From the NCBI RefSeq assembly GCF_014197795.1, contig NZ_JACIGI010000008.1, forward strand, positions 1-64,000: 64,000 bases of DNA, written 5' to 3'. The translations under genes were made by a program, and so were the position numbers. The notes beneath the pieces are model-generated. The model did not search any database, was not told where the DNA came from, and saw only the letters and a program-made list of their open reading frames with translations. This document shows positions 1 to 64,000 of the stretch, in pieces (the first letter of the stretch is position 1; the number at the start of each line of letters is the position of its first letter). This stretch comes from Roseospira goensis. GTDB taxonomy: Bacteria > Pseudomonadota > Alphaproteobacteria > Rhodospirillales > Rhodospirillaceae.

Positions 1-1
1 C

Positions 2-88
2 AAGGTCATCAAGCGGATGGCCTACGGCTTCCGCGATGACGCCTACTTCTTCCTCAAGATCCGCGCCGCCTTCCCCGGAATTCCGTGA
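2..88 (+). CDS. Transposase C-terminal end (cut by window edge)
   Basis: The last 28 codons of a reading frame that enters from outside the window and ends at the TGA at 86-88. The peptide contains RMAYGFRDDAYFFLKIRAAF, which resembles the C-terminal tail of DDE transposases of the ISL3 (IS204/IS1001/IS1165) group. This is recognition from memory, not a search. The stop codon lies inside a perfect inverted repeat (86-110), as expected where an insertion sequence ends. The catalytic residues lie outside the window, so integrity cannot be judged. It marks a mobile-element boundary immediately upstream of the sulfotransferase island. Confidence 0.6.
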   Translation, partial: KVIKRMAYGFRDDAYFFLKIRAAFPGIP

Positions 89-110
89 TGAACCTTTTTT
101 TGGTTCATCA
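86..110. repeat. Perfect 9-bp inverted repeat with 7-T loop at the transposase end
   Basis: TGATGAACC at 86-94, seven T residues at 95-101, then GGTTCATCA at 102-110. The left arm contains the transposase stop codon. It could be a terminator-like hairpin or part of the insertion sequence's terminal repeat. Only one end of the element is in view, so the two roles cannot be separated. Bases 111-324 hold no gene I can support. Confidence 0.55.
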
Positions 111-324
111 TGGATGTGCGGTCGGCGGTCCTCGTCCGCCTCCCCGTGCCCGCCAGGACTCGTCGCCCGTCCGGACGGCGTGCCCGGAACCGTGGCGCGG
201 CGGGCCATCCCGCGGCGGGGCGCCGGGCCGGGTCGCGGGGTTGCGCGCACGGATGGATCTGATATCTGTGACGCCTTGCCGCCGGTGCCGAGGGGCGGCG
301 CGCACATCAGGCAGGGAGGGCGCT

Positions 325-2622
325 GTGCAGCATGCGCTGGAGGACGACGCCGCCCAGGGCGCCGAGACGACCGACGTCCCGACGTTGCGCGACCGTCTGC
401 GGGCGGCGCAACAGGACATGCGCGTCGATGCCATGGCGGCGCTGCTGGCCGATGCGCCGGAACTGGAGTTTGCCGACGACGCCGGGTTGGTCGTCATCGC
501 GGCCGTGTGTCTGGTGCTGACCGGGCGGCCCGAGGACGGCGCGATGCTGATTGAGCGCTTGGGCGAGCACGAGTTCACCGATACCGCCGGGCTGGCGGAC
601 TACGGGCTGGCGCTGTCGATGGCGGGGCGGTTCGAGGCCGCCGAGCGGGTGCTTAAACGGGCGGCGGAGGCCGTTGATGCCGGTCCCGAAGTCTACGCTC
701 GGCTGGGGGCGGTGTATCTCTCGCTGGAGCGGCTGCACGAGGCCGGCGAGGCCATGGAAGCGGCCCTGGACCGGCGGCCGGACTGGCCCGAGTTGCTGTC
801 CAACCTGGGTGGGCTGCGGTTCCGGGAGGGGGACCACGCCGCCGCCGTTCGGCTGTACGACCGGGCGCTCGCCTTGCGGCCCGAGTTGCAGATGGCCCGG
901 GACATGCGCGGGAAGGCGCTCGTCGCCCTGGATCGGGGCGACGAACTGGTGGAGGAAGCCCGCGCGGCGCTGTCTCGGGACGTGGACTCGCCAGAGGCCT
1001 ATCTGCGTCTGGCGCTGGCCCAGCGGCAGGCGGAGCAATGGGCGCAGGCGGAGGCCACGCTGTCGGATGCCATCGAGCGATTCCCGGATCGGGAAGAGCT
1101 GCGGATGCTTCTGATCACGCTTCTCATGGATCGCAAGGAGCATCACCGCGCCGGCAATCTGTTGAAGCAGTGGGTGGAGGCGCGCGAGGAGCCGGACTGG
1201 ACCCGCCTGGCGCTGAACCGCGCCCGCATCGAGGCGCGGTTCCTGGAGGCGGCGGAGACCGACTTGGCCGCGCTGGCGGACACGCCGCTGGCGCAGGAGC
1301 CGCTGTACCCCGTCCTGAAGGCGAAGATTCTGATCGAGCGGGCGCGCGCGGACGAGGCCGCCGCACTCCTGGAGGAAACCGTGGACCGGTTCCCGGGCCA
1401 TGCCGAGGCCCGGGCGCTGTTGTCGCACACCCTCATGTCGCTGGGGCGACTGGACGAGGCTGCCGCTCAGGTCGAGGTCGGCGCCGCCTTGAACCCGATG
1501 GCGGTGCTTCAGCAGGTTGAGAACCGCGGCTACAAGGCGGAAGACCACGAGATCACCGCGATCGAGGGGCTGTTCGCGGCACCGTTCCTGGAACCGGACG
1601 CGCGCGCGCGGGTCGGGTTCACCCTGGCGACCGTGCGCGAGAAGCGCAAGGACTATGACGGGGCGTTCGACGCGCTGAGCAAGGCGAACGCGCTGGCGCG
1701 GCGGGCGCTCAAGTACGACTGGCGCGCACACCGGCGGTTCATCGACGACAGCCTGGACTGCTTCACGCCCGACCTGGTGGACCGGTTGGCGGGCCTGGGC
1801 GATCCGTCGGCGCGACCGATCTTCGTCGTCGGCATGCCGCGCTCCGGCACGACCCTGACCGAGCAGATCCTGTGCAGCCATCCGGAGGTCTACGGGGCCG
1901 GCGAACTGCCCTGGGTGACCAAGATTGCGGGCCTAATGCCCAAGGTGGTGCAGGGCGGTTTGGCCTACCCCAAGGCCATGGAAGCGATGACCGAACAGGC
2001 GCTGAAGAGCGCGGCGCGGTATTATCTGGACCGGATCGCAGAACAGAACGCGGACGCCGCACGCGTTGTGGACAAGATGCCGCATAACTTCGATCGTGTC
2101 GGGCTCATCGCGCTGATGTTCCCGAATGCGGCGATCATCCACCTGGACCGCGAGCCGCGCGACGTCGCCCTTTCCAACTACTACCAGAACTTCGCGCATG
2201 CCTACGGCCTCATGGGCTTCGCCTACGACCTGCGCGACATCGGCCATATGCTCAACGACCACGACCGCATCATGCGGCATTGGCACGACCTGTTCCCGGG
2301 CCGGATCTTCGAGCTGAACTACCAGAGGCTGGTGTCGGAGCCGGAGGACACCATCCGCGCTCTGCTCGACCACTGCGGGCTGTCGTGGGACGACCGCGTG
2401 CTGCGCTTCTACGAGACCCAGAGGCCGGTCCGCACGGCGTCGATCCGGCAGGTGCGCGAGGGCATCTACACCTCGTCGGCCGAGAAGTGGCGCCGCTACG
2501 AGGCGTTCCTGGGGCCGCTTGAAGAGGTGCTGGCGGAGGGCTATAAGCCCCTGGGCGAGGCCGACAGAGCGGGCCGCCTGCGGGATGTGATCGCGGGTCC
2601 GACCGGTCTGGTCGGCGGGTGA
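325..2622 (+). CDS. TPR-repeat sulfotransferase 1
   Basis: A 765-residue protein predicted to transfer sulfate from PAPS to an unknown acceptor. Residues 1 to about 450 are degenerate tetratricopeptide repeats, probably an acceptor-binding superhelix. The C-terminal third is a Sulfotransfer_3-type domain. Its 5'-phosphosulfate loop, VGMPRSGTTLTEQIL, begins near residue 500. A DKMPHNFD motif and a 3'-phosphate-binding segment (DREPRDVALSNYYQNF, about residue 607) follow. The GTG at 325 is chosen because GGGAGGG ends five bases upstream; the frame is open further 5' but without coding character. No signal peptide is visible, so action is probably cytoplasmic. It is the first gene of a four-gene operon in which two more proteins share this architecture. 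The acceptor cannot be read from sequence. Confidence 0.85.
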   Translation: MQHALEDDAAQGAETTDVPTLRDRLRAAQQDMRVDAMAALLADAPELEFADDAGLVVIAAVCLVLTGRPEDGAMLIERLGEHEFTDTAGLADYGLALSMAGRFEAAERVLKRAAEAVDAGPEVYARLGAVYLSLERLHEAGEAMEAALDRRPDWPELLSNLGGLRFREGDHAAAVRLYDRALALRPELQMARDMRGKALVALDRGDELVEEARAALSRDVDSPEAYLRLALAQRQAEQWAQAEATLSDAIERFPDREELRMLLITLLMDRKEHHRAGNLLKQWVEAREEPDWTRLALNRARIEARFLEAAETDLAALADTPLAQEPLYPVLKAKILIERARADEAAALLEETVDRFPGHAEARALLSHTLMSLGRLDEAAAQVEVGAALNPMAVLQQVENRGYKAEDHEITAIEGLFAAPFLEPDARARVGFTLATVREKRKDYDGAFDALSKANALARRALKYDWRAHRRFIDDSLDCFTPDLVDRLAGLGDPSARPIFVVGMPRSGTTLTEQILCSHPEVYGAGELPWVTKIAGLMPKVVQGGLAYPKAMEAMTEQALKSAARYYLDRIAEQNADAARVVDKMPHNFDRVGLIALMFPNAAIIHLDREPRDVALSNYYQNFAHAYGLMGFAYDLRDIGHMLNDHDRIMRHWHDLFPGRIFELNYQRLVSEPEDTIRALLDHCGLSWDDRVLRFYETQRPVRTASIRQVREGIYTSSAEKWRRYEAFLGPLEEVLAEGYKPLGEADRAGRLRDVIAGPTGLVGG

Positions 2623-2647
2623 CGCGGACGTGGCTGAGGGACGGATC

Positions 2648-4279
2648 ATGCAAAGCGAAGCGGCGGGCCTCGGGGGCCGGACCGGCGGCGAGGCGGACGC
2701 CAGCGACGGCGGGTTCTACGTCCAGGACGTGGACTTCCGATCCGGCGTGGTGGGTGTGCAATCGCCGATGTCGATGGCCCTGACCGCCGCCGTGGGTGGC
2801 GTCGTGCCGCCCGATCCCAGCGCCGCGTTCACTTACTGCGACCTGGGGTGCGGCGACGGGACCACCGTCAATGCCTTCGCCGAACTGTACCCGCACGCGA
2901 CGTTCGTCGGGATCGACTTCAACCCCGGCCACATCCGCACCGCGCAGGAGACGGCGGCGGCTTGCGGGCTCGACAATGTGCGGTTCGTGCAGGCGCGATT
3001 CAGCGACCTGGCGAACCTCGACGACCTGCCGGTGTTCGACTTCATCGGCATGAACGGCATCTACGCCTGGCTGGAAGAGGACGAGGCGCAGGCCGCGCGC
3101 CGCTTCGTGGGCGACCATCTGCGGGCCGGGGGCCTGTTCTACGTCGAGTACACCTGCCTGCCCGGCAAGGTCTCGGTACAGCCGCTGTGGAAACTGATCC
3201 AGACGCTGACGCCCCCACGCCCGGGCGAGGACAGCCGCGAGCGAGCGCGCCGCGGTCTCGATCTGACCGAGGCCCTGGCCAAGCGTGGGATGGCCTACCT
3301 GGCAGCGCATCGCCCGGCGGCCAACGGCGCGCAGGGCTATATCCGCGGCCGCAAGGTCGACGAGTACCGTGTGGATCATTTCGCTCACAATGCGATGGCC
3401 AGCGGGTTCCGGCCCCGCTACGTCACCGACATGTTCGCGGAGATGGCGTCGGTCGGGTTGACCTATGCCGCGCGGTCGGAACTGGCGCTGAATGACCTTG
3501 AGTTGTCGGTCCCGGCGGCTCAGGTGCCAACGTTCCAGGACTATCGGGACGATGTCGGAACGGTGGAGCTCCTCAAGGACTATATCCGCAATGAACAGCA
3601 GCGCCACGACGTGTTCGTCAAGGATGGCGCTCCGGATCGCGCCGCGGCCGACGCGTGGCTCGATGCCGTGCCGCGCCTGATGCTGCGCATGCCGGCCGAC
3701 GGTGTGACGCGCCACATCCAGGCGCCCGGAAACGCGCGGATCCCGCTCCGGGGCCCGGCCTACGATGCGCTGATCACGGCGGTCGACGCCAAGGCCCAGA
3801 CCGTCGCCGACGTTGCCGCCGCCAGCGGGCAGCCGGTCGAGCGGGTGCGGCGCGCGGCCGTCCGGCTGCTGGCCTCCCATCAGATGGTCGCTTGCCGGAC
3901 CGGCGCGATCGAGCCCGTGCCCGAGCCCGGGACGGTGGCGGGCCTGACCATCCCCGGGCGCATGAACCGGCGAACCCTGCGGCTGGCGGCGGAGCGCCTG
4001 CTCGGCAACCAGCTCGTCTCGCCGGTGACAGGCACCGCGAGCATCCCGGTCTCGCCGCTCGAAGCCGTCCTGCTGCAGGCCGTCGTGGACGTGGGGGTCG
4101 CGGACGCGCCCCCGGCGGCCCGGGACCGCTTGGCCAGCGAAACGCGGCCGCTGCCGGGACCCGGTGGTCAGAAGCCGGCCCGGGACATCACCGCCGACGA
4201 TCTGAACGAGGTCCTGGGCGCGATGCGTGGGCGCAAGCTCTATAACATGCTGCGTCTCGGGATTGTCGCGCCCGCGTGA
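2648..4279 (+). CDS. SAM-dependent methyltransferase with methyltransferase regulatory domain
   Basis: A 543-residue class I methyltransferase. The SAM-binding motif I (CDLGCGDGTT) lies near residue 63, followed by the acidic end of strand beta-2 (VGIDFNPGH). The remainder matches the architecture of proteins carrying a 'methyltransferase regulatory domain' after the Rossmann domain, with a long C-terminal part that may bind the substrate. ATG 2648 is preferred over GTG 2630 because GAGGGA lies at a proper distance from it. It sits 25 bp after sulfotransferase 1 and 33 bp before sulfotransferase 2, so co-transcription is very likely. That suggests the same acceptor, or a series of acceptors, is both methylated and sulfated. 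Substrate unknown. Confidence 0.8.
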   Translation: MQSEAAGLGGRTGGEADASDGGFYVQDVDFRSGVVGVQSPMSMALTAAVGGVVPPDPSAAFTYCDLGCGDGTTVNAFAELYPHATFVGIDFNPGHIRTAQETAAACGLDNVRFVQARFSDLANLDDLPVFDFIGMNGIYAWLEEDEAQAARRFVGDHLRAGGLFYVEYTCLPGKVSVQPLWKLIQTLTPPRPGEDSRERARRGLDLTEALAKRGMAYLAAHRPAANGAQGYIRGRKVDEYRVDHFAHNAMASGFRPRYVTDMFAEMASVGLTYAARSELALNDLELSVPAAQVPTFQDYRDDVGTVELLKDYIRNEQQRHDVFVKDGAPDRAAADAWLDAVPRLMLRMPADGVTRHIQAPGNARIPLRGPAYDALITAVDAKAQTVADVAAASGQPVERVRRAAVRLLASHQMVACRTGAIEPVPEPGTVAGLTIPGRMNRRTLRLAAERLLGNQLVSPVTGTASIPVSPLEAVLLQAVVDVGVADAPPAARDRLASETRPLPGPGGQKPARDITADDLNEVLGAMRGRKLYNMLRLGIVAPA

Positions 4280-4312
4280 CCCGGGCGCGTGCCGGCTGGC
4301 GGCGAGGACGTC

Positions 4313-6997
4313 ATGACGCAGCCCTCGAAGCAGGCAGCCGACGCCCTGAGGCAGGCCGTCGCGGCCCATCGCGCCGGACGCCACGCCGAAGCCGAGCGTG
4401 GCTACCGCGCGGTGCTGGCGGTTGCGGCGGACGATCCTATGGCGCATCACAATCTGGGCGTCCTTGCGGTCCAGACCGGCCGCGCGGCCGCAGGTCTGCC
4501 CCATCTCCAGAAGGCCGTCGAGGTCTCGCCCGACACGGGGCAGTACTGGGTCTCGCTGGCGGACGGGCTGTTGCGGTCCGGTCGGGTGGCGGACGCCGCC
4601 CGGGTTCTGGAGCAAGCCCTGTCGCGGGGCCTCGACCCGGTCGCGGCGCGGACCGTGCGGGCGCGCATCACGGCGGCGCGGACCGGAGAGGGCGACGGCG
4701 ACGCTGGGGCTGCGCGGCTGACGGCGGCGGCACGGGCTCTCCGCGAGGGGCGCTTCGCGCAGGCGGAGGCAGAAGCGCGCGCCGCGACGCGTTTGAAGCC
4801 CTCGGCGTCGGCCGGGTGGACCGTGCTGGCCGCCGCCCGGCGCGGGTTGGGCCGGTGGGACGGCGCGCTGGCCGCCGCGCGGCGCGCCGTGGCGCTCGCA
4901 CCGGGTGATGCCGCGATAGTTTCCAACCTGGGTGTGTTGGAGCTGGAGCGCGGACAGGCCGACCATGGTCTGGATCTGCTTTCGCGCGCCCGGCGGCTGG
5001 ATCCGGCGTACGCGGAGGCGGCCTTCAACCTGGGCAACGGTCTGGCGGCCGTGGGGCGGCCCGATGACGCCGCCGCCGCCTACCGCGCGGCCCTGGCCCT
5101 GCATCCGACGCATGCGCAGGCGCTGAACAATCTGGGAACCGCCCTGCAGGCGGCCGGACGGCCCGACGCGGCGGTGGCGGCGCTGACCTGGGCCGTGCGT
5201 GTGGCCCCGACCTATGCGGCGGCGCATTACAATCTCGCCCATGCCCTGCTTGATGCTGGGTGTCGGACGGGGGCCGCACGCGCGTTCGAGATGGCCTTGG
5301 TCCTGAGGCCGGATCTGGCGGAGGCCTGGAACAACCTTGCCAACCTGAGGCGGGACGACGGGCGTCTCGACGAGGCTATTGCCTGCTATCGGCACGCTGT
5401 TCATATCCGACCCACCTACGCCGAGGCGTTGACCAATCTCGGGGGGGCTCTGCGCCAAGACCCGGCCCAGGCCGAAGCCCTGTGCCGGCGCGCCCTGGCC
5501 CTGGCGCCGCGTCTGACCGAAGCCCGCATCACCCTTGGCGCGGTGCTGGCCGAGAAACGGTGCTTTGAGGACGCCACGATCTGTTACATGCAGGCGGCCA
5601 TGTTGCGGCCGGCCGATGCCGGCGCATACGTCGGTCTGGCTCATGCGCTCAGCGAATGCGGCCTCAGCCGGCGCGCGGCGGCCATCGCCACCCGGGCGAT
5701 CCGGCTTGACCCGCTGGCGGCGGAAGGGCACCGCGTGCATGCCGCCGTGTTGCGTGAAGAGGGGCAGGTCACGGCGGCTGTCGGGGCAGCTCGCCGGGCC
5801 GCGACGCTGGCGCCCGACGTGCCGGAGGTGTGGGTAACGCTGGCGCTGTGTCTTCAGACGGCGGGCGACCTCGCCGCTGCCGAGATGGCGTTTCGCCGCG
5901 CGGTGGCGCTGGTGCCGGGTCATCCGCGAGGGACTCACGGCCTGTACATGCTGGCCCGGGCCGGCCCGACGGAATCCGCCTTCGGCCTGATTCGGACGCG
6001 GCTCGACGACCCGGCCACGCCGCCGTCCGATCGTGTGCTGCTCCACTTCGCGCTTGGCAAGATGAACGCGGACGTCGGGGCGCATGACACGGCCTTTGCG
6101 CACTATCTCGACGGGCACCGGTGGCGCGCCGCCGTGCGGGGCCACACCTACCAGGCCGCCGCACAGGAGGCACGTTTTCTGTTCCGGCGCAGCCTCTTCA
6201 CACCGGCGTATTTTCGGGCGCGGGCGCAGTGGGGTGACCCGTCACGGCGCCCGATCTTCATCGTCGGCATGCCGCGATCGGGAACGACCCTCACGGAGCA
6301 GGTGCTGGCGAGCCATTCACGTGTGTACGGGGCCGGCGAGCTGCGCGCCCTGAATAACATCGCGGCCGACCTGTTCGACCAGCAGACCCTCGCAGCGGAT
6401 GCGGCTGATCCGCGGGCCGACTTCGGGGACCGGATGCGGACGGCTGCCCGACGGTATCTCGACTACGTCGGGTTTGTGTCCGGAGGATCGGAGCGTGTGA
6501 CAGACAAGATGCCGCACAACTTCGAGCTGCTGTGGTTGGTGGCGTTGCTGTTTCCCCATGCCACGGTGCTGCACTGCGTCCGGTCGCCTGTTGATACGTG
6601 TCTGTCCTGCTTCTTCCAGAACTTCACGAATGCCCACACTTACACCGATGATCTTTCAAGTCTCGGGCATCATTACAGACTCTATCAGGCATATATGCGT
6701 TTGTGGAAGCAGGTCCTCCCCATGCGTATTCATGACGTCGTTTATGAGGACCTTGTGAGCGACCCCAAGGCGGCGATTTCTCGTCTTCTGGATGACTGTC
6801 AACTCTCGTTCGAGCCGCAATGCCTCGACTTCCACCGCACGGATCGGCCGGTCAAGACCGCCAGCGTGGCCCAGGTGCGCAAGCGGGTGTACACGACGTC
6901 CGTCGAGACGTGGCGCCGGTATGAGGCGCATTTAGGACCGTTGCTTCAGGCGCTGGAGACCCCGTTGGCCTTTGAGCGGGCGTCGGCGAATTCGTGA
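4313..6997 (+). CDS. TPR-repeat sulfotransferase 2
   Basis: An 894-residue protein, the largest of the three. Residues 1 to about 600 are many tandem TPR units, with recurring A-x-NNLG and P-x-Y-A-x-A-L-x-NLG patterns similar to those in O-GlcNAc-transferase-type proteins. The sulfotransferase domain begins near residue 646 with IVGMPRSGTTLTEQVLASH, then TDKMPHNFE and VRSPVDTCLSCFFQNF (about residue 755). ATG 4313 follows a GGCGAGGA ribosome-binding site; a GTG at 4289 is an alternative. It is more similar to sulfotransferase 3 than to sulfotransferase 1: both carry CVRxPVDTCLSCFFQ and the same N-terminal A-x-HRAGRH start. This suggests tandem duplication. Acceptor unknown. Confidence 0.86.
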   Translation: MTQPSKQAADALRQAVAAHRAGRHAEAERGYRAVLAVAADDPMAHHNLGVLAVQTGRAAAGLPHLQKAVEVSPDTGQYWVSLADGLLRSGRVADAARVLEQALSRGLDPVAARTVRARITAARTGEGDGDAGAARLTAAARALREGRFAQAEAEARAATRLKPSASAGWTVLAAARRGLGRWDGALAAARRAVALAPGDAAIVSNLGVLELERGQADHGLDLLSRARRLDPAYAEAAFNLGNGLAAVGRPDDAAAAYRAALALHPTHAQALNNLGTALQAAGRPDAAVAALTWAVRVAPTYAAAHYNLAHALLDAGCRTGAARAFEMALVLRPDLAEAWNNLANLRRDDGRLDEAIACYRHAVHIRPTYAEALTNLGGALRQDPAQAEALCRRALALAPRLTEARITLGAVLAEKRCFEDATICYMQAAMLRPADAGAYVGLAHALSECGLSRRAAAIATRAIRLDPLAAEGHRVHAAVLREEGQVTAAVGAARRAATLAPDVPEVWVTLALCLQTAGDLAAAEMAFRRAVALVPGHPRGTHGLYMLARAGPTESAFGLIRTRLDDPATPPSDRVLLHFALGKMNADVGAHDTAFAHYLDGHRWRAAVRGHTYQAAAQEARFLFRRSLFTPAYFRARAQWGDPSRRPIFIVGMPRSGTTLTEQVLASHSRVYGAGELRALNNIAADLFDQQTLAADAADPRADFGDRMRTAARRYLDYVGFVSGGSERVTDKMPHNFELLWLVALLFPHATVLHCVRSPVDTCLSCFFQNFTNAHTYTDDLSSLGHHYRLYQAYMRLWKQVLPMRIHDVVYEDLVSDPKAAISRLLDDCQLSFEPQCLDFHRTDRPVKTASVAQVRKRVYTTSVETWRRYEAHLGPLLQALETPLAFERASANS

Positions 6998-7031
6998 GCG
7001 GCGCTTAACCATGCTCGCTGGAGGAGTGCCC

Positions 7032-9191
7032 GTGAGGACTCCACAGACCCTTTTCCGCGCGGCCCTGGCCCACCATCGGGCTGGTCGCCATGGTGCCGCG
7101 GCGCGCGCCTACCGGGCCGTGCTGACGCTGTCGCCGGCCGACGCCAAGGCGCTCCACAATCTGGGCTTGCTGATAGTCCGGGAGGGCAGTGTAACCGCCG
7201 GCCTCGCGTGCCTGCGGCGCGCCTTGTGCCTGCATCCCGGGGCCGAGCTGTTTCGCCGCTCGTGGTGCGAGGGGTTGCTGGCGTCTGGACAACCCGATGC
7301 GGCGCTGGCTGCGGTCGCGACCGCACGGGCGCGTGGGCTCGACGGCCCCGCGTGGCAGGATCTGGAGCAGCGGGCGCGCGATGCCGCCGGTCGCTATCAG
7401 GGCCAGGCGATCCCGGCGGACCGCCTGGCGACGCTGCGCCGTCTCCTGGAGGAAGGGCGCTGTCGCGCGGTCGTCGCGGCGGCTCAGGAGGTGACGGCTC
7501 GCTGGCCGGCCGATCCGCGGGGCTGGACCCTGCTCGGCGCCGGGTTGCGGACGCAGGGCAAGGCGGAGGCGGCCGCAACGGCCTTCCGGGCTGCGGTGGC
7601 CCTGGAGCCGGCCGCCGCTGTGGGATATGCGAACCTTGGGGCGGTGCTGCGGGACGTTCCGCAGCTCCATCAGGCGTTGTCCAGTCTTGATCGGGCGCTT
7701 CGTATCGCCCCCCATGAGGTGCAGGCCTGGCTCAACAAGGGGATCTGCCTGACCGCGCTGGACGATGCGACCGCGGCGGTCGCGGCCTTGCGTGTGGTTT
7801 TGATCCAATGTCCCGCGTGGGCCGACGCCTGGATGCATTACGGGGTTGCCCTGGGCATGCTCGGTCGTCCGCGGGCGGCGGAGAACGCCTTCCGCCGCGC
7901 GCTGCATGCGGCGCCGGAGGCCGACGCGCCGCGCCGCAATCTAACCGTGCTGTTGCGCGCCGAAGGACGCTCCGTCGAGGCGGCGGCGGTGGACCGCCAC
8001 ACCCTGTGTCGCCGGCCATCGGCGGCCGCGGCCTGGGTCAGCCTGGGGATCACGGCTGCCGACGCGGGCCGGCTTGACGCGGCCGAGGTGGCATGGCGGC
8101 GCGCGGTGCGGCTGGATCCCGAAGACGCGGAAGCGTGGTACCGTCTCTCCACGCTGAGCGGCGGGTTGGCGGACGACTGGGCGGCCGGCGCGATCCTCGA
8201 CCGGTTGACAGAAGAGGCCGGCCGGACTTCGCACGATCGCATGCTGGCCCATTTCGCCCTGGCGCGACGCCTCGACAGCCTGGACCAACCGGAGGAGGCC
8301 ATTGGGCATCTGAAATCGGCCCACCGGATCCGGGCGACCATGCGGGGACACCCTTATGATCGTGCCGCCGCCGAGGCGCGGCTGGATCATCTGCGGCGCA
8401 CCGTCACGCGCGCCTTTGTGGCGGCACTGGCTCCGTCGGGCGACCCGTCACAGACGCCGATCCTGATCGTCGGCATGCCGCGGTCGGGGACAACGCTGGT
8501 GGAACAGATCCTCGCCAGCCATTCCTGGGTCTTCGGCGCCGGCGAGCTTCCGGCCTTGGGTCGGTTGGCGCGGCACCCCGTGATCGCCGGCGTCCTGGAC
8601 GCGGCGGCGCAAGGAGCCGGACCGGAAGGCCGATCGCGGATCAACTGGGCGGCCCGTTCGTACCTGGACACCCTTAAGACCGTATCAGGTGGGTCCGCGC
8701 GGGTGACGGACAAGATGCCGCACAACTACGAGCACCTGTGGCTCGCGGCGCTGCTGATCCCGAACGCGACGATCATCAACTGCGTTCGCGATCCCGTGGA
8801 TACCTGCCTGTCGTGTTTCTTCCAACCGTTCGGATTTGGCCACGCCTACGCGGATGACCTTGCTGACCTCGGCCATCAGTACCGCCTTTATCAGGACTAC
8901 ATGCGGCTTTGGACCCGTGTCCTGCCCATCCCCATCCATACCGTCGTCTACGAGGATCTCGTGCGGGAGCCCGAGGTCCAAATCCCGGCCCTTCTGGATG
9001 CCTGTGGCCTCCCGTTCGAACCGGGATGCCTCTCATTCCACACTACGGATCGACCGATCCGGACGGCCAGCATGTCGCAGGTCCGGCGACGCGTGTACAC
9101 GTCCTCTGTGGCGAAGTGGCATCGGTACGAGGCCCATCTTGGCCCACTCCTGCGCGCCCTTGAGGCGCCTGCGCACGGACCGGGAATCTGA
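7032..9191 (+). CDS. TPR-repeat sulfotransferase 3
   Basis: A 719-residue paralogue of the preceding gene. Its N-terminal TPR array is shorter (about 400 residues). The sulfotransferase domain begins near residue 476 with LIVGMPRSGTTLVEQILASH, then DKMPHNYEHLWL and the 3'-phosphate-binding VRDPVDTCLSCFFQPF near residue 584. GTG 7032 is chosen because GGAGGAG ends five bases upstream and because the N-terminus then aligns with that of sulfotransferase 2. ATG 7011 is the alternative. Only 34 bp separate it from the previous stop. It is the last gene of the operon; two long hairpins (9404-9543) downstream could terminate transcription. Confidence 0.86.
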   Translation: MRTPQTLFRAALAHHRAGRHGAAARAYRAVLTLSPADAKALHNLGLLIVREGSVTAGLACLRRALCLHPGAELFRRSWCEGLLASGQPDAALAAVATARARGLDGPAWQDLEQRARDAAGRYQGQAIPADRLATLRRLLEEGRCRAVVAAAQEVTARWPADPRGWTLLGAGLRTQGKAEAAATAFRAAVALEPAAAVGYANLGAVLRDVPQLHQALSSLDRALRIAPHEVQAWLNKGICLTALDDATAAVAALRVVLIQCPAWADAWMHYGVALGMLGRPRAAENAFRRALHAAPEADAPRRNLTVLLRAEGRSVEAAAVDRHTLCRRPSAAAAWVSLGITAADAGRLDAAEVAWRRAVRLDPEDAEAWYRLSTLSGGLADDWAAGAILDRLTEEAGRTSHDRMLAHFALARRLDSLDQPEEAIGHLKSAHRIRATMRGHPYDRAAAEARLDHLRRTVTRAFVAALAPSGDPSQTPILIVGMPRSGTTLVEQILASHSWVFGAGELPALGRLARHPVIAGVLDAAAQGAGPEGRSRINWAARSYLDTLKTVSGGSARVTDKMPHNYEHLWLAALLIPNATIINCVRDPVDTCLSCFFQPFGFGHAYADDLADLGHQYRLYQDYMRLWTRVLPIPIHTVVYEDLVREPEVQIPALLDACGLPFEPGCLSFHTTDRPIRTASMSQVRRRVYTSSVAKWHRYEAHLGPLLRALEAPAHGPGI

Positions 9192-9403
9192 CGCCCGGGA
9201 GCGGCGGCATGCCGGCCTGGCCGCAAGGTCTGCGCCGTCGGCGGAGGGACGCCTCGCCTGTGTTCCGCCGATTGCGTTCGCCGGCATCTCCCCGAGGGTT
9301 CCCGGATGGCAACCCTGGTCCGCAACACCAAGCGTGAGGGGCACCCATCGTTGACGCCCGGGGGCGACATCGGGAGCCGACTCGAAACGAGAGCCTACGG
9401 GCC

Positions 9404-9467
9404 TACAGCCGATTGCGACAAACCGGACTCGCGGCACGATTTCGGTTTGTAGCGATAATCAGCTGTA
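9404..9467. repeat. Dispersed long hairpin, GGACTCG-core type
   Basis: An imperfect palindrome with outer arms TACAGCcGATTgcGACAAACCG and its complement (spelled here with mismatches in lower case) around the core GGACTCGCGGCACGATT. The same core, with different or decayed arms, recurs at 18710-18769, 35675-35712, 63196-63248 and 63249-63307. It is non-coding and lies in a convergent gap. The form resembles REP/BIME-like elements, but I do not recognise a named family. Confidence 0.75.
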
Positions 9468-9479
9468 AAATCAATACTG

Positions 9480-9543
9480 TAGAGCCGATTCACGTTCGAA
9501 ATCGGACCGCATCTGCGGTTCCGATTTCGAACAATCGGCTCTA
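9480..9543. repeat. Dispersed long hairpin, GCCGATTCACG-arm type
   Basis: A near-perfect 64-base palindrome. The left arm is AGAGCCGATT then CACG, with inner stem TTCGAAATCGGA; the right arm restores TCCGATTTCGAA and AATCGGCTCT around the loop CCGCATCTGCGG. The arm GCCGATTCACG recurs at 63324-63334 and, inverted, at the 35.7-kb copy. Truncated halves occur at 52800-52889 and 63163-63194. It is probably able to act as a terminator. Confidence 0.75.
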
Positions 9544-9564
9544 TGTCACGCCCGGACTCCCGGG

Positions 9565-10704
9565 TTATCGGTTCGCGCTTTCCTGGGCACCGAGCAAGGT
9601 ATTGGCGGTCTCCGCCGGCGAGGTGGCCTCCGCCCCTGCGGCCAGGAACGAGAAGTCACCGCGCGTGATGCGGCTGGCGTTCTCCGCGAGCGTGCGAAGT
9701 GCGATCCGTTCAGGGGACTTCCAGTATGGGTAATTGTTGCCCAAGTTCGCGGTCGACATCTGGTCGGCGAGGCCGGACAGCGCGCTTGCATCCAGCCCGA
9801 AGTCGGCGATGGCCCGCGCCACTTCACTGGAGTCTCGACCCGCGTAGCGGAGAATGCGGTTGTTGGCGTCGATCAGATAGAGTCCGCCGCCGTGGGCGTA
9901 GGTTTCGTTCGGTGTGAGGGTGGTGGTCTCCAGCCAGGCAAAGTTTCCCGAGCGGGCGGCGAATCTTGCCGGGGGCGGCGCGTCCTCGTCGTCTGCGGCG
10001 GCGTCACCCTGCTGGGCTTCGCCCTCGGCATCAAGACGCGCCAGGGCTTCGGCTTCCAGCGCGTCCGGGGCGGTGCCCGCGATGCTATGATCGCCGCTGG
10101 CGTACATGGCGCCCAGCGCCGCACGCGCGGTCGCCAATGGGTCGTCGGACTCCAGGATCGCCGCCCAGTCGCGCAGGTCCTTGTGGGTGCCGACGTTGTT
10201 GTACAGGACCGAGACACGCTCCATGACGGAGGCATCAATGCCCTTCGCCTCCAGGGCCGCCTGGAATTCCGCCATGTTGGGGCGTTCGGCGGCGAACAGG
10301 CGGTCGCCCAGCGCCGACGGGTCGAGAAGGTAGGCGGACCCGTCGATGGCCGGGGGGGCGTCGTCTTCGGATCGCACAGGCGTCTCGTCTTCGGAGGCCT
10401 CGGAGGCCTCGGCGGCCTCGGAGGCCGTGTCCACGCCATGGTCGTCGCGTGCGTCGGTGTCCGCGTCCTTCAGGGTGGCGGCAGGCGCCGGGGCCGGTGG
10501 CGCGTCTGTCGGGGGGGCGGTGGCCGGGGCTGCTGTCGGCGTTTCAGAGGCACCGGGAGCATCGGTGCGGACGCTGTCGGCTGCGCGGACACGGCCAAGC
10601 GCTTCGGCGAACAGATCGCCTGCAGAGCGGGTTTGTGTGGTCTGACGCTGCTTTTGAGCGTACTGGGCCGCGGCTTGAGGGTCATGGACACTCGCGACGG
10701 ACAT
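9565..10704 (-). CDS. Uncharacterised protein with Ala/Pro/Asp-rich N-terminal half
   Basis: A 379-residue protein I do not recognise. Residues 1 to about 110 are low complexity, rich in Ala, Pro, Thr and Asp. The middle and C-terminal parts look globular, with helices around EFQAALEAKGIDASVMERVS and a more distinctive segment GGGLYLIDANNRILRYAG. No signal peptide or membrane segment is visible. ATG 10704 is chosen because coding character begins there and GAGAGGGG lies upstream; the open frame continues 5' without it. The gene is divergent from the SapC gene across 170 bp, so the two may share a control region. By position it belongs to the surface island; its function is unknown. Confidence 0.65.
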   Translation of the reverse strand: MSVASVHDPQAAAQYAQKQRQTTQTRSAGDLFAEALGRVRAADSVRTDAPGASETPTAAPATAPPTDAPPAPAPAATLKDADTDARDDHGVDTASEAAEASEASEDETPVRSEDDAPPAIDGSAYLLDPSALGDRLFAAERPNMAEFQAALEAKGIDASVMERVSVLYNNVGTHKDLRDWAAILESDDPLATARAALGAMYASGDHSIAGTAPDALEAEALARLDAEGEAQQGDAAADDEDAPPPARFAARSGNFAWLETTTLTPNETYAHGGGLYLIDANNRILRYAGRDSSEVARAIADFGLDASALSGLADQMSTANLGNNYPYWKSPERIALRTLAENASRITRGDFSFLAAGAEATSPAETANTLLGAQESANR

Positions 10705-10874
10705 GGAACGGGCCCCTCTCAACGGACTGTCTGACGAACGGCAGAAACTGCGTGCCTTTGCAGAAGCAACCGCTGTGCCATCCAGTGTGGCCGGAAACCT
10801 TGACAGGAGGCCACGGGTGTGGTCCTCACGGCGGGTAGGCTCCGTTCCGTCGACGAAGAAGAGGCGTTGAGTCC

Positions 10875-11648
10875 GTGTACACCCCATTGCAGCCGTCCAA
10901 TCCCTCCCATCGTCTCTATACGCCTGTGGCCGGCTATCCGGCCGCGCGCGGAAGACCCATCGCTGTTCTGTCGCGCGGCGAGCTGAGACGGGCCGTGCCG
11001 GCTCTGCCGGTGGCCTTTCGGCGCGAGGAGGGCGGGGTGACCATGGTGGCATTGATGGGCCTGACCCTGGATCGCAACTTTTTTGTGCAGGATGGTGGCC
11101 GCTGGCTCGGTTCCTACGTTCCCGCGGCATTTCGCGGCTATCCTTTTGGGCTGGCAAGCGGACCCGATGGAAAGTACGTCGTGTGCGTGGACGAAAACAG
11201 CGGCGCCCTGCGCGATGGCCCCGGCGCCAAGGCGCTGTTCGAGGACGACGGCCAGCCCTCCGGCTTCCTCAAGCAGGTCATCAATTTCCTGCAGCAGGTG
11301 CAGGCCGACCAGCAGGCGACGCGCGCCGCCGGCGCGGTGCTGGACCGTCACGGCCTTCTCGAGGACTGGCCTATCGCCGTGACGGCGGCAGAACAGAGGA
11401 TTCCGCTGAACGGGTTTCTTCGCGTCAGCGAGACGGCACTGGCCGCCCTCGATCCGGCCGTGCTGGCCGAGGTTCGGGACAGTGGAGCGCTTGACCTGGC
11501 ATACGGGCAAATCTACGCCTCGAACAACCTTTCTGTTCTAGGCCGTCTGGCCGAAGCGCATGCCAAGGCTGCAGAGGCCGAACGGGCGCGGTTGCCGAGT
11601 GCCGAGGAGATGTTTGCGCCCGAGGACATTTCCTTCAACTTCGACTGA
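10875..11648 (+). CDS. SapC family protein (S-layer-associated type)
   Basis: A 257-residue protein matching the SapC family. The characteristic central stretch is seen: LDRNFFVQDGGRWLGSYVPA followed by FRGYPFGL, then a conserved helix-rich C-terminal half. In Campylobacter fetus, SapC belongs to the paracrystalline surface-layer locus. In alphaproteobacteria the family is common and its biochemical role is unresolved. There is no signal peptide. The start is GTG 10875, with GAAGAGG about ten bases upstream. It lies between the sulfotransferase operon and a glycosyltransferase/RTX pair, which supports a role in building or modifying surface proteins. That is inference from context. Confidence 0.75.
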   Translation: MYTPLQPSNPSHRLYTPVAGYPAARGRPIAVLSRGELRRAVPALPVAFRREEGGVTMVALMGLTLDRNFFVQDGGRWLGSYVPAAFRGYPFGLASGPDGKYVVCVDENSGALRDGPGAKALFEDDGQPSGFLKQVINFLQQVQADQQATRAAGAVLDRHGLLEDWPIAVTAAEQRIPLNGFLRVSETALAALDPAVLAEVRDSGALDLAYGQIYASNNLSVLGRLAEAHAKAAEAERARLPSAEEMFAPEDISFNFD

Positions 11649-11805
11649 CGCCGGTCGGGCTTCAACGGGATCGCGCGCCCATGCCTCTGTCGCCGCCCCA
11701 GCCTCGAATACCGGTGTGTGCTGGCCGCGATGCGAGGTTGGGCGGGGAGATCACGCGTGGCTTTAGCGCTGGCGCGGGCGCATTTCCCGTGAGGGCCGGC
11801 GCGCC

Positions 11806-13068
11806 ATGAAGGTCCTGTTCGTCCACCAGAACTACCCCGGCCAGTACAAGCACCTGGCACCGGCCCTGGCGGCCCGGCCCGGCATCGACGTTTCCGCCCT
11901 GCACATGCGCGCCGATCTGCCGGACAGGCGCGACGGCGTGCGCCTGCACCGGGTGCAGCCTGCGCGCGGGTCGACCCCCGGTGTTCATCCTTGGGTGGCC
12001 GACCTGGAGACAAAGACCATTCGTGGCGAGGCGACGTTTCGAGCGGGGATTAAGCTGCGCCAGCAGGGCTACGCGCCCGATGTGATCGTGGGCCACCCCG
12101 GCTGGGGCGAGATGCTGTTCCTGAAGGATGTCTGGCCCACCGCGGCGGTCGGGATTTACAGTGAATTCTACTATAGGGCCCAGAACGGGGACGTGGGCTT
12201 TGACCCTGAGTTCGCAAGCAACGATCCTGCCACGGTCTGCCGGGTGCGGCTGAAAAATCTCACCTTCGAGCTGAGCATGGCGCGGGCGACGGCCGGCTTG
12301 GCGCCGACGCAGTGGCAGGCCGAGACCTTCCCGCCCGCTTTGCGCGACCGCATCGCCGTCATCCACGACGGCATCGACACCGACCAGGTGGCGCCCAACC
12401 CCACGGTGTCGATGACCCTGAACCGGTCGCTGACCCTGACGCCGAAGGATGAGGTCGTCACCTTCGTCAACCGCAACCTGGAGCCCTATCGAGGCTACCA
12501 CATCTTCATGCGGGCGCTGCCGGCGCTGCTGCGCAACCGGCCGAAGGCGCGGGTGCTGATCGTGGGTGGCGATGGGGTGAGCTACGGCGCCCGCCCGCCC
12601 GACGGCACCTGGAAGGCGCGGTTCATCGAAGAGGTGCGCCCCGGGATGCGTGACGCCGACTGGGCGCGGGTGCACTTTCTGGGCAACGTCTCCTACACGC
12701 ACTTCCTGGGGCTGCTGCAGTTGTCCACGGTGCACGTCTACCTGACGTACCCGTTCGTGCTGTCATGGTCGCTGCTGGAGGCCATGAGCGCCGGCTGCGC
12801 CATCGTCGCCAGCGACACGGCACCCCTGCGCGAGGCCATCCGCGACGACGAGACCGGGGTTCTGGTCGACTTTTTCGACGTCGACGGCCTGGCCGACCGG
12901 GTCACGCACCTGCTGGCCGACGCGCCCCGCCGGCGGCGGCTCGGGCAGGCCGCGCGGGCGTTTGCGCGCGCGACCTACGACCTCAAGACGGTGTGCCTGC
13001 CGCGCCAGATCGCCTGGGTGGAGGCGCTGGCGCGGGGCGAGGCGGGATCGGCCCTCAGATCAGACTGA
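11806..13068 (+). CDS. Glycosyltransferase family 4 protein
   Basis: A 420-residue retaining GT-B glycosyltransferase. The N-terminal Rossmann half begins [19 protein letters not shown]. The C-terminal half carries the family 4 nucleotide-sugar signature [13 protein letters not shown], followed by PLREAI. No membrane segments are visible, so it probably acts on the cytoplasmic face. The nucleotide sugar and acceptor cannot be read. Its last 14 bases overlap the convergent RTX gene, so both stop regions are shared. With the sulfotransferases and methyltransferase it is a likely contributor to a decorated surface glycan or glycoprotein. Confidence 0.85.
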
Positions 13069-14779
13069 AGTCGCCGGCGGTCAGGTCGACGGTGAAGGTG
13101 CCGATCAGTTGCAGGCCGCTGGGCGGGGCGTCGCCTCCGTCGGCGGTGTCGTCCCCGCCGCCTGCGGTGTCGTCGCCGCCCCCGGCGGTATCGTCGCCGC
13201 CGCCTGCGGTGTCATCCCCGCCCCCGGCGGTATCGTCCCCGCCATCGGCCGTATCGTCGCCGCCATCGGCCGTATCGTCGCCGCCGTCGGCGGTGTCGTC
13301 GCCGACCGGGACGTCGACATCGTAGTACAGCTCCCCGGTGTCGCTGCGGAACACCAGCACCTGGCCGTCCTCGGCGTCGGCGGCGTCCATCTCGGTGGCG
13401 TTGGCGGCGACCACGAACACGTCGGCGATGCTGCCGGTGATCTGGGTGAACACCGACGCCGCCAGGCCCACGGAATCGCTGCCGACGCCGTAGTCCTCGA
13501 CCGTGTCCGCGTTCTCGGTCCCGAAGGCGTCGAAGACGAACCGGTCATCGCCGGAGCCGCCCGCCAGGGTGTCGGTGCCGGCGCCGCCGCCGACGGTGTC
13601 GTTGCCGAGGCCGCCGCTGACGGAATCGGCGCCGTCGCCGCCGTCCAGGCTGTCGTCGCCCTGCTCGCCGGTCAGCAGGTCGTCCCCGGCGCCGCCGCGC
13701 AGGGTGTCGTTGTCGGTGCCGCCCGAGAGGGTGTCGTTGTCGGCGTTGCCGTCCAGGCTGTCGTCGCCGGTATTGCCGGACAGGGAGTCCGCGCCGGTGC
13801 CGCCCAGCAGGGTATCGTTGTCGAGCCCCCCCAGCAGGGTGTCGGCCTCGCCGCCCCCCAGGATCAGGTCATCGCCGTCGAGGCCGTCCAGGCTGTCCGC
13901 GCCGCCGTCGCCGGACAGGGTGTCGTTGCCGTCACCGCCGCGCAGGGTGTCGGCGCCGAAGCCGCCTTCCATCTCGTCGGCGCCGGTGCCGCCCGACAGA
14001 TCGTCGTCGCCGTCGCCGCCACTCAGCACGTCGTCGCCGGCATCCCCGGTCAGGGTGTCGTTGCCGGTGCCGGCGTCCAGCAGGTCGTCGCCGTCGCCGC
14101 CGATCAGGCTGTCGGTGCCGGCGGTGCCGATCAGGGTGTCGTTGCCGACGGCGCCGTCGAGGAAGTCGGCGCCGGTGGTGCCGGTCAGGGCGTCGTCTTC
14201 GGCCGTGCCGGTCTGGCGCGTGTCGAAGGTGGTGTCGGTGGCGCCGCTTTCGGCGTCGATGGCCTGCTTGGCGGCCACCACGGTGTTGAGGTCCTCCGTG
14301 ACCGTGGACAGCACCGCCTGGAGGTCGGCCAGGGTCTCGGCCGGTTCCGAGACCTGGGTGCTGTAGTAGCTCGCCACCTCGACCTTGTTGCGGAACTGGG
14401 TCGCCGCCGGCTCGAAGGCGGCATCGACGGTCTCGCTGTTGAACAGGTAGTCGGCCGCAGCCAGGATCACCGCGCCCACCGAGGCGCCGGCGTTCAGGTT
14501 GGCGATAAAGGCGGCCTTGGCCTCGGTGAAAGCGTCCGAGCCTTCCTGGAAACCGAGGTTGCCGAGCGCGATCGCCAGCTTCTCGTCGTCCGTGGTGGCG
14601 GCGGTGTACTGGCCCTGGAACGCCTCGCTTGCCACCAGCGAGTCCGCGAGCTGGAGCAGGGTGCCGCCGTCCTCGATGAAGGAGACGAACTCGAAGAAGT
14701 TGGTCGCCCCGGGCGCGGCGTTGAACATCGCGACCGTCATGGCGACGATGTTGTCGCGCGTCTCCTGGGGCACAGCCAT
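13055..14779 (-). CDS. RTX calcium-binding secreted protein with acidic heptad-repeat region
   Basis: A 574-residue protein. Residues 1-190 are a helical N-terminal domain ([18 protein letters not shown] onward) reminiscent of the N-termini of alphaproteobacterial S-layer RTX proteins. Residues about 195-440 are many nonapeptide GGxGxDxLx repeats that bind calcium as a beta-roll. Near the C-terminus come eight perfect-to-near-perfect [14 protein letters not shown] heptads. The last residues, [13 protein letters not shown], fit an uncleaved type I secretion signal. There is no Sec signal peptide. No type I ABC exporter is in the window. It is a plausible substrate for the neighbouring glycosyl-, sulfo- or methyltransferases, by context only. 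Confidence 0.85.
13137..13304. repeat. Eight tandem 21-bp repeats inside the RTX gene
   Basis: Eight in-frame 21-bp units encode GDDTADG (four copies) or GDDTAGG (four copies). Third positions vary while the amino acids barely change, so the array has been kept coding. Such arrays change length by slippage without shifting frame. The product is a strongly acidic, flexible, possibly calcium-binding linker before the C-terminal secretion signal. Confidence 0.85.
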
Positions 14780-14924
14780 GGATCGAAGCCTCCGAGCGGT
14801 ATTCAGCCGTCGCGCGCCCGCCGCGCGGGTGCGCTCCCTGGTCGGGAGTATGCGCGGGCGGGCTTAAGCGATGGTTACCCCCAGGACGGGACGGGGGGCG
14901 GGGCGAGGGTGGGGCGGCGCACCG

Positions 14925-16088
14925 TCAGCCATCGTCATAGGCGCCGCGGCGGCCGATCTGGACATCGCGATGGACCCACACGCTCATCAGCAGGCCGAAG
15001 GCCAGCATCAGGGTCATCATGGCGGTGCCGCCGTAGCTGACCAGCGGCAGCGGCACCCCCACCACCGGGATCAGGCCCATCACCATGGCGACGTTGATGA
15101 ACACATAGAGGAAGAAGGTGAACGTCACCCCGATGGCGACCAGCCGGCCGAAATGGTTGCGGGCGCGCAGGGCGATGGCCAGTCCGTAGGTCAGCACCAG
15201 CACGTACAGCAGCAGCAGGCCCATGCCGGCCAGCATGCCGAACTCCTCGGCCAGCATCACGAAGATGAAATCGGTCTGCTTCTCGGGCAGGAAGTTCAGG
15301 TGGCTCTGGGTGCCCTCCAGGAAGCCCTTGCCCGTCAGGCCGCCCGATCCCAGGGCGATCTTGGACTGCAGGATGTGGTAGCCGGCCCCCAGCGGGTCAC
15401 GCTCGGGGTTGATGAACGTGAGGACGCGCTGTTTCTGATAATCGTGCAGCACCTGCCACGCCACCGGAATGGCGGCCAGGCCGAGGGCGACCACGAGTCC
15501 GAACATCCACAGCCGCACCCCGGCGACGAAGAACAACACCCCGGCCCCGGCCAGCATCATCAGGGCCGTGCCCAGGTCCGGCTGCTTCAGCACCAGCGCC
15601 ACCGGAACCAGCACCAGCACCGTCGGCAGGATGAGATACAGCGGCCGCCCGGTATCGGCCAGGTCGGCGCCGTGGAAGAACCGCGCCAGCGCCAGCACCA
15701 GCGTCACCTTCATCAGCTCGGAGGGCTGGAGCTGGAACACGCCGAGGTCGATCCAGCGTTGCGCCCCCATGCCGATGGTGCCGCGGACCTCCACGGCCAC
15801 CAGCAGCACCAGGGCCAGGGCGTAGAGCCAATAGGCGTAGCGCATCCATTGTCGGATATCGACCATGGCCACCACCAGAAGCAGCGCCAGCCCGACGCTG
15901 AACCGGGCGATGTGACGCGATGCCCACGGGTCCATGTTGCCGTTGGCGGCGGAATAGAGCATGGCCACGCCGATGCCGGCGAGGGCGCCGATCAGCAGCA
16001 GCAGCGACCAGCTCACCTGCCACAGCTTCTCGCCCAGGGTCATCTCGCCGCGGCGCAGCCGCGCCGTCATCAGGCCGTCCCCGATCAT
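14925..16088 (-). CDS. rodA: Rod-shape SEDS peptidoglycan polymerase RodA
   Basis: A 387-residue polytopic membrane protein of the SEDS family. It polymerises lipid II glycan strands during cell elongation, together with PBP2. About ten hydrophobic segments are visible. Conserved features include W-I-D-L-G near residue 115, the loop GFLEGTQSHLNFLPEKQTDF, and the family signature VPLPLVSYGGTAMM near the end. Its ATG overlaps the mrdA stop (ATGA at 16085-16088), indicating translational coupling. It is the last gene of the mreB-mreC-mreD-mrdA-rodA operon. Length and order are normal for the family. Confidence 0.96.
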   Translation of the reverse strand: MIGDGLMTARLRRGEMTLGEKLWQVSWSLLLLIGALAGIGVAMLYSAANGNMDPWASRHIARFSVGLALLLVVAMVDIRQWMRYAYWLYALALVLLVAVEVRGTIGMGAQRWIDLGVFQLQPSELMKVTLVLALARFFHGADLADTGRPLYLILPTVLVLVPVALVLKQPDLGTALMMLAGAGVLFFVAGVRLWMFGLVVALGLAAIPVAWQVLHDYQKQRVLTFINPERDPLGAGYHILQSKIALGSGGLTGKGFLEGTQSHLNFLPEKQTDFIFVMLAEEFGMLAGMGLLLLYVLVLTYGLAIALRARNHFGRLVAIGVTFTFFLYVFINVAMVMGLIPVVGVPLPLVSYGGTAMMTLMLAFGLLMSVWVHRDVQIGRRGAYDDG

Positions 16089-18094
16089 TGTCCGTTGCCT
16101 CCCTGGCCCGGTGACCCTTCGGCGGCCTCCGCCGCGGTCTCGGCTGTCGCCTCGGCCAGCGCGGCGGCGGCAGCGGCCTTCGCCTCGGCCCGGCGGCGCC
16201 GTTCGGCGGCGGTGGGCGGCGGGGCCTCGCGGATCGCCGCCAACTCATCGGGTGTGCGCCGCCGGGACGGGTCGAGCCGCAGGGTCTCCAGCATGACGTC
16301 ATGGGCGATCGGCGCCGCGAACCGGGAGCCGCCGCCGGCGTGCTCGACGATCACGGAGACGGCGTAGCGCGGCGCCTCCGCCGGGGCGAAGCCGACGAAC
16401 AGCGCGTGGTCGCGGAACTTCCACGGCAGGTCCTCGTTCTTGCGTACGCCGGTCTCGCGCTCGCGCATGCTGATCCGGCGCACCTGCGAGGTGCCGGTCT
16501 TGCCCGCCATGGTCTGGCCGTCGACGTCGATGGCGGACCCGCGCGCGGTGCCGCGGTCGCCGTTGACCACCCGCCACATGGCGTGCTTGACGACCGCCAT
16601 GGCCTGCTTGGAGACGCCCACGGAGTCGAACGACGGCGTCGGCTCGGTGATCAGCCGGCCGTCCGCGACCCGCTGGCGGCACAGCGTGGGGCGCACCGCC
16701 AGGCCGTCGTTGGCGATGCGGGCGGTCATCACGGCCAGTTGCAGCGGCGTCGCCAGGACGTAGCCCTGGCCGATGCTGGCGACCAGGGTTTCGCCCTGGA
16801 CCCAGGGCTGGCCCAGGGTGGCGGACTTCCAGGCCTTGGTGGGGATGAGGCCGGATGCCTCCCCGGGCAGTTCCAGGTCCAGGTCCGCGCCGAGGCCAAG
16901 CCGCCGTGCCATGTCGGCGATGCGGCCGATGCCGATGCGCCGGGCCACTTCGTAGAAGTACACGTCGCAGGACTGCTCGATCGCCCCCACCATGTTCAGG
17001 TGTCCGTGGCCCCAGCGCTTCCAGCAGTGGAAGCGGTGGTTGCCCAGTGTCAGGTGGCCGGGGCAGTAGAACGTCTGCTCGGGTCCGACGATGCCGCTTT
17101 CCATCGCCGCCAGGGCCACCGCCATCTTGAAGGTGGAGCCGGGGGCGTACTGGCCGGCCAGGGCCTTGTTGCGCAGGGGGGCGCGCGGATTGCCGGCGAG
17201 TGCCTTCCATTCCTTGGTGCTCAGCCCCCGGGCGAAGGCGTTCGGGTCGTAGGCCGGCATCGAGGCCATGGCCAGCACCTCGCCGGTGTGCACGTCCATG
17301 ACCACGCAGGCGGCACTGTCGGTGCCCAGCCGGCGCGAGGCATAGTCCTGCAACCGCATGTCGATGGTGAGCTGCACCTCGTGGCCCGGCTCGCCCTCCT
17401 CGCGGCGCAACTCGCGGATCATGCGGCCGACCGCGTTGACCTCGACCTGGCTGGCGCCGCTCTTGCCGCGCAGGGGCAGGTCGTAGACCTTCTCGATGCC
17501 GGCCTTGCCGATGCGGAAGTCGGGCAGTTGCAACAGCGGGTCGTCGCCGTCCATGTCGTCCTCGGAGACGGCGGCGACGTAGCCCAGGATGTGCGAGGCG
17601 AGGTCGGCGTACGGGTAGTCGCGGGTCAGGCCCTCGTCGATGATCACGCCGGGCAGGTCGGGGGCGTTCACCTGCACCATCGCCATCTGCTCCCAGGTCA
17701 GGTTCTCGCGCACCGTGACCGGCACGAAGCTGCGGCGGCGCTTGCTTTCCTTGAGCACGCGCTGGTGGTCGTAGTCGGTGAGCGGCACCAGACCGGCGAA
17801 GGTCCGCAGGGTCTGCTCCAGGTCGCGGGTGCGTTCGGCCACCACCAGGGCGCGGAAGTTCTGGCGGTTGACCGCCACCGGGATGCCGAAGCGGTCCACG
17901 ATGCGGCCGCGCGGCGGCGGGATCAGCCGCATGTTGATGCGGTTCTCCTCGGCCAGGGTGCGGTACTTCTCGGCCTCCATGACCTGGAGGTAGTACATGC
18001 GCGCCCCCAGCAGGGTGACCAACAGGGCCTTGCCGCCGGCCAGCAGCACGACCCGTCGGGTGAACACCTTGGAGCGGTCGCCGTCCTTCTGCAT
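16085..18094 (-). CDS. mrdA: Peptidoglycan D,D-transpeptidase PBP2
   Basis: A 669-residue class B penicillin-binding protein that cross-links peptidoglycan in the elongasome. A single N-terminal transmembrane segment (about residues 14-32) is followed by the dimerisation/pedestal domain and the transpeptidase domain. The active-site motif STFK has Ser320 and Lys323; SCD follows around residues 369-371, and KTGT begins at Lys532. The C-terminal 60 residues are an Ala/Glu/Arg-rich tail beyond the family core. It starts 10 bp after the mreD stop and overlaps rodA by four bases. Confidence 0.96.
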   Translation of the reverse strand: MQKDGDRSKVFTRRVVLLAGGKALLVTLLGARMYYLQVMEAEKYRTLAEENRINMRLIPPPRGRIVDRFGIPVAVNRQNFRALVVAERTRDLEQTLRTFAGLVPLTDYDHQRVLKESKRRRSFVPVTVRENLTWEQMAMVQVNAPDLPGVIIDEGLTRDYPYADLASHILGYVAAVSEDDMDGDDPLLQLPDFRIGKAGIEKVYDLPLRGKSGASQVEVNAVGRMIRELRREEGEPGHEVQLTIDMRLQDYASRRLGTDSAACVVMDVHTGEVLAMASMPAYDPNAFARGLSTKEWKALAGNPRAPLRNKALAGQYAPGSTFKMAVALAAMESGIVGPEQTFYCPGHLTLGNHRFHCWKRWGHGHLNMVGAIEQSCDVYFYEVARRIGIGRIADMARRLGLGADLDLELPGEASGLIPTKAWKSATLGQPWVQGETLVASIGQGYVLATPLQLAVMTARIANDGLAVRPTLCRQRVADGRLITEPTPSFDSVGVSKQAMAVVKHAMWRVVNGDRGTARGSAIDVDGQTMAGKTGTSQVRRISMRERETGVRKNEDLPWKFRDHALFVGFAPAEAPRYAVSVIVEHAGGGSRFAAPIAHDVMLETLRLDPSRRRTPDELAAIREAPPPTAAERRRRAEAKAAAAAALAEATAETAAEAAEGSPGQGGNGQ

Positions 18095-18104
18095 CGCCGG
18101 GGTC

Positions 18105-18620
18105 TCACGGTTCCTTGGTGAGCAGGATCTGGGTGCGGGCGAACACCCAGGCGAGGATGGGATACAGCAGAAGCGTCAGCACGTAGCTGGCGATCAGCGG
18201 GCCCGGTGCCACCACGTAGCCGGACAGCAGCGCGATTGCCAACGCCTTCAGCAGGATGGCGCCGAGGGCCACCAGCGCCAGCGCCCACCACGTGATCAGG
18301 AACGGGCGGCCGACGAAGAACCGGTACTGCGTCAGCACCACCATCTGGGTCAGCATGAGGATCAGGGAACTCACCCCCAGCGGGGTGTTCATCAGGATGT
18401 CCTCCAGGAGGCCCAGGGAGAAGCCGCCCAGGTAGCCCATCATGTCCGGCCGATGCACCGCCCAGTAGTACACGCACAACAGCGTGATCATGGGACCGGC
18501 GCGCAGGAAGCCGGGCGTGGTCATCGGCACGATGGCCAGCAGCAACAGCAGCAGCGACAGCCCGAACGGGATCAGGCGGCGGGCGGTCTGGTCCAGGGTC
18601 TGCCACAGGGTCGGTCGCAT
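18105..18620 (-). CDS. mreD: Rod-shape-determining membrane protein MreD
   Basis: A 171-residue, highly hydrophobic protein with about five transmembrane helices, the usual size and profile for MreD. It joins MreB and MreC to the elongation machinery. The segment DMMGYLGGFSLGLLEDILMN matches the conserved family region. ATG 18620 is chosen because conserved, coding-like sequence begins there; the frame is open for 18 more codons upstream. The 223-bp gap before it (from mreC) carries two dispersed hairpins, unusual inside this operon and likely to affect mRNA processing or readthrough. Confidence 0.9.
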   Translation of the reverse strand: MRPTLWQTLDQTARRLIPFGLSLLLLLLAIVPMTTPGFLRAGPMITLLCVYYWAVHRPDMMGYLGGFSLGLLEDILMNTPLGVSSLILMLTQMVVLTQYRFFVGRPFLITWWALALVALGAILLKALAIALLSGYVVAPGPLIASYVLTLLLYPILAWVFARTQILLTKEP

Positions 18621-18709
18621 GGTGTCCGTTCCAAGGTCGTCCAGGCCGGGGCGGGCCGCAGCGCCTCCGCCCAAGACCCGCGATCTCGGGTCCGCGGGGC
18701 GCGTGCTGA

Positions 18710-18769
18710 CAGCCGATCGCGATAAACCGGACTCGCGGCGCGATTTTGGTGTGCCGCAATAATCGGCTG
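18710..18769. repeat. Dispersed long hairpin, GGACTCG-core type, inside the mre operon
   Basis: Outer arms CAGCCGAT and its complement flank an interrupted stem around GGACTCGCGGCGCGATT. The core matches 9404-9467 at all but one or two positions. The element lies between mreC and mreD. If transcribed in the minus direction it can fold within the operon mRNA. Confidence 0.72.
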
Positions 18770-18836
18770 AGACTCACACATTTCGCACGGAGTCACGCGG
18801 TCAACCGGAACCCCGTCGTGGTCCCGATTGATCGCG
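18770..18836. repeat. Composite repeat tail: GACTC...GAGTC stem plus second hairpin
   Basis: Directly after the previous hairpin come GACTC, then CATTTCGCACGGAGTCACG, then a second hairpin. Its arms GCGGTCAA and TTGATCGC-like flank CGG/CCG inner pairs around a CCCCGTCGTGG loop. The same order, with different hairpin arms, recurs at 63385-63459. The two copies therefore define one composite element. Confidence 0.65.
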
Positions 18837-18843
18837 ATCCGCG

Positions 18844-19722
18844 CTAGTCGGTGCCGGCGCGGGCGGCGGCGCCCGGTCCCGGGTCGGCGATGATGCCGTC
18901 CGGGCCGTAGTCCAGGATTCGCACCAGTTCCAGGCGGCCTTCCTCGATGAACAGTTCGACGCGGATGTGGCCCTCGTCCACCGAGGCGACAACGCCCACG
19001 GGCAGCCCCGGCGGGAAGGCCCCCGTCACCCCGGAGGTGACGATGCGGTCGCCGGGCGAGACGCCGGCCTTGGCTTTGAGGAACGCCAGTTCCGGCCGGT
19101 TGCTGTTGTCGCCGACTAGGATGGCGCGGGCCCGGCTCTCCTCCATCACCACGGGGATCTTGGAGTTGATGTCGGTCAGCAGCAGGACCCGGCTGGAGCG
19201 CGCGCCCACCTCCGTCAGGCGGCCCACCAGCCCCTCGGCCGCGACCACGACCTGACCCTTGCGGGCGCCGTCGCGGGCGCCGACCGTCACCAGCAGGCTG
19301 CGCGCGAACACGCCGCCCGTGTCGGCGACGACGCGCCCGGTGATGGAGCGCGGCCGCGGGTCCGGCACCAGGTTCGCGAGGTCCCGCAGGCGCTGGTTCT
19401 CCACCTGGAGCTGGCGCGCCAGCGTCTGCCAGCGCAGCAGGCGCTGGTTCTCCTCGCGCAGGCGGGCGTTCTCCTCGCGGATGGCGGCCAGTTCACGGAT
19501 GTTGTTCATGACCGCGCCGACGCTGGCCGCCGGCTTCGACATGACCTCCAGCACGGGCGCCAGCGCGTCGGTGACGGCATGACTGAGCCGGGTCACCAGG
19601 ACCGTGTCCGCCTTGCCCAGCAGCATCAGACCGAACGCCGCCGCCACCAGCACCACGAAGGCGAGCCGGTGCAGCGCCACCTTCATGGCGCCGAAGCGGG
19701 ACAGTTGTCCGTTGGGCTGCAT
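18844..19722 (-). CDS. mreC: Rod-shape-determining protein MreC
   Basis: A 292-residue periplasmic scaffold protein of the elongasome. One N-terminal transmembrane segment (about residues 20-38) is followed by a coiled coil rich in Glu/Arg/Leu (about residues 75-115, REENARLREENQRLLRWQ) and two beta-rich MreC domains. ATG 19722 is preferred; a GTG lies one codon upstream. It follows mreB after 191 bp and precedes mreD. The family's conserved GxVGR-type motif is present as AEGLVGRLTEVG. Confidence 0.95.
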   Translation of the reverse strand: MQPNGQLSRFGAMKVALHRLAFVVLVAAAFGLMLLGKADTVLVTRLSHAVTDALAPVLEVMSKPAASVGAVMNNIRELAAIREENARLREENQRLLRWQTLARQLQVENQRLRDLANLVPDPRPRSITGRVVADTGGVFARSLLVTVGARDGARKGQVVVAAEGLVGRLTEVGARSSRVLLLTDINSKIPVVMEESRARAILVGDNSNRPELAFLKAKAGVSPGDRIVTSGVTGAFPPGLPVGVVASVDEGHIRVELFIEEGRLELVRILDYGPDGIIADPGPGAAARAGTD

Positions 19723-19913
19723 CACGGGCCGCCTCGCCCTGACATAATCCGGTTGCGACAGGTCCGGTTGCGCGGGATCCGAGTCCTACGGATCCAGCGA
19801 ACGCCGGGTGGCGGCTCGCCGCCCGGCGCGACGGTCGCGCTGTCGCCTCGCCGCCGTCCGCGTGCTCGATCCCGATCCCGATCCCGACCCCGATTCCGTC
19901 CGGCCCGCCCGGG

Positions 19914-21445
<1,532 letters not shown>

Positions 21446-22501
21446 ATGACCGGCGTCGGCCTGCTGCGATCCATGACCGGGGTGCTGTGGTTCGGGGCCG
21501 TGGTCCTGATCGGCTCGGTGCTGGTGCTGGGCAAGGACGTCCTGGTGCCGCTCGCGGTCGCCCTGATCGTCTGGTACCTCATCAATGCCCTGACCGAGGG
21601 CTTCTCGAACCTGCCGCGCATTGGCTCGCGGCTGCCCGGTTGGCTGTGCCGCACGCTGGCGCTTCTGGTCATCGCGATGCTGCTGTACCTGTTCGGCCGC
21701 CTGGCGAGCCAGAACATCGCCGAGGTCACACAGACCGCGCCCGCCTATCAGGAGAACCTGCGCACTCTGATGCATGACCTCAGCGTCCGGCTCGGCCTGG
21801 AGGGGCCGGTGGATCTCGGCGAGTGGATCCGCCAGATCCGGCTGGAATCGGTGCTGCCGGAGCTGGCGGGCGCGCTGTCCAGCCTGCTCGGGATGGCCGG
21901 CCTGATCGTCGCCTACGTGATCTTCCTGCTGATCGAGCAGCACCGCTTCGGCGCCAAGATCCATGCCCTGTTCCCGGATCCGGAGCGCGAGCAGTGGGTG
22001 CGCACCATGCTGACCCGGATCCAGGAGGATATCCGCACCTACGTCTGGATCAAGACCCTGACCAGCGCCCTGACCGGCGCGGTCAGCTACGCGGTGCTGA
22101 TCATCGTCGGGGTCGACTACGCCGCCTTCTGGGGCGTGTTGATCTTCCTGATGAACTACATTCCCACCATCGGCTCGCTCCTGGGGGTGATGTTCCCGGC
22201 GGTGCTGGCGCTGGTGCAGTTCCCCACGCCGGTGCCGGCGCTGGTGGTGGCGGGCGTGCTCGGCAGCGTGCAGTTCACCATCGGCAGCCTGATCGAACCC
22301 CGGCTGATGGGCCAGTCCCTCAACCTCAGCCCGTTGGTGGTCATCCTCTCGCTGGTGGTGTGGGGCAACATCTGGGGTGTGGTCGGCATGTTCCTGTGCG
22401 TGCCGCTCACCGGGATCATCATGATCGTGATGTCGTACTTCCCGGGCACCCGGCCGATCGCCATCCTGCTGTCCAGCGACGGCCGCGTGCGCTACGACTG
22501 A
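21446..22501 (+). CDS. AI-2E family (TqsA/PerM-like) transporter
   Basis: A 351-residue integral membrane protein of the AI-2E/PerM family: two N-terminal helices, a cytoplasmic region (about residues 85-150), then a cluster of helices. The conserved C-terminal signature is present as FWGVLIFLMNYIPTIGSLLG followed by SLIEPRLMGQSLNLSPLVV. Members have been linked to export of autoinducer-2 or to ion exchange, so the substrate is not predictable. ATG 21446 has GGGAGAGA five bases upstream; the frame stays open 122 codons further 5' without coding character. The 3' end overlaps the convergent kinase gene by 10 bp. Confidence 0.88.
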   Translation: MTGVGLLRSMTGVLWFGAVVLIGSVLVLGKDVLVPLAVALIVWYLINALTEGFSNLPRIGSRLPGWLCRTLALLVIAMLLYLFGRLASQNIAEVTQTAPAYQENLRTLMHDLSVRLGLEGPVDLGEWIRQIRLESVLPELAGALSSLLGMAGLIVAYVIFLLIEQHRFGAKIHALFPDPEREQWVRTMLTRIQEDIRTYVWIKTLTSALTGAVSYAVLIIVGVDYAAFWGVLIFLMNYIPTIGSLLGVMFPAVLALVQFPTPVPALVVAGVLGSVQFTIGSLIEPRLMGQSLNLSPLVVILSLVVWGNIWGVVGMFLCVPLTGIIMIVMSYFPGTRPIAILLSSDGRVRYD

Positions 22502-24582
22502 CGTGATGCCTCGTCCGGGCCGGTCGGCGCGCCGTGGTCGGCCTCGTCCGCCGGGGCCAGCGGCAGGGCCACGTGGAACGTGGTGCCGACGCCGGGTTCG
22601 GACTCCAGCCAGATGCGCCCGCCGTGGCTCTCGGCGATGCTGCGGCACAGGCTGAGGCCCATGCCGGTGCCGGGGTAGGAACTGGCCGGGTGCAGGCGCT
22701 GGAAGAACAGAAAGATGCGGTCGTGATAGGCGGGGTCGATGCCGATCCCGTTGTCGGCCACCGACAGCACGGCCTCGTCGTCGGTCACCGCCGCCTCGAC
22801 ACGGACCTTGGCCGGACGCTCCGGGTCGCGATACTTCAGCGCGTTCTCGATCAGGTTCTGCATCAGGCTGACGAGCAGGGGCTCGCGCCCGTGCACGACC
22901 GGCAGCGTCGGGGCCACCGACACTTTGGCCCCGGTTTCCTCGATCCGGGCGGCCAGGGTTGCCAACACGCGATCGAGCACCCGCCCGAGCGGCACCGCCA
23001 CAAACGGTTCCTCGGAGCGCTGGACACGGACGAAGGTCAGCAGGTCGCCGATCATGTCGTGCATGCGCCGGGCGCCCTCGCTGGCGTAGTCGATGAAGGC
23101 GTCGGCGTCGGCGTCGAGCCGGCCGCGGTAGCGCCGCCGCAACAGGCCCACGTAGCTGGCGATGATGCGCAGCGGCTCGCGCAGGTCGTGGGAGGCGACA
23201 TAGACGAACCGCTCCAGGTCGGCGGTGGATTTCTCCAGGTTGCGGGTCTGCCGCTCCAGGGCGGCCTCGGCTGCATCGCGGCGCGTCGCGGCCCCCTTGA
23301 GGGCCTGCGCCAGGCGGGTCGTCTCCGCCAGCCGCATGGCGTTGGTGTCCAGGCGCTCGGGATGACGGCCGTCGTCGGCCAGGAAGCCCTCCAGTTGCGC
23401 CATCTCGCCGCCGATCCGGCGGGCGCTGTCGAGCGCGATCAGGTAGCTCGCCGCGGCCAGCAGCACCACGAGGCCGGTGCCCAGCAGCAGATCAAGCAAC
23501 GCCTCGCGCCGGGTGTCGTGGCGCATGGCGGCGATGGCCGCATTGATGTCGTCGACGGGCACCCCGGCCCCCACGTACCACTCCCACTCGGGCACCGGCA
23601 GGACGTAGCTCAGCTTGTGGGACGGTTGCATGCCGTGTTCGATGTCGGGCCGGACATACTCGACGAAACCGCCGCCGCCGCGCGCGGCGGCGATCAGTTC
23701 CTGCACGATCTTGACGCCGTGGCGGTCCGTGACCTCCCACATGTTGCGCCCCTCGGCGGGCCCGAGCAGGCTGACCCCCGCCCAGGTGCCGGCGAAGATG
23801 TAGCCGTCCTCGCCGAAGTGCATCGAGCGGAGCTGTGCCAGGGTCTCGGCCTTGATGTCGGCGGTCATGTCGGCGATGTAGTCGCCCGCGGCGATGGCCC
23901 ATCCCAGCGGCTCGAAATGGGCCAGATAGGCGATCTTGCGATGGTTCGGGCCCGCCCGAGTGGGATGGAACCATTTGTAGGTGTGGAACCCGGTGCCCTG
24001 GTCGCGCACCATGTCCAGCATGCTCTGGACGAACGGCTGCCCGGTGCTGTCCCGCAGGTCCCGGGTGTCCGTGCCTTCGAGCGCCGGATTGGCCGCATGC
24101 AGGATCGCGCGGCCGGTGGCGATGTCCAGAACGAAAAAGTAGCCGCGCCCGTTGTTGAACCGAAGCGGGCGCAGCGCCTCACGGATCATCACCTCCGCTT
24201 CTTGGTCGGACGCCCGATGGGGACGCGTGCGCCAGATATGACTGGCCACGGCGAGCGCGCTCTGCACGCGCTCGCGGATCACCGCGCGCGCCCGCGCTTC
24301 CACGGTCCGGCGCTGGTGCTGGGCGCCGTTGACCGCCGTCTCGACCAGCGCCCGGATGTAGGCCCGGCGCTCCTCCATGAGGGTCTCGGCCCGGTAGCGG
24401 ACCTCGGCGTTCATGGTGCGGTACAGGTCGAGACCCCAGTACGCGTAGAGCGTCATCAACGCGGCCGCGAACGCGACGAACAGGCGCAGCGACAGAGACC
24501 GGACGACCCCGGGTCGCTCGCGCGCCACCGCTTCAGGTCCGCGAGGCACGGGGCCGGGGTCCGGCGCTGTGGCGGTCGTCAT
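22492..24582 (-). CDS. Cache-domain sensor histidine kinase
   Basis: A 696-residue transmembrane kinase. The first membrane segment is about residues 31-48. A large periplasmic Cache-type sensor region follows to about residue 350, containing NNGRGYFFVLDIATGRAILH and a second similar unit FGEDGYIFAGTW, typical of sensors for small organic ligands. A second membrane helix is near residues 360-380, then a coiled coil, HisKA and HATPase_c. The phospho-accepting His465 lies in VASHDLREPLRII. The ATP-binding N box (NLIENALKYRDP), D-x-G box (VADNGIGIDP) and G box (GTGMGLSLC) are intact. The DLREPL form is typical of phytochrome-like HisKA kinases. No response regulator is adjacent, so it is an orphan. 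Confidence 0.9.
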   Translation of the reverse strand: MTTATAPDPGPVPRGPEAVARERPGVVRSLSLRLFVAFAAALMTLYAYWGLDLYRTMNAEVRYRAETLMEERRAYIRALVETAVNGAQHQRRTVEARARAVIRERVQSALAVASHIWRTRPHRASDQEAEVMIREALRPLRFNNGRGYFFVLDIATGRAILHAANPALEGTDTRDLRDSTGQPFVQSMLDMVRDQGTGFHTYKWFHPTRAGPNHRKIAYLAHFEPLGWAIAAGDYIADMTADIKAETLAQLRSMHFGEDGYIFAGTWAGVSLLGPAEGRNMWEVTDRHGVKIVQELIAAARGGGGFVEYVRPDIEHGMQPSHKLSYVLPVPEWEWYVGAGVPVDDINAAIAAMRHDTRREALLDLLLGTGLVVLLAAASYLIALDSARRIGGEMAQLEGFLADDGRHPERLDTNAMRLAETTRLAQALKGAATRRDAAEAALERQTRNLEKSTADLERFVYVASHDLREPLRIIASYVGLLRRRYRGRLDADADAFIDYASEGARRMHDMIGDLLTFVRVQRSEEPFVAVPLGRVLDRVLATLAARIEETGAKVSVAPTLPVVHGREPLLVSLMQNLIENALKYRDPERPAKVRVEAAVTDDEAVLSVADNGIGIDPAYHDRIFLFFQRLHPASSYPGTGMGLSLCRSIAESHGGRIWLESEPGVGTTFHVALPLAPADEADHGAPTGPDEASRQS

Positions 24583-24835
24583 GTGTGGCGCTTGGTCTCA
24601 CCCTGGCCTTCGCGTTCGGTCCGTTGCACTCGGTCCGCGGCCCGGCATGGGACCCATCCACCGGTCCCCGGGCCCAGGAGCAGAGGGGTGTCCCACCCGA
24701 TACCTCGGACATCGGCCCTCCAGACCACGGGGGTGGGCCTGAACGACCAAGGTCGCCGCCAAGTCTAGTGGAGACCGCCGCCCCTTGCACAGAGGCAAAG
24801 CCGTGCGTCGATGATCGCCGTCGGGGCGACGCCGA

Positions 24836-26512
24836 TCAACCGCCGGCGCGGATCTGGCTCAGGGTGCGCGTGGGCGTGATCGCCTCGGGGTCCAGGCGGA
24901 TATCCAGCAGCGCCGGTCCCCCGCTGCCCTCGGCGTGGGCGCGGGCCCGGTCGAAGGCGGGCGCGAACGCTGCGGTCTCCGCCACCACCTCGCCGAAGGC
25001 GCCATAGGCCCGGGCCAGGGCGGCGAAGTCGGGGTTGACCAGATCGGTTCCGCTGATGCGGCCGGGGTAGCTGCGCTCCTGATGCATGCGGATGGTGCCG
25101 TACATGCCGTTGTTGACCACCAGGACCAGGATCGGCAGGCGTTCCTGCACCATGGTGCCGAACTCCTGGCCGGTCATCTGAAAGTCGCCGTCGCCGGTGA
25201 CGCACAGCACCAGTCGGTCGGGGTGGGCGAGCTGCGCGCCGATCGCACCCGGCAGGGCGTAGCCCATCGACCCGGACGTCGGCGCCACCTGGGTGCCGAA
25301 GCGGCGGAAGCGGCGGAACCGGTGCACCCAGGTGGCAAAGTTGCCGGCGCCGTTGGTGAAGATGGCGTCGTCCGGCAGGGTGGCGTTCAGGTGGGCCATG
25401 ATTGGCCCCATCTGCACCGCGCCGGGGCCGTCCTCCGGCGGCGTGGACCACAGCCGGTAGGCGTGATGGGCGGCCTTGGCCAGGGTGTCGTCGCGTCGGC
25501 GCAGCGGGGCCGGCACGCCGGCGAGGGCGGCGGCGAAGGCGCGCGGCGTGGCGACGATCCCCACCGCCGGACGGTAGACGCGACCCAGTTCCTCCGGATC
25601 CGGATGCACATGGATCAGCGTCTGGCGCGGCCCGGGAATGCCGAGCAGCTCGTAGTTCTGCGACGGCACCTCCGACAGGCGTCCGCCCACGAGCAGGATG
25701 ACGTCCGCCTCGCGCACCCGCTTGGCCAGCGCCGGGTTGACGCCGAGCCCCAGGTCGCCGGCGTAGTGCGGGTGGGCGTGGTCGAACAGCATCTGGCGCC
25801 GGAACGAACAGGCCACCGGCAGGCCCCGGCCCTCCGCGAAGCGGGCGAAGGCGCCCACCGCGGCGGCGTCCCAGCGGCTGCCGCCCAGGATCGCGAGCGG
25901 CCGCTCGGCGCCGTCGACCAGGGCGGTCATGCGGACCATGTCGCGCTCGCCGGGATGGATCTCCGGCGGCGCGAACCCCTTGCCCAGGGCGACGCCGGTG
26001 GCGTCCTCGCGCAGCATGTCCTCGGGCAGGCCCAGCACGACCGGACCGGGCCGGCCCGCGGTCGCCACGTGGAAGGCGCGCGAGATCATTTCCGGGACCC
26101 GGTCGGCGCGGTCGATGTCGGCGACCCACTTGGCCAGGCCGCCGAACATCTGGCGCAGGTCGACCTCCTGGAACGCCTCGCGCTCGCGCGTGTCGCGCCG
26201 GATCTGGCCGACGAACAGGATCAGCGGGGTCGAGTCGTGACAGGCCACGTGCAGACCGGCGGCGGCGTTGGTGGCGCCGGGGCCGCGCGTGACGAAGGCC
26301 ACACCGGGCTGACCGGTCAGCTTGGCCTGGGCCTCGGCCGCCATCGCGGCGCCGCTCTCGTGGCGGCAGCAGACGAACCGGATGGCGGAATCGTGCAAGG
26401 CATCCAGCACCCCCAGATAGCTCTCGCCGGGGACACCGTAGACCTGTCGGACGGCGTGCCGCTCCAGGCAGCCGACCACCCACTCGCCTCCGGTCGCCGT
26501 GATCCGCTCCAT
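24836..26512 (-). CDS. ThDP-dependent acetolactate-synthase-like enzyme
   Basis: A 558-residue three-domain thiamine-diphosphate enzyme of the acetolactate synthase/benzoylformate decarboxylase superfamily. The catalytic Glu52 is in RHESGAAMAAEA. The FVTRGPGATNA segment follows, and the ThDP/metal-binding motif GDGDFQM starts at Gly440 and ends in NN near residue 466. No regulatory-subunit gene is adjacent and the context is not ilv, so biosynthetic acetolactate synthase is unlikely. A 2-oxoacid decarboxylase or lyase acting on the substrate of the neighbouring TRAP transporter is possible; this is inference. ATG 26512 follows a strong GGAGGAG. 253 bp separate it from the kinase start and 255 bp from the racemase-like gene. 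Confidence 0.85.
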   Translation of the reverse strand: MERITATGGEWVVGCLERHAVRQVYGVPGESYLGVLDALHDSAIRFVCCRHESGAAMAAEAQAKLTGQPGVAFVTRGPGATNAAAGLHVACHDSTPLILFVGQIRRDTREREAFQEVDLRQMFGGLAKWVADIDRADRVPEMISRAFHVATAGRPGPVVLGLPEDMLREDATGVALGKGFAPPEIHPGERDMVRMTALVDGAERPLAILGGSRWDAAAVGAFARFAEGRGLPVACSFRRQMLFDHAHPHYAGDLGLGVNPALAKRVREADVILLVGGRLSEVPSQNYELLGIPGPRQTLIHVHPDPEELGRVYRPAVGIVATPRAFAAALAGVPAPLRRRDDTLAKAAHHAYRLWSTPPEDGPGAVQMGPIMAHLNATLPDDAIFTNGAGNFATWVHRFRRFRRFGTQVAPTSGSMGYALPGAIGAQLAHPDRLVLCVTGDGDFQMTGQEFGTMVQERLPILVLVVNNGMYGTIRMHQERSYPGRISGTDLVNPDFAALARAYGAFGEVVAETAAFAPAFDRARAHAEGSGGPALLDIRLDPEAITPTRTLSQIRAGG

Positions 26513-26767
26513 GTGGTCCTGTCTCCTCCGGCGCAGTCGGGCCGTGGGTCGATGATGGTTGCCCCGGCCTCAGGTGGTGTTGGCGCCCGTGCCCCGGATC
26601 GGTGGTGGCACGGCGCGGCCTGCCCTCGGGGCCGCGGCCCGGGCGCCCGACGCCGCGGTGACCGCGCGCCGGTGGGGCGGCTGGCGGGCTCGGCGGCCCT
26701 CCGAGAAGCGCGCGGGAGTGTGGTCGAAACCGGGCGTGGACGGCAAGCGGGAAGGCGTCCGTCGGGG

Positions 26768-27496
26768 TCACCACAGGCGGGTCGCCATCCACTTGACGGT
26801 CGTGGCGAGGTCATGGACCGGTGCCCCGGCCTCCTGGCGGATGCGGGCCGCGAACGGCGCCAGGTTGGTGCATTCCAGCAGCACGGCATCCAGGTGGCCA
26901 CCGGCCCGCGCGCGCAGGCGGCGCGCGGCCAGCGCGGCCTCCGCCTCGGCGGCGGCGGCATCCAGCGTCGGACGGTCCTCGCGGATGGCGGGATAGAAGG
27001 CGCGCGACTGCTCCATCCCCTCGATCAGCACGTCGGGGTCCCAGGCGGTATCGAAGTGTGCCGGCGACAGCGCCCGGGAATCGAAGGTCAGAACGCCGAT
27101 CCGCGCCGTCGGCCCATGGGCGGCGCGCAGCAGCGGCAGCAGCAACAGCGCGCTGGCCAGCACCGGCACGGCCACCGCCGCCCGTAGCGTGTGCTGCACG
27201 ACCCCGAGAAAGCCGCAGCTCGTGGCGATCAGGCCCGCGCCTTCGGCCTCCAGCTCGCGGGCGGCGGCCACCAGGGCGTCGGTCAGCGGGTCCGCCGGTC
27301 CCTCGGCCCGCACGACGGCGCCGACTCGCGCCGCCGCCACGCGCCGGTACACGACCCGGCCGTCAAAGGTGTCGGGGTGCCCGATGTCGCCGGGCAGGCG
27401 CGGGAAGCGCGTCGCCAGCATGATGACCCCGACGGGCGGCGGGCCGTCCGTGTGCGGCCTGGGCGGGGCCGGAGGGGAGGGTGGATCAGGCTCCAT
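26768..27496 (-). CDS. Aspartate/glutamate racemase family protein
   Basis: A 242-residue cofactor-independent racemase-superfamily protein. Both catalytic cysteines of the two-base mechanism are present: Cys94 in ATSCGF and Cys209 in LLECTN. These residues distinguish true racemases from single-Cys arylmalonate decarboxylases. The first 20 residues are Pro-rich and may not all be translated; the fold starts near PVGVIML. It is transcribed towards the ThDP enzyme and divergent from the TRAP genes. The substrate may be an amino acid, hydantoin or related acid; it cannot be decided from sequence. Confidence 0.8.
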   Translation of the reverse strand: MEPDPPSPPAPPRPHTDGPPPVGVIMLATRFPRLPGDIGHPDTFDGRVVYRRVAAARVGAVVRAEGPADPLTDALVAAARELEAEGAGLIATSCGFLGVVQHTLRAAVAVPVLASALLLLPLLRAAHGPTARIGVLTFDSRALSPAHFDTAWDPDVLIEGMEQSRAFYPAIREDRPTLDAAAAEAEAALAARRLRARAGGHLDAVLLECTNLAPFAARIRQEAGAPVHDLATTVKWMATRLW

Positions 27497-27912
27497 GGCG
27501 ATCCCGGGGCAGGAGGCGGGCCGGACGCGGGATGGGCGCGACCTCCGCCGCGCGATCGGTATTGTGCGGCGGCCTGCGGGCCGGGCGCAAGAGGGCCGCT
27601 CTGCGCCTTCAGGACCATCGGGTGAAAGCTCCTGGGCGCGCCTTGACTGCCGATGAAATGCTGACGCGTCGTCACGATCTGTCGAAAACGCGTCACAGGT
27701 GGCGACATCGGGCCGGCAGAACCCGGAAACGGCTCACGAGCCCGTTCACCCGATGGCCCCGTCTGCGCCTTTGACCGCGGGGCGCCGGCCGGCTAACACT
27801 TTCGTGCGGGGGGCTGGCTCGCCCCGACACAAAACCACCCTCGGGCCCGGCACCAACCCGGACAACGACCCAGCTAAAGACCCAGCTAAAGACCACGGGA
27901 GGCTTTCGCACC
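27497..27912. other. Divergent intergenic region racemase-like gene / dctP
   Basis: 416 bp with no supportable gene. It ends with two exact copies of a 12-bp unit just before the dctP ribosome-binding site. It presumably carries the promoters of both transcription units, but no convincing hexamers stand out. Confidence 0.55.
27867..27894. repeat. 12-bp tandem direct repeat upstream of dctP
   Basis: GACCCAGCTAAA occurs twice in tandem (27867-27878, 27879-27890) with the first four bases of a third copy, about 20 bp before the dctP start. It could be a binding site for a regulator of the transporter, or a slippage product in the leader. Confidence 0.6.
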
Positions 27913-28938
27913 ATGCCGCATCCGTCGACCAGCCGCCATGGCCGCATCCGGGACGTTGTCCTGGCCGCGGCCGTCGCCGTCGTCGCCAGCGCGACCACCC
28001 TGGCTCTGGGCGTTCGCGCCGCGCAGGCCGAGGTCTGGGACATGCCGATGGCCTACGCGGCCTCCAACTATCACTCCGAGAACAACGCCAAGTTCGCCGC
28101 CGCCGTCACCGAGCGCACCGGCGGCGCGTTGGAGATCAAGACCCACCCCGGCGGCTCGCTGGTGCCGGGCGGCGAGATCTTCGGCGCCGTGCGGCGCGGC
28201 ATCGCCCCCATCGGCGAGCGCCTGATGTCGGCCCTGGGCAACGAGCATCCGATCTTCGAGATCGACGCCGTGCCGTTCCTGGCCACCAGCTTCGAGGATT
28301 CGCGAAAGCTCTACGAGGCATCCAAGGACGCGACCGAGCAGGTGCTGGAGGACAAGGGCCTCAAGCTGCTCTACGCCGTGCCGTGGCCGCCCCAGGGCCT
28401 TTATGCCGTCAGGCCGATCGAAAGCGTGTCGGACATGGAGGGCCTGAAGTTCCGTGCCTACAACGCGGCGACGTCGCAGCTCGCCGAGATGATGGGCGCC
28501 ATTCCGACCAAGATCGAGACCGCCGAGCTGTCGCAGGCCTTCGCCACCGGCGTGGCCGAGAGCATGATCTCGTCGGGCTCCACCGGCTACGACCGCAAGA
28601 TCTGGGAGTTCGTGGACTACTGGTATGACGTGCAGGCCTGGCTGCCGAAGAACATGGTGATCGTCAACCGGGACGCCTGGGACGCGCTGGACGAGCAGAC
28701 CCAGGGAATCGTTCTGGAGGAAGCGGCGAAGGCCGAAGAGGCCGGCTGGGCCGAGGCCCAACGGCTCGCCGACTGGTACAAGGAGCAGCTCGCCGCCAAC
28801 GGCATGACGGTGGCGCCGCCGAGCCCGACCCTGAAGGCCGAGTTCCAGGAGCTGGGCGCCGAGATGGCCGCCGACTGGACCGAGCGTGCCGGCGAGATGG
28901 GCGAGACCGTCCTGGAGACCTACGAAAGCATGGAGTAG
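27913..28938 (+). CDS. TRAP transporter solute-binding protein DctP-type
   Basis: A 341-residue periplasmic binding protein. The N-terminal signal peptide ends near A-Q-A-E-V-W (about residue 38-40). The mature protein has the DctP-family layout, including a conserved SGSTGYDRKIWEFVDYWYD region. It captures an organic acid and delivers it to the DctQM membrane complex encoded downstream. GGGAGG lies about ten bases before the ATG. A 182-bp gap with a GC-rich hairpin separates it from dctQ, as often seen where the binding protein is made in excess. Ligand unknown; the divergent ThDP and racemase-family genes are hints. Confidence 0.92.
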   Translation: MPHPSTSRHGRIRDVVLAAAVAVVASATTLALGVRAAQAEVWDMPMAYAASNYHSENNAKFAAAVTERTGGALEIKTHPGGSLVPGGEIFGAVRRGIAPIGERLMSALGNEHPIFEIDAVPFLATSFEDSRKLYEASKDATEQVLEDKGLKLLYAVPWPPQGLYAVRPIESVSDMEGLKFRAYNAATSQLAEMMGAIPTKIETAELSQAFATGVAESMISSGSTGYDRKIWEFVDYWYDVQAWLPKNMVIVNRDAWDALDEQTQGIVLEEAAKAEEAGWAEAQRLADWYKEQLAANGMTVAPPSPTLKAEFQELGAEMAADWTERAGEMGETVLETYESME

Positions 28939-28948
28939 CGCCGCGGGG

Positions 28949-28974
28949 GCCGGGCGGGACTGTCCCGGCCCGGC
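28949..28974 (+). terminator. GC-rich hairpin between dctP and dctQ
   Basis: Arms GCCGGGC (28949-28955) and GCCCGGC (28968-28974) plus inner GGGA/TCCC pairs form a strong stem with one bulged G and a CTG loop. No T-run follows. It more likely stabilises the dctP message 3' end or attenuates than terminates fully. Confidence 0.5.
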
Positions 28975-29120
28975 TCCTGTCCGCGTCCGGCACACGTTGG
29001 GGTGAGTGCCGCGATCCCCAACGCCCCATGCCTCCTGATGGGGATCAGCTTGAGGGCTCTCACGCGGGATGATGGATGTCTCTGCTGCCATGCCGCTCGC
29101 GACCTGAGGATATCCCCCGC

Positions 29121-29651
29121 ATGCCCTTTTTCGCCGTCCTCGCACGGGGCCTCGACCGCTTCTACGTGGCCTGCGGCGTCATCAGCGCCCTCTGTCTGGT
29201 CAGCCTGACCGCGCTGATCCTGGCCAGCATCGTCTCGCGCCTGCTCGGGGTCTACCTGGGCGGGGTGACCGAGATGGCCGGCTATGCCATGGCGGCCGGC
29301 TCGTTCTTCGGCATGCCCTACGCGTTTCGCTCCGGGGCGCACATCCGCGTCAGCCTGCTGATCGCCAACCTCTCGGGCCGGGCACGCTGGCTGTTCGAAC
29401 TGTGGGCGCGCGCCGTGATCGCGGCCGCCACCGTCTACCTGGCGGTCTACTTCTGCCGCCTGGCGTACTTCTCCTGGGACTTCGGCGAGGTCAGCGAGGG
29501 CGGCGACGCCATCCCGCTGTGGATCCCGCAAAGCGTGATGGCGGCCGGGGCGGTCTGCTTCGCGATCTCCGCGGTCGATTCCTTCATCCGCGCGATCGTC
29601 GAGGGCGAATACAGCCTGACCGCGCCCGAAGCCGAGGGAGGGCGCGAGTGA
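29121..29651 (+). CDS. TRAP transporter small permease DctQ-type
   Basis: A 176-residue membrane protein with four predicted transmembrane helices, the normal DctQ layout. The loop YAFRSGAHIRVSLLIANL matches the family's conserved cytoplasmic segment. ATG 29121 has CTGAGGA about ten bases upstream. Its stop overlaps the dctM start by one base (TGATG at 29649-29653), so the two membrane subunits are translationally coupled. Confidence 0.9.
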   Translation: MPFFAVLARGLDRFYVACGVISALCLVSLTALILASIVSRLLGVYLGGVTEMAGYAMAAGSFFGMPYAFRSGAHIRVSLLIANLSGRARWLFELWARAVIAAATVYLAVYFCRLAYFSWDFGEVSEGGDAIPLWIPQSVMAAGAVCFAISAVDSFIRAIVEGEYSLTAPEAEGGRE

Positions 29652-30943
29652 TGGGCGAGGGTGTGCTGATCGCGATCTTCGTGCTGTCGCTGTTCCTGCT
29701 GCTGGGCTCCGGCGTGTGGGTCGGCGCCAGCCTGCTGGTCTGTGCCTGGCTCGGCATGGAGCTGTTCACCAGCCGCCCGGCCGGCGATTCGATGGCGATG
29801 ATCCTGTGGGGCTCGCAGTCATCGTGGACCCTGACCGCGCTGCCCATGTTCATCTGGATGGGCGAGATCCTGTTCCGCTCGCGCCTGTCCGAGGTGCTGT
29901 TTCAGGGCCTGACACCGTGGCTGGCGCGGCTGCCGGGCGGGCTGTTGCATGTCAACGTCGCCGGCTGTGCCATCTTTGCCGCCATCTCCGGGTCGTCGGC
30001 GGCGACGGTGGCGACGGTCGGCAAGATGTCGATCCCCGAGTTGCGCCAGCGCCAGTACCCGGACCGCATGATCGTCGGCACCCTGGCCGGGGCGGGCACG
30101 CTGGGGCTGCTGATCCCGCCGTCGATCTCGCTCATCATCTATGGGGTCTCGGTCAACGAGAGCATCGCCAAGCTGTTCATCGCCGGCATCCTGCCCGGGG
30201 CCTGCCTCGCGCTGATGTTCATGGCCTATGTCGCGCTCTGGGGCCTGGTGTCCAAGGACGCCAGCGCGGAGATGGTGGTCTATTCCCTGCGCCAGCGGCT
30301 GCGCGGCCTGCGCGATCTGGCGCCGGTGGTGGTGCTGATCCTGGGGGTGATCGGCTCGATCTACAGCGGCGTCGCAACCGCCACCGAAGCGGCCGTGCTG
30401 GGGGTGGTGGGCGCGCTCGGCCTGTCGGCGCTCCAGGGCAGCCTGTCGTGGGGGACCTTCCGGGAGTCGCTGTTCGGCGCCGTGCGCACTTCCGCCATGA
30501 TCGCCTTTATCCTGGCCGGGTCGTCGTTCCTGTCGCTGGCCATGGGCTTCACCGGCATCCCGCGCGCGCTGGCCGAGGGCATCGGGGGCCTGGAACTGAC
30601 GCCGCTTCAGCTCATTGCCCTGTTGACCGTGTTCTACATCATCCTGGGCATGTTCCTGGACGGCATCTCGTCCATCGTGCTGACCATGGCGGTGATCGAG
30701 CCCCTTGTCAGGCAGGCCGGCTTCGACATGATCTGGTTCGGCATCTACCTGATGATCGTGGTGGAGATGGCGCAGATCACGCCGCCGATCGGGTTCAACC
30801 TGTTCGTTCTCCAGGGCATGACCGGCCACGACATGGGATTCATCAGCCGCGCCAGCCTGCCCATGTTCCTGATCATGGTCCTGGCCATCGTCGGGCTGGT
30901 GCTGGTGCCGGACGTGGCGCTGGTGCTGCCGAACAACATGTAG
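29651..30943 (+). CDS. TRAP transporter large permease DctM-type
   Basis: A 430-residue polytopic permease of the sodium-driven TRAP family, normal length. Family hallmarks are visible: AISGSSAATVATVGKMSIPE near residue 115, GAGTLGLLIPPSISLIIYGV, and the C-terminal EMAQITPPIGFNLFVLQG. It forms the transport channel with the DctQ-type subunit and accepts substrate from the DctP-type protein. The start codon shares a base with the dctQ stop. Confidence 0.94.
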   Translation: MGEGVLIAIFVLSLFLLLGSGVWVGASLLVCAWLGMELFTSRPAGDSMAMILWGSQSSWTLTALPMFIWMGEILFRSRLSEVLFQGLTPWLARLPGGLLHVNVAGCAIFAAISGSSAATVATVGKMSIPELRQRQYPDRMIVGTLAGAGTLGLLIPPSISLIIYGVSVNESIAKLFIAGILPGACLALMFMAYVALWGLVSKDASAEMVVYSLRQRLRGLRDLAPVVVLILGVIGSIYSGVATATEAAVLGVVGALGLSALQGSLSWGTFRESLFGAVRTSAMIAFILAGSSFLSLAMGFTGIPRALAEGIGGLELTPLQLIALLTVFYIILGMFLDGISSIVLTMAVIEPLVRQAGFDMIWFGIYLMIVVEMAQITPPIGFNLFVLQGMTGHDMGFISRASLPMFLIMVLAIVGLVLVPDVALVLPNNM

Positions 30944-30966
30944 CCGGGCGGGGGGGACGGGGCGCC

Positions 30967-31470
30967 GTGGTGCCGGAGACGCCGCCGGACAGCCTGCTGG
31001 GGCTGGACTACGCCGCCTGGCACGTGGTGCATGTGGTCGCGGTGGTGGTGTTCCTGGGCAACGTGACCACGGCGGCGGTGTGGAAGGCGCTGGCCGATCG
31101 CACCCGCCATCCGCCCACCGTGGCCTATGCCCAGCGTCTGGTGACCCTGACCGACTGGCTGTTCACCGGCGCCGGCGGCGCGGTCGTGCTGGTCAGCGGT
31201 TACGCCATGGCCTGGCTGGCCGGGTGGGGCGACCTGGGGCCGGCCTGGCTGCGCTGGAGCCTCGGGCTGCTCGCGCTGTCCTGGCTGGTCTGGGTGGCGG
31301 CGCTGATCCCCTGCCAGATCGCGCAGGCCCGCATGGCACGCGGCTTCGCCGACGGCACCCCGATCCCGCCCCGCTACTGGCGCCTGGCGCGGATCTGGCT
31401 GTGGGTGGGCACCCTGGACCTGGTGCCGCTTTACGCGGCCGTCGCGGTGATGATCCTGAAGCCGTCCTGA
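30967..31470 (+). CDS. DUF2269-type integral membrane protein
   Basis: A 167-residue protein with four or five hydrophobic segments. It starts near LDYAAWHVVHVVAVVVFLGN, typical of DUF2269 proteins, and has paired histidines that could bind haem or metal. It begins with GTG 30967 (or 30970), 24 bp after dctM, behind a G-rich stretch, and may be co-transcribed with the TRAP genes. Function unknown. Its stop is only 8 bp from the stop of the convergent MgtC-family gene. Confidence 0.7.
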   Translation: MVPETPPDSLLGLDYAAWHVVHVVAVVVFLGNVTTAAVWKALADRTRHPPTVAYAQRLVTLTDWLFTGAGGAVVLVSGYAMAWLAGWGDLGPAWLRWSLGLLALSWLVWVAALIPCQIAQARMARGFADGTPIPPRYWRLARIWLWVGTLDLVPLYAAVAVMILKPS

Positions 31471-31478
31471 CGGGACGC

Positions 31479-32780
31479 TCAGGGCGACACGGCGCCGCCC
31501 AGGCCCGCCACCCCCGGCGCCAGCCCGGTCGCCGCCGCCAAGGCCAGGCCCACCGCCCCCGACAGCGCCAGCGGCACGGCGACCCGCAGCCCCAGCGCCG
31601 GACCGCCGACGGCGAGCGCCATCAGGCCCTTGACCACGGTGTTGACGGCGCCGGCCAGCACGATGCCGAACCCGGCGAGGGCCAGCGCCAGGCCATCGGC
31701 GCTCATCTTGGCCAGGGTCAGGGTGATTGCGTCCACGTCCGTGATGCCGGACACCGCCGCCAGCGCCAGCACGCCGGCGTCGCCCACGGTGGCCTCCAGG
31801 CCCTTGGCGGCCACCATGACAAGCGCCAGCACGGCGCCGAACCCGATCGCCGCGCCCAGGGCCAGCGGGTTCTTCAGGGGCGCCGGCGCGGTGCCGCCCT
31901 CCTGGCGCGCGGCGCGCCACCACACCAGGGCGGCGCTGGCGTAGACGACCACACCCATTCCCACGGCGGGGACGATCAGGGCCGTGGCGGCCGGCGGGTG
32001 GACCACGGCGGTGACCAGGACCATGCGCGGCAGCATGGTGCCGCAGGCGAGCAGAATGCCGGAGGCCAGGTAGCCGCCCGTCTCCGGCTGGTGCCGCGCC
32101 AGACGCGCGAAGTGCAACGTCAGCGCCGTCGACGACGCCAGACCGGCGACCAGACCGGTGAGCACCGCCCCCTTGCGCGGGCCGATGATCTTCATCGCGA
32201 AATAGCCGACGAAGGAGATGCCGGCGATCAGCACCACCATCCACCACACCTGGAACGGGTTCAGGGCCTGCCACGGCCCCAGGCCCCGATCGGGCAGGAT
32301 CGGCAGCACCAGGACCGAGATCGCCAGCAGTTGCAGCGTGGCCCGCACTTCCCCCGGGGCCAGCGCCGCCACCCAGCGGTGCAGCGTGGACTTGTATTGC
32401 AGCAAAAGGGCGGTGGCGACGGCGGCCACCGCGGCCTCGGTCATCAGGCCCTGCGGCACGGCGGCGCCGAAGGCAAAGGTCAAGAGGGCGGCCACCAGCC
32501 CGGTGATGCCGAGCGCGCCGCCGCGCAGCGCGCTGAGCACATGGGCGGCGACCAGGGCAGCGGCGAGCCCGACGAAGGCGAACCCGGTGACCGCGATGTC
32601 GGTCTCGCGTGCCAGCAGGCCGACGAACCCGCCCAACAGGCCGATCAGGGCATAGGTCCGCACCCCGGCGACGCGCCCGCCTTCCGGCACTTCGCGGCCC
32701 TGCCAGCCGCGTTCGAGGCCGATCAACAGGCCGAGCGCCAGCGCCACGGCCAGATGCACGAAGGGGTCGGTCAGGCTCAT
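31479..32780 (-). CDS. MgtC/SapB family membrane protein with DUF4010
   Basis: A 433-residue polytopic membrane protein. The N-terminal third is the MgtC/SapB domain (ALGLLIGLERGW, then RTYALIGLLGG). The rest is the DUF4010 multi-helix region, with SGITDVDAITLTLAKMS near residue 365 as its conserved motif. The two-domain form is widespread and its role in ion homeostasis or stress survival is inferred, not shown. ATG 32780 has GGGAGC five bases upstream. The frame continues open far upstream as a shadow of the COQ9 gene and is not coding there. Confidence 0.85.
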   Translation of the reverse strand: MSLTDPFVHLAVALALGLLIGLERGWQGREVPEGGRVAGVRTYALIGLLGGFVGLLARETDIAVTGFAFVGLAAALVAAHVLSALRGGALGITGLVAALLTFAFGAAVPQGLMTEAAVAAVATALLLQYKSTLHRWVAALAPGEVRATLQLLAISVLVLPILPDRGLGPWQALNPFQVWWMVVLIAGISFVGYFAMKIIGPRKGAVLTGLVAGLASSTALTLHFARLARHQPETGGYLASGILLACGTMLPRMVLVTAVVHPPAATALIVPAVGMGVVVYASAALVWWRAARQEGGTAPAPLKNPLALGAAIGFGAVLALVMVAAKGLEATVGDAGVLALAAVSGITDVDAITLTLAKMSADGLALALAGFGIVLAGAVNTVVKGLMALAVGGPALGLRVAVPLALSGAVGLALAAATGLAPGVAGLGGAVSP

Positions 32781-32984
32781 CGCCGCTCCCCGGGCTCTGC
32801 GGGCACAAGGCATGCCATGGAACGAGTGTAGCATCCGCGCTGGCGGTTGTGCAGCGCGCGGCGTCCGCGCGCGGTCCGCAGGGCTGGCCCGACGCCCGCG
32901 CCGCGCCGCCCCGCCCCGCCTTGTGCTATCCTGACGGGTGCAGGCGGCGACCGCCGCGGCCGCCGCGCAGCGGGGAGACGGGCG

Positions 32985-33440
32985 ATGCGGATCGCAACGC
33001 GGGCGTGGCCGGCGGGATGGGGACCGGCCGGGGTGGCGATGCTGGCGATGCTTCTGGTCGGCGGACCGGCGCAGGCCCAGCAGGAGCTGGTGGGGGCCTG
33101 GGTGGGGCAGGGTACGGACCCCATGAGCGGGGCCACCATGCAGGTGGAATACAGCCTCATGCCGGACGGCACGTTCCAGAAGTCGTTCGCCCTTCAGATG
33201 GGCTACGCGTCCGGCTACGACTGGATCGCCGGCGTCTGGTTCACCGAGGGGCCATGGCTCCGGTTCGAGGTGCGCGACCACTATTCCACCCACCAGGGCA
33301 GCCGTGGTCCGCTGCCGGCGGGTGAACTGTGGGCCTGGCGGCTGGAGGGGCCGGGCACCCTGGTGCTGACGCACGCCCTGTGCGTCCAGCAGGGCCTGAC
33401 GCGGCCGGACTGCGTGCTGACCCTGCAGCGCGCCCGGTAG
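32985..33440 (+). CDS. Small secreted protein of unknown function
   Basis: A 151-residue protein with a clear signal peptide (hydrophobic core GVAMLAMLLVG, cleavage near AQAQQ, about residue 33). The mature part is about 118 residues, rich in aromatic and beta-forming residues (WVGQGTDPMSGATMQVEYSL, a lipocalin-like feel), with two late cysteines that could form a disulphide. GGGGAGA precedes ATG 32985. It is divergent from the MgtC gene and convergent with COQ9. No family recognised. Confidence 0.65.
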   Translation: MRIATRAWPAGWGPAGVAMLAMLLVGGPAQAQQELVGAWVGQGTDPMSGATMQVEYSLMPDGTFQKSFALQMGYASGYDWIAGVWFTEGPWLRFEVRDHYSTHQGSRGPLPAGELWAWRLEGPGTLVLTHALCVQQGLTRPDCVLTLQRAR

Positions 33441-33490
33441 GTAGCGGACCGGCCGGGACGGCCCGGCGGCCGCGCCACGGTCCTCCGGGC

Positions 33491-34297
33491 TCAGGCGCTG
33501 CGGTGCCGCCGAGCCCGGAAGGGCGATTTGCGGGCCATGCCGCGCAGGCTGTCGCCGACCGCGCGGGCGGCCCCGAACGGGTTCGGCACCTTGGACAGCC
33601 GGCGCTCGACGCGTCCGCGCATCTTGTGCAGGCGCACGATGTCGTTCAGGCGCCGGTCCAGGAAGCCCCAGGTCTCGGCCGAGTCCTCCGACGAGTCGTC
33701 GAGCCAGTACAGCAGGGTGGCGCTGTACACCCCGGCGAGCTGAACCCGCTTGGTGTAGAAGTTGAAGTCGGTCGAGCTGTCGCCGACCGCCCACCAGATG
33801 GTGTCGACCGTCCGGTAAGTGCAGCGCAGCGCGGTGGCGGTGTTCGTTGGCAGCGACAGAACCGCGACGGCGCGACGCACCGCCTCGCGGTCCATCTCCC
33901 ACTGGTGCAGGCGCAGACGGATGGCCAGGCCGACCCGCTCGTGCAGCCGCAGCCCTTCGGTGTCGGCCTCGGCCAGCGCCTGCTCCATGCGGCGGTCGGC
34001 CAGCTCGCACCAGTGCGCGACGGCATCCACCGACCCGCCGGGGAAGGCACGGTCGGCCTGGGATGCCTCGAACCCGGCGTCGACGGCGGCGGCCCGCAGC
34101 GTGCGCTTGCTCCAGCCGTCGAAGGCGACATGAATGAGCGCGTTCTCCACGATGGCGTCGCGGACCGCCGTCATGGTGTCGTGCCCGCCGGCGTGGGGCG
34201 GCGCCTCAGGACCGGCGTCGGGATCGGGGGGGGCGGCCTCGGGAGTCTTCCCGTGCGGGCCGTCGGTCTCGGGGTGCTCCTCGGGCGTGTCGGTCAT
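33491..34297 (-). CDS. COQ9 family protein (ubiquinone biosynthesis)
   Basis: A 268-residue protein. The TetR-like COQ9 fold is recognisable from DAIVENALIHVAFDGWSKRTL through DFNFYTKRVQLAGVYSATLLYWLDD, the conserved lipid-binding helix region. COQ9 binds the ubiquinone intermediate and supports the COQ7 hydroxylase step in eukaryotes; bacterial homologues are assumed to be similar. The first 35 residues are a Pro/Asp-rich extension. It follows the peptide deformylase-like gene after 75 bp on the same strand and may share its transcript. Confidence 0.85.
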   Translation of the reverse strand: MTDTPEEHPETDGPHGKTPEAAPPDPDAGPEAPPHAGGHDTMTAVRDAIVENALIHVAFDGWSKRTLRAAAVDAGFEASQADRAFPGGSVDAVAHWCELADRRMEQALAEADTEGLRLHERVGLAIRLRLHQWEMDREAVRRAVAVLSLPTNTATALRCTYRTVDTIWWAVGDSSTDFNFYTKRVQLAGVYSATLLYWLDDSSEDSAETWGFLDRRLNDIVRLHKMRGRVERRLSKVPNPFGAARAVGDSLRGMARKSPFRARRHRSA

Positions 34298-34372
34298 GAC
34301 GTGAGTCCTCGCAGCGGCAAGAGCAGGGGCGGTCTCGGGAGGGGGTACGCATCGCAGGCGGTGTCGGATGTG

Positions 34373-34927
34373 TCAACGCGCCCGGGCCGGCTCGGGCGGG
34401 GCGGCGGCGGGACCGGCGCGCAGGGCCTCGACGAACCCGAAGGCGGTCAGGTCGGGCAGCCGCATGGGATAGAGAATGCCGTCCAGGTGATCGCATTCGT
34501 GTTGCAGGACCCGGGCATGGAAGCCCGTCGCCTCGTCCTCCAGCGGCTGGCCCTCGGCGTCCAGCGCGCGCAGGCGCACGGCCCTGTGCCGCGGCACCCG
34601 CCCGGTCAGGCCGGGCAGCGACAGGCACGCCTCCCATGCCTCCTCCAGGTCCGCGTCCGCGTCGTCCAGAGGCGCCAGCACCGGGTTGATCAGGGTGCGC
34701 CAGGGCACGGCCAGACCCGCGTTGCGCGCCGCCGGCACGTGGTAGACGACCACACGCAGCGGGACATGCACCTGGGGCGCCGCCAGGCCGACGCCGCCAC
34801 TGTCGTGCAGGGTGTCGACCATGTCCGCGATCAGGCGGCGCACATCCGGCGCCGACGGGTCCGTGACCGGATCGGCGGGCCGGGCGAGCACCGGGTGCCC
34901 CATACGGGCGATCTTCAGAATGGCCAT
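34373..34927 (-). CDS. def: Peptide deformylase
   Basis: A 184-residue metallohydrolase that removes N-formyl groups from nascent proteins. Motif I GVGLAAPQ spans residues 45-52. Motif II is EACLSLPG (metal ligand Cys101) instead of the canonical EGCLS. Motif III HECDH supplies His143 and His147. All metal ligands are therefore present. The Gly-to-Ala change in motif II suggests a secondary paralogue, not the housekeeping def next to fmt, and no fmt is nearby. ATG 34927 fits the family start (MAILKIARMGHPVL). It is divergent from rpsU. Confidence 0.87.
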   Translation of the reverse strand: MAILKIARMGHPVLARPADPVTDPSAPDVRRLIADMVDTLHDSGGVGLAAPQVHVPLRVVVYHVPAARNAGLAVPWRTLINPVLAPLDDADADLEEAWEACLSLPGLTGRVPRHRAVRLRALDAEGQPLEDEATGFHARVLQHECDHLDGILYPMRLPDLTAFGFVEALRAGPAAAPPEPARAR

Positions 34928-35241
34928 GACGTAACAGATAGTCGGGCGGCGCCCGGCCGTAAAGCGGCGCACCGAGCGCGTGGCGGGCTCTTCACATCGG
35001 CCCGGCCCCGTGATACGGTTCGTGCCAATGTGCGGTGTGGCGACACACCGCCAAACGTGTATTGCCTGCCGTGTCGAACCGCTCGGACCGCGCCGCAGGA
35101 TCCCGCAGGGTCGGGAGCCGGCGGAGGAACGGTCGGGGCGTCGCACCCGGATGGGCGCCGCACCACCGCAACACCACTGTAATGCGATCGGGTGCCGGGC
35201 GGGGCCGCCGTTCGGCCGGTGACAGACGAAGGAGAAGACCC
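34928..35241. other. Divergent intergenic region def-like / rpsU with a GNRA hairpin
   Basis: 314 bp without a supportable gene. At 35032-35051 lies a perfect 8-bp stem GCGGTGTG / CACACCGC closed by a GCGA tetraloop, a very stable RNA hairpin in the rpsU direction, about 190 nt before rpsU. A weak TTCACA-17-TACGGT promoter-like pair (34991-35019) precedes it. Together they could form an rpsU leader. Confidence 0.45.
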
Positions 35242-35448
35242 CTGGTTCAGGTTCTGGTTCGCGACAACAATGTCGATCAGGCCCTCAAGGCGCTGAAGAA
35301 GAAGATGCAGCGCGAGGGCGTTTTCCGGGAGATGAAGCTGCGCCGCAATTTCGAGAAGCCGTCGGAGCGCAAGGCGCGCGAGAAGGCCGAGGCCATCCGC
35401 CGCGCCCGCAAGCTGGAGCGCAAGCGGCTTGAGCGCGAGGGCTTCTAG
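35242..35448 (+). CDS. rpsU: 30S ribosomal protein S21, apparent CTG start
   Basis: A 68-residue basic protein matching S21 end to end: [20 protein letters not shown], then [20 protein letters not shown] and an Arg/Lys-rich tail. S21 sits on the 30S platform near the anti-Shine-Dalgarno region. The conserved N-terminus is V-Q-V-L-V. The only codon in position to start it is CTG at 35242, six bases after GGAGA. No ATG, GTG or TTG occurs in frame between the ribosome-binding site and VQVL, and the codons upstream read as an Arg run. Either CTG is used or the start has been altered by a sequence error. Confidence 0.93.
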
Positions 35449-35530
35449 ACCCCTCGACGCCCGGTCTCCCGGCGTGCGGCCTGCGGGCCGCCGCGCCGGT
35501 CTTGAGACCTGATCCGAAGACCCGATCCGA

Positions 35531-35602
35531 GCGCGCGACCACGCACCGGCACCGACTCCGTCCCAGGTGGGACGGGGCGGTTGGCTGTGCGTGGTCGGGC
35601 GC
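35531..35602. repeat. Dispersed long hairpin between rpsU and btaB (first)
   Basis: A strong stem GCGCGCGACCACGCAC pairing with GTGCGTGGTCGGGCGC encloses an inner stem CCGTCCCA/TGGGACGG. It follows rpsU by 82 bp and lies in a convergent gap, so it can terminate in both directions. Its interior CCGACTC...GGTTGG loosely resembles the GGACTCG core of the dispersed family. Confidence 0.6.
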
Positions 35603-35674
35603 GTTTGGCCGGCTGCGGTCCCGGAGGCCGGATCGGGGCGCCGAGCCGCCGCGGTCCAGGACCTCGAGCAGATC

Positions 35675-35712
35675 GCGCCAAAATGGACTCGCGCCGCGGT
35701 CCCGTTTTGGCG
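35675..35712. repeat. Dispersed long hairpin, GGACTCG-core type (35.7 kb copy)
   Basis: Stem GCGCCAAAA / TTTTGGCGC around ATGGACTCGCGCCGCGGTCC. Read on the opposite strand, the flank is GGGCCGATTCACGCG, the same outer arm as at 9480 and 63322. It lies 13 bp from the btaB stop and can act as that gene's terminator. Confidence 0.65.
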
Positions 35713-35724
35713 CGTGAATCGGCC

Positions 35725-36372
35725 CTAGTCCGTTCGGGTCAGCACCGCCGAGAAGGCGTAACCGCGGTACAGTGGCGTGATGGACACGGCGGCCCGCCCC
35801 TCGGCCTGTAGCGTCCGCAGGTGGTCCAGAAGTTCCGGCCGGTACTGCACATGGAACAGACCGAGCCACCAGTACAGGATGGCCCGGAACCAGCGCGGCA
35901 ATCCGGCCTGATCCCCGAAATCGACGATATGCACCCGGCCGCCGGGCCGCACCAGGGCGAGGGCGTGGTCCACCGAGTCGCGCCACGGCGGAATCATCGA
36001 CAGGCTGTACGAAAACACCACATGGTCCAACGGCCGGTCGAGCCCGAACAGACCGGCCGGGTCGAAGTCCTGGGCCAGGCCGTGGGCCAGCGTGATACGC
36101 TCGGCCAGCCCCTGCCGGCGCAGCTTGCCGCGCGCCGTCTCCAACATGACCGCGCTGGCGTCCAGGCCCATCAGGCGGGCGCGGGGATAGCGCCGCGCCA
36201 TCTTGATCAGGTTGCGGGCGGTGCCGCAGCCGACCTCGCAGACGGTCTCCCCCTCGGCCGCCGCCAGGTCGGCGATGACGCGGTCGCGGCCGAGCAGGAA
36301 GTACTTGCGGGTCAGGTCGTAGATGTGCCGCTGCTGCCGGTAGATGCGGTCCATCAGGTCGCGGGCGTCCAT
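35725..36372 (-). CDS. btaB: BtaB-like diacylglyceryl-homoserine N-methyltransferase
   Basis: A 215-residue class I SAM methyltransferase. Motif I is CEVGCGTARN near residue 43, with a MGLDASAVML strand-2 motif. It begins MDARDLMDRIYRQQRHIYDLTRKY-like, the N-terminal pattern of bacterial BtaB. BtaB methylates the homoserine amino group three times to give the betaine lipid DGTS. The assignment rests on the family pattern and on its position 65 bp downstream of btaA on the same strand. ATG 36372 is chosen at the start of conserved sequence. Confidence 0.85.
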   Translation of the reverse strand: MDARDLMDRIYRQQRHIYDLTRKYFLLGRDRVIADLAAAEGETVCEVGCGTARNLIKMARRYPRARLMGLDASAVMLETARGKLRRQGLAERITLAHGLAQDFDPAGLFGLDRPLDHVVFSYSLSMIPPWRDSVDHALALVRPGGRVHIVDFGDQAGLPRWFRAILYWWLGLFHVQYRPELLDHLRTLQAEGRAAVSITPLYRGYAFSAVLTRTD

Positions 36373-36437
36373 GGGGCGGCGCTCGTTTGGCTGCGGTTGG
36401 CTGCGGGTGGCTGCGATCGGGTCGGAGCCGCGGCGGC

Positions 36438-37658
36438 TCAGGCGGCGCGCTTCACGTACAGGTGGAAGCCGCCGTAGATCGAGGCGCGGTCGCGCCGCGT
36501 CAGGTCCTTGCACTGCGCGATGTCGTGGTCCCAGACCGACAGCAGGTCGGGCGACAGGCGGGGCGGCAGAATGCTGTCATGGCCCGCGGTGCGGAAGATG
36601 ACGCGTGCCCCGGGGCGGGCGGTGCGCACGATCTGTGCCCACAGTTCGTTGAGCTGGCGCTCGTTCATCCAGTCCTGGGCATCCAGCAGCACGTAGCCGT
36701 CCAGGCTTTCGGCCGGCTGCTCGGCCAGCCAATGCGTCATCGACGCATGGTGGATGTGGACGCGGTCCGAAAGGGTGCGCAGGCGCTCGTAGTTCTCGCG
36801 GCGCAGGTAGCGCGGCACCGCCTTGCGGTAGTGGCGGTCATAGCCGCGGCCGAACGCCTGCCAGGCGAAGTAGTTCTCCTCGATCGGGAAGTCGCAGGCC
36901 AGGCGCTCCAGGCGGCTGCGCAGCAGGCCGCTGATGTCGCCGTCGGAGGCCACCACCAGGGACTCGAACTGGGCCGGCGGGATCCCCAGGCCGTAGAGCG
37001 ACACCGGCATCTGGCACAGCGCCCGCACCAGCTTCTTTTCGAACACCGGGGCGATGGTGGCGTCGAACATCGCCTTCTGTTCGGCCGGCGTGCGCACCGC
37101 CAGCAGGACGCGCGGGTTGACGCCATAGACGCGCGAGATGCCGTGCAGCGAGCCGATGAAGCGACCCAGAACCCCGAAGCGATAGATGTTCTTGGTGAAG
37201 TAGTTGATGCGCCGGCCGTGCATCGGCGTCCAGCCGGTCCAGTACTTGCGTGTGGCCTCGTCCAGGTGCGGCAGCAGGTACTTGGTGAAGGCGCGGGTGT
37301 TGCCCCGCTCGTCGGCATGGCCGAAGAAGCGGAAGAACGTCTCGTGGTCCGGGAAGTGCTGGAGGGCGGTCAGCTTGAGCCGGCTCAGGGCCACGTGGGC
37401 CGGGTTCAGGTCCACGGCGTCGATCTGCGCCGGGCTCTCGGTCAGATAGTTCAGGATGTTGCAGCCGCCGGAACAGATGGTGACAATGCGCTTGTCGCCG
37501 GTGAGCTGCAACGCCTCCAGGTCGATCTCCGGATCCTCCCAGATCTGTGGATAGACGAACCCCCGGAACATCAGCGTGAAGAGACGCTCCAGCGCCCCCT
37601 TCTTGGAGATCGGCTTGCTGTTGTGGACAGCCGCGTGCAGCAGGGCGTTCTTCTTCAT
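36438..37658 (-). CDS. btaA: BtaA-like SAM:diacylglycerol 3-amino-3-carboxypropyltransferase
   Basis: A 406-residue DUF3419-family protein. BtaA moves the aminocarboxypropyl group of SAM to diacylglycerol, the first step of DGTS betaine-lipid synthesis. The SAM-site motif ICSGGCNILNYL (about residue 58) and VDLNPAHVALSRLK are conserved. The central FTKNIYRFGVLGRFIG and C-terminal DAQDWMNERQLNELW segments are also family-typical. With btaB it forms a complete two-gene pathway for phosphate-free membrane lipids, usually induced by phosphate starvation. I did not find a convincing Pho box upstream. An upstream in-frame start at 37697 is less likely than ATG 37658. Confidence 0.88.
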   Translation of the reverse strand: MKKNALLHAAVHNSKPISKKGALERLFTLMFRGFVYPQIWEDPEIDLEALQLTGDKRIVTICSGGCNILNYLTESPAQIDAVDLNPAHVALSRLKLTALQHFPDHETFFRFFGHADERGNTRAFTKYLLPHLDEATRKYWTGWTPMHGRRINYFTKNIYRFGVLGRFIGSLHGISRVYGVNPRVLLAVRTPAEQKAMFDATIAPVFEKKLVRALCQMPVSLYGLGIPPAQFESLVVASDGDISGLLRSRLERLACDFPIEENYFAWQAFGRGYDRHYRKAVPRYLRRENYERLRTLSDRVHIHHASMTHWLAEQPAESLDGYVLLDAQDWMNERQLNELWAQIVRTARPGARVIFRTAGHDSILPPRLSPDLLSVWDHDIAQCKDLTRRDRASIYGGFHLYVKRAA

Positions 37659-37792
37659 GGGGGTCGGGGTCCAGGCACAACGAGGGAACGGGCTCAACGA
37701 GATACGCCGGCCGGCCGCGGCCGGTTCGACGGGCGGCGCATCCTACTGTCTTTCCCGCGGGGGCGGAACCCGATTCCGACGTGTCGGCAGGG

Positions 37793-38115
37793 CTATCGCA
37801 TTTGCCCGAGGACAGACCTGGCGAAAGCGTCGGACCATGCGGAGCGTTTAAGCTTCCGTCGGATTGAGATTTTTGGGGGGCGGTTCTGAGGACGGTGAGG
37901 GCGAGCTTGCGGATGATGGCAAGGTTTTCGGGGCTGTGATCTTGCCGGGACCGCGCGCCGTCTTCGTCGAAGGCGGGATCGAGAGCCCAATGCAGGCCGT
38001 TTTCGATGCGCCAATGGCGGCGCACGGCCGTGGCGCAGGCTTCGGCGGTGGCGACGCCGGCGACAGCCGCGGCGACGCGCGGGCTCTGGAAGGCCTCCCG
38101 GTGTCCGGGTCGGGG
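37793..38115 (-). pseudogene. Frameshifted, 5'-truncated transposase relic (ISAs1/H-repeat type)
   Basis: One frame reads VRRHWRIENGLHWALDPAFD, then EDGARSRQDHSPENLAIIRK and LALTVLRTAP. A second frame then continues KISIRRKLKRSAWSDAF and ARSVLGQMR before a TAG at 37793-37795. Together they give the C-terminal part of a DDE transposase of the ISAs1/H-repeat-associated type. The frame break falls at the homopolymers T5-G6 (37870-37880), so it may be true decay or a sequencing indel. The N-terminal two thirds and the other element end are missing. The 5' limit near 38115 is approximate. Confidence 0.75.
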
Positions 38116-38150
38116 TCGGTGGGGTCCGGCTGTCCGATTGCGGCTCCGCC

Positions 38151-38318
38151 ATGTCGTCCATCGACGAGATCACATTCGGACCGGCGCTCGATGCGTCCAT
38201 CTTCGCCTACGAATCGAGGCAGGGCGCGTTCGCCGAGGCGGTCGCCGCAGAGCTGACCAGTCAGATGCTGGACGTCGCCTTCGACGACGGGACCGGCGGA
38301 TTCGATGCGCGCCCGTGA
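38151..38318 (+). pseudogene. Short orphan reading frame, probable gene remnant
   Basis: A 55-codon frame beginning MSSIDEITFGPALDASIFAY and ending FDDGTGGFDARP. Third positions are very largely G or C, as in real genes here, and the composition is acidic and protein-like. There is no ribosome-binding site before the ATG, and the frame stays open upstream towards the transposase relic. It may be the 3' end of a gene disrupted by that element. No family recognised. Confidence 0.4.
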
Positions 38319-38348
38319 CGGTCCGGTGCGGACCAGGGGCGCGGGCGT

Positions 38349-39563
38349 TCACAGGGCCTCGGCCTCGGCGCGGGCTCGGGCCTCGTCTTGCAGGCGCGCG
38401 GCCCAGGCCGGGCCGTCGCGCAGGCCGGTTCGGCCGGGGGCCAGGTCGTCGGCGGTCAGGCCCAGGTCTGCGATGTCCGGCGGCACGCCCTGGTCCTGGA
38501 TCAGGGCCGCCGCCAGCCGCCCCAGCGCCGCTGCGGTCTGGATGCCGTAGCCGCCCTGGCCGGCGAGCCAGAAGAACCCCGGAGCCTCGGCGGCGAAGCC
38601 GGCCACCGGATCATGGTCGGCCACAAAATTGCGCAGCCCGGCCCATGTCTCCCCGTGCGTGTCGACCCGGAGGGTCGTCACGCTAAGGAAGCGGTCCATG
38701 GCGCGCGCGATGTCCAGCACCTCGGGTTGCACGTCCTGCGGCGGGACCGGTGTCGCGTCCGCCGGCGACAGCATCAGGCGCCCGCCCTCGGGCTTGATGT
38801 AGAACTGATCGGTCAGGTCGCCGGTCAGCGGCCAGCGGCGCACGTCCAGACCCAGGGGCGGGTCCAGCATGATGCCGGTGCGGCGTTTCGGCACCAGGCC
38901 GAGCGGCGCGGCCCCGGCCAGGACCGCGATCTCATCGGCCCAGGCCCCGGCGGCGTTGACCAGGATCGGCGCGGCGAAGCGGGCGCCGGCCCGGGTTTCC
39001 ACGTGCCACAGGTCGCCGCTGCGGGTGATCGCCGCCGCCTCGGCACGGGTCGAGACGAGGCCGCCGGCGGCCTTGAGGCCGCGCAGAAACCCGTGGTGCA
39101 GGGAGTGCACGTCCAGATCCATGGCCTCGGGTTCGAGGGCCGCGCGGCTGAACACCCCGGGGCGCAGGATCGGCACGCGGTCGCGCAGGCCGGCATCGTC
39201 CAGCACCTCGACGACGGCGCCGCCGGCGCGCGCTTCGGCCGCGAACGCCTCCACGGCGTCCTCGTGGCCCGGCTCGCCCAGGAACATCAGCCCGCGCGGC
39301 CCGAGCAGGGGGGTATCGGCGAAGCCGGGCGGCGGGGCTTCCAGGAAGGGGCGGCTGGCGGTCGACAGCCGCCGCACCGGCAGCGGTCCATAGGTCTCGC
39401 TGAACAGGGCCGCGGACCGTCCGGTGCTGTGGTAGCCGGGGTGCTCCTCGCGTTCCAACAGGCGCACGCGGCGCCCGGCCCGGGCCAGCGCGTAGCCGAC
39501 CGAGGCCCCGGCAATGCCGGCGCCAATCACGAGAACATCGACGGGGGACGGCGCGGCGGTCAT
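38349..39563 (-). CDS. FAD-dependent amino-acid oxidoreductase (DAO family)
   Basis: A 404-residue flavoprotein of the D-amino-acid oxidase/DadA/glycine oxidase superfamily. The FAD-binding dinucleotide motif GAGIAG spans residues 14-19, followed by the expected acidic strand end (LLERE). A characteristic WLAGQGGYGIQTAAALGRL segment near residue 335 closes the FAD site. It likely oxidises a D-amino acid or secondary amine with reduction of the respiratory chain; specificity cannot be read. ATG 39563 has GGAG five bases upstream. It sits between a transposase relic and tRNA-Val, with no obvious pathway partner. Confidence 0.85.
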   Translation of the reverse strand: MTAAPSPVDVLVIGAGIAGASVGYALARAGRRVRLLEREEHPGYHSTGRSAALFSETYGPLPVRRLSTASRPFLEAPPPGFADTPLLGPRGLMFLGEPGHEDAVEAFAAEARAGGAVVEVLDDAGLRDRVPILRPGVFSRAALEPEAMDLDVHSLHHGFLRGLKAAGGLVSTRAEAAAITRSGDLWHVETRAGARFAAPILVNAAGAWADEIAVLAGAAPLGLVPKRRTGIMLDPPLGLDVRRWPLTGDLTDQFYIKPEGGRLMLSPADATPVPPQDVQPEVLDIARAMDRFLSVTTLRVDTHGETWAGLRNFVADHDPVAGFAAEAPGFFWLAGQGGYGIQTAAALGRLAAALIQDQGVPPDIADLGLTADDLAPGRTGLRDGPAWAARLQDEARARAEAEAL

Positions 39564-39896
39564 GGGCACTCCGGCGACAGCGAGCAGGATATGACGGCTC
39601 CACGCCGCCCGGAGGGCCACCCGAAGACCATCGACCCACCCTTTGCAGATCGCGCATGGCAACGCAAGCCCGCGCCCTTCGCGCAGCACGCAAGGCGGGA
39701 ACGGGTCGCGTGAGCGCGTGTCGCCGATGGTCGTGCGGGGGAGGCGCCCCCCGTCAGGTGCGTCCGCGTCAGGTGCGCCCCCGTCAGGTGCGTCTACGTC
39801 AGACGCGCCCCGCTTCGGACGCCCCCGCAGTCCGCCCCGAGTTGGCCAGGGGTGGGGAGGCCCGGGGCGGGCAGAGCAACCGTCTTGGGGGGGGAA
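39564..39896. other. Gap between the FAD oxidoreductase and tRNA-Val
   Basis: 333 bp with no gene I can support. It contains a 15-bp tandem repeat (39752-39811). The frames open through it encode Ser/Gly/Pro-rich text produced by that repeat and show no start with a ribosome-binding site. Confidence 0.6.
39752..39811. repeat. Four tandem 15-bp repeats
   Basis: Four copies of CGTCAGGTGCGTCCG with changes confined mainly to the last five bases; the fourth copy is the most diverged. It lies downstream of tRNA-Val and upstream of the FAD oxidoreductase, a possible regulator site array or slippage product. Confidence 0.65.
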
Positions 39897-39971
39897 TGGT
39901 GGGCGCGGCTGGGATTGAACCAGCGACCCCTCGCGTGTGAAGCGAGTGCTCTCCCGCTGAGCTACGCGCCC
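39897..39971 (-). tRNA. tRNA-Val (anticodon CAC)
   Basis: Read on the minus strand it starts GGGCGCGTAGCTCAGCGGGA and ends with CGCGCCCACCA. The acceptor stem GGGCGCG/CGCGCCC is perfect and CCA is encoded. The anticodon stem CTCGC/GCGAG encloses TTCACAC, giving anticodon CAC, which reads GTG, a heavily used Val codon in this GC-rich genome. The T-loop GGTTCAATC is canonical. Confidence 0.96.
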
Positions 39972-40013
39972 ATCGCGGGCGGCGCGGCGGCGCCGATCCC
40001 GGTGGAGCGCGGC

Positions 40014-40042
40014 TTATAGACCCGGCCGGCCGGCCCCGTCAA
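40014..40042 (-). promoter_or_regulatory. Sigma-70-type promoter of tRNA-Val
   Basis: On the minus strand: -35 TTGACG (40037-40042), a 17-bp GC-only spacer, -10 CTATAA (40014-40019). Both hexamers are close to consensus. Transcription would begin near 40007, about 35 nt before the mature tRNA 5' end. The -35 overlaps the stop codon of gph. Confidence 0.7.
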
Positions 40043-40776
40043 GCAGGATTCGCGAGCGGGCGCAGCGCGCCGAGGGCGGCCGGCAACTCGGCGTAGGCCG
40101 AGATCAGGCGGTCGGCCCCGGCCTCGGCCGGCGGCACCGGGCTGTAGCCGAAATCGACCAGGATGATCGGCACGCCGGCGGCGCGGGCGGCGCCCACGTC
40201 GTAGGGCGTGTCGCCCACCATGGCGGCGCGCGCGGGCGCGACCCCCATGCGTTCCAGCGCCAGCAGCAGCGGCGCCGGGTCCGGCTTGCGCTCGGGGATC
40301 AGGCCGGCGCCGACGATGCCGGCGAACAGGTCGGCCAGCCCCAGCGCGCGCAGCACCCCGACGGTCGGCCCCTGCGGCTTGTTGGTGCACACCCCGAGCC
40401 GGACGCCGCGCGCGTGCAGCGCCCGCAGCAGCGGCACGGCGTCCGGATAGGGCCGCGTGCCGTCGGCTGGATGGGCATCGTACAGGGCCACGAACCGGTC
40501 ATGCAGGCGCTCCAGGTCATTGTAGCCGGCGGCGTCGTCGGTCAGCGGCCGGCCGACGGCGGCCATCGCCTTCGACACCAGAATGCGGGCACCCTGGCCG
40601 ACGAAGGCGGGCACCTGGGCCTCGGTCACGGGCGGCAGACCCTCTTCGCCGAGCAGCGTGTTCAAGGCCACGGTCAGATCGGGAACACTGTCGATCAGGG
40701 TTCCGTCCAGGTCGAAGACGATGCCGTCGAACGGCAGGTCGTCCGGGAGCGGGGGCAGGTCGCGGGATGCCGTCAT
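40039..40776 (-). CDS. gph: Phosphoglycolate phosphatase, HAD family
   Basis: A 245-residue HAD hydrolase that dephosphorylates 2-phosphoglycolate. Motif I FDLDGTLIDS places the nucleophile at Asp22 and the acid at Asp24. Motif II is in GVCTNK, then a conserved Lys in PERKPDP and motif III/IV MVGDTPYDV. Size and alpha-helical cap suit Gph. ATG 40776 has GAGAGGA upstream. It is divergent from glmU across 209 bp and runs into the tRNA-Val promoter. Other small-phosphate HAD substrates cannot be excluded. Confidence 0.85.
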   Translation of the reverse strand: MTASRDLPPLPDDLPFDGIVFDLDGTLIDSVPDLTVALNTLLGEEGLPPVTEAQVPAFVGQGARILVSKAMAAVGRPLTDDAAGYNDLERLHDRFVALYDAHPADGTRPYPDAVPLLRALHARGVRLGVCTNKPQGPTVGVLRALGLADLFAGIVGAGLIPERKPDPAPLLLALERMGVAPARAAMVGDTPYDVGAARAAGVPIILVDFGYSPVPPAEAGADRLISAYAELPAALGALRPLANPA

Positions 40777-40985
40777 GGGTCCTCTCGGCATGGGGGGCGG
40801 CGCCCGGCACAGGCCACGGACCCCGGGCGGCGCCCGGGGCGGCTGTAACCAAGCGCAACACTGTGTGAGTTTGCGGGTGCGGCAGAGTATGGCAGCGTGC
40901 TTGCCCTGACCACCCCACTTCGGGTAGGCCCGATCCTGCCCGCGCCGCCTGTCCGGCCCGCCTCTCCAACCCGCGCTGATCCTCC

Positions 40986-42326
40986 ATGAGTTACACCGAC
41001 CTCGCCGCCATCGTCCTCGCCGCCGGCCAGGGAACCCGCATGCGGTCCGACCGGCCCAAGGTGGCCCACAGCCTGGCCGGCCGGCCGCTGCTGGGCCATG
41101 TCCTGGCCACCCTGGACGCGGTGGGGACCGACCAGGCCGTGGTGGTGGTCGGTCCCGACATGCCGGCGGTGGCGTCGATCGCCGCGCCCCGGCCGACCGT
41201 GCTCCAGGCGGAGCGCCTGGGCACCGCCCACGCCGCGCTTCAGGCCCGCCCGGTCCTGCCCGAGGCCGCCGGGACGGTGCTGATCCTGTTCGGCGACACG
41301 CCGCTGATCCGGCCGGAGACGCTGCGGGCCATGGTGGCCGCGCGCGCCGAGGCGGCGGTGGTGGTGCTGGGCTTCGCCGCCGCCGACCCCACCGGCTACG
41401 GCCGGCTGGTGACCGCGGCCGACGGGACGCTGGACGCGATCGTCGAACACAAGGACGCGACGGCGGCGCAGCGGGCCATCACGCTGTGCAACTCCGGGGT
41501 CATGGCGGTGGACGGCGCCCGGCTGTTCCCCCTGCTGGAGCGCGTCGGCAACGCCAACGCCAAGGGCGAGTACTACCTCACCGACATCGTCGCCCTGGCC
41601 CGCGCCGACGGCCTGCGCTGTGCCGTGGTCACGGGCGACGAGGCGGAGATGGCGGGCATCAACGACCGCGCCCAGCTCGCCGCCGCCGAGGGGGTGGTGC
41701 AGGGCCGGTTGCGCGCCGCGGCGATGGCCGGCGGGGTGACGATGACCGACCCCGCGACCGTGTTCCTGTCCATCGACACCCGCCTGGGCCGCGACGTGAC
41801 CGTGGGGCCGTTCTGCGTCTTCGGCCCCGGGGTGACCGTGGGCGACGGCGCCGAGATCAAGGGCTTCTGCCACTTCGAGGGCTGCACGGTGGAGGCCGGC
41901 GCGGTGGTCGGCCCCTATGCCCGGCTGCGGCCCGACGCGGCGGTGGGCGAGGGCGCCCACATCGGCAACTTCGTTGAGGTCAAGAAGGCCACCGTCGAGG
42001 CCGGCGCCAAGGTCAACCACCTGACCTACATCGGTGACGCCCGCGTCGGCGCCAAGGCCAACGTCGGCGCCGGGACCATCACCTGCAATTACGACGGGTT
42101 CGCCAAGCACCACACCGACATCGGCGCCGGGGCGTTCATCGGCTCCAACAGCGCCCTGGTGGCGCCCGTGTCGATCGGCGACGGTGCCATCGTCGGCGCC
42201 GGTAGCGTCATCACGCAGGACGTGCCGACCGATACCCTGGCCCTCACCCGGGCGCCGCAGACGGCGCGGGAGGGCTGGGCCAAGAAGTTCCGCGACCACA
42301 TGAAACGGCTGACCGGCAAGGGCTGA
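40986..42326 (+). CDS. glmU: Bifunctional GlmU N-acetylglucosamine-1-phosphate uridyl/acetyltransferase
   Basis: A 446-residue enzyme making UDP-GlcNAc for peptidoglycan and lipid A. The N-terminal uridyltransferase carries LAAGQGTRMRSDRPKVAHSL (residues 11-30). The C-terminal half is a left-handed beta-helix of hexapeptide repeats, with the acetyltransferase signature GEGAHIGNFVEVKKATVEAG and NYDGFAKHHTDIGAGAFIGS. Full length. It is followed after 35 bp by glmS, so one operon makes glucosamine-6-phosphate and its activated form. Confidence 0.97.
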   Translation: MSYTDLAAIVLAAGQGTRMRSDRPKVAHSLAGRPLLGHVLATLDAVGTDQAVVVVGPDMPAVASIAAPRPTVLQAERLGTAHAALQARPVLPEAAGTVLILFGDTPLIRPETLRAMVAARAEAAVVVLGFAAADPTGYGRLVTAADGTLDAIVEHKDATAAQRAITLCNSGVMAVDGARLFPLLERVGNANAKGEYYLTDIVALARADGLRCAVVTGDEAEMAGINDRAQLAAAEGVVQGRLRAAAMAGGVTMTDPATVFLSIDTRLGRDVTVGPFCVFGPGVTVGDGAEIKGFCHFEGCTVEAGAVVGPYARLRPDAAVGEGAHIGNFVEVKKATVEAGAKVNHLTYIGDARVGAKANVGAGTITCNYDGFAKHHTDIGAGAFIGSNSALVAPVSIGDGAIVGAGSVITQDVPTDTLALTRAPQTAREGWAKKFRDHMKRLTGKG

Positions 42327-42361
42327 CGGCGCCGGCCGGCTCGGAAAGGACGGACCAACCC

Positions 42362-44188
<1,827 letters not shown>

Positions 44189-44282
44189 GGGGCCGTCCCA
44201 ACGCCGTGCGGCTGCCCCAGAATCTCCGCAATGCCCCGTCGTCATGGGAGTCGTCACAGCGGGCGACGGAAAGGACCCGGCA

Positions 44283-44975
44283 ATGGTCCGGATCGCACGA
44301 CGTCTCGGAGCGGCCACCGGCTTGCTGGTCGCGCTTGCGCTCGGCGGCTGTGCCGGCACCGCGCCGTCGGCCACCCCCTACCAGCCGGCGGCGGAGGAGG
44401 GCGCGGCGGGCTACAGCGGTCAGGCGCTGGCGCCCGGGCGGGTCCGCATCGCCTTCGCCGGCAACCGCCACACCCCGCGCGAGACGGTCGAGACCTACCT
44501 GCTGTACCGGGCCGCCGAGGTCACCCTGCACCAGGGCTTCGACCATTTCGTCGTCACCGAGAGCGACACCGAGCGGTTCACCCGCACCCGGCCGGTCGGG
44601 CCGCGCATGTCGCTGGGCGTCGGCTACGGCAGGGGCTGGGGCTGTTGTTCCGGGTCGCGGTCCATCCTGGCCTACCGCTACGGCGTCAACCCCTGGGACC
44701 CGTTCTGGTCCGGCCGCTACGGCCATCCCTTCTATGATCCGGTCTATGATCCGCGTCCGGTGGCGACGGAGCACCGCTACACCGCCCATGCCGTGGTCGC
44801 GATGGGCAAGGGACCCCCGCCCGCCGGCAACGCCGCGGCCTATGACGCGCGTGCCGTGATCGCCACCCTGGGGCCGCGGGTAACCCCGCCCCCGCCCGAA
44901 CCCCCGCTGCCCGCGCGGGGGCCGCCGGGCGCGCCGCCGGTGCCGCCGTCCAAGCCGGCCCCACCCGCGGCCTGA
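44283..44975 (+). CDS. CC0125/CC1285-type lipoprotein
   Basis: A 230-residue predicted lipoprotein. A short signal sequence ends in the lipobox L-G-G-C (about residues 19-22). The conserved family segment is VRIAFAGNRHTPRETVETYL followed by LLYRAAEVTL and FDHFVV, typical of the alphaproteobacterial CC0125/CC1285 lipoproteins of unknown function. The middle has a Tyr/Gly/Pro-rich segment and the C-terminus is a Pro/Ala tail. ATG 44283 has GGAAAGGA upstream. It is convergent with the regulator gene; the stops are 9 bp apart. Confidence 0.75.
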   Translation: MVRIARRLGAATGLLVALALGGCAGTAPSATPYQPAAEEGAAGYSGQALAPGRVRIAFAGNRHTPRETVETYLLYRAAEVTLHQGFDHFVVTESDTERFTRTRPVGPRMSLGVGYGRGWGCCSGSRSILAYRYGVNPWDPFWSGRYGHPFYDPVYDPRPVATEHRYTAHAVVAMGKGPPPAGNAAAYDARAVIATLGPRVTPPPPEPPLPARGPPGAPPVPPSKPAPPAA

Positions 44976-44984
44976 CCCGACCGG

Positions 44985-45788
44985 TCACCCGCCCAGGCGG
45001 TAGCCGCCCTCGTCGGTGCGCAGAAGGGTGGGCTGGCGCGGGTCGGGCTCGATCTTGCGGCGCAGGCGGTGGATGTGGGTCTCCAGGGTGTGGGTCGTGA
45101 GCCCGGCGGCGTAGCCCCACACCCCGGCCAGCAGCGCGTCGCGACCGACCGGGCCGCCGGCCGCGTGCAATTGGGCCAGGATGGCCGCTTCCTTCTCGGT
45201 CAGGGCCAGGGTGCGGCCGGTCCCGCGGTCGGTCAGGGTGCGGCTGCCGGGGTCGCAGAGGTAGGGGCCGAGGCCGAAGGCGCCGGTCGACTCGGCCGGC
45301 GCGGTGTCGGCCGGGGGGGCGTCGGCCGTTTCGGCATCGGCCAGGAGGGCGCGCAGCCGGGCCACCAGGGTCCCCAGCCGGGCCGGTCGGTCGACGCAGC
45401 CGACACCCTCCGGCCAGGGCGCGGCCGCATGCCCGGCCGGCAGCATCAGCAGCACGGGCAGGGTGGGGGCGACCGCGCGCAGCCGGGCCACGGCGGCGCA
45501 ACCATCCGCCGTGTCGCCGGCCGAGACCAGGGCGGCGTCCCAGGCGGGCGCGCTGCCGCCGCCGCCGCCGCTGTCGCTGTCGGGGCCGGGGGCGAGGGCA
45601 AGGGCGGCCTCCACCGATAGCGACTCGGTGATCGCGGGGCGGGCGCCGGGCGCCCCGAGGTGGACGGCGAGGTGTCCCGCCAGGGCGCGGCGCGGACCGG
45701 GCGCGGCGTCGATCAGCAGCAGCCGGGGGGCGGTCGGCGCCGGCGGGCACGGCTCTTGCGTCGCCGACGATCCTTGCTTACCTGTCAT
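44985..45788 (-). CDS. OmpR-like winged-helix regulator with degenerate receiver
   Basis: A 267-residue protein. The C-terminal 100 residues are a trans_reg_C winged helix: TLALTEKEAAILAQLHAAGG, then HTLETHIHRLRRKI and LLRTDEGGYRLGG. The N-terminal half looks like a receiver (PRLLLIDAAPGPRRALAG...), but key residues are lost. The paired acids are reduced to one, the phospho-accepting Asp position reads LVSAG, and the late K-P is R-P. A Gly/Ala linker (SGGGGGS) interrupts it. It is therefore predicted to work without phosphorylation. It is divergent from ribA over 83 bp and could regulate it, though that is inference. Confidence 0.78.
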   Translation of the reverse strand: MTGKQGSSATQEPCPPAPTAPRLLLIDAAPGPRRALAGHLAVHLGAPGARPAITESLSVEAALALAPGPDSDSGGGGGSAPAWDAALVSAGDTADGCAAVARLRAVAPTLPVLLMLPAGHAAAPWPEGVGCVDRPARLGTLVARLRALLADAETADAPPADTAPAESTGAFGLGPYLCDPGSRTLTDRGTGRTLALTEKEAAILAQLHAAGGPVGRDALLAGVWGYAAGLTTHTLETHIHRLRRKIEPDPRQPTLLRTDEGGYRLGG

Positions 45789-45871
45789 GCCTTCCTTCTT
45801 AGTCCGTTCCGCGCGCCATCGCCAGCGGTGGCACACTCCGAACGGCCGCACCATGAGGCCCTCCGCTCGCC

Positions 45872-47032
45872 ATGACATCGGTTCCGCGTTCCCTCGAGTC
45901 CCGGTGCGCGCCGCCGGCCCCGCCCGTCTCCGCCCTGACCGCGCTCGACCGGGTCGGGAGGGCGGTCTCAGAACTGCGCCGTGGCGCGCCTGTCGTGGTG
46001 ATCGGGCCGGGTGATGCGGTGGTGGCGATGACGGCCGAAGGCGTCGATGCGGCGGCCCTGGCGCGTCTGGGCGGCATCGCCGGGACCGCCCCGTCGCTGC
46101 TGGTGACCGCCCGCCGCGCCTCGGTGCTGCACTTGGCGGCGCCGGGGCCGCACGGGGTCCGCCTGACCCTGCCTGACGGCCTGACCGTGGAGCGCTTGCG
46201 CCTGCTGGCCGATCCGGCGGCCGGCGACGCCGCCCCGGTGCCGCCGGGGACCAGCGTCGAACCGCTGGCCGCCGACAGCGGCGCCGGGGCCAGCGTGATC
46301 CTGGCCAAGGTGGCACGCCTGCTGCCGGCCACCCTGGCCGCGCCCTGTCCGGTGCCGGCGCTGGACGCCGCCGACTGGGCGCGCGCCCGCGACCTGACCG
46401 CGGTGGCGGCGGAGGACGTGCTGGCCCACCACGAGACGGCGGCACGCGCGCTGCGTCCGGTGGGCGAGGCCCGGGTGCCGCTGGAGGGCGCCGAGGACAC
46501 CCGTGTCGTCGCCTTCCGTCCGGTCGACGGCGGCATCGAGCATCTGGCCATCGTCATCGGCCGCCCCGATCCCGCCGGGCCGGTGCTCGCTCGCATTCAT
46601 TCAGAGTGCTTCACCGGCGATCTGCTGGGATCGCTGCGGTGCGACTGCGGCGAGCAGTTGCGCGGCGCCATCCAGGCCATCGCCGCGGAGGGCGCCGGCG
46701 TGCTGCTGTACCTGGCCCAGGAGGGGCGCGGCATCGGGCTGGTCAACAAGCTGCGGGCCTACAGCCTGCAGGACGGCGGCCTGGACACCGTGGAGGCCAA
46801 CGAGCAGCTCGGGTTCGACGACGACGAGCGCATCTACTCCCCCGCCGCCGAGATCCTGCGCCACCTGGGGTTCGAGCGCGTGCGGCTGATGACCAACAAC
46901 CCCCGCAAGGTCAGTGCCCTGGCGCGCCACCGCCTCGAGGTGGTGGAGCGGGTGCCGCACACCTTCCCGGCCAACGCCTATAACCTGGGCTATCTGCGCG
47001 CCAAGGCGCGCCGCAGCGGCCATCTGTTCTGA
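45872..47032 (+). CDS. ribA: GTP cyclohydrolase II with N-terminal extension
   Basis: A 386-residue protein. The C-terminal 200 residues are GTP cyclohydrolase II, the first step of riboflavin synthesis. Zinc ligands are Cys246, Cys257 and Cys259 (SECFTGD...RCDCGEQ). YLAQEGRGIGL and the LMTNNPRKV region are intact. The N-terminal 190 residues are an extension resembling a decayed RibB-like domain (AVSELRRGAPVVVIG) without its acidic catalytic motifs. Such extended RibA forms are common in alphaproteobacteria. It appears monofunctional. Confidence 0.9.
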   Translation: MTSVPRSLESRCAPPAPPVSALTALDRVGRAVSELRRGAPVVVIGPGDAVVAMTAEGVDAAALARLGGIAGTAPSLLVTARRASVLHLAAPGPHGVRLTLPDGLTVERLRLLADPAAGDAAPVPPGTSVEPLAADSGAGASVILAKVARLLPATLAAPCPVPALDAADWARARDLTAVAAEDVLAHHETAARALRPVGEARVPLEGAEDTRVVAFRPVDGGIEHLAIVIGRPDPAGPVLARIHSECFTGDLLGSLRCDCGEQLRGAIQAIAAEGAGVLLYLAQEGRGIGLVNKLRAYSLQDGGLDTVEANEQLGFDDDERIYSPAAEILRHLGFERVRLMTNNPRKVSALARHRLEVVERVPHTFPANAYNLGYLRAKARRSGHLF

Positions 47033-47099
47033 CGTGGCGGGGCGACGCGACACCGGCCGAGGGGACAGCTGGCGAGGGGACCCGGCCGACAGGGGCGCG

Positions 47100-47537
47100 G
47101 TGCGGGCGGCCCTGACACCAGAGGCGGCGGCGGCGTGGCTGACCCGGTACGGCGCCGCCTGGACCTCCGGCGACGTGGCCGCCATCGGCGATCTGTTCAC
47201 CGCCGAGGCCACCTATCGGGAAACGCCGTTCGCGCCGGCCCTGAGCGGCCGCGGCGCCATCGAAGGCTACTGGGCCGAGGGCGCCCGGGACGCCCAGACC
47301 GATGTTCGCTTCGACTTCACCGTGTGGGCGGTCGACGGCGACGTCTGCCTGACCCACTGGACGGCCGCCTTCACCCGCGTGCCGTGGGGCCAGCGGGTGC
47401 GGCTGGACGGCGTGTTCCGCCTCGTCTTCGACAGCACGGACCCCGACGCGCCGCGCTGCCGCCACTTACAAGAGTGGTGGCACCGCGACGAGCGCCGGGA
47501 CGGGGCGATTCCCCCTACCCCGTCAGGTGCTGGGTGA
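47100..47537 (+). CDS. SnoaL-like nuclear-transport-factor-2-fold protein
   Basis: A 145-residue protein of the SnoaL/NTF2 type. AAAAWLTRYGAAWTSGDVAA, then LFTAEATYRETPF and ALSGRGAIEGYW give the characteristic cone-shaped ligand-binding fold. Members are isomerases, hydrolases or binding proteins, so function is open. GTG 47100 is preferred (CAGGGGC five bases upstream); GTG 47034, directly after ribA, is possible. It may be co-transcribed with ribA. Its last 23 bases overlap the convergent hydrolase gene. Confidence 0.7.
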   Translation: MRAALTPEAAAAWLTRYGAAWTSGDVAAIGDLFTAEATYRETPFAPALSGRGAIEGYWAEGARDAQTDVRFDFTVWAVDGDVCLTHWTAAFTRVPWGQRVRLDGVFRLVFDSTDPDAPRCRHLQEWWHRDERRDGAIPPTPSGAG

Positions 47538-48300
47538 AGAACGCCAGCGTGCGCGCCCAGGCCAGGCGGGCGTCCTCCTCGTCGTAGCGCGCGCCCGACG
47601 GATTGGCGAACGCGTGGTCGGCCTCGTACCAATGCACGGTCAGGCGGTCCGCCATGCCGGCCTCGGTCATGGCGCGCTCGAAGCCGCCGACCATGGCCGC
47701 GTCGATGAACCCGTCCTGGGTGGCGAAGTGCCCCAGCACCGGGCCCTTCAGCATGCGCAGCCGCGCCGGGTCCTGCTCCAGGCGGCCGTAATAGATCACG
47801 GTGGCGTCGGCCGGTGCGGCCAGCGAGGCGTTCAGCGACCAGGCGCCGCCGAAGCACCAGCCCACGGTCCCGACCCGGCCGGTGCCGTTCTCATGCGTGC
47901 GCAGCCACTCCATCCAGCCGATGCAGGTCTCTGTCGCGGGACCCGCCTCGACCGCCTGCATCTGGGCACGGGCGTCCTCGGCGGTGGTGGCGACCGCGCC
48001 GTCCATCAGGTCGATGGCCAGCGCGATGTAGCCCTCGTTGGCGTACTCCCGGGCGGCGGCCTTGATCTGGTCGTTCAGGCCCCACCATTCGTGGATCAGC
48101 ATCACGGTCGGGGCCGGCAGTGTCTCCGGCAGAGCCAGAGCGGCCGAGACGGTGCGGCCCGAGGGCAGCGTGAGGGACACCGTCTCGGTCTCGGCGGCGG
48201 CGGCGCGGGCCAGGATGGGGTCGGCCAGCACGGCGGCGAAGGAGGCGCCGGCCAGGCCCTTCATGAGGGTGCGGCGGTCGAGTCGAGCGTCGTCGAGCAT
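47515..48300 (-). CDS. Dienelactone hydrolase family protein, Tat-like signal
   Basis: A 261-residue alpha/beta hydrolase. The triad of the family is visible: Cys149 in VGWCFGG, Asp196 in ATQDGF and His229 in EADHAF. The N-terminus has RRTLMKGLAGASFAAVL, a twin-arginine-like signal, with cleavage near ARAAA, so the enzyme is probably periplasmic. The physiological substrate is likely an ester or lactone but unknown. ATG 48300 has GGGAGA upstream. Immediately upstream lie four 15-bp imperfect repeats (48324-48383) that are unlikely to be translated. Confidence 0.82.
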   Translation of the reverse strand: MLDDARLDRRTLMKGLAGASFAAVLADPILARAAAAETETVSLTLPSGRTVSAALALPETLPAPTVMLIHEWWGLNDQIKAAAREYANEGYIALAIDLMDGAVATTAEDARAQMQAVEAGPATETCIGWMEWLRTHENGTGRVGTVGWCFGGAWSLNASLAAPADATVIYYGRLEQDPARLRMLKGPVLGHFATQDGFIDAAMVGGFERAMTEAGMADRLTVHWYEADHAFANPSGARYDEEDARLAWARTLAFFTQHLTG

Positions 48301-48323
48301 CGTGGAGTCTCCCTGGACGTCGA

Positions 48324-48383
48324 TCTGTTTGATTGGGCTCTGTTGAACTGGGGTCTGCTTGATAGGGGTCTGTTCTGGGTGGG
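48324..48383. repeat. Four imperfect 15-bp tandem repeats upstream of the hydrolase
   Basis: The four copies vary around TCTG-TTGA-TGGGG. They are notably AT-richer than the surroundings and end 24 bp before the hydrolase start. A leader or regulator-binding role is possible. The period matches the 39752 array, but the sequences differ. Confidence 0.55.
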
Positions 48384-48543
48384 GCGGACACACGGAAGGG
48401 GCGTGCCGGCGGTCGCCGATCCGCCGCTGCTATACATGGCCTGTGCGGCCGCGTGTTCAAGCGGCCGGGGTGGTCCTGACCTTTCCGGGCCGGTCCGGGC
48501 ACGCCACACTGCATCGGGGATCCGGCAACGGGGAGGATGCGGG

Positions 48544-49404
48544 ATGGTGGGCCACCAGGGCCCGACGCGGCGCGCCTGTCTTGGCCTTGGTGTGGAGCTG
48601 GGCCTTGGTGTGGGCCTGCTCGCGGCGGGTGTCTTGGCGCGGCCCGCGCCGGCTGGGGGCGCACCGGCCGACGGCCTGACCGAAGCCGTGGCGGGACGGG
48701 TGCGGGCGGTGACCGGGGACGGCCACCTGGTGCTGGAGGATGGCCGGCGGGTGCGCCTTGCCGGCGTGCGGCTGCCGCACCCGTCGGATCTGCCGCCCGG
48801 GGCCTCCCCGGACGAGCGCGCGCGCGTGCGGCGGTACGCGGCGGCGGCGCTGGCCGTGCTGCGCCGGGAGGCGACCGGACACCGGGTGACGCCGTGGACG
48901 CCGGAGGTGGAGCGCGATCGCTACGGGCGGGTCCTGGCCCAGGTGACGCGCACGCCCGGGGGAGCCTGGATCCAGGCCCGCCTGATCGCCGCCGGTCTGG
49001 CCCGGGTCGCCACCATGCCGGGCGCGGCCGCGGGGGCGGCCCCGCTGCTGCGCGCGGAGGCGGCGGCGCGCCTGGTCGGACGCGGGCTGTGGGCCGATCC
49101 GCTCTATGCGCCGCGCGCGCCGGGCCAGACCTGGCCGTGGCTGGGCACCTTCCAGATCGTGCGCGGCACCGTCGTGGATGCCGCGCAGGTGCGCTCGCGG
49201 GTCTATCTCAACTTCGGCCCCGACTGGCGCCGCGACTTCACCATCCGGGTCGAGCGCCCACGCACCGCCGGCTTCGACAGCGCCGCCCTGCTCGACCTGC
49301 GGCGGCAGTACGTCCAGGTTCGCGGCTGGCTGTTCGCGCGCAACGGACCGATGATCGCGCTCGACCACCCGGCGGCGCTGGAGACCCGGGTCACTCTGGG
49401 GTGA
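48544..49404 (+). CDS. Secreted thermonuclease-family (SNc-like) protein
   Basis: A 286-residue protein. A signal-peptide-like N-terminus (GVELGLGVGLLAAGVLARP) precedes a staphylococcal-nuclease-like OB domain, VRAVTGDGHLVLEDGRRVRL then AGVRLP, with ERDRYGRVLAQV and GRGLWADPLY as family landmarks. A second, beta-rich C-terminal region contains YLNFGPDWRRDFTI, often found in Rhodospirillales thermonuclease-like proteins. Not all catalytic residues of the nuclease can be assigned, so activity is uncertain. GGGGAGG precedes ATG 48544. The 3' end overlaps the convergent kinase-like gene by 14 bp. Confidence 0.78.
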   Translation: MVGHQGPTRRACLGLGVELGLGVGLLAAGVLARPAPAGGAPADGLTEAVAGRVRAVTGDGHLVLEDGRRVRLAGVRLPHPSDLPPGASPDERARVRRYAAAALAVLRREATGHRVTPWTPEVERDRYGRVLAQVTRTPGGAWIQARLIAAGLARVATMPGAAAGAAPLLRAEAAARLVGRGLWADPLYAPRAPGQTWPWLGTFQIVRGTVVDAAQVRSRVYLNFGPDWRRDFTIRVERPRTAGFDSAALLDLRRQYVQVRGWLFARNGPMIALDHPAALETRVTLG

Positions 49405-51340
49405 CGGCCGCGCCCTCGGGGGCCGCCGCGGGCAGTGTCACGGTGACGGCCACGCCGGTGTCGGCCTCGTCCACCGCGATGTGCAGCGCCCGGCCGAGAC
49501 CGGCCCGCGCCAGGCCGTCGGCCAGCAGCAGCGCGGCGGCGTCGGGGGCGGTTCGCAGGGCACGGGCCAGGCCGGCCGGATCGGTCGCGGGGCGGGCCTC
49601 GGCCAGCAGGGTGCGGGCCTCGGGCGTTGGCGCCGGGCCGTCGTCGGCCAGCGACAGGGTGAGGGTGTTCTCCGCCGCCTGCGCCGCGTAGACGGCCAGC
49701 GCGACCGCCGGGCGATCCGCCGTCTCCGCCGGCGCGGCCTCGGCCCGCAGGGCCACCGCCTCGACCGTGTAGGCGACGATCGCGGCCACCGTCGCCGGGT
49801 CGGCGTCGCAGCGCAGCGCCGCCGGACAGGACAGCGACAGATGCAGGTGGGCGTCGTGCAGGCGCGGGTCCAGGCCGGTCAGCACCTCTTCGAGCAGCGG
49901 GGCGAGCGCAATCGGGGGCGGGGCGGATGTTCCGCCAAGGCTGTGCAGGGCGGCGAGCAGCGCTTCGGCTTCCGCCAGGCCGTCGGTGACGTCGGCGCAG
50001 GCGGCCCCGATCCGGTGGGCGGCCCGGGTGGCGCGGGCGTCGCCGCCGGCGGCGCGGGTGGTCCCGTCGGCCGGTGCCAGGACCGCGGCCTCCTGGTGGG
50101 CCAGCTCGGCGCTGCGGCGGGCGCGCGCCAGGGCGGCGTCGAGCGCCGCCGCCAGCCCCGGCACGGTGCGGCCCGCCGCCGCCTCGGCGGCCGCGCCGAG
50201 CAGCGCGGAGGCCAGCGTGCCGGCGTCACGGCGCGCGTCGGCGGCCCCCTGTTCGGCGTCGGCGGCGCGGGCGCGGTCGGCCTCGGACGCCGACAGGGCG
50301 CGGTCCAGGGCCGCGACCGCGACGCTCTCGTCCCAACTCGCGCGCCGTCGGGCGAAGCCCAGCGCCGCGGCCCGCCGGCCCAGCCGCCCCAGCGGTCCGG
50401 CGTGACCGTGCGCGGCCAGCAGCACCGTGGCCAGACCGATCGAGACCACCCCCAGCAGCGCCGCCACCAGGGCCGCCGTGAGCCGGGCGCGGTCGGCGGC
50501 GAGGCCGGCATGGGTGGCGGCCAGGCGGGCGTCGGCGGCGGCCAGGGCGCCGTCGGCGGCCTCGGCCAGCGCCCGGTCTGCGGTGCGCCACAGCACGTCC
50601 AGCCCGGCGCGTTCGGTGAGGGCGGCGCGCCGGCCCGCCGGGACCTCCAGCGCGTCGGCGATGGCGGCGTGTACACTGGCGCCGGAGCCCAGCCGCGTGG
50701 CCGGGTCCAGGCCGAGCGGCAGCCCGGGCAGGGCGATGGCCTCGGCCGCCAGTTGGCGGGCCCGCCGCTCCAGGAACGGCAGCGCGGCCCCCTGCGCCCG
50801 GCTGGCGGTCCGCAGGACGTCGAGCAGCGCGCCCAGGCGGCGGGCGCGCGGGGTGGCGGAGTCGTCGTCCGGTCCGGCGGCGAACCGCTCCAGGGCGGCG
50901 AGGCGGTCCGAGATCACCACCGGCCACGGTTCGCGCTCCGACCGGCGCGTCGCCAGGCGCTCGACGGCGGATCGGGCCTCGTCCAGGGCGGTCCCGACCG
51001 CCTCCGGCGCCAGCACGCGCCAGGCGGGATCGGCCGCCAGGACGCCCAGCCGATCGGCGGCGGTATCGCGGGCCTCGGCGCCGGCGGCGCCGGCGGGGGC
51101 GTAGCGGATCTGGCGGGCGAGGCCGCGCAGGCCCTCGATGGCCCGGGCGACGGCGGCGAGCGCGCGCGCATCCTCGCGCGCCGTCTCCAGCGCGGCGGCA
51201 TCGGTCTGCATCCCGGTCAGCCGCCAGGTCACCAGACCGGCCGGGGCCGCCAGCAGCAGGGCCGCCGCAATCGCCAGGACCGCCAGGCCCAGGCCCGGCC
51301 GGGGGGAGGGCGCGCCCCGGGCGTCGCTGGCGCGGGTCAT
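49391..51340 (-). CDS. Histidine-kinase-like membrane protein with eroded catalytic boxes
   Basis: A 649-residue, extremely Ala-rich protein. One membrane segment near residues 20-38 and another near 280-300 flank a periplasmic helical region of about 240 residues. The cytoplasmic part resembles a DHp/HATPase module: LLEEVLTGLDPRLHDAHLHL, then CDADPATVAAIVAYTVEAVA at the N-box position, then LSLADDGPAP at the D-x-G position. The N-box Asn, the glycine-rich lid and a convincing H-box are not seen. It may be a signalling pseudokinase. Its ATG overlaps the upstream stop as ATGA (51337-51340), so it is translationally coupled to the solute-binding protein. Confidence 0.7.
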   Translation of the reverse strand: MTRASDARGAPSPRPGLGLAVLAIAAALLLAAPAGLVTWRLTGMQTDAAALETAREDARALAAVARAIEGLRGLARQIRYAPAGAAGAEARDTAADRLGVLAADPAWRVLAPEAVGTALDEARSAVERLATRRSEREPWPVVISDRLAALERFAAGPDDDSATPRARRLGALLDVLRTASRAQGAALPFLERRARQLAAEAIALPGLPLGLDPATRLGSGASVHAAIADALEVPAGRRAALTERAGLDVLWRTADRALAEAADGALAAADARLAATHAGLAADRARLTAALVAALLGVVSIGLATVLLAAHGHAGPLGRLGRRAAALGFARRRASWDESVAVAALDRALSASEADRARAADAEQGAADARRDAGTLASALLGAAAEAAAGRTVPGLAAALDAALARARRSAELAHQEAAVLAPADGTTRAAGGDARATRAAHRIGAACADVTDGLAEAEALLAALHSLGGTSAPPPIALAPLLEEVLTGLDPRLHDAHLHLSLSCPAALRCDADPATVAAIVAYTVEAVALRAEAAPAETADRPAVALAVYAAQAAENTLTLSLADDGPAPTPEARTLLAEARPATDPAGLARALRTAPDAAALLLADGLARAGLGRALHIAVDEADTGVAVTVTLPAAAPEGAAVTPE

Positions 51341-52284
51341 CGTCCACGCTCCGCCGCCGTCCCGCGCGCGGGCGGGGCGGAGACGGTCAGGCGCGGCACG
51401 GCCGCCACCGGATCGGGGCTGCGGCCCACCAGGGCGTGCAGGCGCCCGCTGTTGCGGAGCGCGGCCAGGGCATCGTCGACGGCGGTTGCCAGCGCGGCGT
51501 CGCCGGCCGCCATGGCCAACGCGACCGGACCGCCGGCCCCGGCGTCGCTGCGCGGCGCGCCGAGCGGGATCAGGCGCCCGGCGTCGGGGGCGTCCATCGC
51601 CGTCAGCGCGATCGCCAGCGGCAGCAGGGCGGCATCGGCTTCGCCGCGGCGCAGGGCCGCGACCACCTCGTCGTGCCGTTCGGCCAGCACCAGCGAGGCC
51701 TCCGCTGGGGCCAGTCCGCGCAGCGCGGCGGCCTGGTCCGACCCGGAGGCGGCGGCGACCACCCGCCCCCGCAGGCCGGCGAAGCCGCGGTCGGCCGTCT
51801 CCGGCCAGGAGTCGGCCCGGCCGACCAGCAGCGAGGCGGTGCGCGCATGCGGCTGCGCGAACCGCACCCGGTGGGTGCGCTCGGGGGTCTGGGCCAGTTC
51901 GGCGGCGACCATGTCGACCGCGCCGGTCTCCAGGCTGTCCAACAGCCGCTCGGGCGGGGTCAGGGCGAAGCGGCAGTCGACGGCGAGGCGATCGCAGACC
52001 GCCCGCGCGACCTCCACATGCACGCCGGCGAGCCGGCCGGCAGCGTCGGTGCCCGACAGGGGCAGGGCGCCCTCGACGGTCGCGACCGTCAGCGTTCGCG
52101 CGGCCGGCAGCGTCGCGGCCGGCGCTGCGGCCGGGGTGACGGGCAGCGCCGCGCGGACGCCCATGGTGATGGCGCCGGCCAGCACCGCGCACAGCCCGAC
52201 CGCCGGCGCCCAGGTCAGCACGCGGCGACGACGGCGGGGACGGACGGGCGACGGTCCGGGTGCGGCGGCTCTACTCGGTTTCAC
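51337..52284 (-). CDS. Membrane-anchored amino-acid-type solute-binding protein
   Basis: About 315 residues. An Arg-rich start (RPRRRRR) and a hydrophobic segment (VLTWAPAVGLCAVLAGAITM) look like a signal anchor. A family-3 substrate-binding fold follows: ARTLTVATVEGALPLSG, GVHVEVARAVCDRLAVDCRF and a MVAAELAQTPERTHRVRFAQ central motif. No ABC permease or ATPase is adjacent. Instead it overlaps a kinase-like gene, which suggests a sensory input module, not transport. The start is uncertain: GTG 52284 is used here and TTG 52317 is possible; either overlaps the preceding gene. Confidence 0.7.
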   Translation of the reverse strand: MKPSRAAAPGPSPVRPRRRRRVLTWAPAVGLCAVLAGAITMGVRAALPVTPAAAPAATLPAARTLTVATVEGALPLSGTDAAGRLAGVHVEVARAVCDRLAVDCRFALTPPERLLDSLETGAVDMVAAELAQTPERTHRVRFAQPHARTASLLVGRADSWPETADRGFAGLRGRVVAAASGSDQAAALRGLAPAEASLVLAERHDEVVAALRRGEADAALLPLAIALTAMDAPDAGRLIPLGAPRSDAGAGGPVALAMAAGDAALATAVDDALAALRNSGRLHALVGRSPDPVAAVPRLTVSAPPARGTAAERGR

Positions 52285-52726
52285 GACTGTAAATGTAGAG
52301 ACTGCCAGAGTCCTCAAGGATGCCGAAATAGTCGAGCTTGTGGAAGCGGTTGCCGGTCGGCTGGTCGCCGGCCCAGATCACCGGGACCTCCCACAACTCC
52401 TGTTCCCCGGCCCCGATGACGTAGAACGAGATGGCGGTGCCGGAGATCGCCACCGGGTGATAGATCGCGCCGGTCTTGGGATCAAGGGTCGGCTTGCCCA
52501 GGCGCAGTTCCGGGATGTGATGGATGCGCCAATTGCCCATGCGGATGCTGGTGCCGGCGGCCGCGCCCAGCTCGCCGGGGCCGGAGTCGGTGGCGGGCGG
52601 CGCGCCGGCGGCGGCCGCCGTCTCCGAATCCTGGGCTTGGGCGGCCGGCGCCAGCAGGCCGGCGGTGAGCAGCATCGCGGCGAGTGCCGCCGCATGGCGC
52701 CGGAGTGCCGTGTTGGGACAGGCCAT
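52271..52726 (-). CDS. Small secreted protein, first gene of the sensory operon
   Basis: A 151-residue protein with a clear Sec signal peptide (AAALAAMLLTAGLLAPAAQA, cleavage about residue 31). The mature part includes RIHHIPELRLGKPTLDPKTG and SFYVIGAGEQELWEVPVIWA. It ends SGSLYIYSRETE. No family recognised. ATG 52726 has AAAGGAG about ten bases upstream. Its 3' end overlaps the start of the solute-binding protein gene, so all three minus-strand genes appear to be one operon. Confidence 0.7.
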   Translation of the reverse strand: MACPNTALRRHAAALAAMLLTAGLLAPAAQAQDSETAAAAGAPPATDSGPGELGAAAGTSIRMGNWRIHHIPELRLGKPTLDPKTGAIYHPVAISGTAISFYVIGAGEQELWEVPVIWAGDQPTGNRFHKLDYFGILEDSGSLYIYSRETE

Positions 52727-53083
52727 CGGACGACGGCTCCTTTGCGGGCCGGCGCGGGGGCGCGCCGAGGGGAACGATCGGGGGTGGTGCGCGCATCCTA
52801 GAGCCGATCGCTCGAAATTGGAACCGGCGAGTGGCCACGCGGGCGCGCGAAGAACGGTTCTAAACATTTGATTCCAGAGCTGATTCACGCGACACAGGGG
52901 GTGACGGGCGATGGCGTGGGGCGCGATCCGCGCGCGCCCCGTCGCGCCGCCGGTACCAGCGTGCCGCAGGGTGATGCCGGCGGCCCGGCAGCGCACGGCA
53001 TTGACACGGCCCGGTGCGCCGGGAAGGGTTGCGATGCGCGCAGGTTTGCCCGCGCTCCCTGTTTCCGCCGAGGCCCCGCCGCC
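52727..53083. other. Divergent gap with a degenerate dispersed-repeat relic
   Basis: 357 bp between a secreted-protein gene (minus) and the glutamine-synthetase-like gene (plus). At 52800-52889 it contains arm segments of the dispersed hairpin family (AGAGCCGAT with TCGAAATTGGAACCG, and AGAGCTGATTCACG), but no longer in a pairing arrangement. The frame from 52868 is open into the following gene but lacks coding character before 53084. Confidence 0.5.
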
Positions 53084-54493
53084 ATGCCGCCAACCGCGTC
53101 GTCCGATCCGCCCGCCGACCCCCCGCCCGCCATCGCCGACGGTGCCGCGCTGGCCGAGTTCCGCGCCTTCCTCGACCGCCATCCGGACATCGCCCACGTC
53201 GACGGCCTGTTCTTCGACCTGTGCTGCGTGGTGCGCGGCAAGCGCTACCCGATCGCGGACGCCGGCAAGCTGTTCGTCGAGGGCATGCAGATCCCCGAAT
53301 CCATCGCCCTGCTGGATGTGACCGGGGACTGCAACGACCCGCTCGGCCGCGGGTTCTCGGACGGCGACCCCGACTGCATCGCGGTGCCGATCCCGGGCAC
53401 GCTGGCCCCGGTCCCGTGGGGCGACGTGCCGAGCGCCCAGGTGCTGCTGACCCTGGTGACCCAGGAGGGCGCGCCGGCGATGGTCGATCCGCGCCACATC
53501 CTGGACCGCGTGGTGCGGCGGCTGGCGGCGGACGGCCTGACCGCGACCGTGGCGGTGGAGCTGGAGTTCTTCCTCGTCGACCCGGAGCGCGGCCCCGGCG
53601 GGGCGCCGCGGCCGCCGCTGTCGCCGGTGACCGGCCGGCGCGACCTGCGCACCCAGGTCTACGGCATGGCCGACCTGGACGACTTCCAGCTTTTCCTGCG
53701 GGCGGTCGAGAGCGCCTGCCTGGTGCAGGGCGTGCCCGCTTTCACCGCCAGTTCGGAGTTCGCGCCGGGGCAGTTCGAGATCAACCTGAAGCACGTGGGC
53801 AGCGCCCTGCAGGCGGCGGATCACGCCCTGCTGCTGCGTCGGGTGGTGGAGTGGGTGGCGGAGCGGCACGGCTTCGAGGCGACGTTCATGTCAAAGCCGT
53901 ACCCGGACCAGGCCGGCAACGGCATGCACATTCACATGAGCCTGATGGACGCCGACGGCCGCAACCTGTTCGACGACGGCGGCGCGGCCGGATCGGACCT
54001 GATGCGCCATGCCATTGCCGGCCTGCAGGCGGCGATGGCCGAGAGCATGGCGGTGTTCGCGCCCCACGCCAACGCCTACCGCCGGTTCGCGCCGAACCTC
54101 TACGTTCCGGTCAACCCGACCTGGGGCTACAATAATAGATCGGTGGCGTTCCGGGTGCCGGCCTCGGGCGGCGCGGCGCGCCGCATCGAGCATCGGGTGC
54201 CGGGCGCGGATGCCAACCCCTATCTCGTGTTGGCCGCCATCCTGGCCGCCGCCCACCACGGCATCGCCGCCCGCCTGGACCCGGGGGAACCGGTCACCGG
54301 CAACGCCTGCGAGACCGTCGACGCGACCCTGCCATGGACATGGCGCCGGGCGCTGGAGGCGCTGGGCACCGGCACCATTCTGCGCCGCTATCTGGGCGGC
54401 GAGTACCTGGACCTCTACAAGGCCACCAAGTGGATCGAGATGGAGAAGTTCCAGGCCGTGATCGCCCCGCACGAGTACGACTGGTACCTGTGA
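53084..54493 (+). CDS. Glutamine synthetase family (gamma-glutamylpolyamine-type) ligase
   Basis: A 469-residue ATP-dependent glutamate-amine ligase. The GS active-site pattern is seen as VAVELEFFLVD, ASSEFAPGQFEINLKHV, GNGMHIHMSLMD and RIEHRVPGADANPYLVLAAI. Length and the RIEHR form fit the PuuA/GlnT-like branch that glutamylates amines, not ammonia-assimilating GlnA. No pathway partner lies nearby and the amine is unknown. It begins after a Pro-rich 20-residue stretch; ATG 53084 is chosen, with weak ribosome-binding signal. It is convergent with phaR, stops 30 bp apart. Confidence 0.85.
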   Translation: MPPTASSDPPADPPPAIADGAALAEFRAFLDRHPDIAHVDGLFFDLCCVVRGKRYPIADAGKLFVEGMQIPESIALLDVTGDCNDPLGRGFSDGDPDCIAVPIPGTLAPVPWGDVPSAQVLLTLVTQEGAPAMVDPRHILDRVVRRLAADGLTATVAVELEFFLVDPERGPGGAPRPPLSPVTGRRDLRTQVYGMADLDDFQLFLRAVESACLVQGVPAFTASSEFAPGQFEINLKHVGSALQAADHALLLRRVVEWVAERHGFEATFMSKPYPDQAGNGMHIHMSLMDADGRNLFDDGGAAGSDLMRHAIAGLQAAMAESMAVFAPHANAYRRFAPNLYVPVNPTWGYNNRSVAFRVPASGGAARRIEHRVPGADANPYLVLAAILAAAHHGIAARLDPGEPVTGNACETVDATLPWTWRRALEALGTGTILRRYLGGEYLDLYKATKWIEMEKFQAVIAPHEYDWYL

Positions 54494-54523
54494 CGGCAGG
54501 GAGGCGGGGCGCCGGACGTCGGC

Positions 54524-55327
54524 TCAGTCCGTCTTGCCGGTGTCGGCCTGCGAGGGCGCGGCCGCCGTCTCCTGAGCGGTCTCCTTGGCCGTCTCCTTGG
54601 CTGTGTCGGCGGCGGGGCTGGCCTCGCCGTCCTGGCTCACCTTCGGCGCCGGGGCCTCGCGCTCGGCCATCAGGTGGTCGAGCTTGCGTTGCATCTCGGC
54701 CAGCTGCGCCTTCATGGCCTGCACGTCCTCGTGGCCGGGGGCGCTGGAGTGGGCGCGCTCGCTGCCTGTCCCGCTGCCCTTGGCGCCGTCCTGGGAGCCG
54801 GGCACGGGGGGGAAGCCGGTCATCATGTTGGGCATGTTGGGCGCGTCGAAGGGAGCGAACATCTTCATGGCGCTCTCGAAGAAGGCCATGTTCTGCTTGT
54901 TCAGCTCTTCCATGTTCTGGACCGGAAACAGGCCGTCGAGCGCGTTCTGCATCACCTGGCGCATCTTCTCCTGGTTGCGGGCGAAGGCCTGCATGGAGTG
55001 TTCCAGGTACTGCGGCACCACGCCGCCGAGGGAGTCGCCGTAGAAGCTGATGACGTTGCGCAGGAAGCTGATCGGCAGCATGTTCTGGCCGTTCTTGCTT
55101 TCCTCCTCGACGATGATCTGGGTCAGCACCGACCGCGTGATGTCCTCGCCGGTCTTGGCGTCGTAGACGACGAAGTCAGTCTGATCCTTCACCATCTGAC
55201 TCAGCAGGTCGAGTGTTACATAGCTGCTGGTCGCCGTGTTGTACAGCCGGCGGTTGGCGTACTTCTTGATGATGATCGGCTCGTTCTCGCCTCGCTTCGT
55301 CCGTCCCGCGCCTGCCTTTTCGGTCAT
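54524..55327 (-). CDS. phaR: Polyhydroxyalkanoate synthesis repressor PhaR
   Basis: A 267-residue protein. The PHB/PHA DNA-binding domain opens the protein: IIIKKYANRRLYNTATSSYV then TLDLLSQMVKDQTDFVVYDA. The accumulation-regulator repeats follow (ITRSVLTQIIVEEESKNGQN). The C-terminal 90 residues are Met/Ala/Glu-rich with a coiled coil and a low-complexity KETAKETAQETA tail. PhaR represses phasin and its own gene until PHB granules titrate it. ATG 55327 is chosen over GTG 55381. It is divergent from the synthase genes, so the 297-bp gap may contain its operator. Confidence 0.93.
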   Translation of the reverse strand: MTEKAGAGRTKRGENEPIIIKKYANRRLYNTATSSYVTLDLLSQMVKDQTDFVVYDAKTGEDITRSVLTQIIVEEESKNGQNMLPISFLRNVISFYGDSLGGVVPQYLEHSMQAFARNQEKMRQVMQNALDGLFPVQNMEELNKQNMAFFESAMKMFAPFDAPNMPNMMTGFPPVPGSQDGAKGSGTGSERAHSSAPGHEDVQAMKAQLAEMQRKLDHLMAEREAPAPKVSQDGEASPAADTAKETAKETAQETAAAPSQADTGKTD

Positions 55328-55584
55328 GCTGCCGCGTCCCCTCGCCGTGTGCTCCACCCGATTGCCGTCGTCGTCCGCCACCCGGGTTCTCGCGCCGTCC
55401 CCCGCGCCGTCCGTGTGGCCCGACCTTGATCCGATGGCGGAAAATTCCGCCTATCGTATACCCTACGCAGTCTCCGGTTTCACGCGCGGCATTGCAACAG
55501 GATTGTGCAGGCGCGGGCACGCACCGCGGCAGACCGCATCCGGGCGCCGCCACCATCGCCTCGGCGTGCTCGGCCGCCCCGGCG

Positions 55585-55614
55585 CGTGACAGGCGGTCCG
55601 GGGGGCGCGTATAG
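55585..55614 (+). promoter_or_regulatory. Sigma-70-like promoter of the PHA synthase operon
   Basis: -35 GTGACA (55585-55590), 18-bp spacer, -10 TATAGT (55609-55614); each hexamer matches consensus at five of six positions. The start codon at 55625 is only ten bases after the -10, so the predicted transcript would have a leader of about 0-5 nt. No ribosome-binding site precedes that ATG, consistent with leaderless initiation. Confidence 0.45.
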
Positions 55615-55624
55615 TAGCGTGGCC

Positions 55625-56077
55625 ATGACGGATCCGCCCGACCTGACCACGCTGGCGCGCCGATACCTGGATCTCTGGCAGGAACACTTGGGCACCATGG
55701 CCCGGGATCCGGCCGTGTCGGACGCACTCGCGCGCTCCTTTTCCCTCATGACCCAGGGGCTGGCCGACGCCGCGCGGGCGACGCCCGCCGCCGCCGCGCC
55801 CGCCACCGCGCCCGACGGGGAAGGCCATGCCCACAGCGAGCCGCCCGCGGAGCCGGGTCGGGAGCCCGCCGATGCCGCCGGCGACGGACCCGCCGAGTCC
55901 GGCGGGCACGGCCACGCGGGCCGGACCACGGCCGCTGGCCCTGCACCTGGCGACCCAGGGCCTGCTGATGATGAGTTGGCCAATCGGGTTGAGCGGCTGG
56001 AACAGCGCGTCGCCCTCCTCGAGGCCGCCCTCGGCGGGGTCCTCGCCGGGGTCGGACGCGGACGCGGCGACTCCTGA
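55625..56077 (+). CDS. Small PhaE/PhaR(class IV)-like PHA synthase subunit candidate
   Basis: A 150-residue protein. Residues 1-50 form a helical segment (RYLDLWQEHLGTMARDPAVS then DALARSFSLMTQGL). Residues 55-115 are low-complexity Ala/Pro/Gly/His. Residues 118-145 form a coiled coil (DDELANRVERLEQRVALLEA). This 'W-x-E-H helix, linker, terminal coiled coil' layout resembles the partner subunits of class III (PhaE) and class IV (PhaR subunit) PHA synthases, but it is short and diverged. Its overlap with the synthase-like gene downstream supports the idea. Recognition is structural, not by a strong motif. Confidence 0.5.
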   Translation: MTDPPDLTTLARRYLDLWQEHLGTMARDPAVSDALARSFSLMTQGLADAARATPAAAAPATAPDGEGHAHSEPPAEPGREPADAAGDGPAESGGHGHAGRTTAAGPAPGDPGPADDELANRVERLEQRVALLEAALGGVLAGVGRGRGDS

Positions 56078-57212
56078 GCCGGCCCCCCTGGCGGCCCTGC
56101 TGGCCGAGGTTCGGGCCGCCGGTATCGACCCACGGGCCTTCGCCGAGGCCGTCGACCGCGAGGCGCGGGACCGCCTGGGCGGGTTCCTGGATGGGGTCGA
56201 GCGGTACCGGCAGCACGCGCACCACCGTGCCGACCGCGACCCGCCGCCGGTATGGCGGCGTGGGGCCACGGTGCTGCGCGACTTCGCCGACACGGCGGGC
56301 GACGCCGACCGATGCGCCCGGGCGCGGGCGGGGCCGCCGGTGCTCCTGGTCCCCTCGCTCATCAACCGCGGTTACATCCTGAACCTGAGCCGGCAGCGCG
56401 CCTTCGCACCCTATCTGGCGTGGCGCGGTCTGCGGCCGATGCTGGTCGACTGGGGGGCGCCGGGGCCGGAGGAGCGCGGATTCACCCTGACCGACTACGT
56501 GGTGCGGCGGCTGGAGCCGGCCCTGGACGCCGTGCGCGCCAGGACCGGGCGGACGCCGGTCGTGCTGGGCTACTGCATGGGCGGGCTGCTGGCGCTCGCC
56601 CTGGCCCAGCGGCGCACGGCCGACCTTGCCGGTCTGGTGTTGCTGGCCACGCCCTGGGACTTCCATGCCGACCGGGCCGCGGCCCAGGGCCGGCTGGCGA
56701 CCGCGCTGGCGCCGTGGATCGACCCGGTGCTGGAGGTGCACGAGACGCTGCCGGTGGACCTGTTGCAGGCCGCCTTCGCCACCATCGACCCGCCGTCGAT
56801 CGGGCGCAAGTTCCGCGGCTTCGCCCGTCTCCCGGCGAAGGGCGCGGCCGCCCGCCACTTCGTCGCCATGGAGGATTGGCTCAACGACGGCGTGCCGCTG
56901 GCCGGCGCGGTGGCGCGGGAGACACTGCGCGGCTGGTACGGCGCCAACACCACCGCGCGCGGGCAATGGTGTATCGCCGGCCAGCCGGTGCGGCCCGAAT
57001 CGGTGACCCTGCCGGCCCTGGTGGTGGTGCCGCAGCGCGACCGCATCGTGCCCAGTGGATCGGCGCGGGCGCTGGCGGCGGCGCTGCCGGCGGCGGAGGT
57101 GCGCGAGCCGCCGCTCGGGCACGTCGGCATGATCACCGGCCGGCGGGCGGTGGCACAGGTGCATGATCCTCTCGTGCGATGGGTCTTGCGGACCGCCCGG
57201 GCAAAGGCTTAG
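55968..57212 (+). CDS. PhaC-like poly(3-hydroxyalkanoate) synthase (class III/IV-like)
   Basis: About 414 residues, alpha/beta hydrolase fold. The lipase-like box contains Cys203 in LGYCMGGLLA, the G-x-C-x-G signature of PHA synthases. A later Asp sits in VVVPQRDRIVPSGSA and the histidine in GHVGMITG. The preceding VLLVPSLINRGYILNL and PMLVDWGAPG strands match the family. It polymerises 3-hydroxyacyl-CoA. The start is uncertain: ATG 55968 lies within the upstream gene and the conserved part begins near 56100. No phaB reductase is present. The thiolase follows after 200 bp. Confidence 0.8.
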   Translation: MMSWPIGLSGWNSASPSSRPPSAGSSPGSDADAATPEPAPLAALLAEVRAAGIDPRAFAEAVDREARDRLGGFLDGVERYRQHAHHRADRDPPPVWRRGATVLRDFADTAGDADRCARARAGPPVLLVPSLINRGYILNLSRQRAFAPYLAWRGLRPMLVDWGAPGPEERGFTLTDYVVRRLEPALDAVRARTGRTPVVLGYCMGGLLALALAQRRTADLAGLVLLATPWDFHADRAAAQGRLATALAPWIDPVLEVHETLPVDLLQAAFATIDPPSIGRKFRGFARLPAKGAAARHFVAMEDWLNDGVPLAGAVARETLRGWYGANTTARGQWCIAGQPVRPESVTLPALVVVPQRDRIVPSGSARALAAALPAAEVREPPLGHVGMITGRRAVAQVHDPLVRWVLRTARAKA

Positions 57213-57225
57213 GTGGAAGATACGG

Positions 57226-57254
57226 TTTTCCGATCCGCCTCGTACCTCTATAAC
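57226..57254 (+). promoter_or_regulatory. Weak candidate promoter for the thiolase gene
   Basis: A -10-like TATAAC (57249-57254) stands out in AT-richer sequence. The best partner at 17 bp is TTTTCC (57226-57231), a poor -35. It would let phaA be transcribed independently of the synthase. Confidence 0.3.
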
Positions 57255-57412
57255 GATGGTCAAGTGTGGCGCGCGCGACCCATCCTGACGCGGCTCCCGC
57301 CGGCTCGCGGTTCGAGGCGGATCGGACGGGGCGGGATGCAGCCGGTCTCGACAGCGGCGCGGAATGTCGCGGGGGCGGGCGCCACCAGGGAGGTCCAAAG
57401 GAGACTGAAACC

Positions 57413-58585
57413 ATGTCCGATATTGTGATCGCTGGTGCCGCGCGGACGCCCGTCGGTACCTTCAATGGCTCCTTGTCGTCCGTTCCGGCGCATTACCTCG
57501 GTGAGGTGGCGATCCGGGAAGTGCTCAACCGGGCCAAGGTCGAGCCCGGTGAGGTCTCCGAAGTCATCATGGGCCAGATCCTGGCCTCCGGGGCCGGCCA
57601 GAACCCGGCCCGCCAGGCGTCCGTCAACGCCGGGATTCCGGTCGAGGTGACCGCCTACGGCATCAACCAGCTTTGCGGCTCCGGGCTGCGCACGGTGGCG
57701 CTGGGCTATCAGTCCATCCTGACCGGGGATTGCGACATCGTCGTGGCCGGCGGTCACGAGAGCATGAGCCAGGCGCCCCACCTGGCGCACATGCGGAACG
57801 GCACCCGCATGGGCTCGATCGAGTTGCAGGACAGCATGCTGCGCGACGGCCTGATGGACGTGTTCAACGGCTATCACATGGGCATGACGGCCGAGAACAT
57901 CGCCCAGCGCTGGCAGATCACCCGCGACGAGCAGGACGAGTTCGCGGCGGCCTCGCAGCAGAAGGCCGAGGCCGCGCAGAAGGCCGACCGGTTCCAGGAG
58001 GAGATCACCCCGGTCACGATCAAGACCCGCAAGGGCGAGGTCGTGGTCAACAAGGACGAACACCCGACCCACGGCACCACCAAGGAGGGCCTGGGCAAGC
58101 TGCGGGCGGCGTTCCGCAAGGATGGCACGGTGACCGCCGGCAACGCCAGCGGCATCAACGACGGCGGGGCTGCCGTGGTGCTGATGACCGATGCCAACGC
58201 CGCCAAGCGCGGCGTCACCCCGCTGGCCCGCATCGTCTCCTGGGCCACCTGCGGCGTCGAGCCGGAGATCATGGGCACCGGGCCGATCCCGGCCAGCCGC
58301 AAGGCGCTGGAGAAAGCCGGCTGGACCGTCGACGACCTGGACCTGATCGAGGCCAACGAGGCGTTCGCCGCCCAGGCGCTGTCCGTGAACAAGGAACTGG
58401 GCTGGGATACCAGCAAGGTGAACGTCAACGGCGGCGCCATCGCGCTGGGCCACCCCATCGGCGCCTCGGGTGCCCGCGTGCTGGTCTCCCTGCTGCACGA
58501 GATGCAGAAGCGCGACGCCAAGAAGGGCCTGGTGACGCTGTGCATCGGCGGTGGCATGGGCATTGCCATGTGCGTCGAGCGGTAG
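57413..58585 (+). CDS. phaA: Acetyl-CoA acetyltransferase (beta-ketothiolase)
   Basis: A 390-residue biosynthetic-type thiolase that condenses two acetyl-CoA to acetoacetyl-CoA. Nucleophile Cys88 is in NQLCGSGLR. His347 is in [17 protein letters not shown], and the general base Cys377 is in [18 protein letters not shown] lies upstream of ATG 57413. Position downstream of the PhaC-like gene fits PHB synthesis. Its high proportion of textbook codons and clean ribosome-binding site suggest strong expression. A perfect terminator follows. Confidence 0.96.
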
Positions 58586-58622
58586 GCCACGGCCGCCCGT
58601 CCGCAGCGCGCATGATCCGGAC

Positions 58623-58660
58623 CCGGCCGGGGGCGACGTCGCCCCCGGCCGGTGCCTTTT
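58623..58660 (+). terminator. Rho-independent terminator after phaA
   Basis: A perfect palindrome, CCGGCCGGGGGCGAC then GTCGCCCCCGGCCGG (58623-58652), followed by TGCCTTTT. It is the clearest intrinsic terminator in the window. As lpxB converges from the right, it may serve that transcript too, though the T-run favours the plus strand. Confidence 0.9.
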
Positions 58661-58742
58661 GAGGGGGGAAGCCGGAGGCGCCGTCGGCGTTGGGCGGCCG
58701 CTTCGCGCGCGGCACCGCCCCCGCCGGCTTGGCCCCGCGGCT

Positions 58743-60839
58743 CTATGGCTTCAGGACCCGGGCGATGACCTCGGCGGCCTTGTCGCTGGGCGCAACGCCT
58801 TCAGTCCCGACCAGCCGGTGTCGCGCCGCCTTCAAGTCGTCGCGCTGGCGGGTTGCGGCCGCATCGCCGTCGAGGAGCGGCGCCACCGCCGCCGCGAGCG
58901 CGGCCGGGGTACAGGCGCCCTGGAGCAACTCGGGCACCACGGCCCGGTCCATCAGGATGTTGACCGGCCCGGCATGGCGTAGCGACGTCAGCGCCCGGAA
59001 CAGGGCCGCCGACAGCGGGTTGACGCGATAGGCGAGGACGTGCGGGACGTCCGCCATGGCCAGCTCCAGGCTCACCGTCCCGGAGGCTGCCAGGGCGGCG
59101 GTGGCGGCGGCGAAGGCGTCGTGCCGGGCGGCGGCGCCACGCACGACCGTGGTCGGCACCGGCCAGTCCGCGATCGCGGCCGTCACCGTGTCGACCACGG
59201 TCGCCACCGTCGGCACCACGACGCGCAGGCCCGGCCGCTCGGCGGCCAGACGCGCCACGGCGGCGCGGAACACCGGCAGCAGGCGGCCGACCTCGGTGCG
59301 TCGGCTGCCCGGCAGCACCACGAGCACGGGGGCGGCGGAAGGGATGCCGTGCATCGCCCGGAAGCCGGGGCCGTCGCCGGCGTCGGCGCCGGATTCCACC
59401 ACGGCATGGCCAACGTGGGTACAGGCGAGGCCCAGCGGCGAGAAATAGGCGCATTCGAACGGCCACAGCGTCAGCAGATGGTCGACGCGGGCGGCGACGG
59501 CGTGCTTGCGGGTCTCCTTCCACGCCCACACCATCGGGGCCACGTAGTGGACGCGCGGGACGGTGGAGCCGCGCGCCTTCAGCGCCCGGGCGACGCGCCC
59601 GGTGAAGCCCCAGGAGTCCACGGTCACGACCACGGCGGGCCGGCTGGCCTCGATGTCGGCCACGGTTTCGGCGATGCGCCGTTTCAGGGCCAGGGCGCGC
59701 GGCAGCACCTCGAAGAAGCCCATGATCGCCAGTTCGCGCTGGTCCAGGCGGCTGACCAAGCCTAGTTCGGCCATGGCCTCGCCGCCGATGCCCGCGAACC
59801 GCACCCGCCCGTCCAGGCGCCGCCGCAGGGCGGCCATCAGGCGCGCGCTGAGGGCGTCACCAGAGGGCTCGCCGGCGATGACATAGACCAGCGGCCCCGC
59901 CTCGTCGTCCGCTGCCGCCGTCTCTGCTCCATCGGCGGCGGGGGGGGCCGCAGCGGGGGCGGCCGGCGGGTCGATCTCGTCGCGGGTCACGCCGACCAGG
60001 AACAGCCCCAGCGCATCGGCCTGCGCGGCCATCTCCTCCGGCGCCAGGACCAGCGTGGCGCCCGCCTCGTAGGCGATGCCGCGCAGCCCGGCGGCATGGG
60101 CCATGCCAACGGTCTCGGGTCCGAGCGTGGGCAGGTCGGCGCGCCGGTCCTGGCCCGGCTTGCAGCGCTTGACCAGCACACCGCCGGGGCCGTGGCGGCG
60201 CAGGCCGGTGCAGCGGTCGAGCAGCGCATCGGTGCCCTCGACGGCCTCGACGCCCAGGACCACCCCCTGTTGCACCACCACGGACTGGCCGACGTCCGCG
60301 GCGCCCAGGGCCCCGGCGACGGCCCAGCCTCGGTGGATGTCGGTCCACGCCGCGTCGTCGGGCGCGGTGACGCCCTGCACCCCGGGCGAGCCGAGCGCCT
60401 CGCCCAGCAGCGCGTGGACCGGATGCACGCGCAGGCCCTCGGCCTCCATCTGGCGGATGACGGCGCGCAGCAGGCCGTCGTCCCCCAGTGCCCGCATGCC
60501 GACACGGGCCACGAAGCGGGTGGTGTAGGCGTCCGGCCATAGACTGGTCAGGCTGGGCCGGCGGACGCCGCCGGCCAGCACCAGGTCGCGCACACCGTGC
60601 CGGCGCAGGTAGGCCAGCGCGGCGCCGCCCTGGCCCAGGCGCAGAGTCACGCTGGGCAGGCCGAGCGCGGCATAGGCGGCCGGGTCGCCGTGGTCGCGGA
60701 TGACGATGACGTGCAGCGGCCGGCCGTCCGCGACACAGCGGGCGGCCACGCGCCGGGGCAGGTCGCCGCGTCCGGCGATCAGCGCCAGTGGCGTGGCGGG
60801 GTCCGGGGGCGAGGGCCGCGCCGGGTCGAGCGGGGCCAT
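58743..60839 (-). CDS. lpxI-lpxB: LpxI-LpxB fusion: UDP-diacylglucosamine pyrophosphatase + lipid-A-disaccharide synthase
   Basis: A 698-residue single reading frame holding two consecutive lipid A enzymes. Residues about 10-290 are LpxI (DUF1009): PLALIAGRGDLPRRVAARCV, then QGVVLGVEAVEGTDALLDRC and VKRCKPGQDRRADLPTLGPE. LpxI cleaves UDP-2,3-diacylglucosamine to lipid X. A 25-residue Ala/Pro/Asp linker follows. Residues about 316-698 are LpxB: YVIAGEPSGDALSARLM, AIMGFFEVLPRAL, LPGSRRTEVGRLLPVF and NILMDRAVVPELLQ. LpxB joins lipid X to another UDP-diacylglucosamine. Usually these are separate adjacent genes. ATG 60839 lies 13 bp after lpxA. No frameshift or internal stop is present. Confidence 0.92.
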   Translation of the reverse strand: MAPLDPARPSPPDPATPLALIAGRGDLPRRVAARCVADGRPLHVIVIRDHGDPAAYAALGLPSVTLRLGQGGAALAYLRRHGVRDLVLAGGVRRPSLTSLWPDAYTTRFVARVGMRALGDDGLLRAVIRQMEAEGLRVHPVHALLGEALGSPGVQGVTAPDDAAWTDIHRGWAVAGALGAADVGQSVVVQQGVVLGVEAVEGTDALLDRCTGLRRHGPGGVLVKRCKPGQDRRADLPTLGPETVGMAHAAGLRGIAYEAGATLVLAPEEMAAQADALGLFLVGVTRDEIDPPAAPAAAPPAADGAETAAADDEAGPLVYVIAGEPSGDALSARLMAALRRRLDGRVRFAGIGGEAMAELGLVSRLDQRELAIMGFFEVLPRALALKRRIAETVADIEASRPAVVVTVDSWGFTGRVARALKARGSTVPRVHYVAPMVWAWKETRKHAVAARVDHLLTLWPFECAYFSPLGLACTHVGHAVVESGADAGDGPGFRAMHGIPSAAPVLVVLPGSRRTEVGRLLPVFRAAVARLAAERPGLRVVVPTVATVVDTVTAAIADWPVPTTVVRGAAARHDAFAAATAALAASGTVSLELAMADVPHVLAYRVNPLSAALFRALTSLRHAGPVNILMDRAVVPELLQGACTPAALAAAVAPLLDGDAAATRQRDDLKAARHRLVGTEGVAPSDKAAEVIARVLKP

Positions 60840-60852
60840 GGCCGCCGGCCGG

Positions 60853-61659
60853 TCAGGTGAGGTCGGCGCCGGCCCGGGCCGGCCGGCACAGGCCGCGCGC
60901 CGAGGCGCCCCGCACGAAGTCCAGCACCTCCATGACCGGTGCAATGCCCTCGAAGGTGGCCGCGACCTCTTCCGCCTTGTCGGCGATGACGCCGTTGTCC
61001 TCGAACAGCATGCGATAGGCCGAACGCAGCGCCTGGATGTCCTCGCGCGAGAAGCCCCGCCGTTTGAGGCCGACCAGATTCAGGCCGTTGAGGCGCGCCC
61101 GGTTGCCCATCACGTTGCCGAACGGGATCACGTCGGTCTCGACGCCGGAGACCCCGCCCACCATGGCGTGCCGGCCGACCCGGACGAACTGGTGCACGGC
61201 ACTGCCGCCGCCCAGGATGGCGTGGTCGCCGATCTGGATGTGCCCGGCCAGCAGCACGTTGTTGGCCAGGATGACGCCGTCGCCGATCTGGCAATCGTGC
61301 GCGACGTGGCAGCCGACCATGAACAGGCCGCCGTCGCCAACCTGCGTGAGGCCACCGCCGCCGGCCGTGCCGGGGTTCATGGTCACGTGCTCGCGAATGG
61401 TGTTGTCGGCGCCGATGCGCAGCTCGGTGCGTTCGCCGCGGTACTTCAAGTCCTGCGGTGGCAGGCCGAGCGTGGTGAACGGAAAGACCCGGGTGCGCCC
61501 CCCGATGCGGGTCCGGCCATCGACGACGACGTGAGAGAGGAGCGTAACGCCGGCCTCCAGGGTGACGTCCGGGCCGACCGTGCAGTAGGGGCCGATCGTG
61601 ACGTCATCGGCGACGGTGGCGGCGGGGTCGACGAGGGCCGAGGGATGGATGGACGCCAT
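60853..61659 (-). CDS. lpxA: UDP-N-acetylglucosamine O-acyltransferase LpxA
   Basis: A 268-residue left-handed beta-helix enzyme, the first step of lipid A synthesis. Hexapeptide repeats run from SALVDPAATVADDVTIGPYC. The catalytic His lies in MVGCHVAHDCQIG, and NTIREHVTMNPGT and MGNRARLNGLNLVGLKRRGF are conserved. ATG 61659 is chosen (MASIHPSAL). It precedes the lpxI-lpxB fusion by 13 bp and follows fabZ by 120 bp. Length is normal. Confidence 0.96.
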   Translation of the reverse strand: MASIHPSALVDPAATVADDVTIGPYCTVGPDVTLEAGVTLLSHVVVDGRTRIGGRTRVFPFTTLGLPPQDLKYRGERTELRIGADNTIREHVTMNPGTAGGGGLTQVGDGGLFMVGCHVAHDCQIGDGVILANNVLLAGHIQIGDHAILGGGSAVHQFVRVGRHAMVGGVSGVETDVIPFGNVMGNRARLNGLNLVGLKRRGFSREDIQALRSAYRMLFEDNGVIADKAEEVAATFEGIAPVMEVLDFVRGASARGLCRPARAGADLT

Positions 61660-61779
61660 GGGTGAGAACGATCCCGGCAAGGGTGGGGGAGGCGGCCGGC
61701 CGGTCCTGCGGCGCGGCGCGCTCGTGGGCGTCGCGCGAGGTGGGTCCGGCCGCGCGGCCGGCGGGGCGCGGCAGCCGCC

Positions 61780-62250
61780 TCAGTCGTCGAGGATCATGGC
61801 CGAGAAGGTCGCGTCCGCCACGACGGTGTCGTTGACGGTGCCCTGGCCGGTGAACTTCCACACGCTGCCGCGGTTGCGCTGCTTGGTGACGCGCAGCAGG
61901 AGCTGATCCCCGGGCAGCACGGGCTTGCGGAACCGGGCCTGATCCACGCTCATGAAGTAGACATGCTTGCCTTCGGACTCGTGGCCAAGCGTCGCGACCA
62001 CCAGGACCGCCGCGGTCTGGGCCATGGCCTCGATGACCAGGACGCCCGGCATCACCGCCATGTTGGGGAAGTGGCCCTGAAAATGAGGCTCGTTGCTGGT
62101 GACGTTCTTGACGCCCACGGCACTGTGGTCCAGATGCACATCCACGACCCGGTCCACCATCAGGAACGGGTAGCGATGGGGGATCATATCACGCACACGG
62201 TCGGCCTCGATGACCATGCTTTCGTCCTGGACCTTGCCGAAGTCGTCCAT
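61780..62250 (-). CDS. fabZ: (3R)-hydroxyacyl-ACP dehydratase FabZ
   Basis: A 156-residue hot-dog-fold enzyme of the fatty-acid elongation cycle. His60 (QGHFPNMAVMPGV) and Glu74 (LVIEAMAQ) are the catalytic pair. It competes with LpxA for 3-hydroxyacyl-ACP, so the gene pair balances phospholipid and lipid A. ATG 62250 is the family start (GAGGAAGG about ten bases upstream). Unusually, no lpxD lies between skp and fabZ; the 196-bp gap there shows no gene. Confidence 0.96.
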   Translation of the reverse strand: MDDFGKVQDESMVIEADRVRDMIPHRYPFLMVDRVVDVHLDHSAVGVKNVTSNEPHFQGHFPNMAVMPGVLVIEAMAQTAAVLVVATLGHESEGKHVYFMSVDQARFRKPVLPGDQLLLRVTKQRNRGSVWKFTGQGTVNDTVVADATFSAMILDD

Positions 62251-62446
62251 CCCGCTCAAACCTTCCTCGTATCCCCCGGTTTGGGTCCGGGGACTGTCCC
62301 ATGGTTCTCCAGCGCGCGGCCTGTCGAGAACCAGGCCGTGGGCGAGCCGGGCCGCCGGCCCGCCACCGTCCTTCATCGCCGCGCCCACCATATATCAGTC
62401 GCCGATCAAGACAAGCCTGCGGCCCCCGCTCCCGCCGCGATCTGCC

Positions 62447-63061
62447 CTAGTTGGCGCCCGCCTGGCCGCTCGCGGACAGCGTGGACGGATCGGGGAAGTC
62501 GATCGACGGTAGGCGTTCGTTGAGCCGGGTCAGCACGGCGTCCGTCATTTCCATGCGCGGATCGAACAGCGGCACCTGGGAGCGGTAGAGCACCAGGTTG
62601 ATGCCGCGCTCCGCCGCCACCTCGTCGGCGATGGCGGTCACCATCTGCTGGAATTCCGACAGGGCGATCGAAAGGGCGCGCTCCAGCTTGCGGCGGCGCT
62701 CGCCCACCCGCTGCTCGAAGGCTGCAACCTTGCCGCGAAAGGCCCGGGCACGCTCTTCCATCTCGGGGGTCGGCGTCTGGTTGGGGCCGATCGCCAGGGT
62801 GCGCTGTTCCTCGCGCAGCTTCTGTTCCTCGGCGGCGGTTTCCTTGTTGTAGGTCTCCAGATACGCCTGCCGGTCGCGATCCACCCCCTGCGCGGCGGTG
62901 GACTCGCGCTGGATTCGCTGCATGTCGATGATCCCGATGGCCGCGTTCGGAAACGACTCCTGGGCGCGGGCATGGAGCGGCGGCAGCATGGCGGCCAGCG
63001 CCAGCGCGATCAGCAGGGCCGCCAGCGGCCGGCGCGGGACAGGAAACGACGGATGCATCAT
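62447..63061 (-). CDS. skp: OmpH/Skp family periplasmic chaperone
   Basis: A 204-residue protein. The signal peptide (PLAALLIALALAAMLPPLHA) is cleaved near ARAQES, about residue 33. The mature part opens AIGIIDMQRIQRES, the Skp signature, followed by long charged tentacle helices and a C-terminal beta strand (GINLVLYRSQVPLFDP). It chaperones outer-membrane proteins towards BamA, encoded just upstream. ATG 63061 or 63058 is used. The C-terminal extension and low Lys content are normal for alphaproteobacteria. Confidence 0.88.
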   Translation of the reverse strand: MMHPSFPVPRRPLAALLIALALAAMLPPLHARAQESFPNAAIGIIDMQRIQRESTAAQGVDRDRQAYLETYNKETAAEEQKLREEQRTLAIGPNQTPTPEMEERARAFRGKVAAFEQRVGERRRKLERALSIALSEFQQMVTAIADEVAAERGINLVLYRSQVPLFDPRMEMTDAVLTRLNERLPSIDFPDPSTLSASGQAGAN

Positions 63062-63162
63062 CACCTCGGATCGACGGGGGTTCGACGGGGAGTCAACGGT
63101 GTGGGGGTGGGTGTGGGGGTGTCGGGCCGGCGGGACCGCGGCAGCCCGCCGCCGCGGCACTG

Positions 63163-63248
63163 TAGAGCCGATGGTTCGAAATTGGAACCGCGCGTTACAG
63201 CCGATTGCGACAAACCGGACTCGTGGCGCGAGTTCGGTATGTCGCAAT
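63163..63248. repeat. Truncated arm element fused to GGACTCG-core hairpin
   Basis: Bases 63163-63194 are half of the GCCGAT-type element (TAGAGCCGATGGTTCGAAAT then TGGAACCG). They run directly into a copy of the 9404-type element (63196-63248, core GGACTCGTGGCGCGAGTT), whose outer right arm is missing. The junctions suggest one element inserted into, or recombined with, another. Confidence 0.65.
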
Positions 63249-63307
63249 AGAGCGGAACGCCCGAATACGGACTCGCATGGTGATTTCGAATTCGGGCGTT
63301 CCGCTCT
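63249..63307. repeat. Near-perfect long hairpin, GGACTCG core with new arms
   Basis: Arms AGAGCGGAACGCCCGAAT and its complement (63249-63266 and 63290-63307, allowing one bulge) around ACGGACTCGCATGGTGATTT. The core belongs to the dispersed family, while the arms are unlike the other copies but complementary to each other. Stem pairing therefore appears conserved while stem sequence is not. Confidence 0.75.
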
Positions 63308-63321
63308 GAAACCAACAGATC

Positions 63322-63382
63322 GCGCCGATTCACGCTCGAAATCGGCCCCACCCCGGTGGTTCCGACTTCGAGCGATCGGCGC
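63322..63382. repeat. Dispersed long hairpin, GCCGATTCACG-arm type
   Basis: Arms GCGCCGATTCACGCTCGAA and the complement ending ATCGGCGC, inner stem AAATCGG/CCGACTT and a CCACC/GGTGG loop stem. It is closest to 9480-9543, differing by compensating changes at the arm base (AGAGCC versus GCGCC). Confidence 0.7.
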
Positions 63383-63384
63383 TA

Positions 63385-63459
63385 ATCGGCTGCGACTCTT
63401 CCATTTCGCGCGGAGTCACGTGATCAATCTGGACCATGGCGTGATTCAGTTCGATCACG
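63385..63459. repeat. Composite repeat tail, second copy
   Basis: ATCGGCTGCGACTC, then CATTTCGCGCGGAGTCACG, then a hairpin CGTGATC...GATCACG (63419-63459). The order matches 18761-18836 in the mre operon, with different hairpin arms and loop. Confidence 0.65.
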
Positions 63460-63554
63460 ATCTGCTGATCTGCTGTGGGTCCCCGTGCGCGCATGAGCCA
63501 CGGCGGGACGGTCCAGCCGGGCGGGGGCGGGCGCCGGAGGGATGCGGCCGCGGC

Positions 63555-64000
63555 TCAGAAGCGGGATCCGAAGCTGATCCGGAACAGCTCTTCCTCGTCG
63601 TAGGACTGCTTGAGGATCGGGGTCGCAACCTCGACGTTGACGGGCCCGAGCGGGGAGGACCAGAGGACACCGATGCCGATCGACCCGCGCAGCGCGACGT
63701 CGTGGTCCAGGTCCTCGTCCGGGATGCCGTCCGGCTCGCCCGACAGACCCCAGTCGGTGAACACCTTGGCCCCCAGCCCCAACTCCTCAGGCAGGCCGAG
63801 GGGGAACCGGACCTCCAGGCTGCCGTCGGCCATCCAGTTGCCGCCGAGGGCATCGTCCGTGGCCGTGTCGCGCGGCGCAGCGCCCGAGGGCGCGAAACCG
63901 CGCAGGTTGTTGCCGCCCAGGAAATAGCGGTGGCGGATCGAGACGTCCTCGCCCAGTCCGAGGATGTAGCCCACATGGCCGCGCACCCCGACCACCCATT
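63555..64000 (-). CDS. bamA: Outer-membrane assembly factor BamA, C-terminal part (5' end outside window)
   Basis: The last 148 residues of BamA, reading in from beyond the window. The beta-barrel motif HRYFLGGNNLRGF (the LRGF loop that plugs the barrel lumen) is present. The final strand ends LFRISFGSRF, with the terminal Phe used by outer-membrane proteins for assembly. BamA inserts beta-barrels into the outer membrane. It precedes skp, as in most proteobacteria, but is separated from it by a repeat-filled gap. Confidence 0.93.
   Translation of the reverse strand, partial: WVVGVRGHVGYILGLGEDVSIRHRYFLGGNNLRGFAPSGAAPRDTATDDALGGNWMADGSLEVRFPLGLPEELGLGAKVFTDWGLSGEPDGIPDEDLDHDVALRGSIGIGVLWSSPLGPVNVEVATPILKQSYDEEELFRISFGSRF

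Follow-up and report, generated by a model that had tools for sequence, protein, structure and literature searches.

The window, i.e., the whole stretch of 64,000 nucleotides from Roseospira goensis that was analyzed, starts at the first base of its contig. An IS end, by eye the C-terminal fragment of a transposase, lies at positions 1..88 (forward strand), and the first 100 bases have 23 matches across the genome, of which at least 14 are at a contig end. A repeated IS end breaks the assembly at the left of the first sulfotransferase gene; the initial annotation had placed a transposase at the left edge, and an IS end is indeed found there, but it amounts to merely ~88 bases and coincides with the contig end. 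A co-directional block of four genes follows at 325-9191 on the forward strand: ST1 (325..2622; Pfam, PDB match and tree), a protein of 765 aa with a GTG start, in which a TPR array is joined to a TPST-like sulfotransferase domain; MT (2648..4279; Pfam and PDB match), a SAM methyltransferase with a MethyTransf_Reg middle domain; ST2 (4313..6997; Pfam and tree), with a long TPR array and a sulfotransferase domain; and ST3 (7005..9191; Pfam and tree), again a TPR array with a sulfotransferase domain. The intergenic gaps are ~25, 33 and 7 bases, given uncertain starts, and the reading frame of ST1 is open from position 85, i.e., before the GTG start. A SapC-family gene (10875..11648, forward strand) starts ~1.7 kb past the block; its Pfam match reaches 174 bits (scanned from 10998, the profile match extending from 10923). 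A GT4 glycosyltransferase gene (11806..13068, forward strand; Glyco_trans_4_3 and Glycos_transf_1) and an RTX gene (13055..14779, reverse strand; 574 aa) are on opposite strands and overlap by 14 bases at the GT4 end. The Pfam domains confirm all of these genes as initially described. Their assignment to one operon is reasonable for ST1-MT-ST2-ST3, with the same strand and short gaps, but not for the rest, given the distance to SapC and the orientation of RTX. The codon usage of ST1 and MT is only at the edge of the range for ordinary genes; thus, recent acquisition of both is not supported.

Sulfotransfer_3 exceeds the Pfam cut-off in ST1 (162 bits), ST2 (147 bits) and ST3 (139 bits), in each case behind a TPR array, and all three proteins retain the residues expected for catalysis, in agreement with the initial description of an intact PAPS-binding sulfotransferase domain after a TPR array. 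The catalytic domains of ST2 and ST3 are 62-63% identical and are each other's closest. Among 126 sulfotransferase domains, the P-loop Arg is present in 123 of 123 filled rows, the Glu in 121 of 123, the Lys in 124 of 126, the second-motif Arg in all 126 and the Ser in 112 of 126; i.e., the PAPS-binding motifs and the Glu/Lys/Ser positions of tyrosylprotein sulfotransferases (TPST/RaxST type) are present. We take the Glu, Lys and Ser positions to be catalytic in TPST-type sulfotransferases. A catalytic role of such positions in tyrosylprotein sulfotransferases is stated in part in a published account (PMC6637879). In the PDB, the ST1 catalytic domain is matched best by protein-tyrosine sulfotransferases 2 and 1 (2e-12 to 1e-9), followed by CurM (1e-4). 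We assume that the former are the human enzymes TPST2 and TPST1 and that CurM is a polyketide-pathway sulfotransferase. NCBIfam yields a weak match to NodProtNoeE, presumably a sugar sulfotransferase, at a score well below the cut-off. Pfam detected no Glyco_transf_41 (the GT41 catalytic domain) in ST1-3, which by that criterion are not O-GlcNAc transferases. With the predicted structure of ST1 (mean pLDDT 78), the top 10 Foldseek matches were all OGT or SPINDLY chains, at low TM-scores (0.19-0.29 by query). The best 50 matches listed did not include any sulfotransferase chain. The top 10 lend indirect support to the OGT-like use of TPRs to hold a polypeptide that had been suggested.

The Pfam domains of MT, MethyTransf_Reg and SAM methyltransferase, are complemented by matches to enzymes that act on proteins, and MT most resembles outer-membrane-protein lysine methyltransferases. 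The best PDB match is protein lysine methyltransferase 1 (5dnk, 1.9e-13), and protein lysine methyltransferase 2 is matched as well; we take these chains to be Rickettsia PKMT1 and PKMT2. With regard to a C-terminal domain as in PKMT1, the profile match (3.8e-25) covers positions 23-318 of 536, and the predicted model of MT is too poor to use (pLDDT 52). Together with the protein sulfotransferases matched by ST1, these similarities argue for a protein as the acceptor, as had been proposed. Only two relatives of MT with at least 45% identity were found (49% and 46%), and both follow a TPR-sulfotransferase gene: in locus L008 the relative is beside an RTX gene, and in L009 it lies between flagellin and FliW-like genes (flagellar names by eye). 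MethyTransf_Reg was also considered as a general marker of surface-protein loci, but this is weakened by the ~30%-identity relatives, which are adjoined by a thioredoxin gene, not by surface genes, in 21 of 29 loci (by eye). Two loci speak in favor of such a marker (by eye): in L200, a relative is flanked by T1SS-like genes on one side and by a protein of at least 2957 aa on the other, and in L202, RTX proteins occur up to four genes away on either side.

SapC was considered as a conserved partner of the sulfotransferases. This candidate was dropped: the two genes are within 20 kb of each other in only 1 of the 23 family genomes with both, although draft contigs can hide some cases, and SapC is probably an independent neighbor outside the unit. 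The RTX protein contains eight HemolysinCabind stretches (Pfam) and an N-terminal domain of 190 aa that occurs in four proteins of the genome and for which Pfam and the PDB yielded no notable relative. It is a plausible candidate target of the ST and MT enzymes; however, this reading is weakened because the gene is not adjacent (3.9 kb from ST3), is on the opposite strand and encodes only 4 Lys and 7 Tyr.

The phylogenetic tree of 63 rows combined 26 loci from outside the class with 37 hand-picked rows of the earlier 126. ST1, L008 and eight loci hand-labelled T1SS/adhesin form one clade (support 100/98), in which all nine members besides ST1 come from loci for adhesins, RTX proteins or type I secretion; ST2 and ST3 pair together outside this clade. 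In the two nearest cassettes, L008 and L009, a surface-protein gene is upstream of the sulfotransferase, directly so for the RTX gene in L008. That side of ST1 is the contig end, which also weakens the case for the local RTX protein as the target; on the other side, the RTX gene is 3.9 kb from ST3 and on the opposite strand.

We compared direct neighbors of TPR-sulfotransferase genes (offset 1) with genes located farther away. The idea came from a discovery set of 41 loci, in which surface genes occupy 15 of 80 positions at offset 1. The validation set of 60 alphaproteobacterial loci from 42 genomes, six of which had also supplied a discovery locus, was fetched after the idea had been formed; loci were picked from the hit table (E down to 3e-41) blind to their neighbors, and at least nine rows in this E range were left out (G501:C197, G420:C147, G420:C39, G420:C79, G045:C36, G304:C16, G305:C8, G550:C1 and G353:C17). 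TonB receptors, autotransporters, porins or flagellins were found at 23 of 120 positions at offset 1 compared to 4 of 328 at offset 3 or more (odds 19, p 8e-11); within-locus shuffles yielded a mean of 7.8, and 0 of 200,000 attained 23. It should be noted that some seeds of the class profiles were taken from validation loci, the profiles being used alike at every offset, and that the gene caller missed the sulfotransferase gene in L146, L148 and L179, where frames were forced by the match to the ST profile. These class-profile counts cover all 60 loci, and the Pfam neighbor counts cover 57; the Pfam scan of proteins longer than 700 aa was confined to their last 450 residues, in the direct and distal sets alike. 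The 115 direct neighbors in the 57 loci include 12 TonB barrels, 6 Autotransporter and 5 Porin_4 matches; these three were absent among the families listed for the 99 distal genes, i.e., at most one each, and this distal control does include other envelope genes (LptE, 2; EipA, 1). The linked surface genes are on the same strand as the sulfotransferase in 20 of 23 cases, with a median gap of 96 bases, versus 61 of 100 for other neighbors (p 0.026). No recognized surface or T1SS gene is present at offset 1 in 37 of the 60 loci, and some TPR-sulfotransferases have other recurring neighbors, e.g., a YggS-like gene (by eye). A Sulfotransfer_3 gene is also matched in Caulobacter vibrioides. Outside Alphaproteobacteria, the set comprised 26 loci out of 40 that had been planned (one masked-base direct neighbor, in L220, was dropped); by hand assignment, an adhesin-type protein or TonB receptor is at offset 1 in 9 loci, a TolC-type gene in 2 further loci and no recognized surface or T1SS gene in 15. 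The neighborhood statistics and the ST1 clade indirectly support a surface protein as the target, in agreement with the initial annotation. Among the matches listed by a search of open-access PMC text, none was concerned with TPR-sulfotransferases and surface proteins.

The analysis establishes the domain composition, the conservation of catalytic-type positions, the recurrent placement next to surface-protein genes and the clade of ST1; which reaction takes place, on which residue, at what time and on which protein of this organism is inferred. Our main reading, with a probability of roughly 0.6, is that ST1, ST2 and ST3 are protein O-sulfotransferases of exported surface proteins, and that MT is a lysine methyltransferase for the same or a similar protein. 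All three sulfotransferases would be cytosolic and use PAPS; the C-terminal domain would be of the tyrosylprotein-sulfotransferase type, whereas the N-terminal TPR superhelix would grip an extended polypeptide before its export, as in O-GlcNAc transferase. ST1 would most likely act on an adhesin or RTX protein of type I secretion, at a stage when this protein is still unfolded and awaits export, i.e., in the order of steps in which RaxST acts on RaxX before export by RaxAB. MT most likely methylates lysines of the protein modified by ST1, or of a similar one, as PKMT1/2 do for OmpB and KmtA for AtaA. With the exception of flagellins (2 of 4 Tyr), acid-flanked Tyr constitute 0 to 16% of Tyr in the linked proteins, depending on class, versus a background of 12%, i.e., there is no enrichment. 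The linked flagellins are almost without Tyr, the L009 flagellin as read having none; hence, Ser/Thr or a glycan bound to the protein may serve as the acceptor. We also propose, tentatively and at somewhat less than even odds, a widespread modular protein O-sulfation in Gram-negatives, in which TPR-sulfotransferase clades would have diversified along with their partners (porins, TonB receptors, autotransporters, flagellins and type I adhesins), and each would sulfate its own partner in the cytosol ahead of export. In the window and in two further lineages, a lysine methyltransferase would be added to the module, resulting in dual modification of one surface protein.

Alternatively, the enzymes could act on a glycan at the cell surface, be it lipopolysaccharide, capsule or one already present on the surface protein, the TPRs holding a partner enzyme and not the acceptor. 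Glycosyltransferase genes are nearby in the window and in L008, some sulfotransferases use sugars (cf. the weak NodProtNoeE match), and the near absence of Tyr from linked flagellins points the same way; conversely, many direct neighbors encode surface proteins of unrelated families, and the best-matching solved structures are protein sulfotransferases, so that we regard a glycan substrate as unlikely, albeit worth considering. The position of the ST2/ST3 pair outside the T1SS/adhesin clade and the weaker PDB match to CurM would agree with synthesis of a small sulfated molecule by ST2 and ST3, with only ST1, or none, acting on protein. However, ST2 and ST3 share the TPR architecture and the gene block with ST1, and no biosynthetic genes were seen by eye at positions 1-18000 of the window, which makes a small-molecule product distinctly improbable.

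The adjacency itself might go back to an ancient gene order that was conserved, or to envelope genes being regulated together, with no enzyme-substrate relation. The neighbor labels do cluster on an earlier tree, as expected from inheritance (28 changes versus 43.6 in shuffles), and the YggS-like gene is an example of a recurring neighbor of another kind. However, unrelated surface families recur by different sulfotransferase clades, and on the starred branches of that tree, whose bootstrap had not fully settled, the "no surface neighbor" label must have changed at least 14 times, and the labels for autotransporters, TonB receptors and Porin_4-type porins at least 5, 3 and 3 times, respectively. 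Among the families listed for the distal genes, which include LptE and EipA, the three surface families are absent. We consider an adjacency of this origin very unlikely.

To our knowledge, bacterial protein sulfation is known solely from RaxST and RaxX. If, as the main reading holds, the three enzymes sulfate displayed cell-surface proteins, which is probable, they represent a little-explored surface decoration. Should this be true in many Alphaproteobacteria, for porins, TonB receptors and autotransporters, then work on phage adsorption, nutrient uptake, adhesion and biofilms has overlooked a charge-changing modification. Many of the TPR-sulfotransferase genes point to a probable substrate next door, and this prediction is testable as a +80 Da shift, also in existing proteomic data.

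Comparison with known systems shows similarities and differences for each component. The Campylobacter SapC has a role in the S-layer; the protein encoded here resembles it by its Pfam match, but differs in having no conserved link to sulfotransferases. ST1-3 are similar to O-GlcNAc transferase and SPINDLY in the TPR superhelix ahead of a protein-modifying catalytic domain, and differ in catalytic fold and donor. Among solved structures, TPST1 and TPST2 are matched best by the catalytic domain of ST1, with conserved P-loop, Glu, Lys, Arg and Ser positions; TPST is a Golgi enzyme without TPRs, whereas ST1-3 bear TPRs and are presumably cytosolic. The structure 3AP1 is human TPST2, according to PMC6637879. 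The best matches of MT are Rickettsia PKMT1 and PKMT2; known members of the outer-membrane-protein lysine methyltransferases, with Acinetobacter KmtA among them, act on OmpB and on AtaA, a trimeric autotransporter (PMC11784438). MT differs in that its only two relatives found at 45% identity or more are both in the same type of cassette, and its activity is predicted. RaxST of Xanthomonas, a bacterial tyrosylprotein sulfotransferase, modifies the type I substrate RaxX before export by RaxAB, as stated in PMC6637879. The RaxST/RaxX/RaxAB system resembles the proposed sulfation before type I export; RaxX is a peptide of 60 residues, whereas large proteins of the adhesin/RTX or outer-membrane type are the predicted substrates here, and ST1-3, in contrast to RaxST, carry a TPR array.

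The window starts at base 1 of contig C8 of a draft genome (4.18 Mb, 81 contigs). Repeat matches across the genome mark bases 1-88 as the end of a repeated element; bases 1-100 match 23 places in the genome, of which 14 or more lie at the end of a contig. The element is followed by four genes in one direction, which encode the TPR-sulfotransferase ST1 (325-2622), the MethyTransf_Reg methyltransferase MT (2648-4279), and the TPR-sulfotransferases ST2 (4313-6997) and ST3 (7005-9191). The SapC gene (10875-11648) and the GT4 gene (11806-13068) come next, and the RTX gene (13055-14779) lies on the strand opposite to the genes from ST1 to GT4; rodA-, PBP2- and mreB-like genes stand after it (FTSW_RODA is a Pfam match, the other names were given by eye). 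Between ST3 and SapC, an open frame on the minus strand (9565-10710), with protein-like text and weak codon bias, may be a gene; it is without a Pfam or NCBIfam match.

The initial annotation had joined the genes from ST1 to RTX in one candidate island for the modification of a surface protein. The genes and domains were found as described, and the idea that the enzymes may modify such a protein is supported by several lines, i.e., sequence matches, neighbourhood counts and a tree. As drawn, the island takes in more genes than the evidence supports: in the window, the functional unit consists of the sulfotransferase(s) and MT, and elsewhere of a sulfotransferase and its surface-protein partner. 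SapC is present in 55 of 226 genomes of the order. Within the family, 31 of 55 genomes searched have a sulfotransferase match and 23 of these 31 have SapC too; the two lie within 20 kb of each other in 1 of the 23, R. goensis itself (split contigs can hide some). On this count, SapC was left out of the unit, and its proposed membership was not borne out.

The best solved-structure matches of the ST1 catalytic domain are protein-tyrosine sulfotransferases 2 and 1 (E 2e-12 to 1e-9), and the next is CurM (E 1e-4). Among 126 collected sulfotransferase domains, the P-loop Arg, the TPST-aligned Glu and Lys, and the second-motif Arg show almost no variation, and 112 of the domains have the second-motif Ser; all of these residues are kept in ST1-3. 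In the predicted ST1 structure (mean pLDDT 78, five-row alignment), an alpha/beta domain comes after a long TPR superhelix, and its likeness to O-GlcNAc transferase and SPINDLY consists in their top rank among Foldseek matches, at low TM-scores. As a single sequence, MT best matches the solved structures of protein lysine methyltransferases 1 (1.9e-13) and 2 (4e-11), and a three-row profile over its SAM and middle domains reaches them at 3.8e-25 and 3.4e-19; we take the matched chains to be Rickettsia enzymes. PMC11784438 reports that OmpB is methylated by Rickettsia PKMT1/2, and that KmtA, found by partial similarity to PKMT1/2, methylates the trimeric autotransporter AtaA.

A pattern-limited scan of a collection of 84,980 species gave two MT relatives, in a gammaproteobacterial MAG (locus L008, 49%) and in Rhodovibrio sodomensis (L009, 46%), both coming after a TPR-sulfotransferase gene. 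The pair has the C-terminal part of an RTX gene directly upstream in L008, and is flanked in L009 by a flagellin gene and genes resembling fliW, flgL and flgK. In the contig as deposited, a frameshift interrupts the reading frame of the R. sodomensis TPR-sulfotransferase (L009:1758-3783). MT matches at 1e-50 or better occur in 6 of 385 class genomes, R. goensis included, and in 1 of 398 phylum genomes, R. goensis itself; the best match outside this genome in these searches is 35% identical, and five sampled members of the genus have distant relatives only (best 1e-41). On contig C14 of R. goensis, a MethyTransf_Reg relative (L205:8407-9969) directly adjoins genes resembling, by eye, a type VI secretion cluster.

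In the first loci of relatives, the direct neighbours were often, as read by eye, porins, coiled-coil porin-like or FadL-like proteins, TonB receptors, autotransporters and flagellins. For validation, 60 further loci were picked from the hit table of the class-wide search, blind to neighbours, and surface genes were called with profiles for seven surface classes and an RTX rule. Counted from the TPR-sulfotransferase gene, surface genes make up 23/120 at offset 1, 3/108 at offset 2 and 4/328 at offset 3 or more, an enrichment of offset 1 over offset 3 or more with Fisher odds of 19 (p 8e-11); within-locus gene shuffles gave a mean of 7.8 at offset 1, and none of 200,000 reached 23. Such a gene is present at offset 1 in 23 of the 60 loci; the other 37, with no recognised surface gene there, count against the link. 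It should be noted that loci that share a genome are not independent observations. A Pfam count independent of our own seeds (57 of the 60 loci; proteins above 700 aa scanned over the last 450 residues in both sets) gave 12 TonB receptors, 6 autotransporters, 5 porins and 3 Ala_racemase_N among 115 direct neighbours. Among 99 distal genes, the TonB receptor, autotransporter and porin families were absent from the best 25 of 172 families listed, so each has at most one member there. The linked surface genes have a median gap of 96 bases, and 20 of these 23 genes share the strand, versus 61 of 100 other neighbours (p 0.026). By eye, a YggS-like gene stands near TPR-sulfotransferases in several lineages (L060, L121, L166), with a porin on the opposite side in L121 and L166. 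On contig C3 of R. goensis (L062:644-8786), a short TPR-less sulfotransferase directly adjoins a 2416-aa protein resembling, by eye, a DUF4347-type surface protein.

Sulfotransferase matches at 1e-25 occur in 98 of 239 genomes drawn from the phylum. Outside the class, the best loci of the initial 40 genomes were selected, one per genome, and 26 of these 40 loci were analysed. By hand assignment, offset 1 holds a large adhesin-type protein (L210, L211, L212, L214, L217, L223; Calx-beta, cadherin, LapA, Big, SWM or FecR-type domains) or a TonB receptor (L222, L232, L235; three TonB-barrel members in Pfam) in 9 of the 26, and a TolC-type outer-membrane protein in two further loci (L213, L215); 15 loci have none of these there. 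In L210 and L223, the sulfotransferase is flanked on its other side by an ABC transporter. In a control of 87 genes (offset 3 or more), the best 25 of 182 families listed included HlyD (3) and ABC (4), with Calx-beta, TonB-barrel and OEP absent. The context is different in five genomes of one family (L219, L221, L224, L225, L226), where the TPR-sulfotransferase comes after a shared 306-316-aa gene, by eye presumably HPr-kinase-like, and some also have a small upstream gene.

The surface label clusters on the tree of the 126 domains (28 changes versus a shuffled mean of 43.6). Well-supported branches, with a bootstrap not fully settled, impose minimum numbers of label changes: 14 for 'none', 5 for autotransporters, and 3 for each of TonB receptors, Porin_4-type porins and flagellins. 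Thus, the association with surface genes was inherited in part, and arose or was lost repeatedly, with unrelated surface families. To the bolder reading, a general system of surface-protein sulfation, we give slightly less than an even chance. In a 63-row tree, one clade (support 100/98) unites ST1 with the L008 enzyme and the eight hand-labelled enzymes of type I secretion (T1SS)/adhesin loci (the eight alone, 99/96). ST2 and ST3 are mutual closest relatives (100/99) placed outside this clade, which therefore gives no guide to their substrates.

Codon usage was compared with that of nine other window genes, several of which were used to train the measure (distance 0.06-0.15; third-position GC 0.91-0.95). 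ST2, ST3 and SapC are outliers (0.22, 0.22 and 0.20; GC 0.80, 0.80 and 0.76), which fits acquisition from elsewhere. ST1, MT and GT4 are at the edge of the range (0.14 each; GC 0.88-0.89), and the measure says little on acquisition of ST1 and MT; the RTX gene is ordinary (0.07; GC 0.94), with no sign of acquisition in this comparison.

Judging from sequence, we consider it most likely that ST1 sulfates a T1SS substrate before export, and that MT methylates the same or a similar protein. The TPR groove would take up the unfolded substrate, sulfate would be passed to it from PAPS, and the methylation by MT would be on lysine. The proteins linked to TPR-sulfotransferases show no enrichment of Tyr with acidic surroundings, and a flagellin among them, as read, lacks Tyr altogether. 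The RTX protein, earlier proposed as a possible target, is the nearest T1SS-type candidate acceptor; its distance, opposite strand, ordinary codon usage and 4 Lys speak against it. Equally possible are three further R. goensis proteins, which share its 190-aa N-terminal domain at 37-47% identity (L186:4910-6439, L187:9789-13991, L188:7407-11669), and the product of a gene beyond the contig end. Searches for this domain gave no match in 59 other family genomes, nor in six sampled members of the genus. One copy adjoins polysaccharide-export-like and glycosyltransferase genes (glycosyltransferase and PIG-L domains). On contig C11 (about 53070-53900; L189:8070-8900), a 276-aa protein has about ten tandem RYDDD-type repeats, with Tyr within an Asp run, and then a region weakly matching the domain. 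This protein has the look of a sulfotyrosine acceptor tailored for the purpose, and its vicinity showed no sulfotransferase gene.

The coupling of protein sulfation with export is already known as a kind of system. The precedent is that of RaxST, RaxX and RaxAB, for which PMC6637879 describes sulfation ahead of type I export; the likeness to the order of steps proposed for ST1 is in sulfation, followed by type I export.
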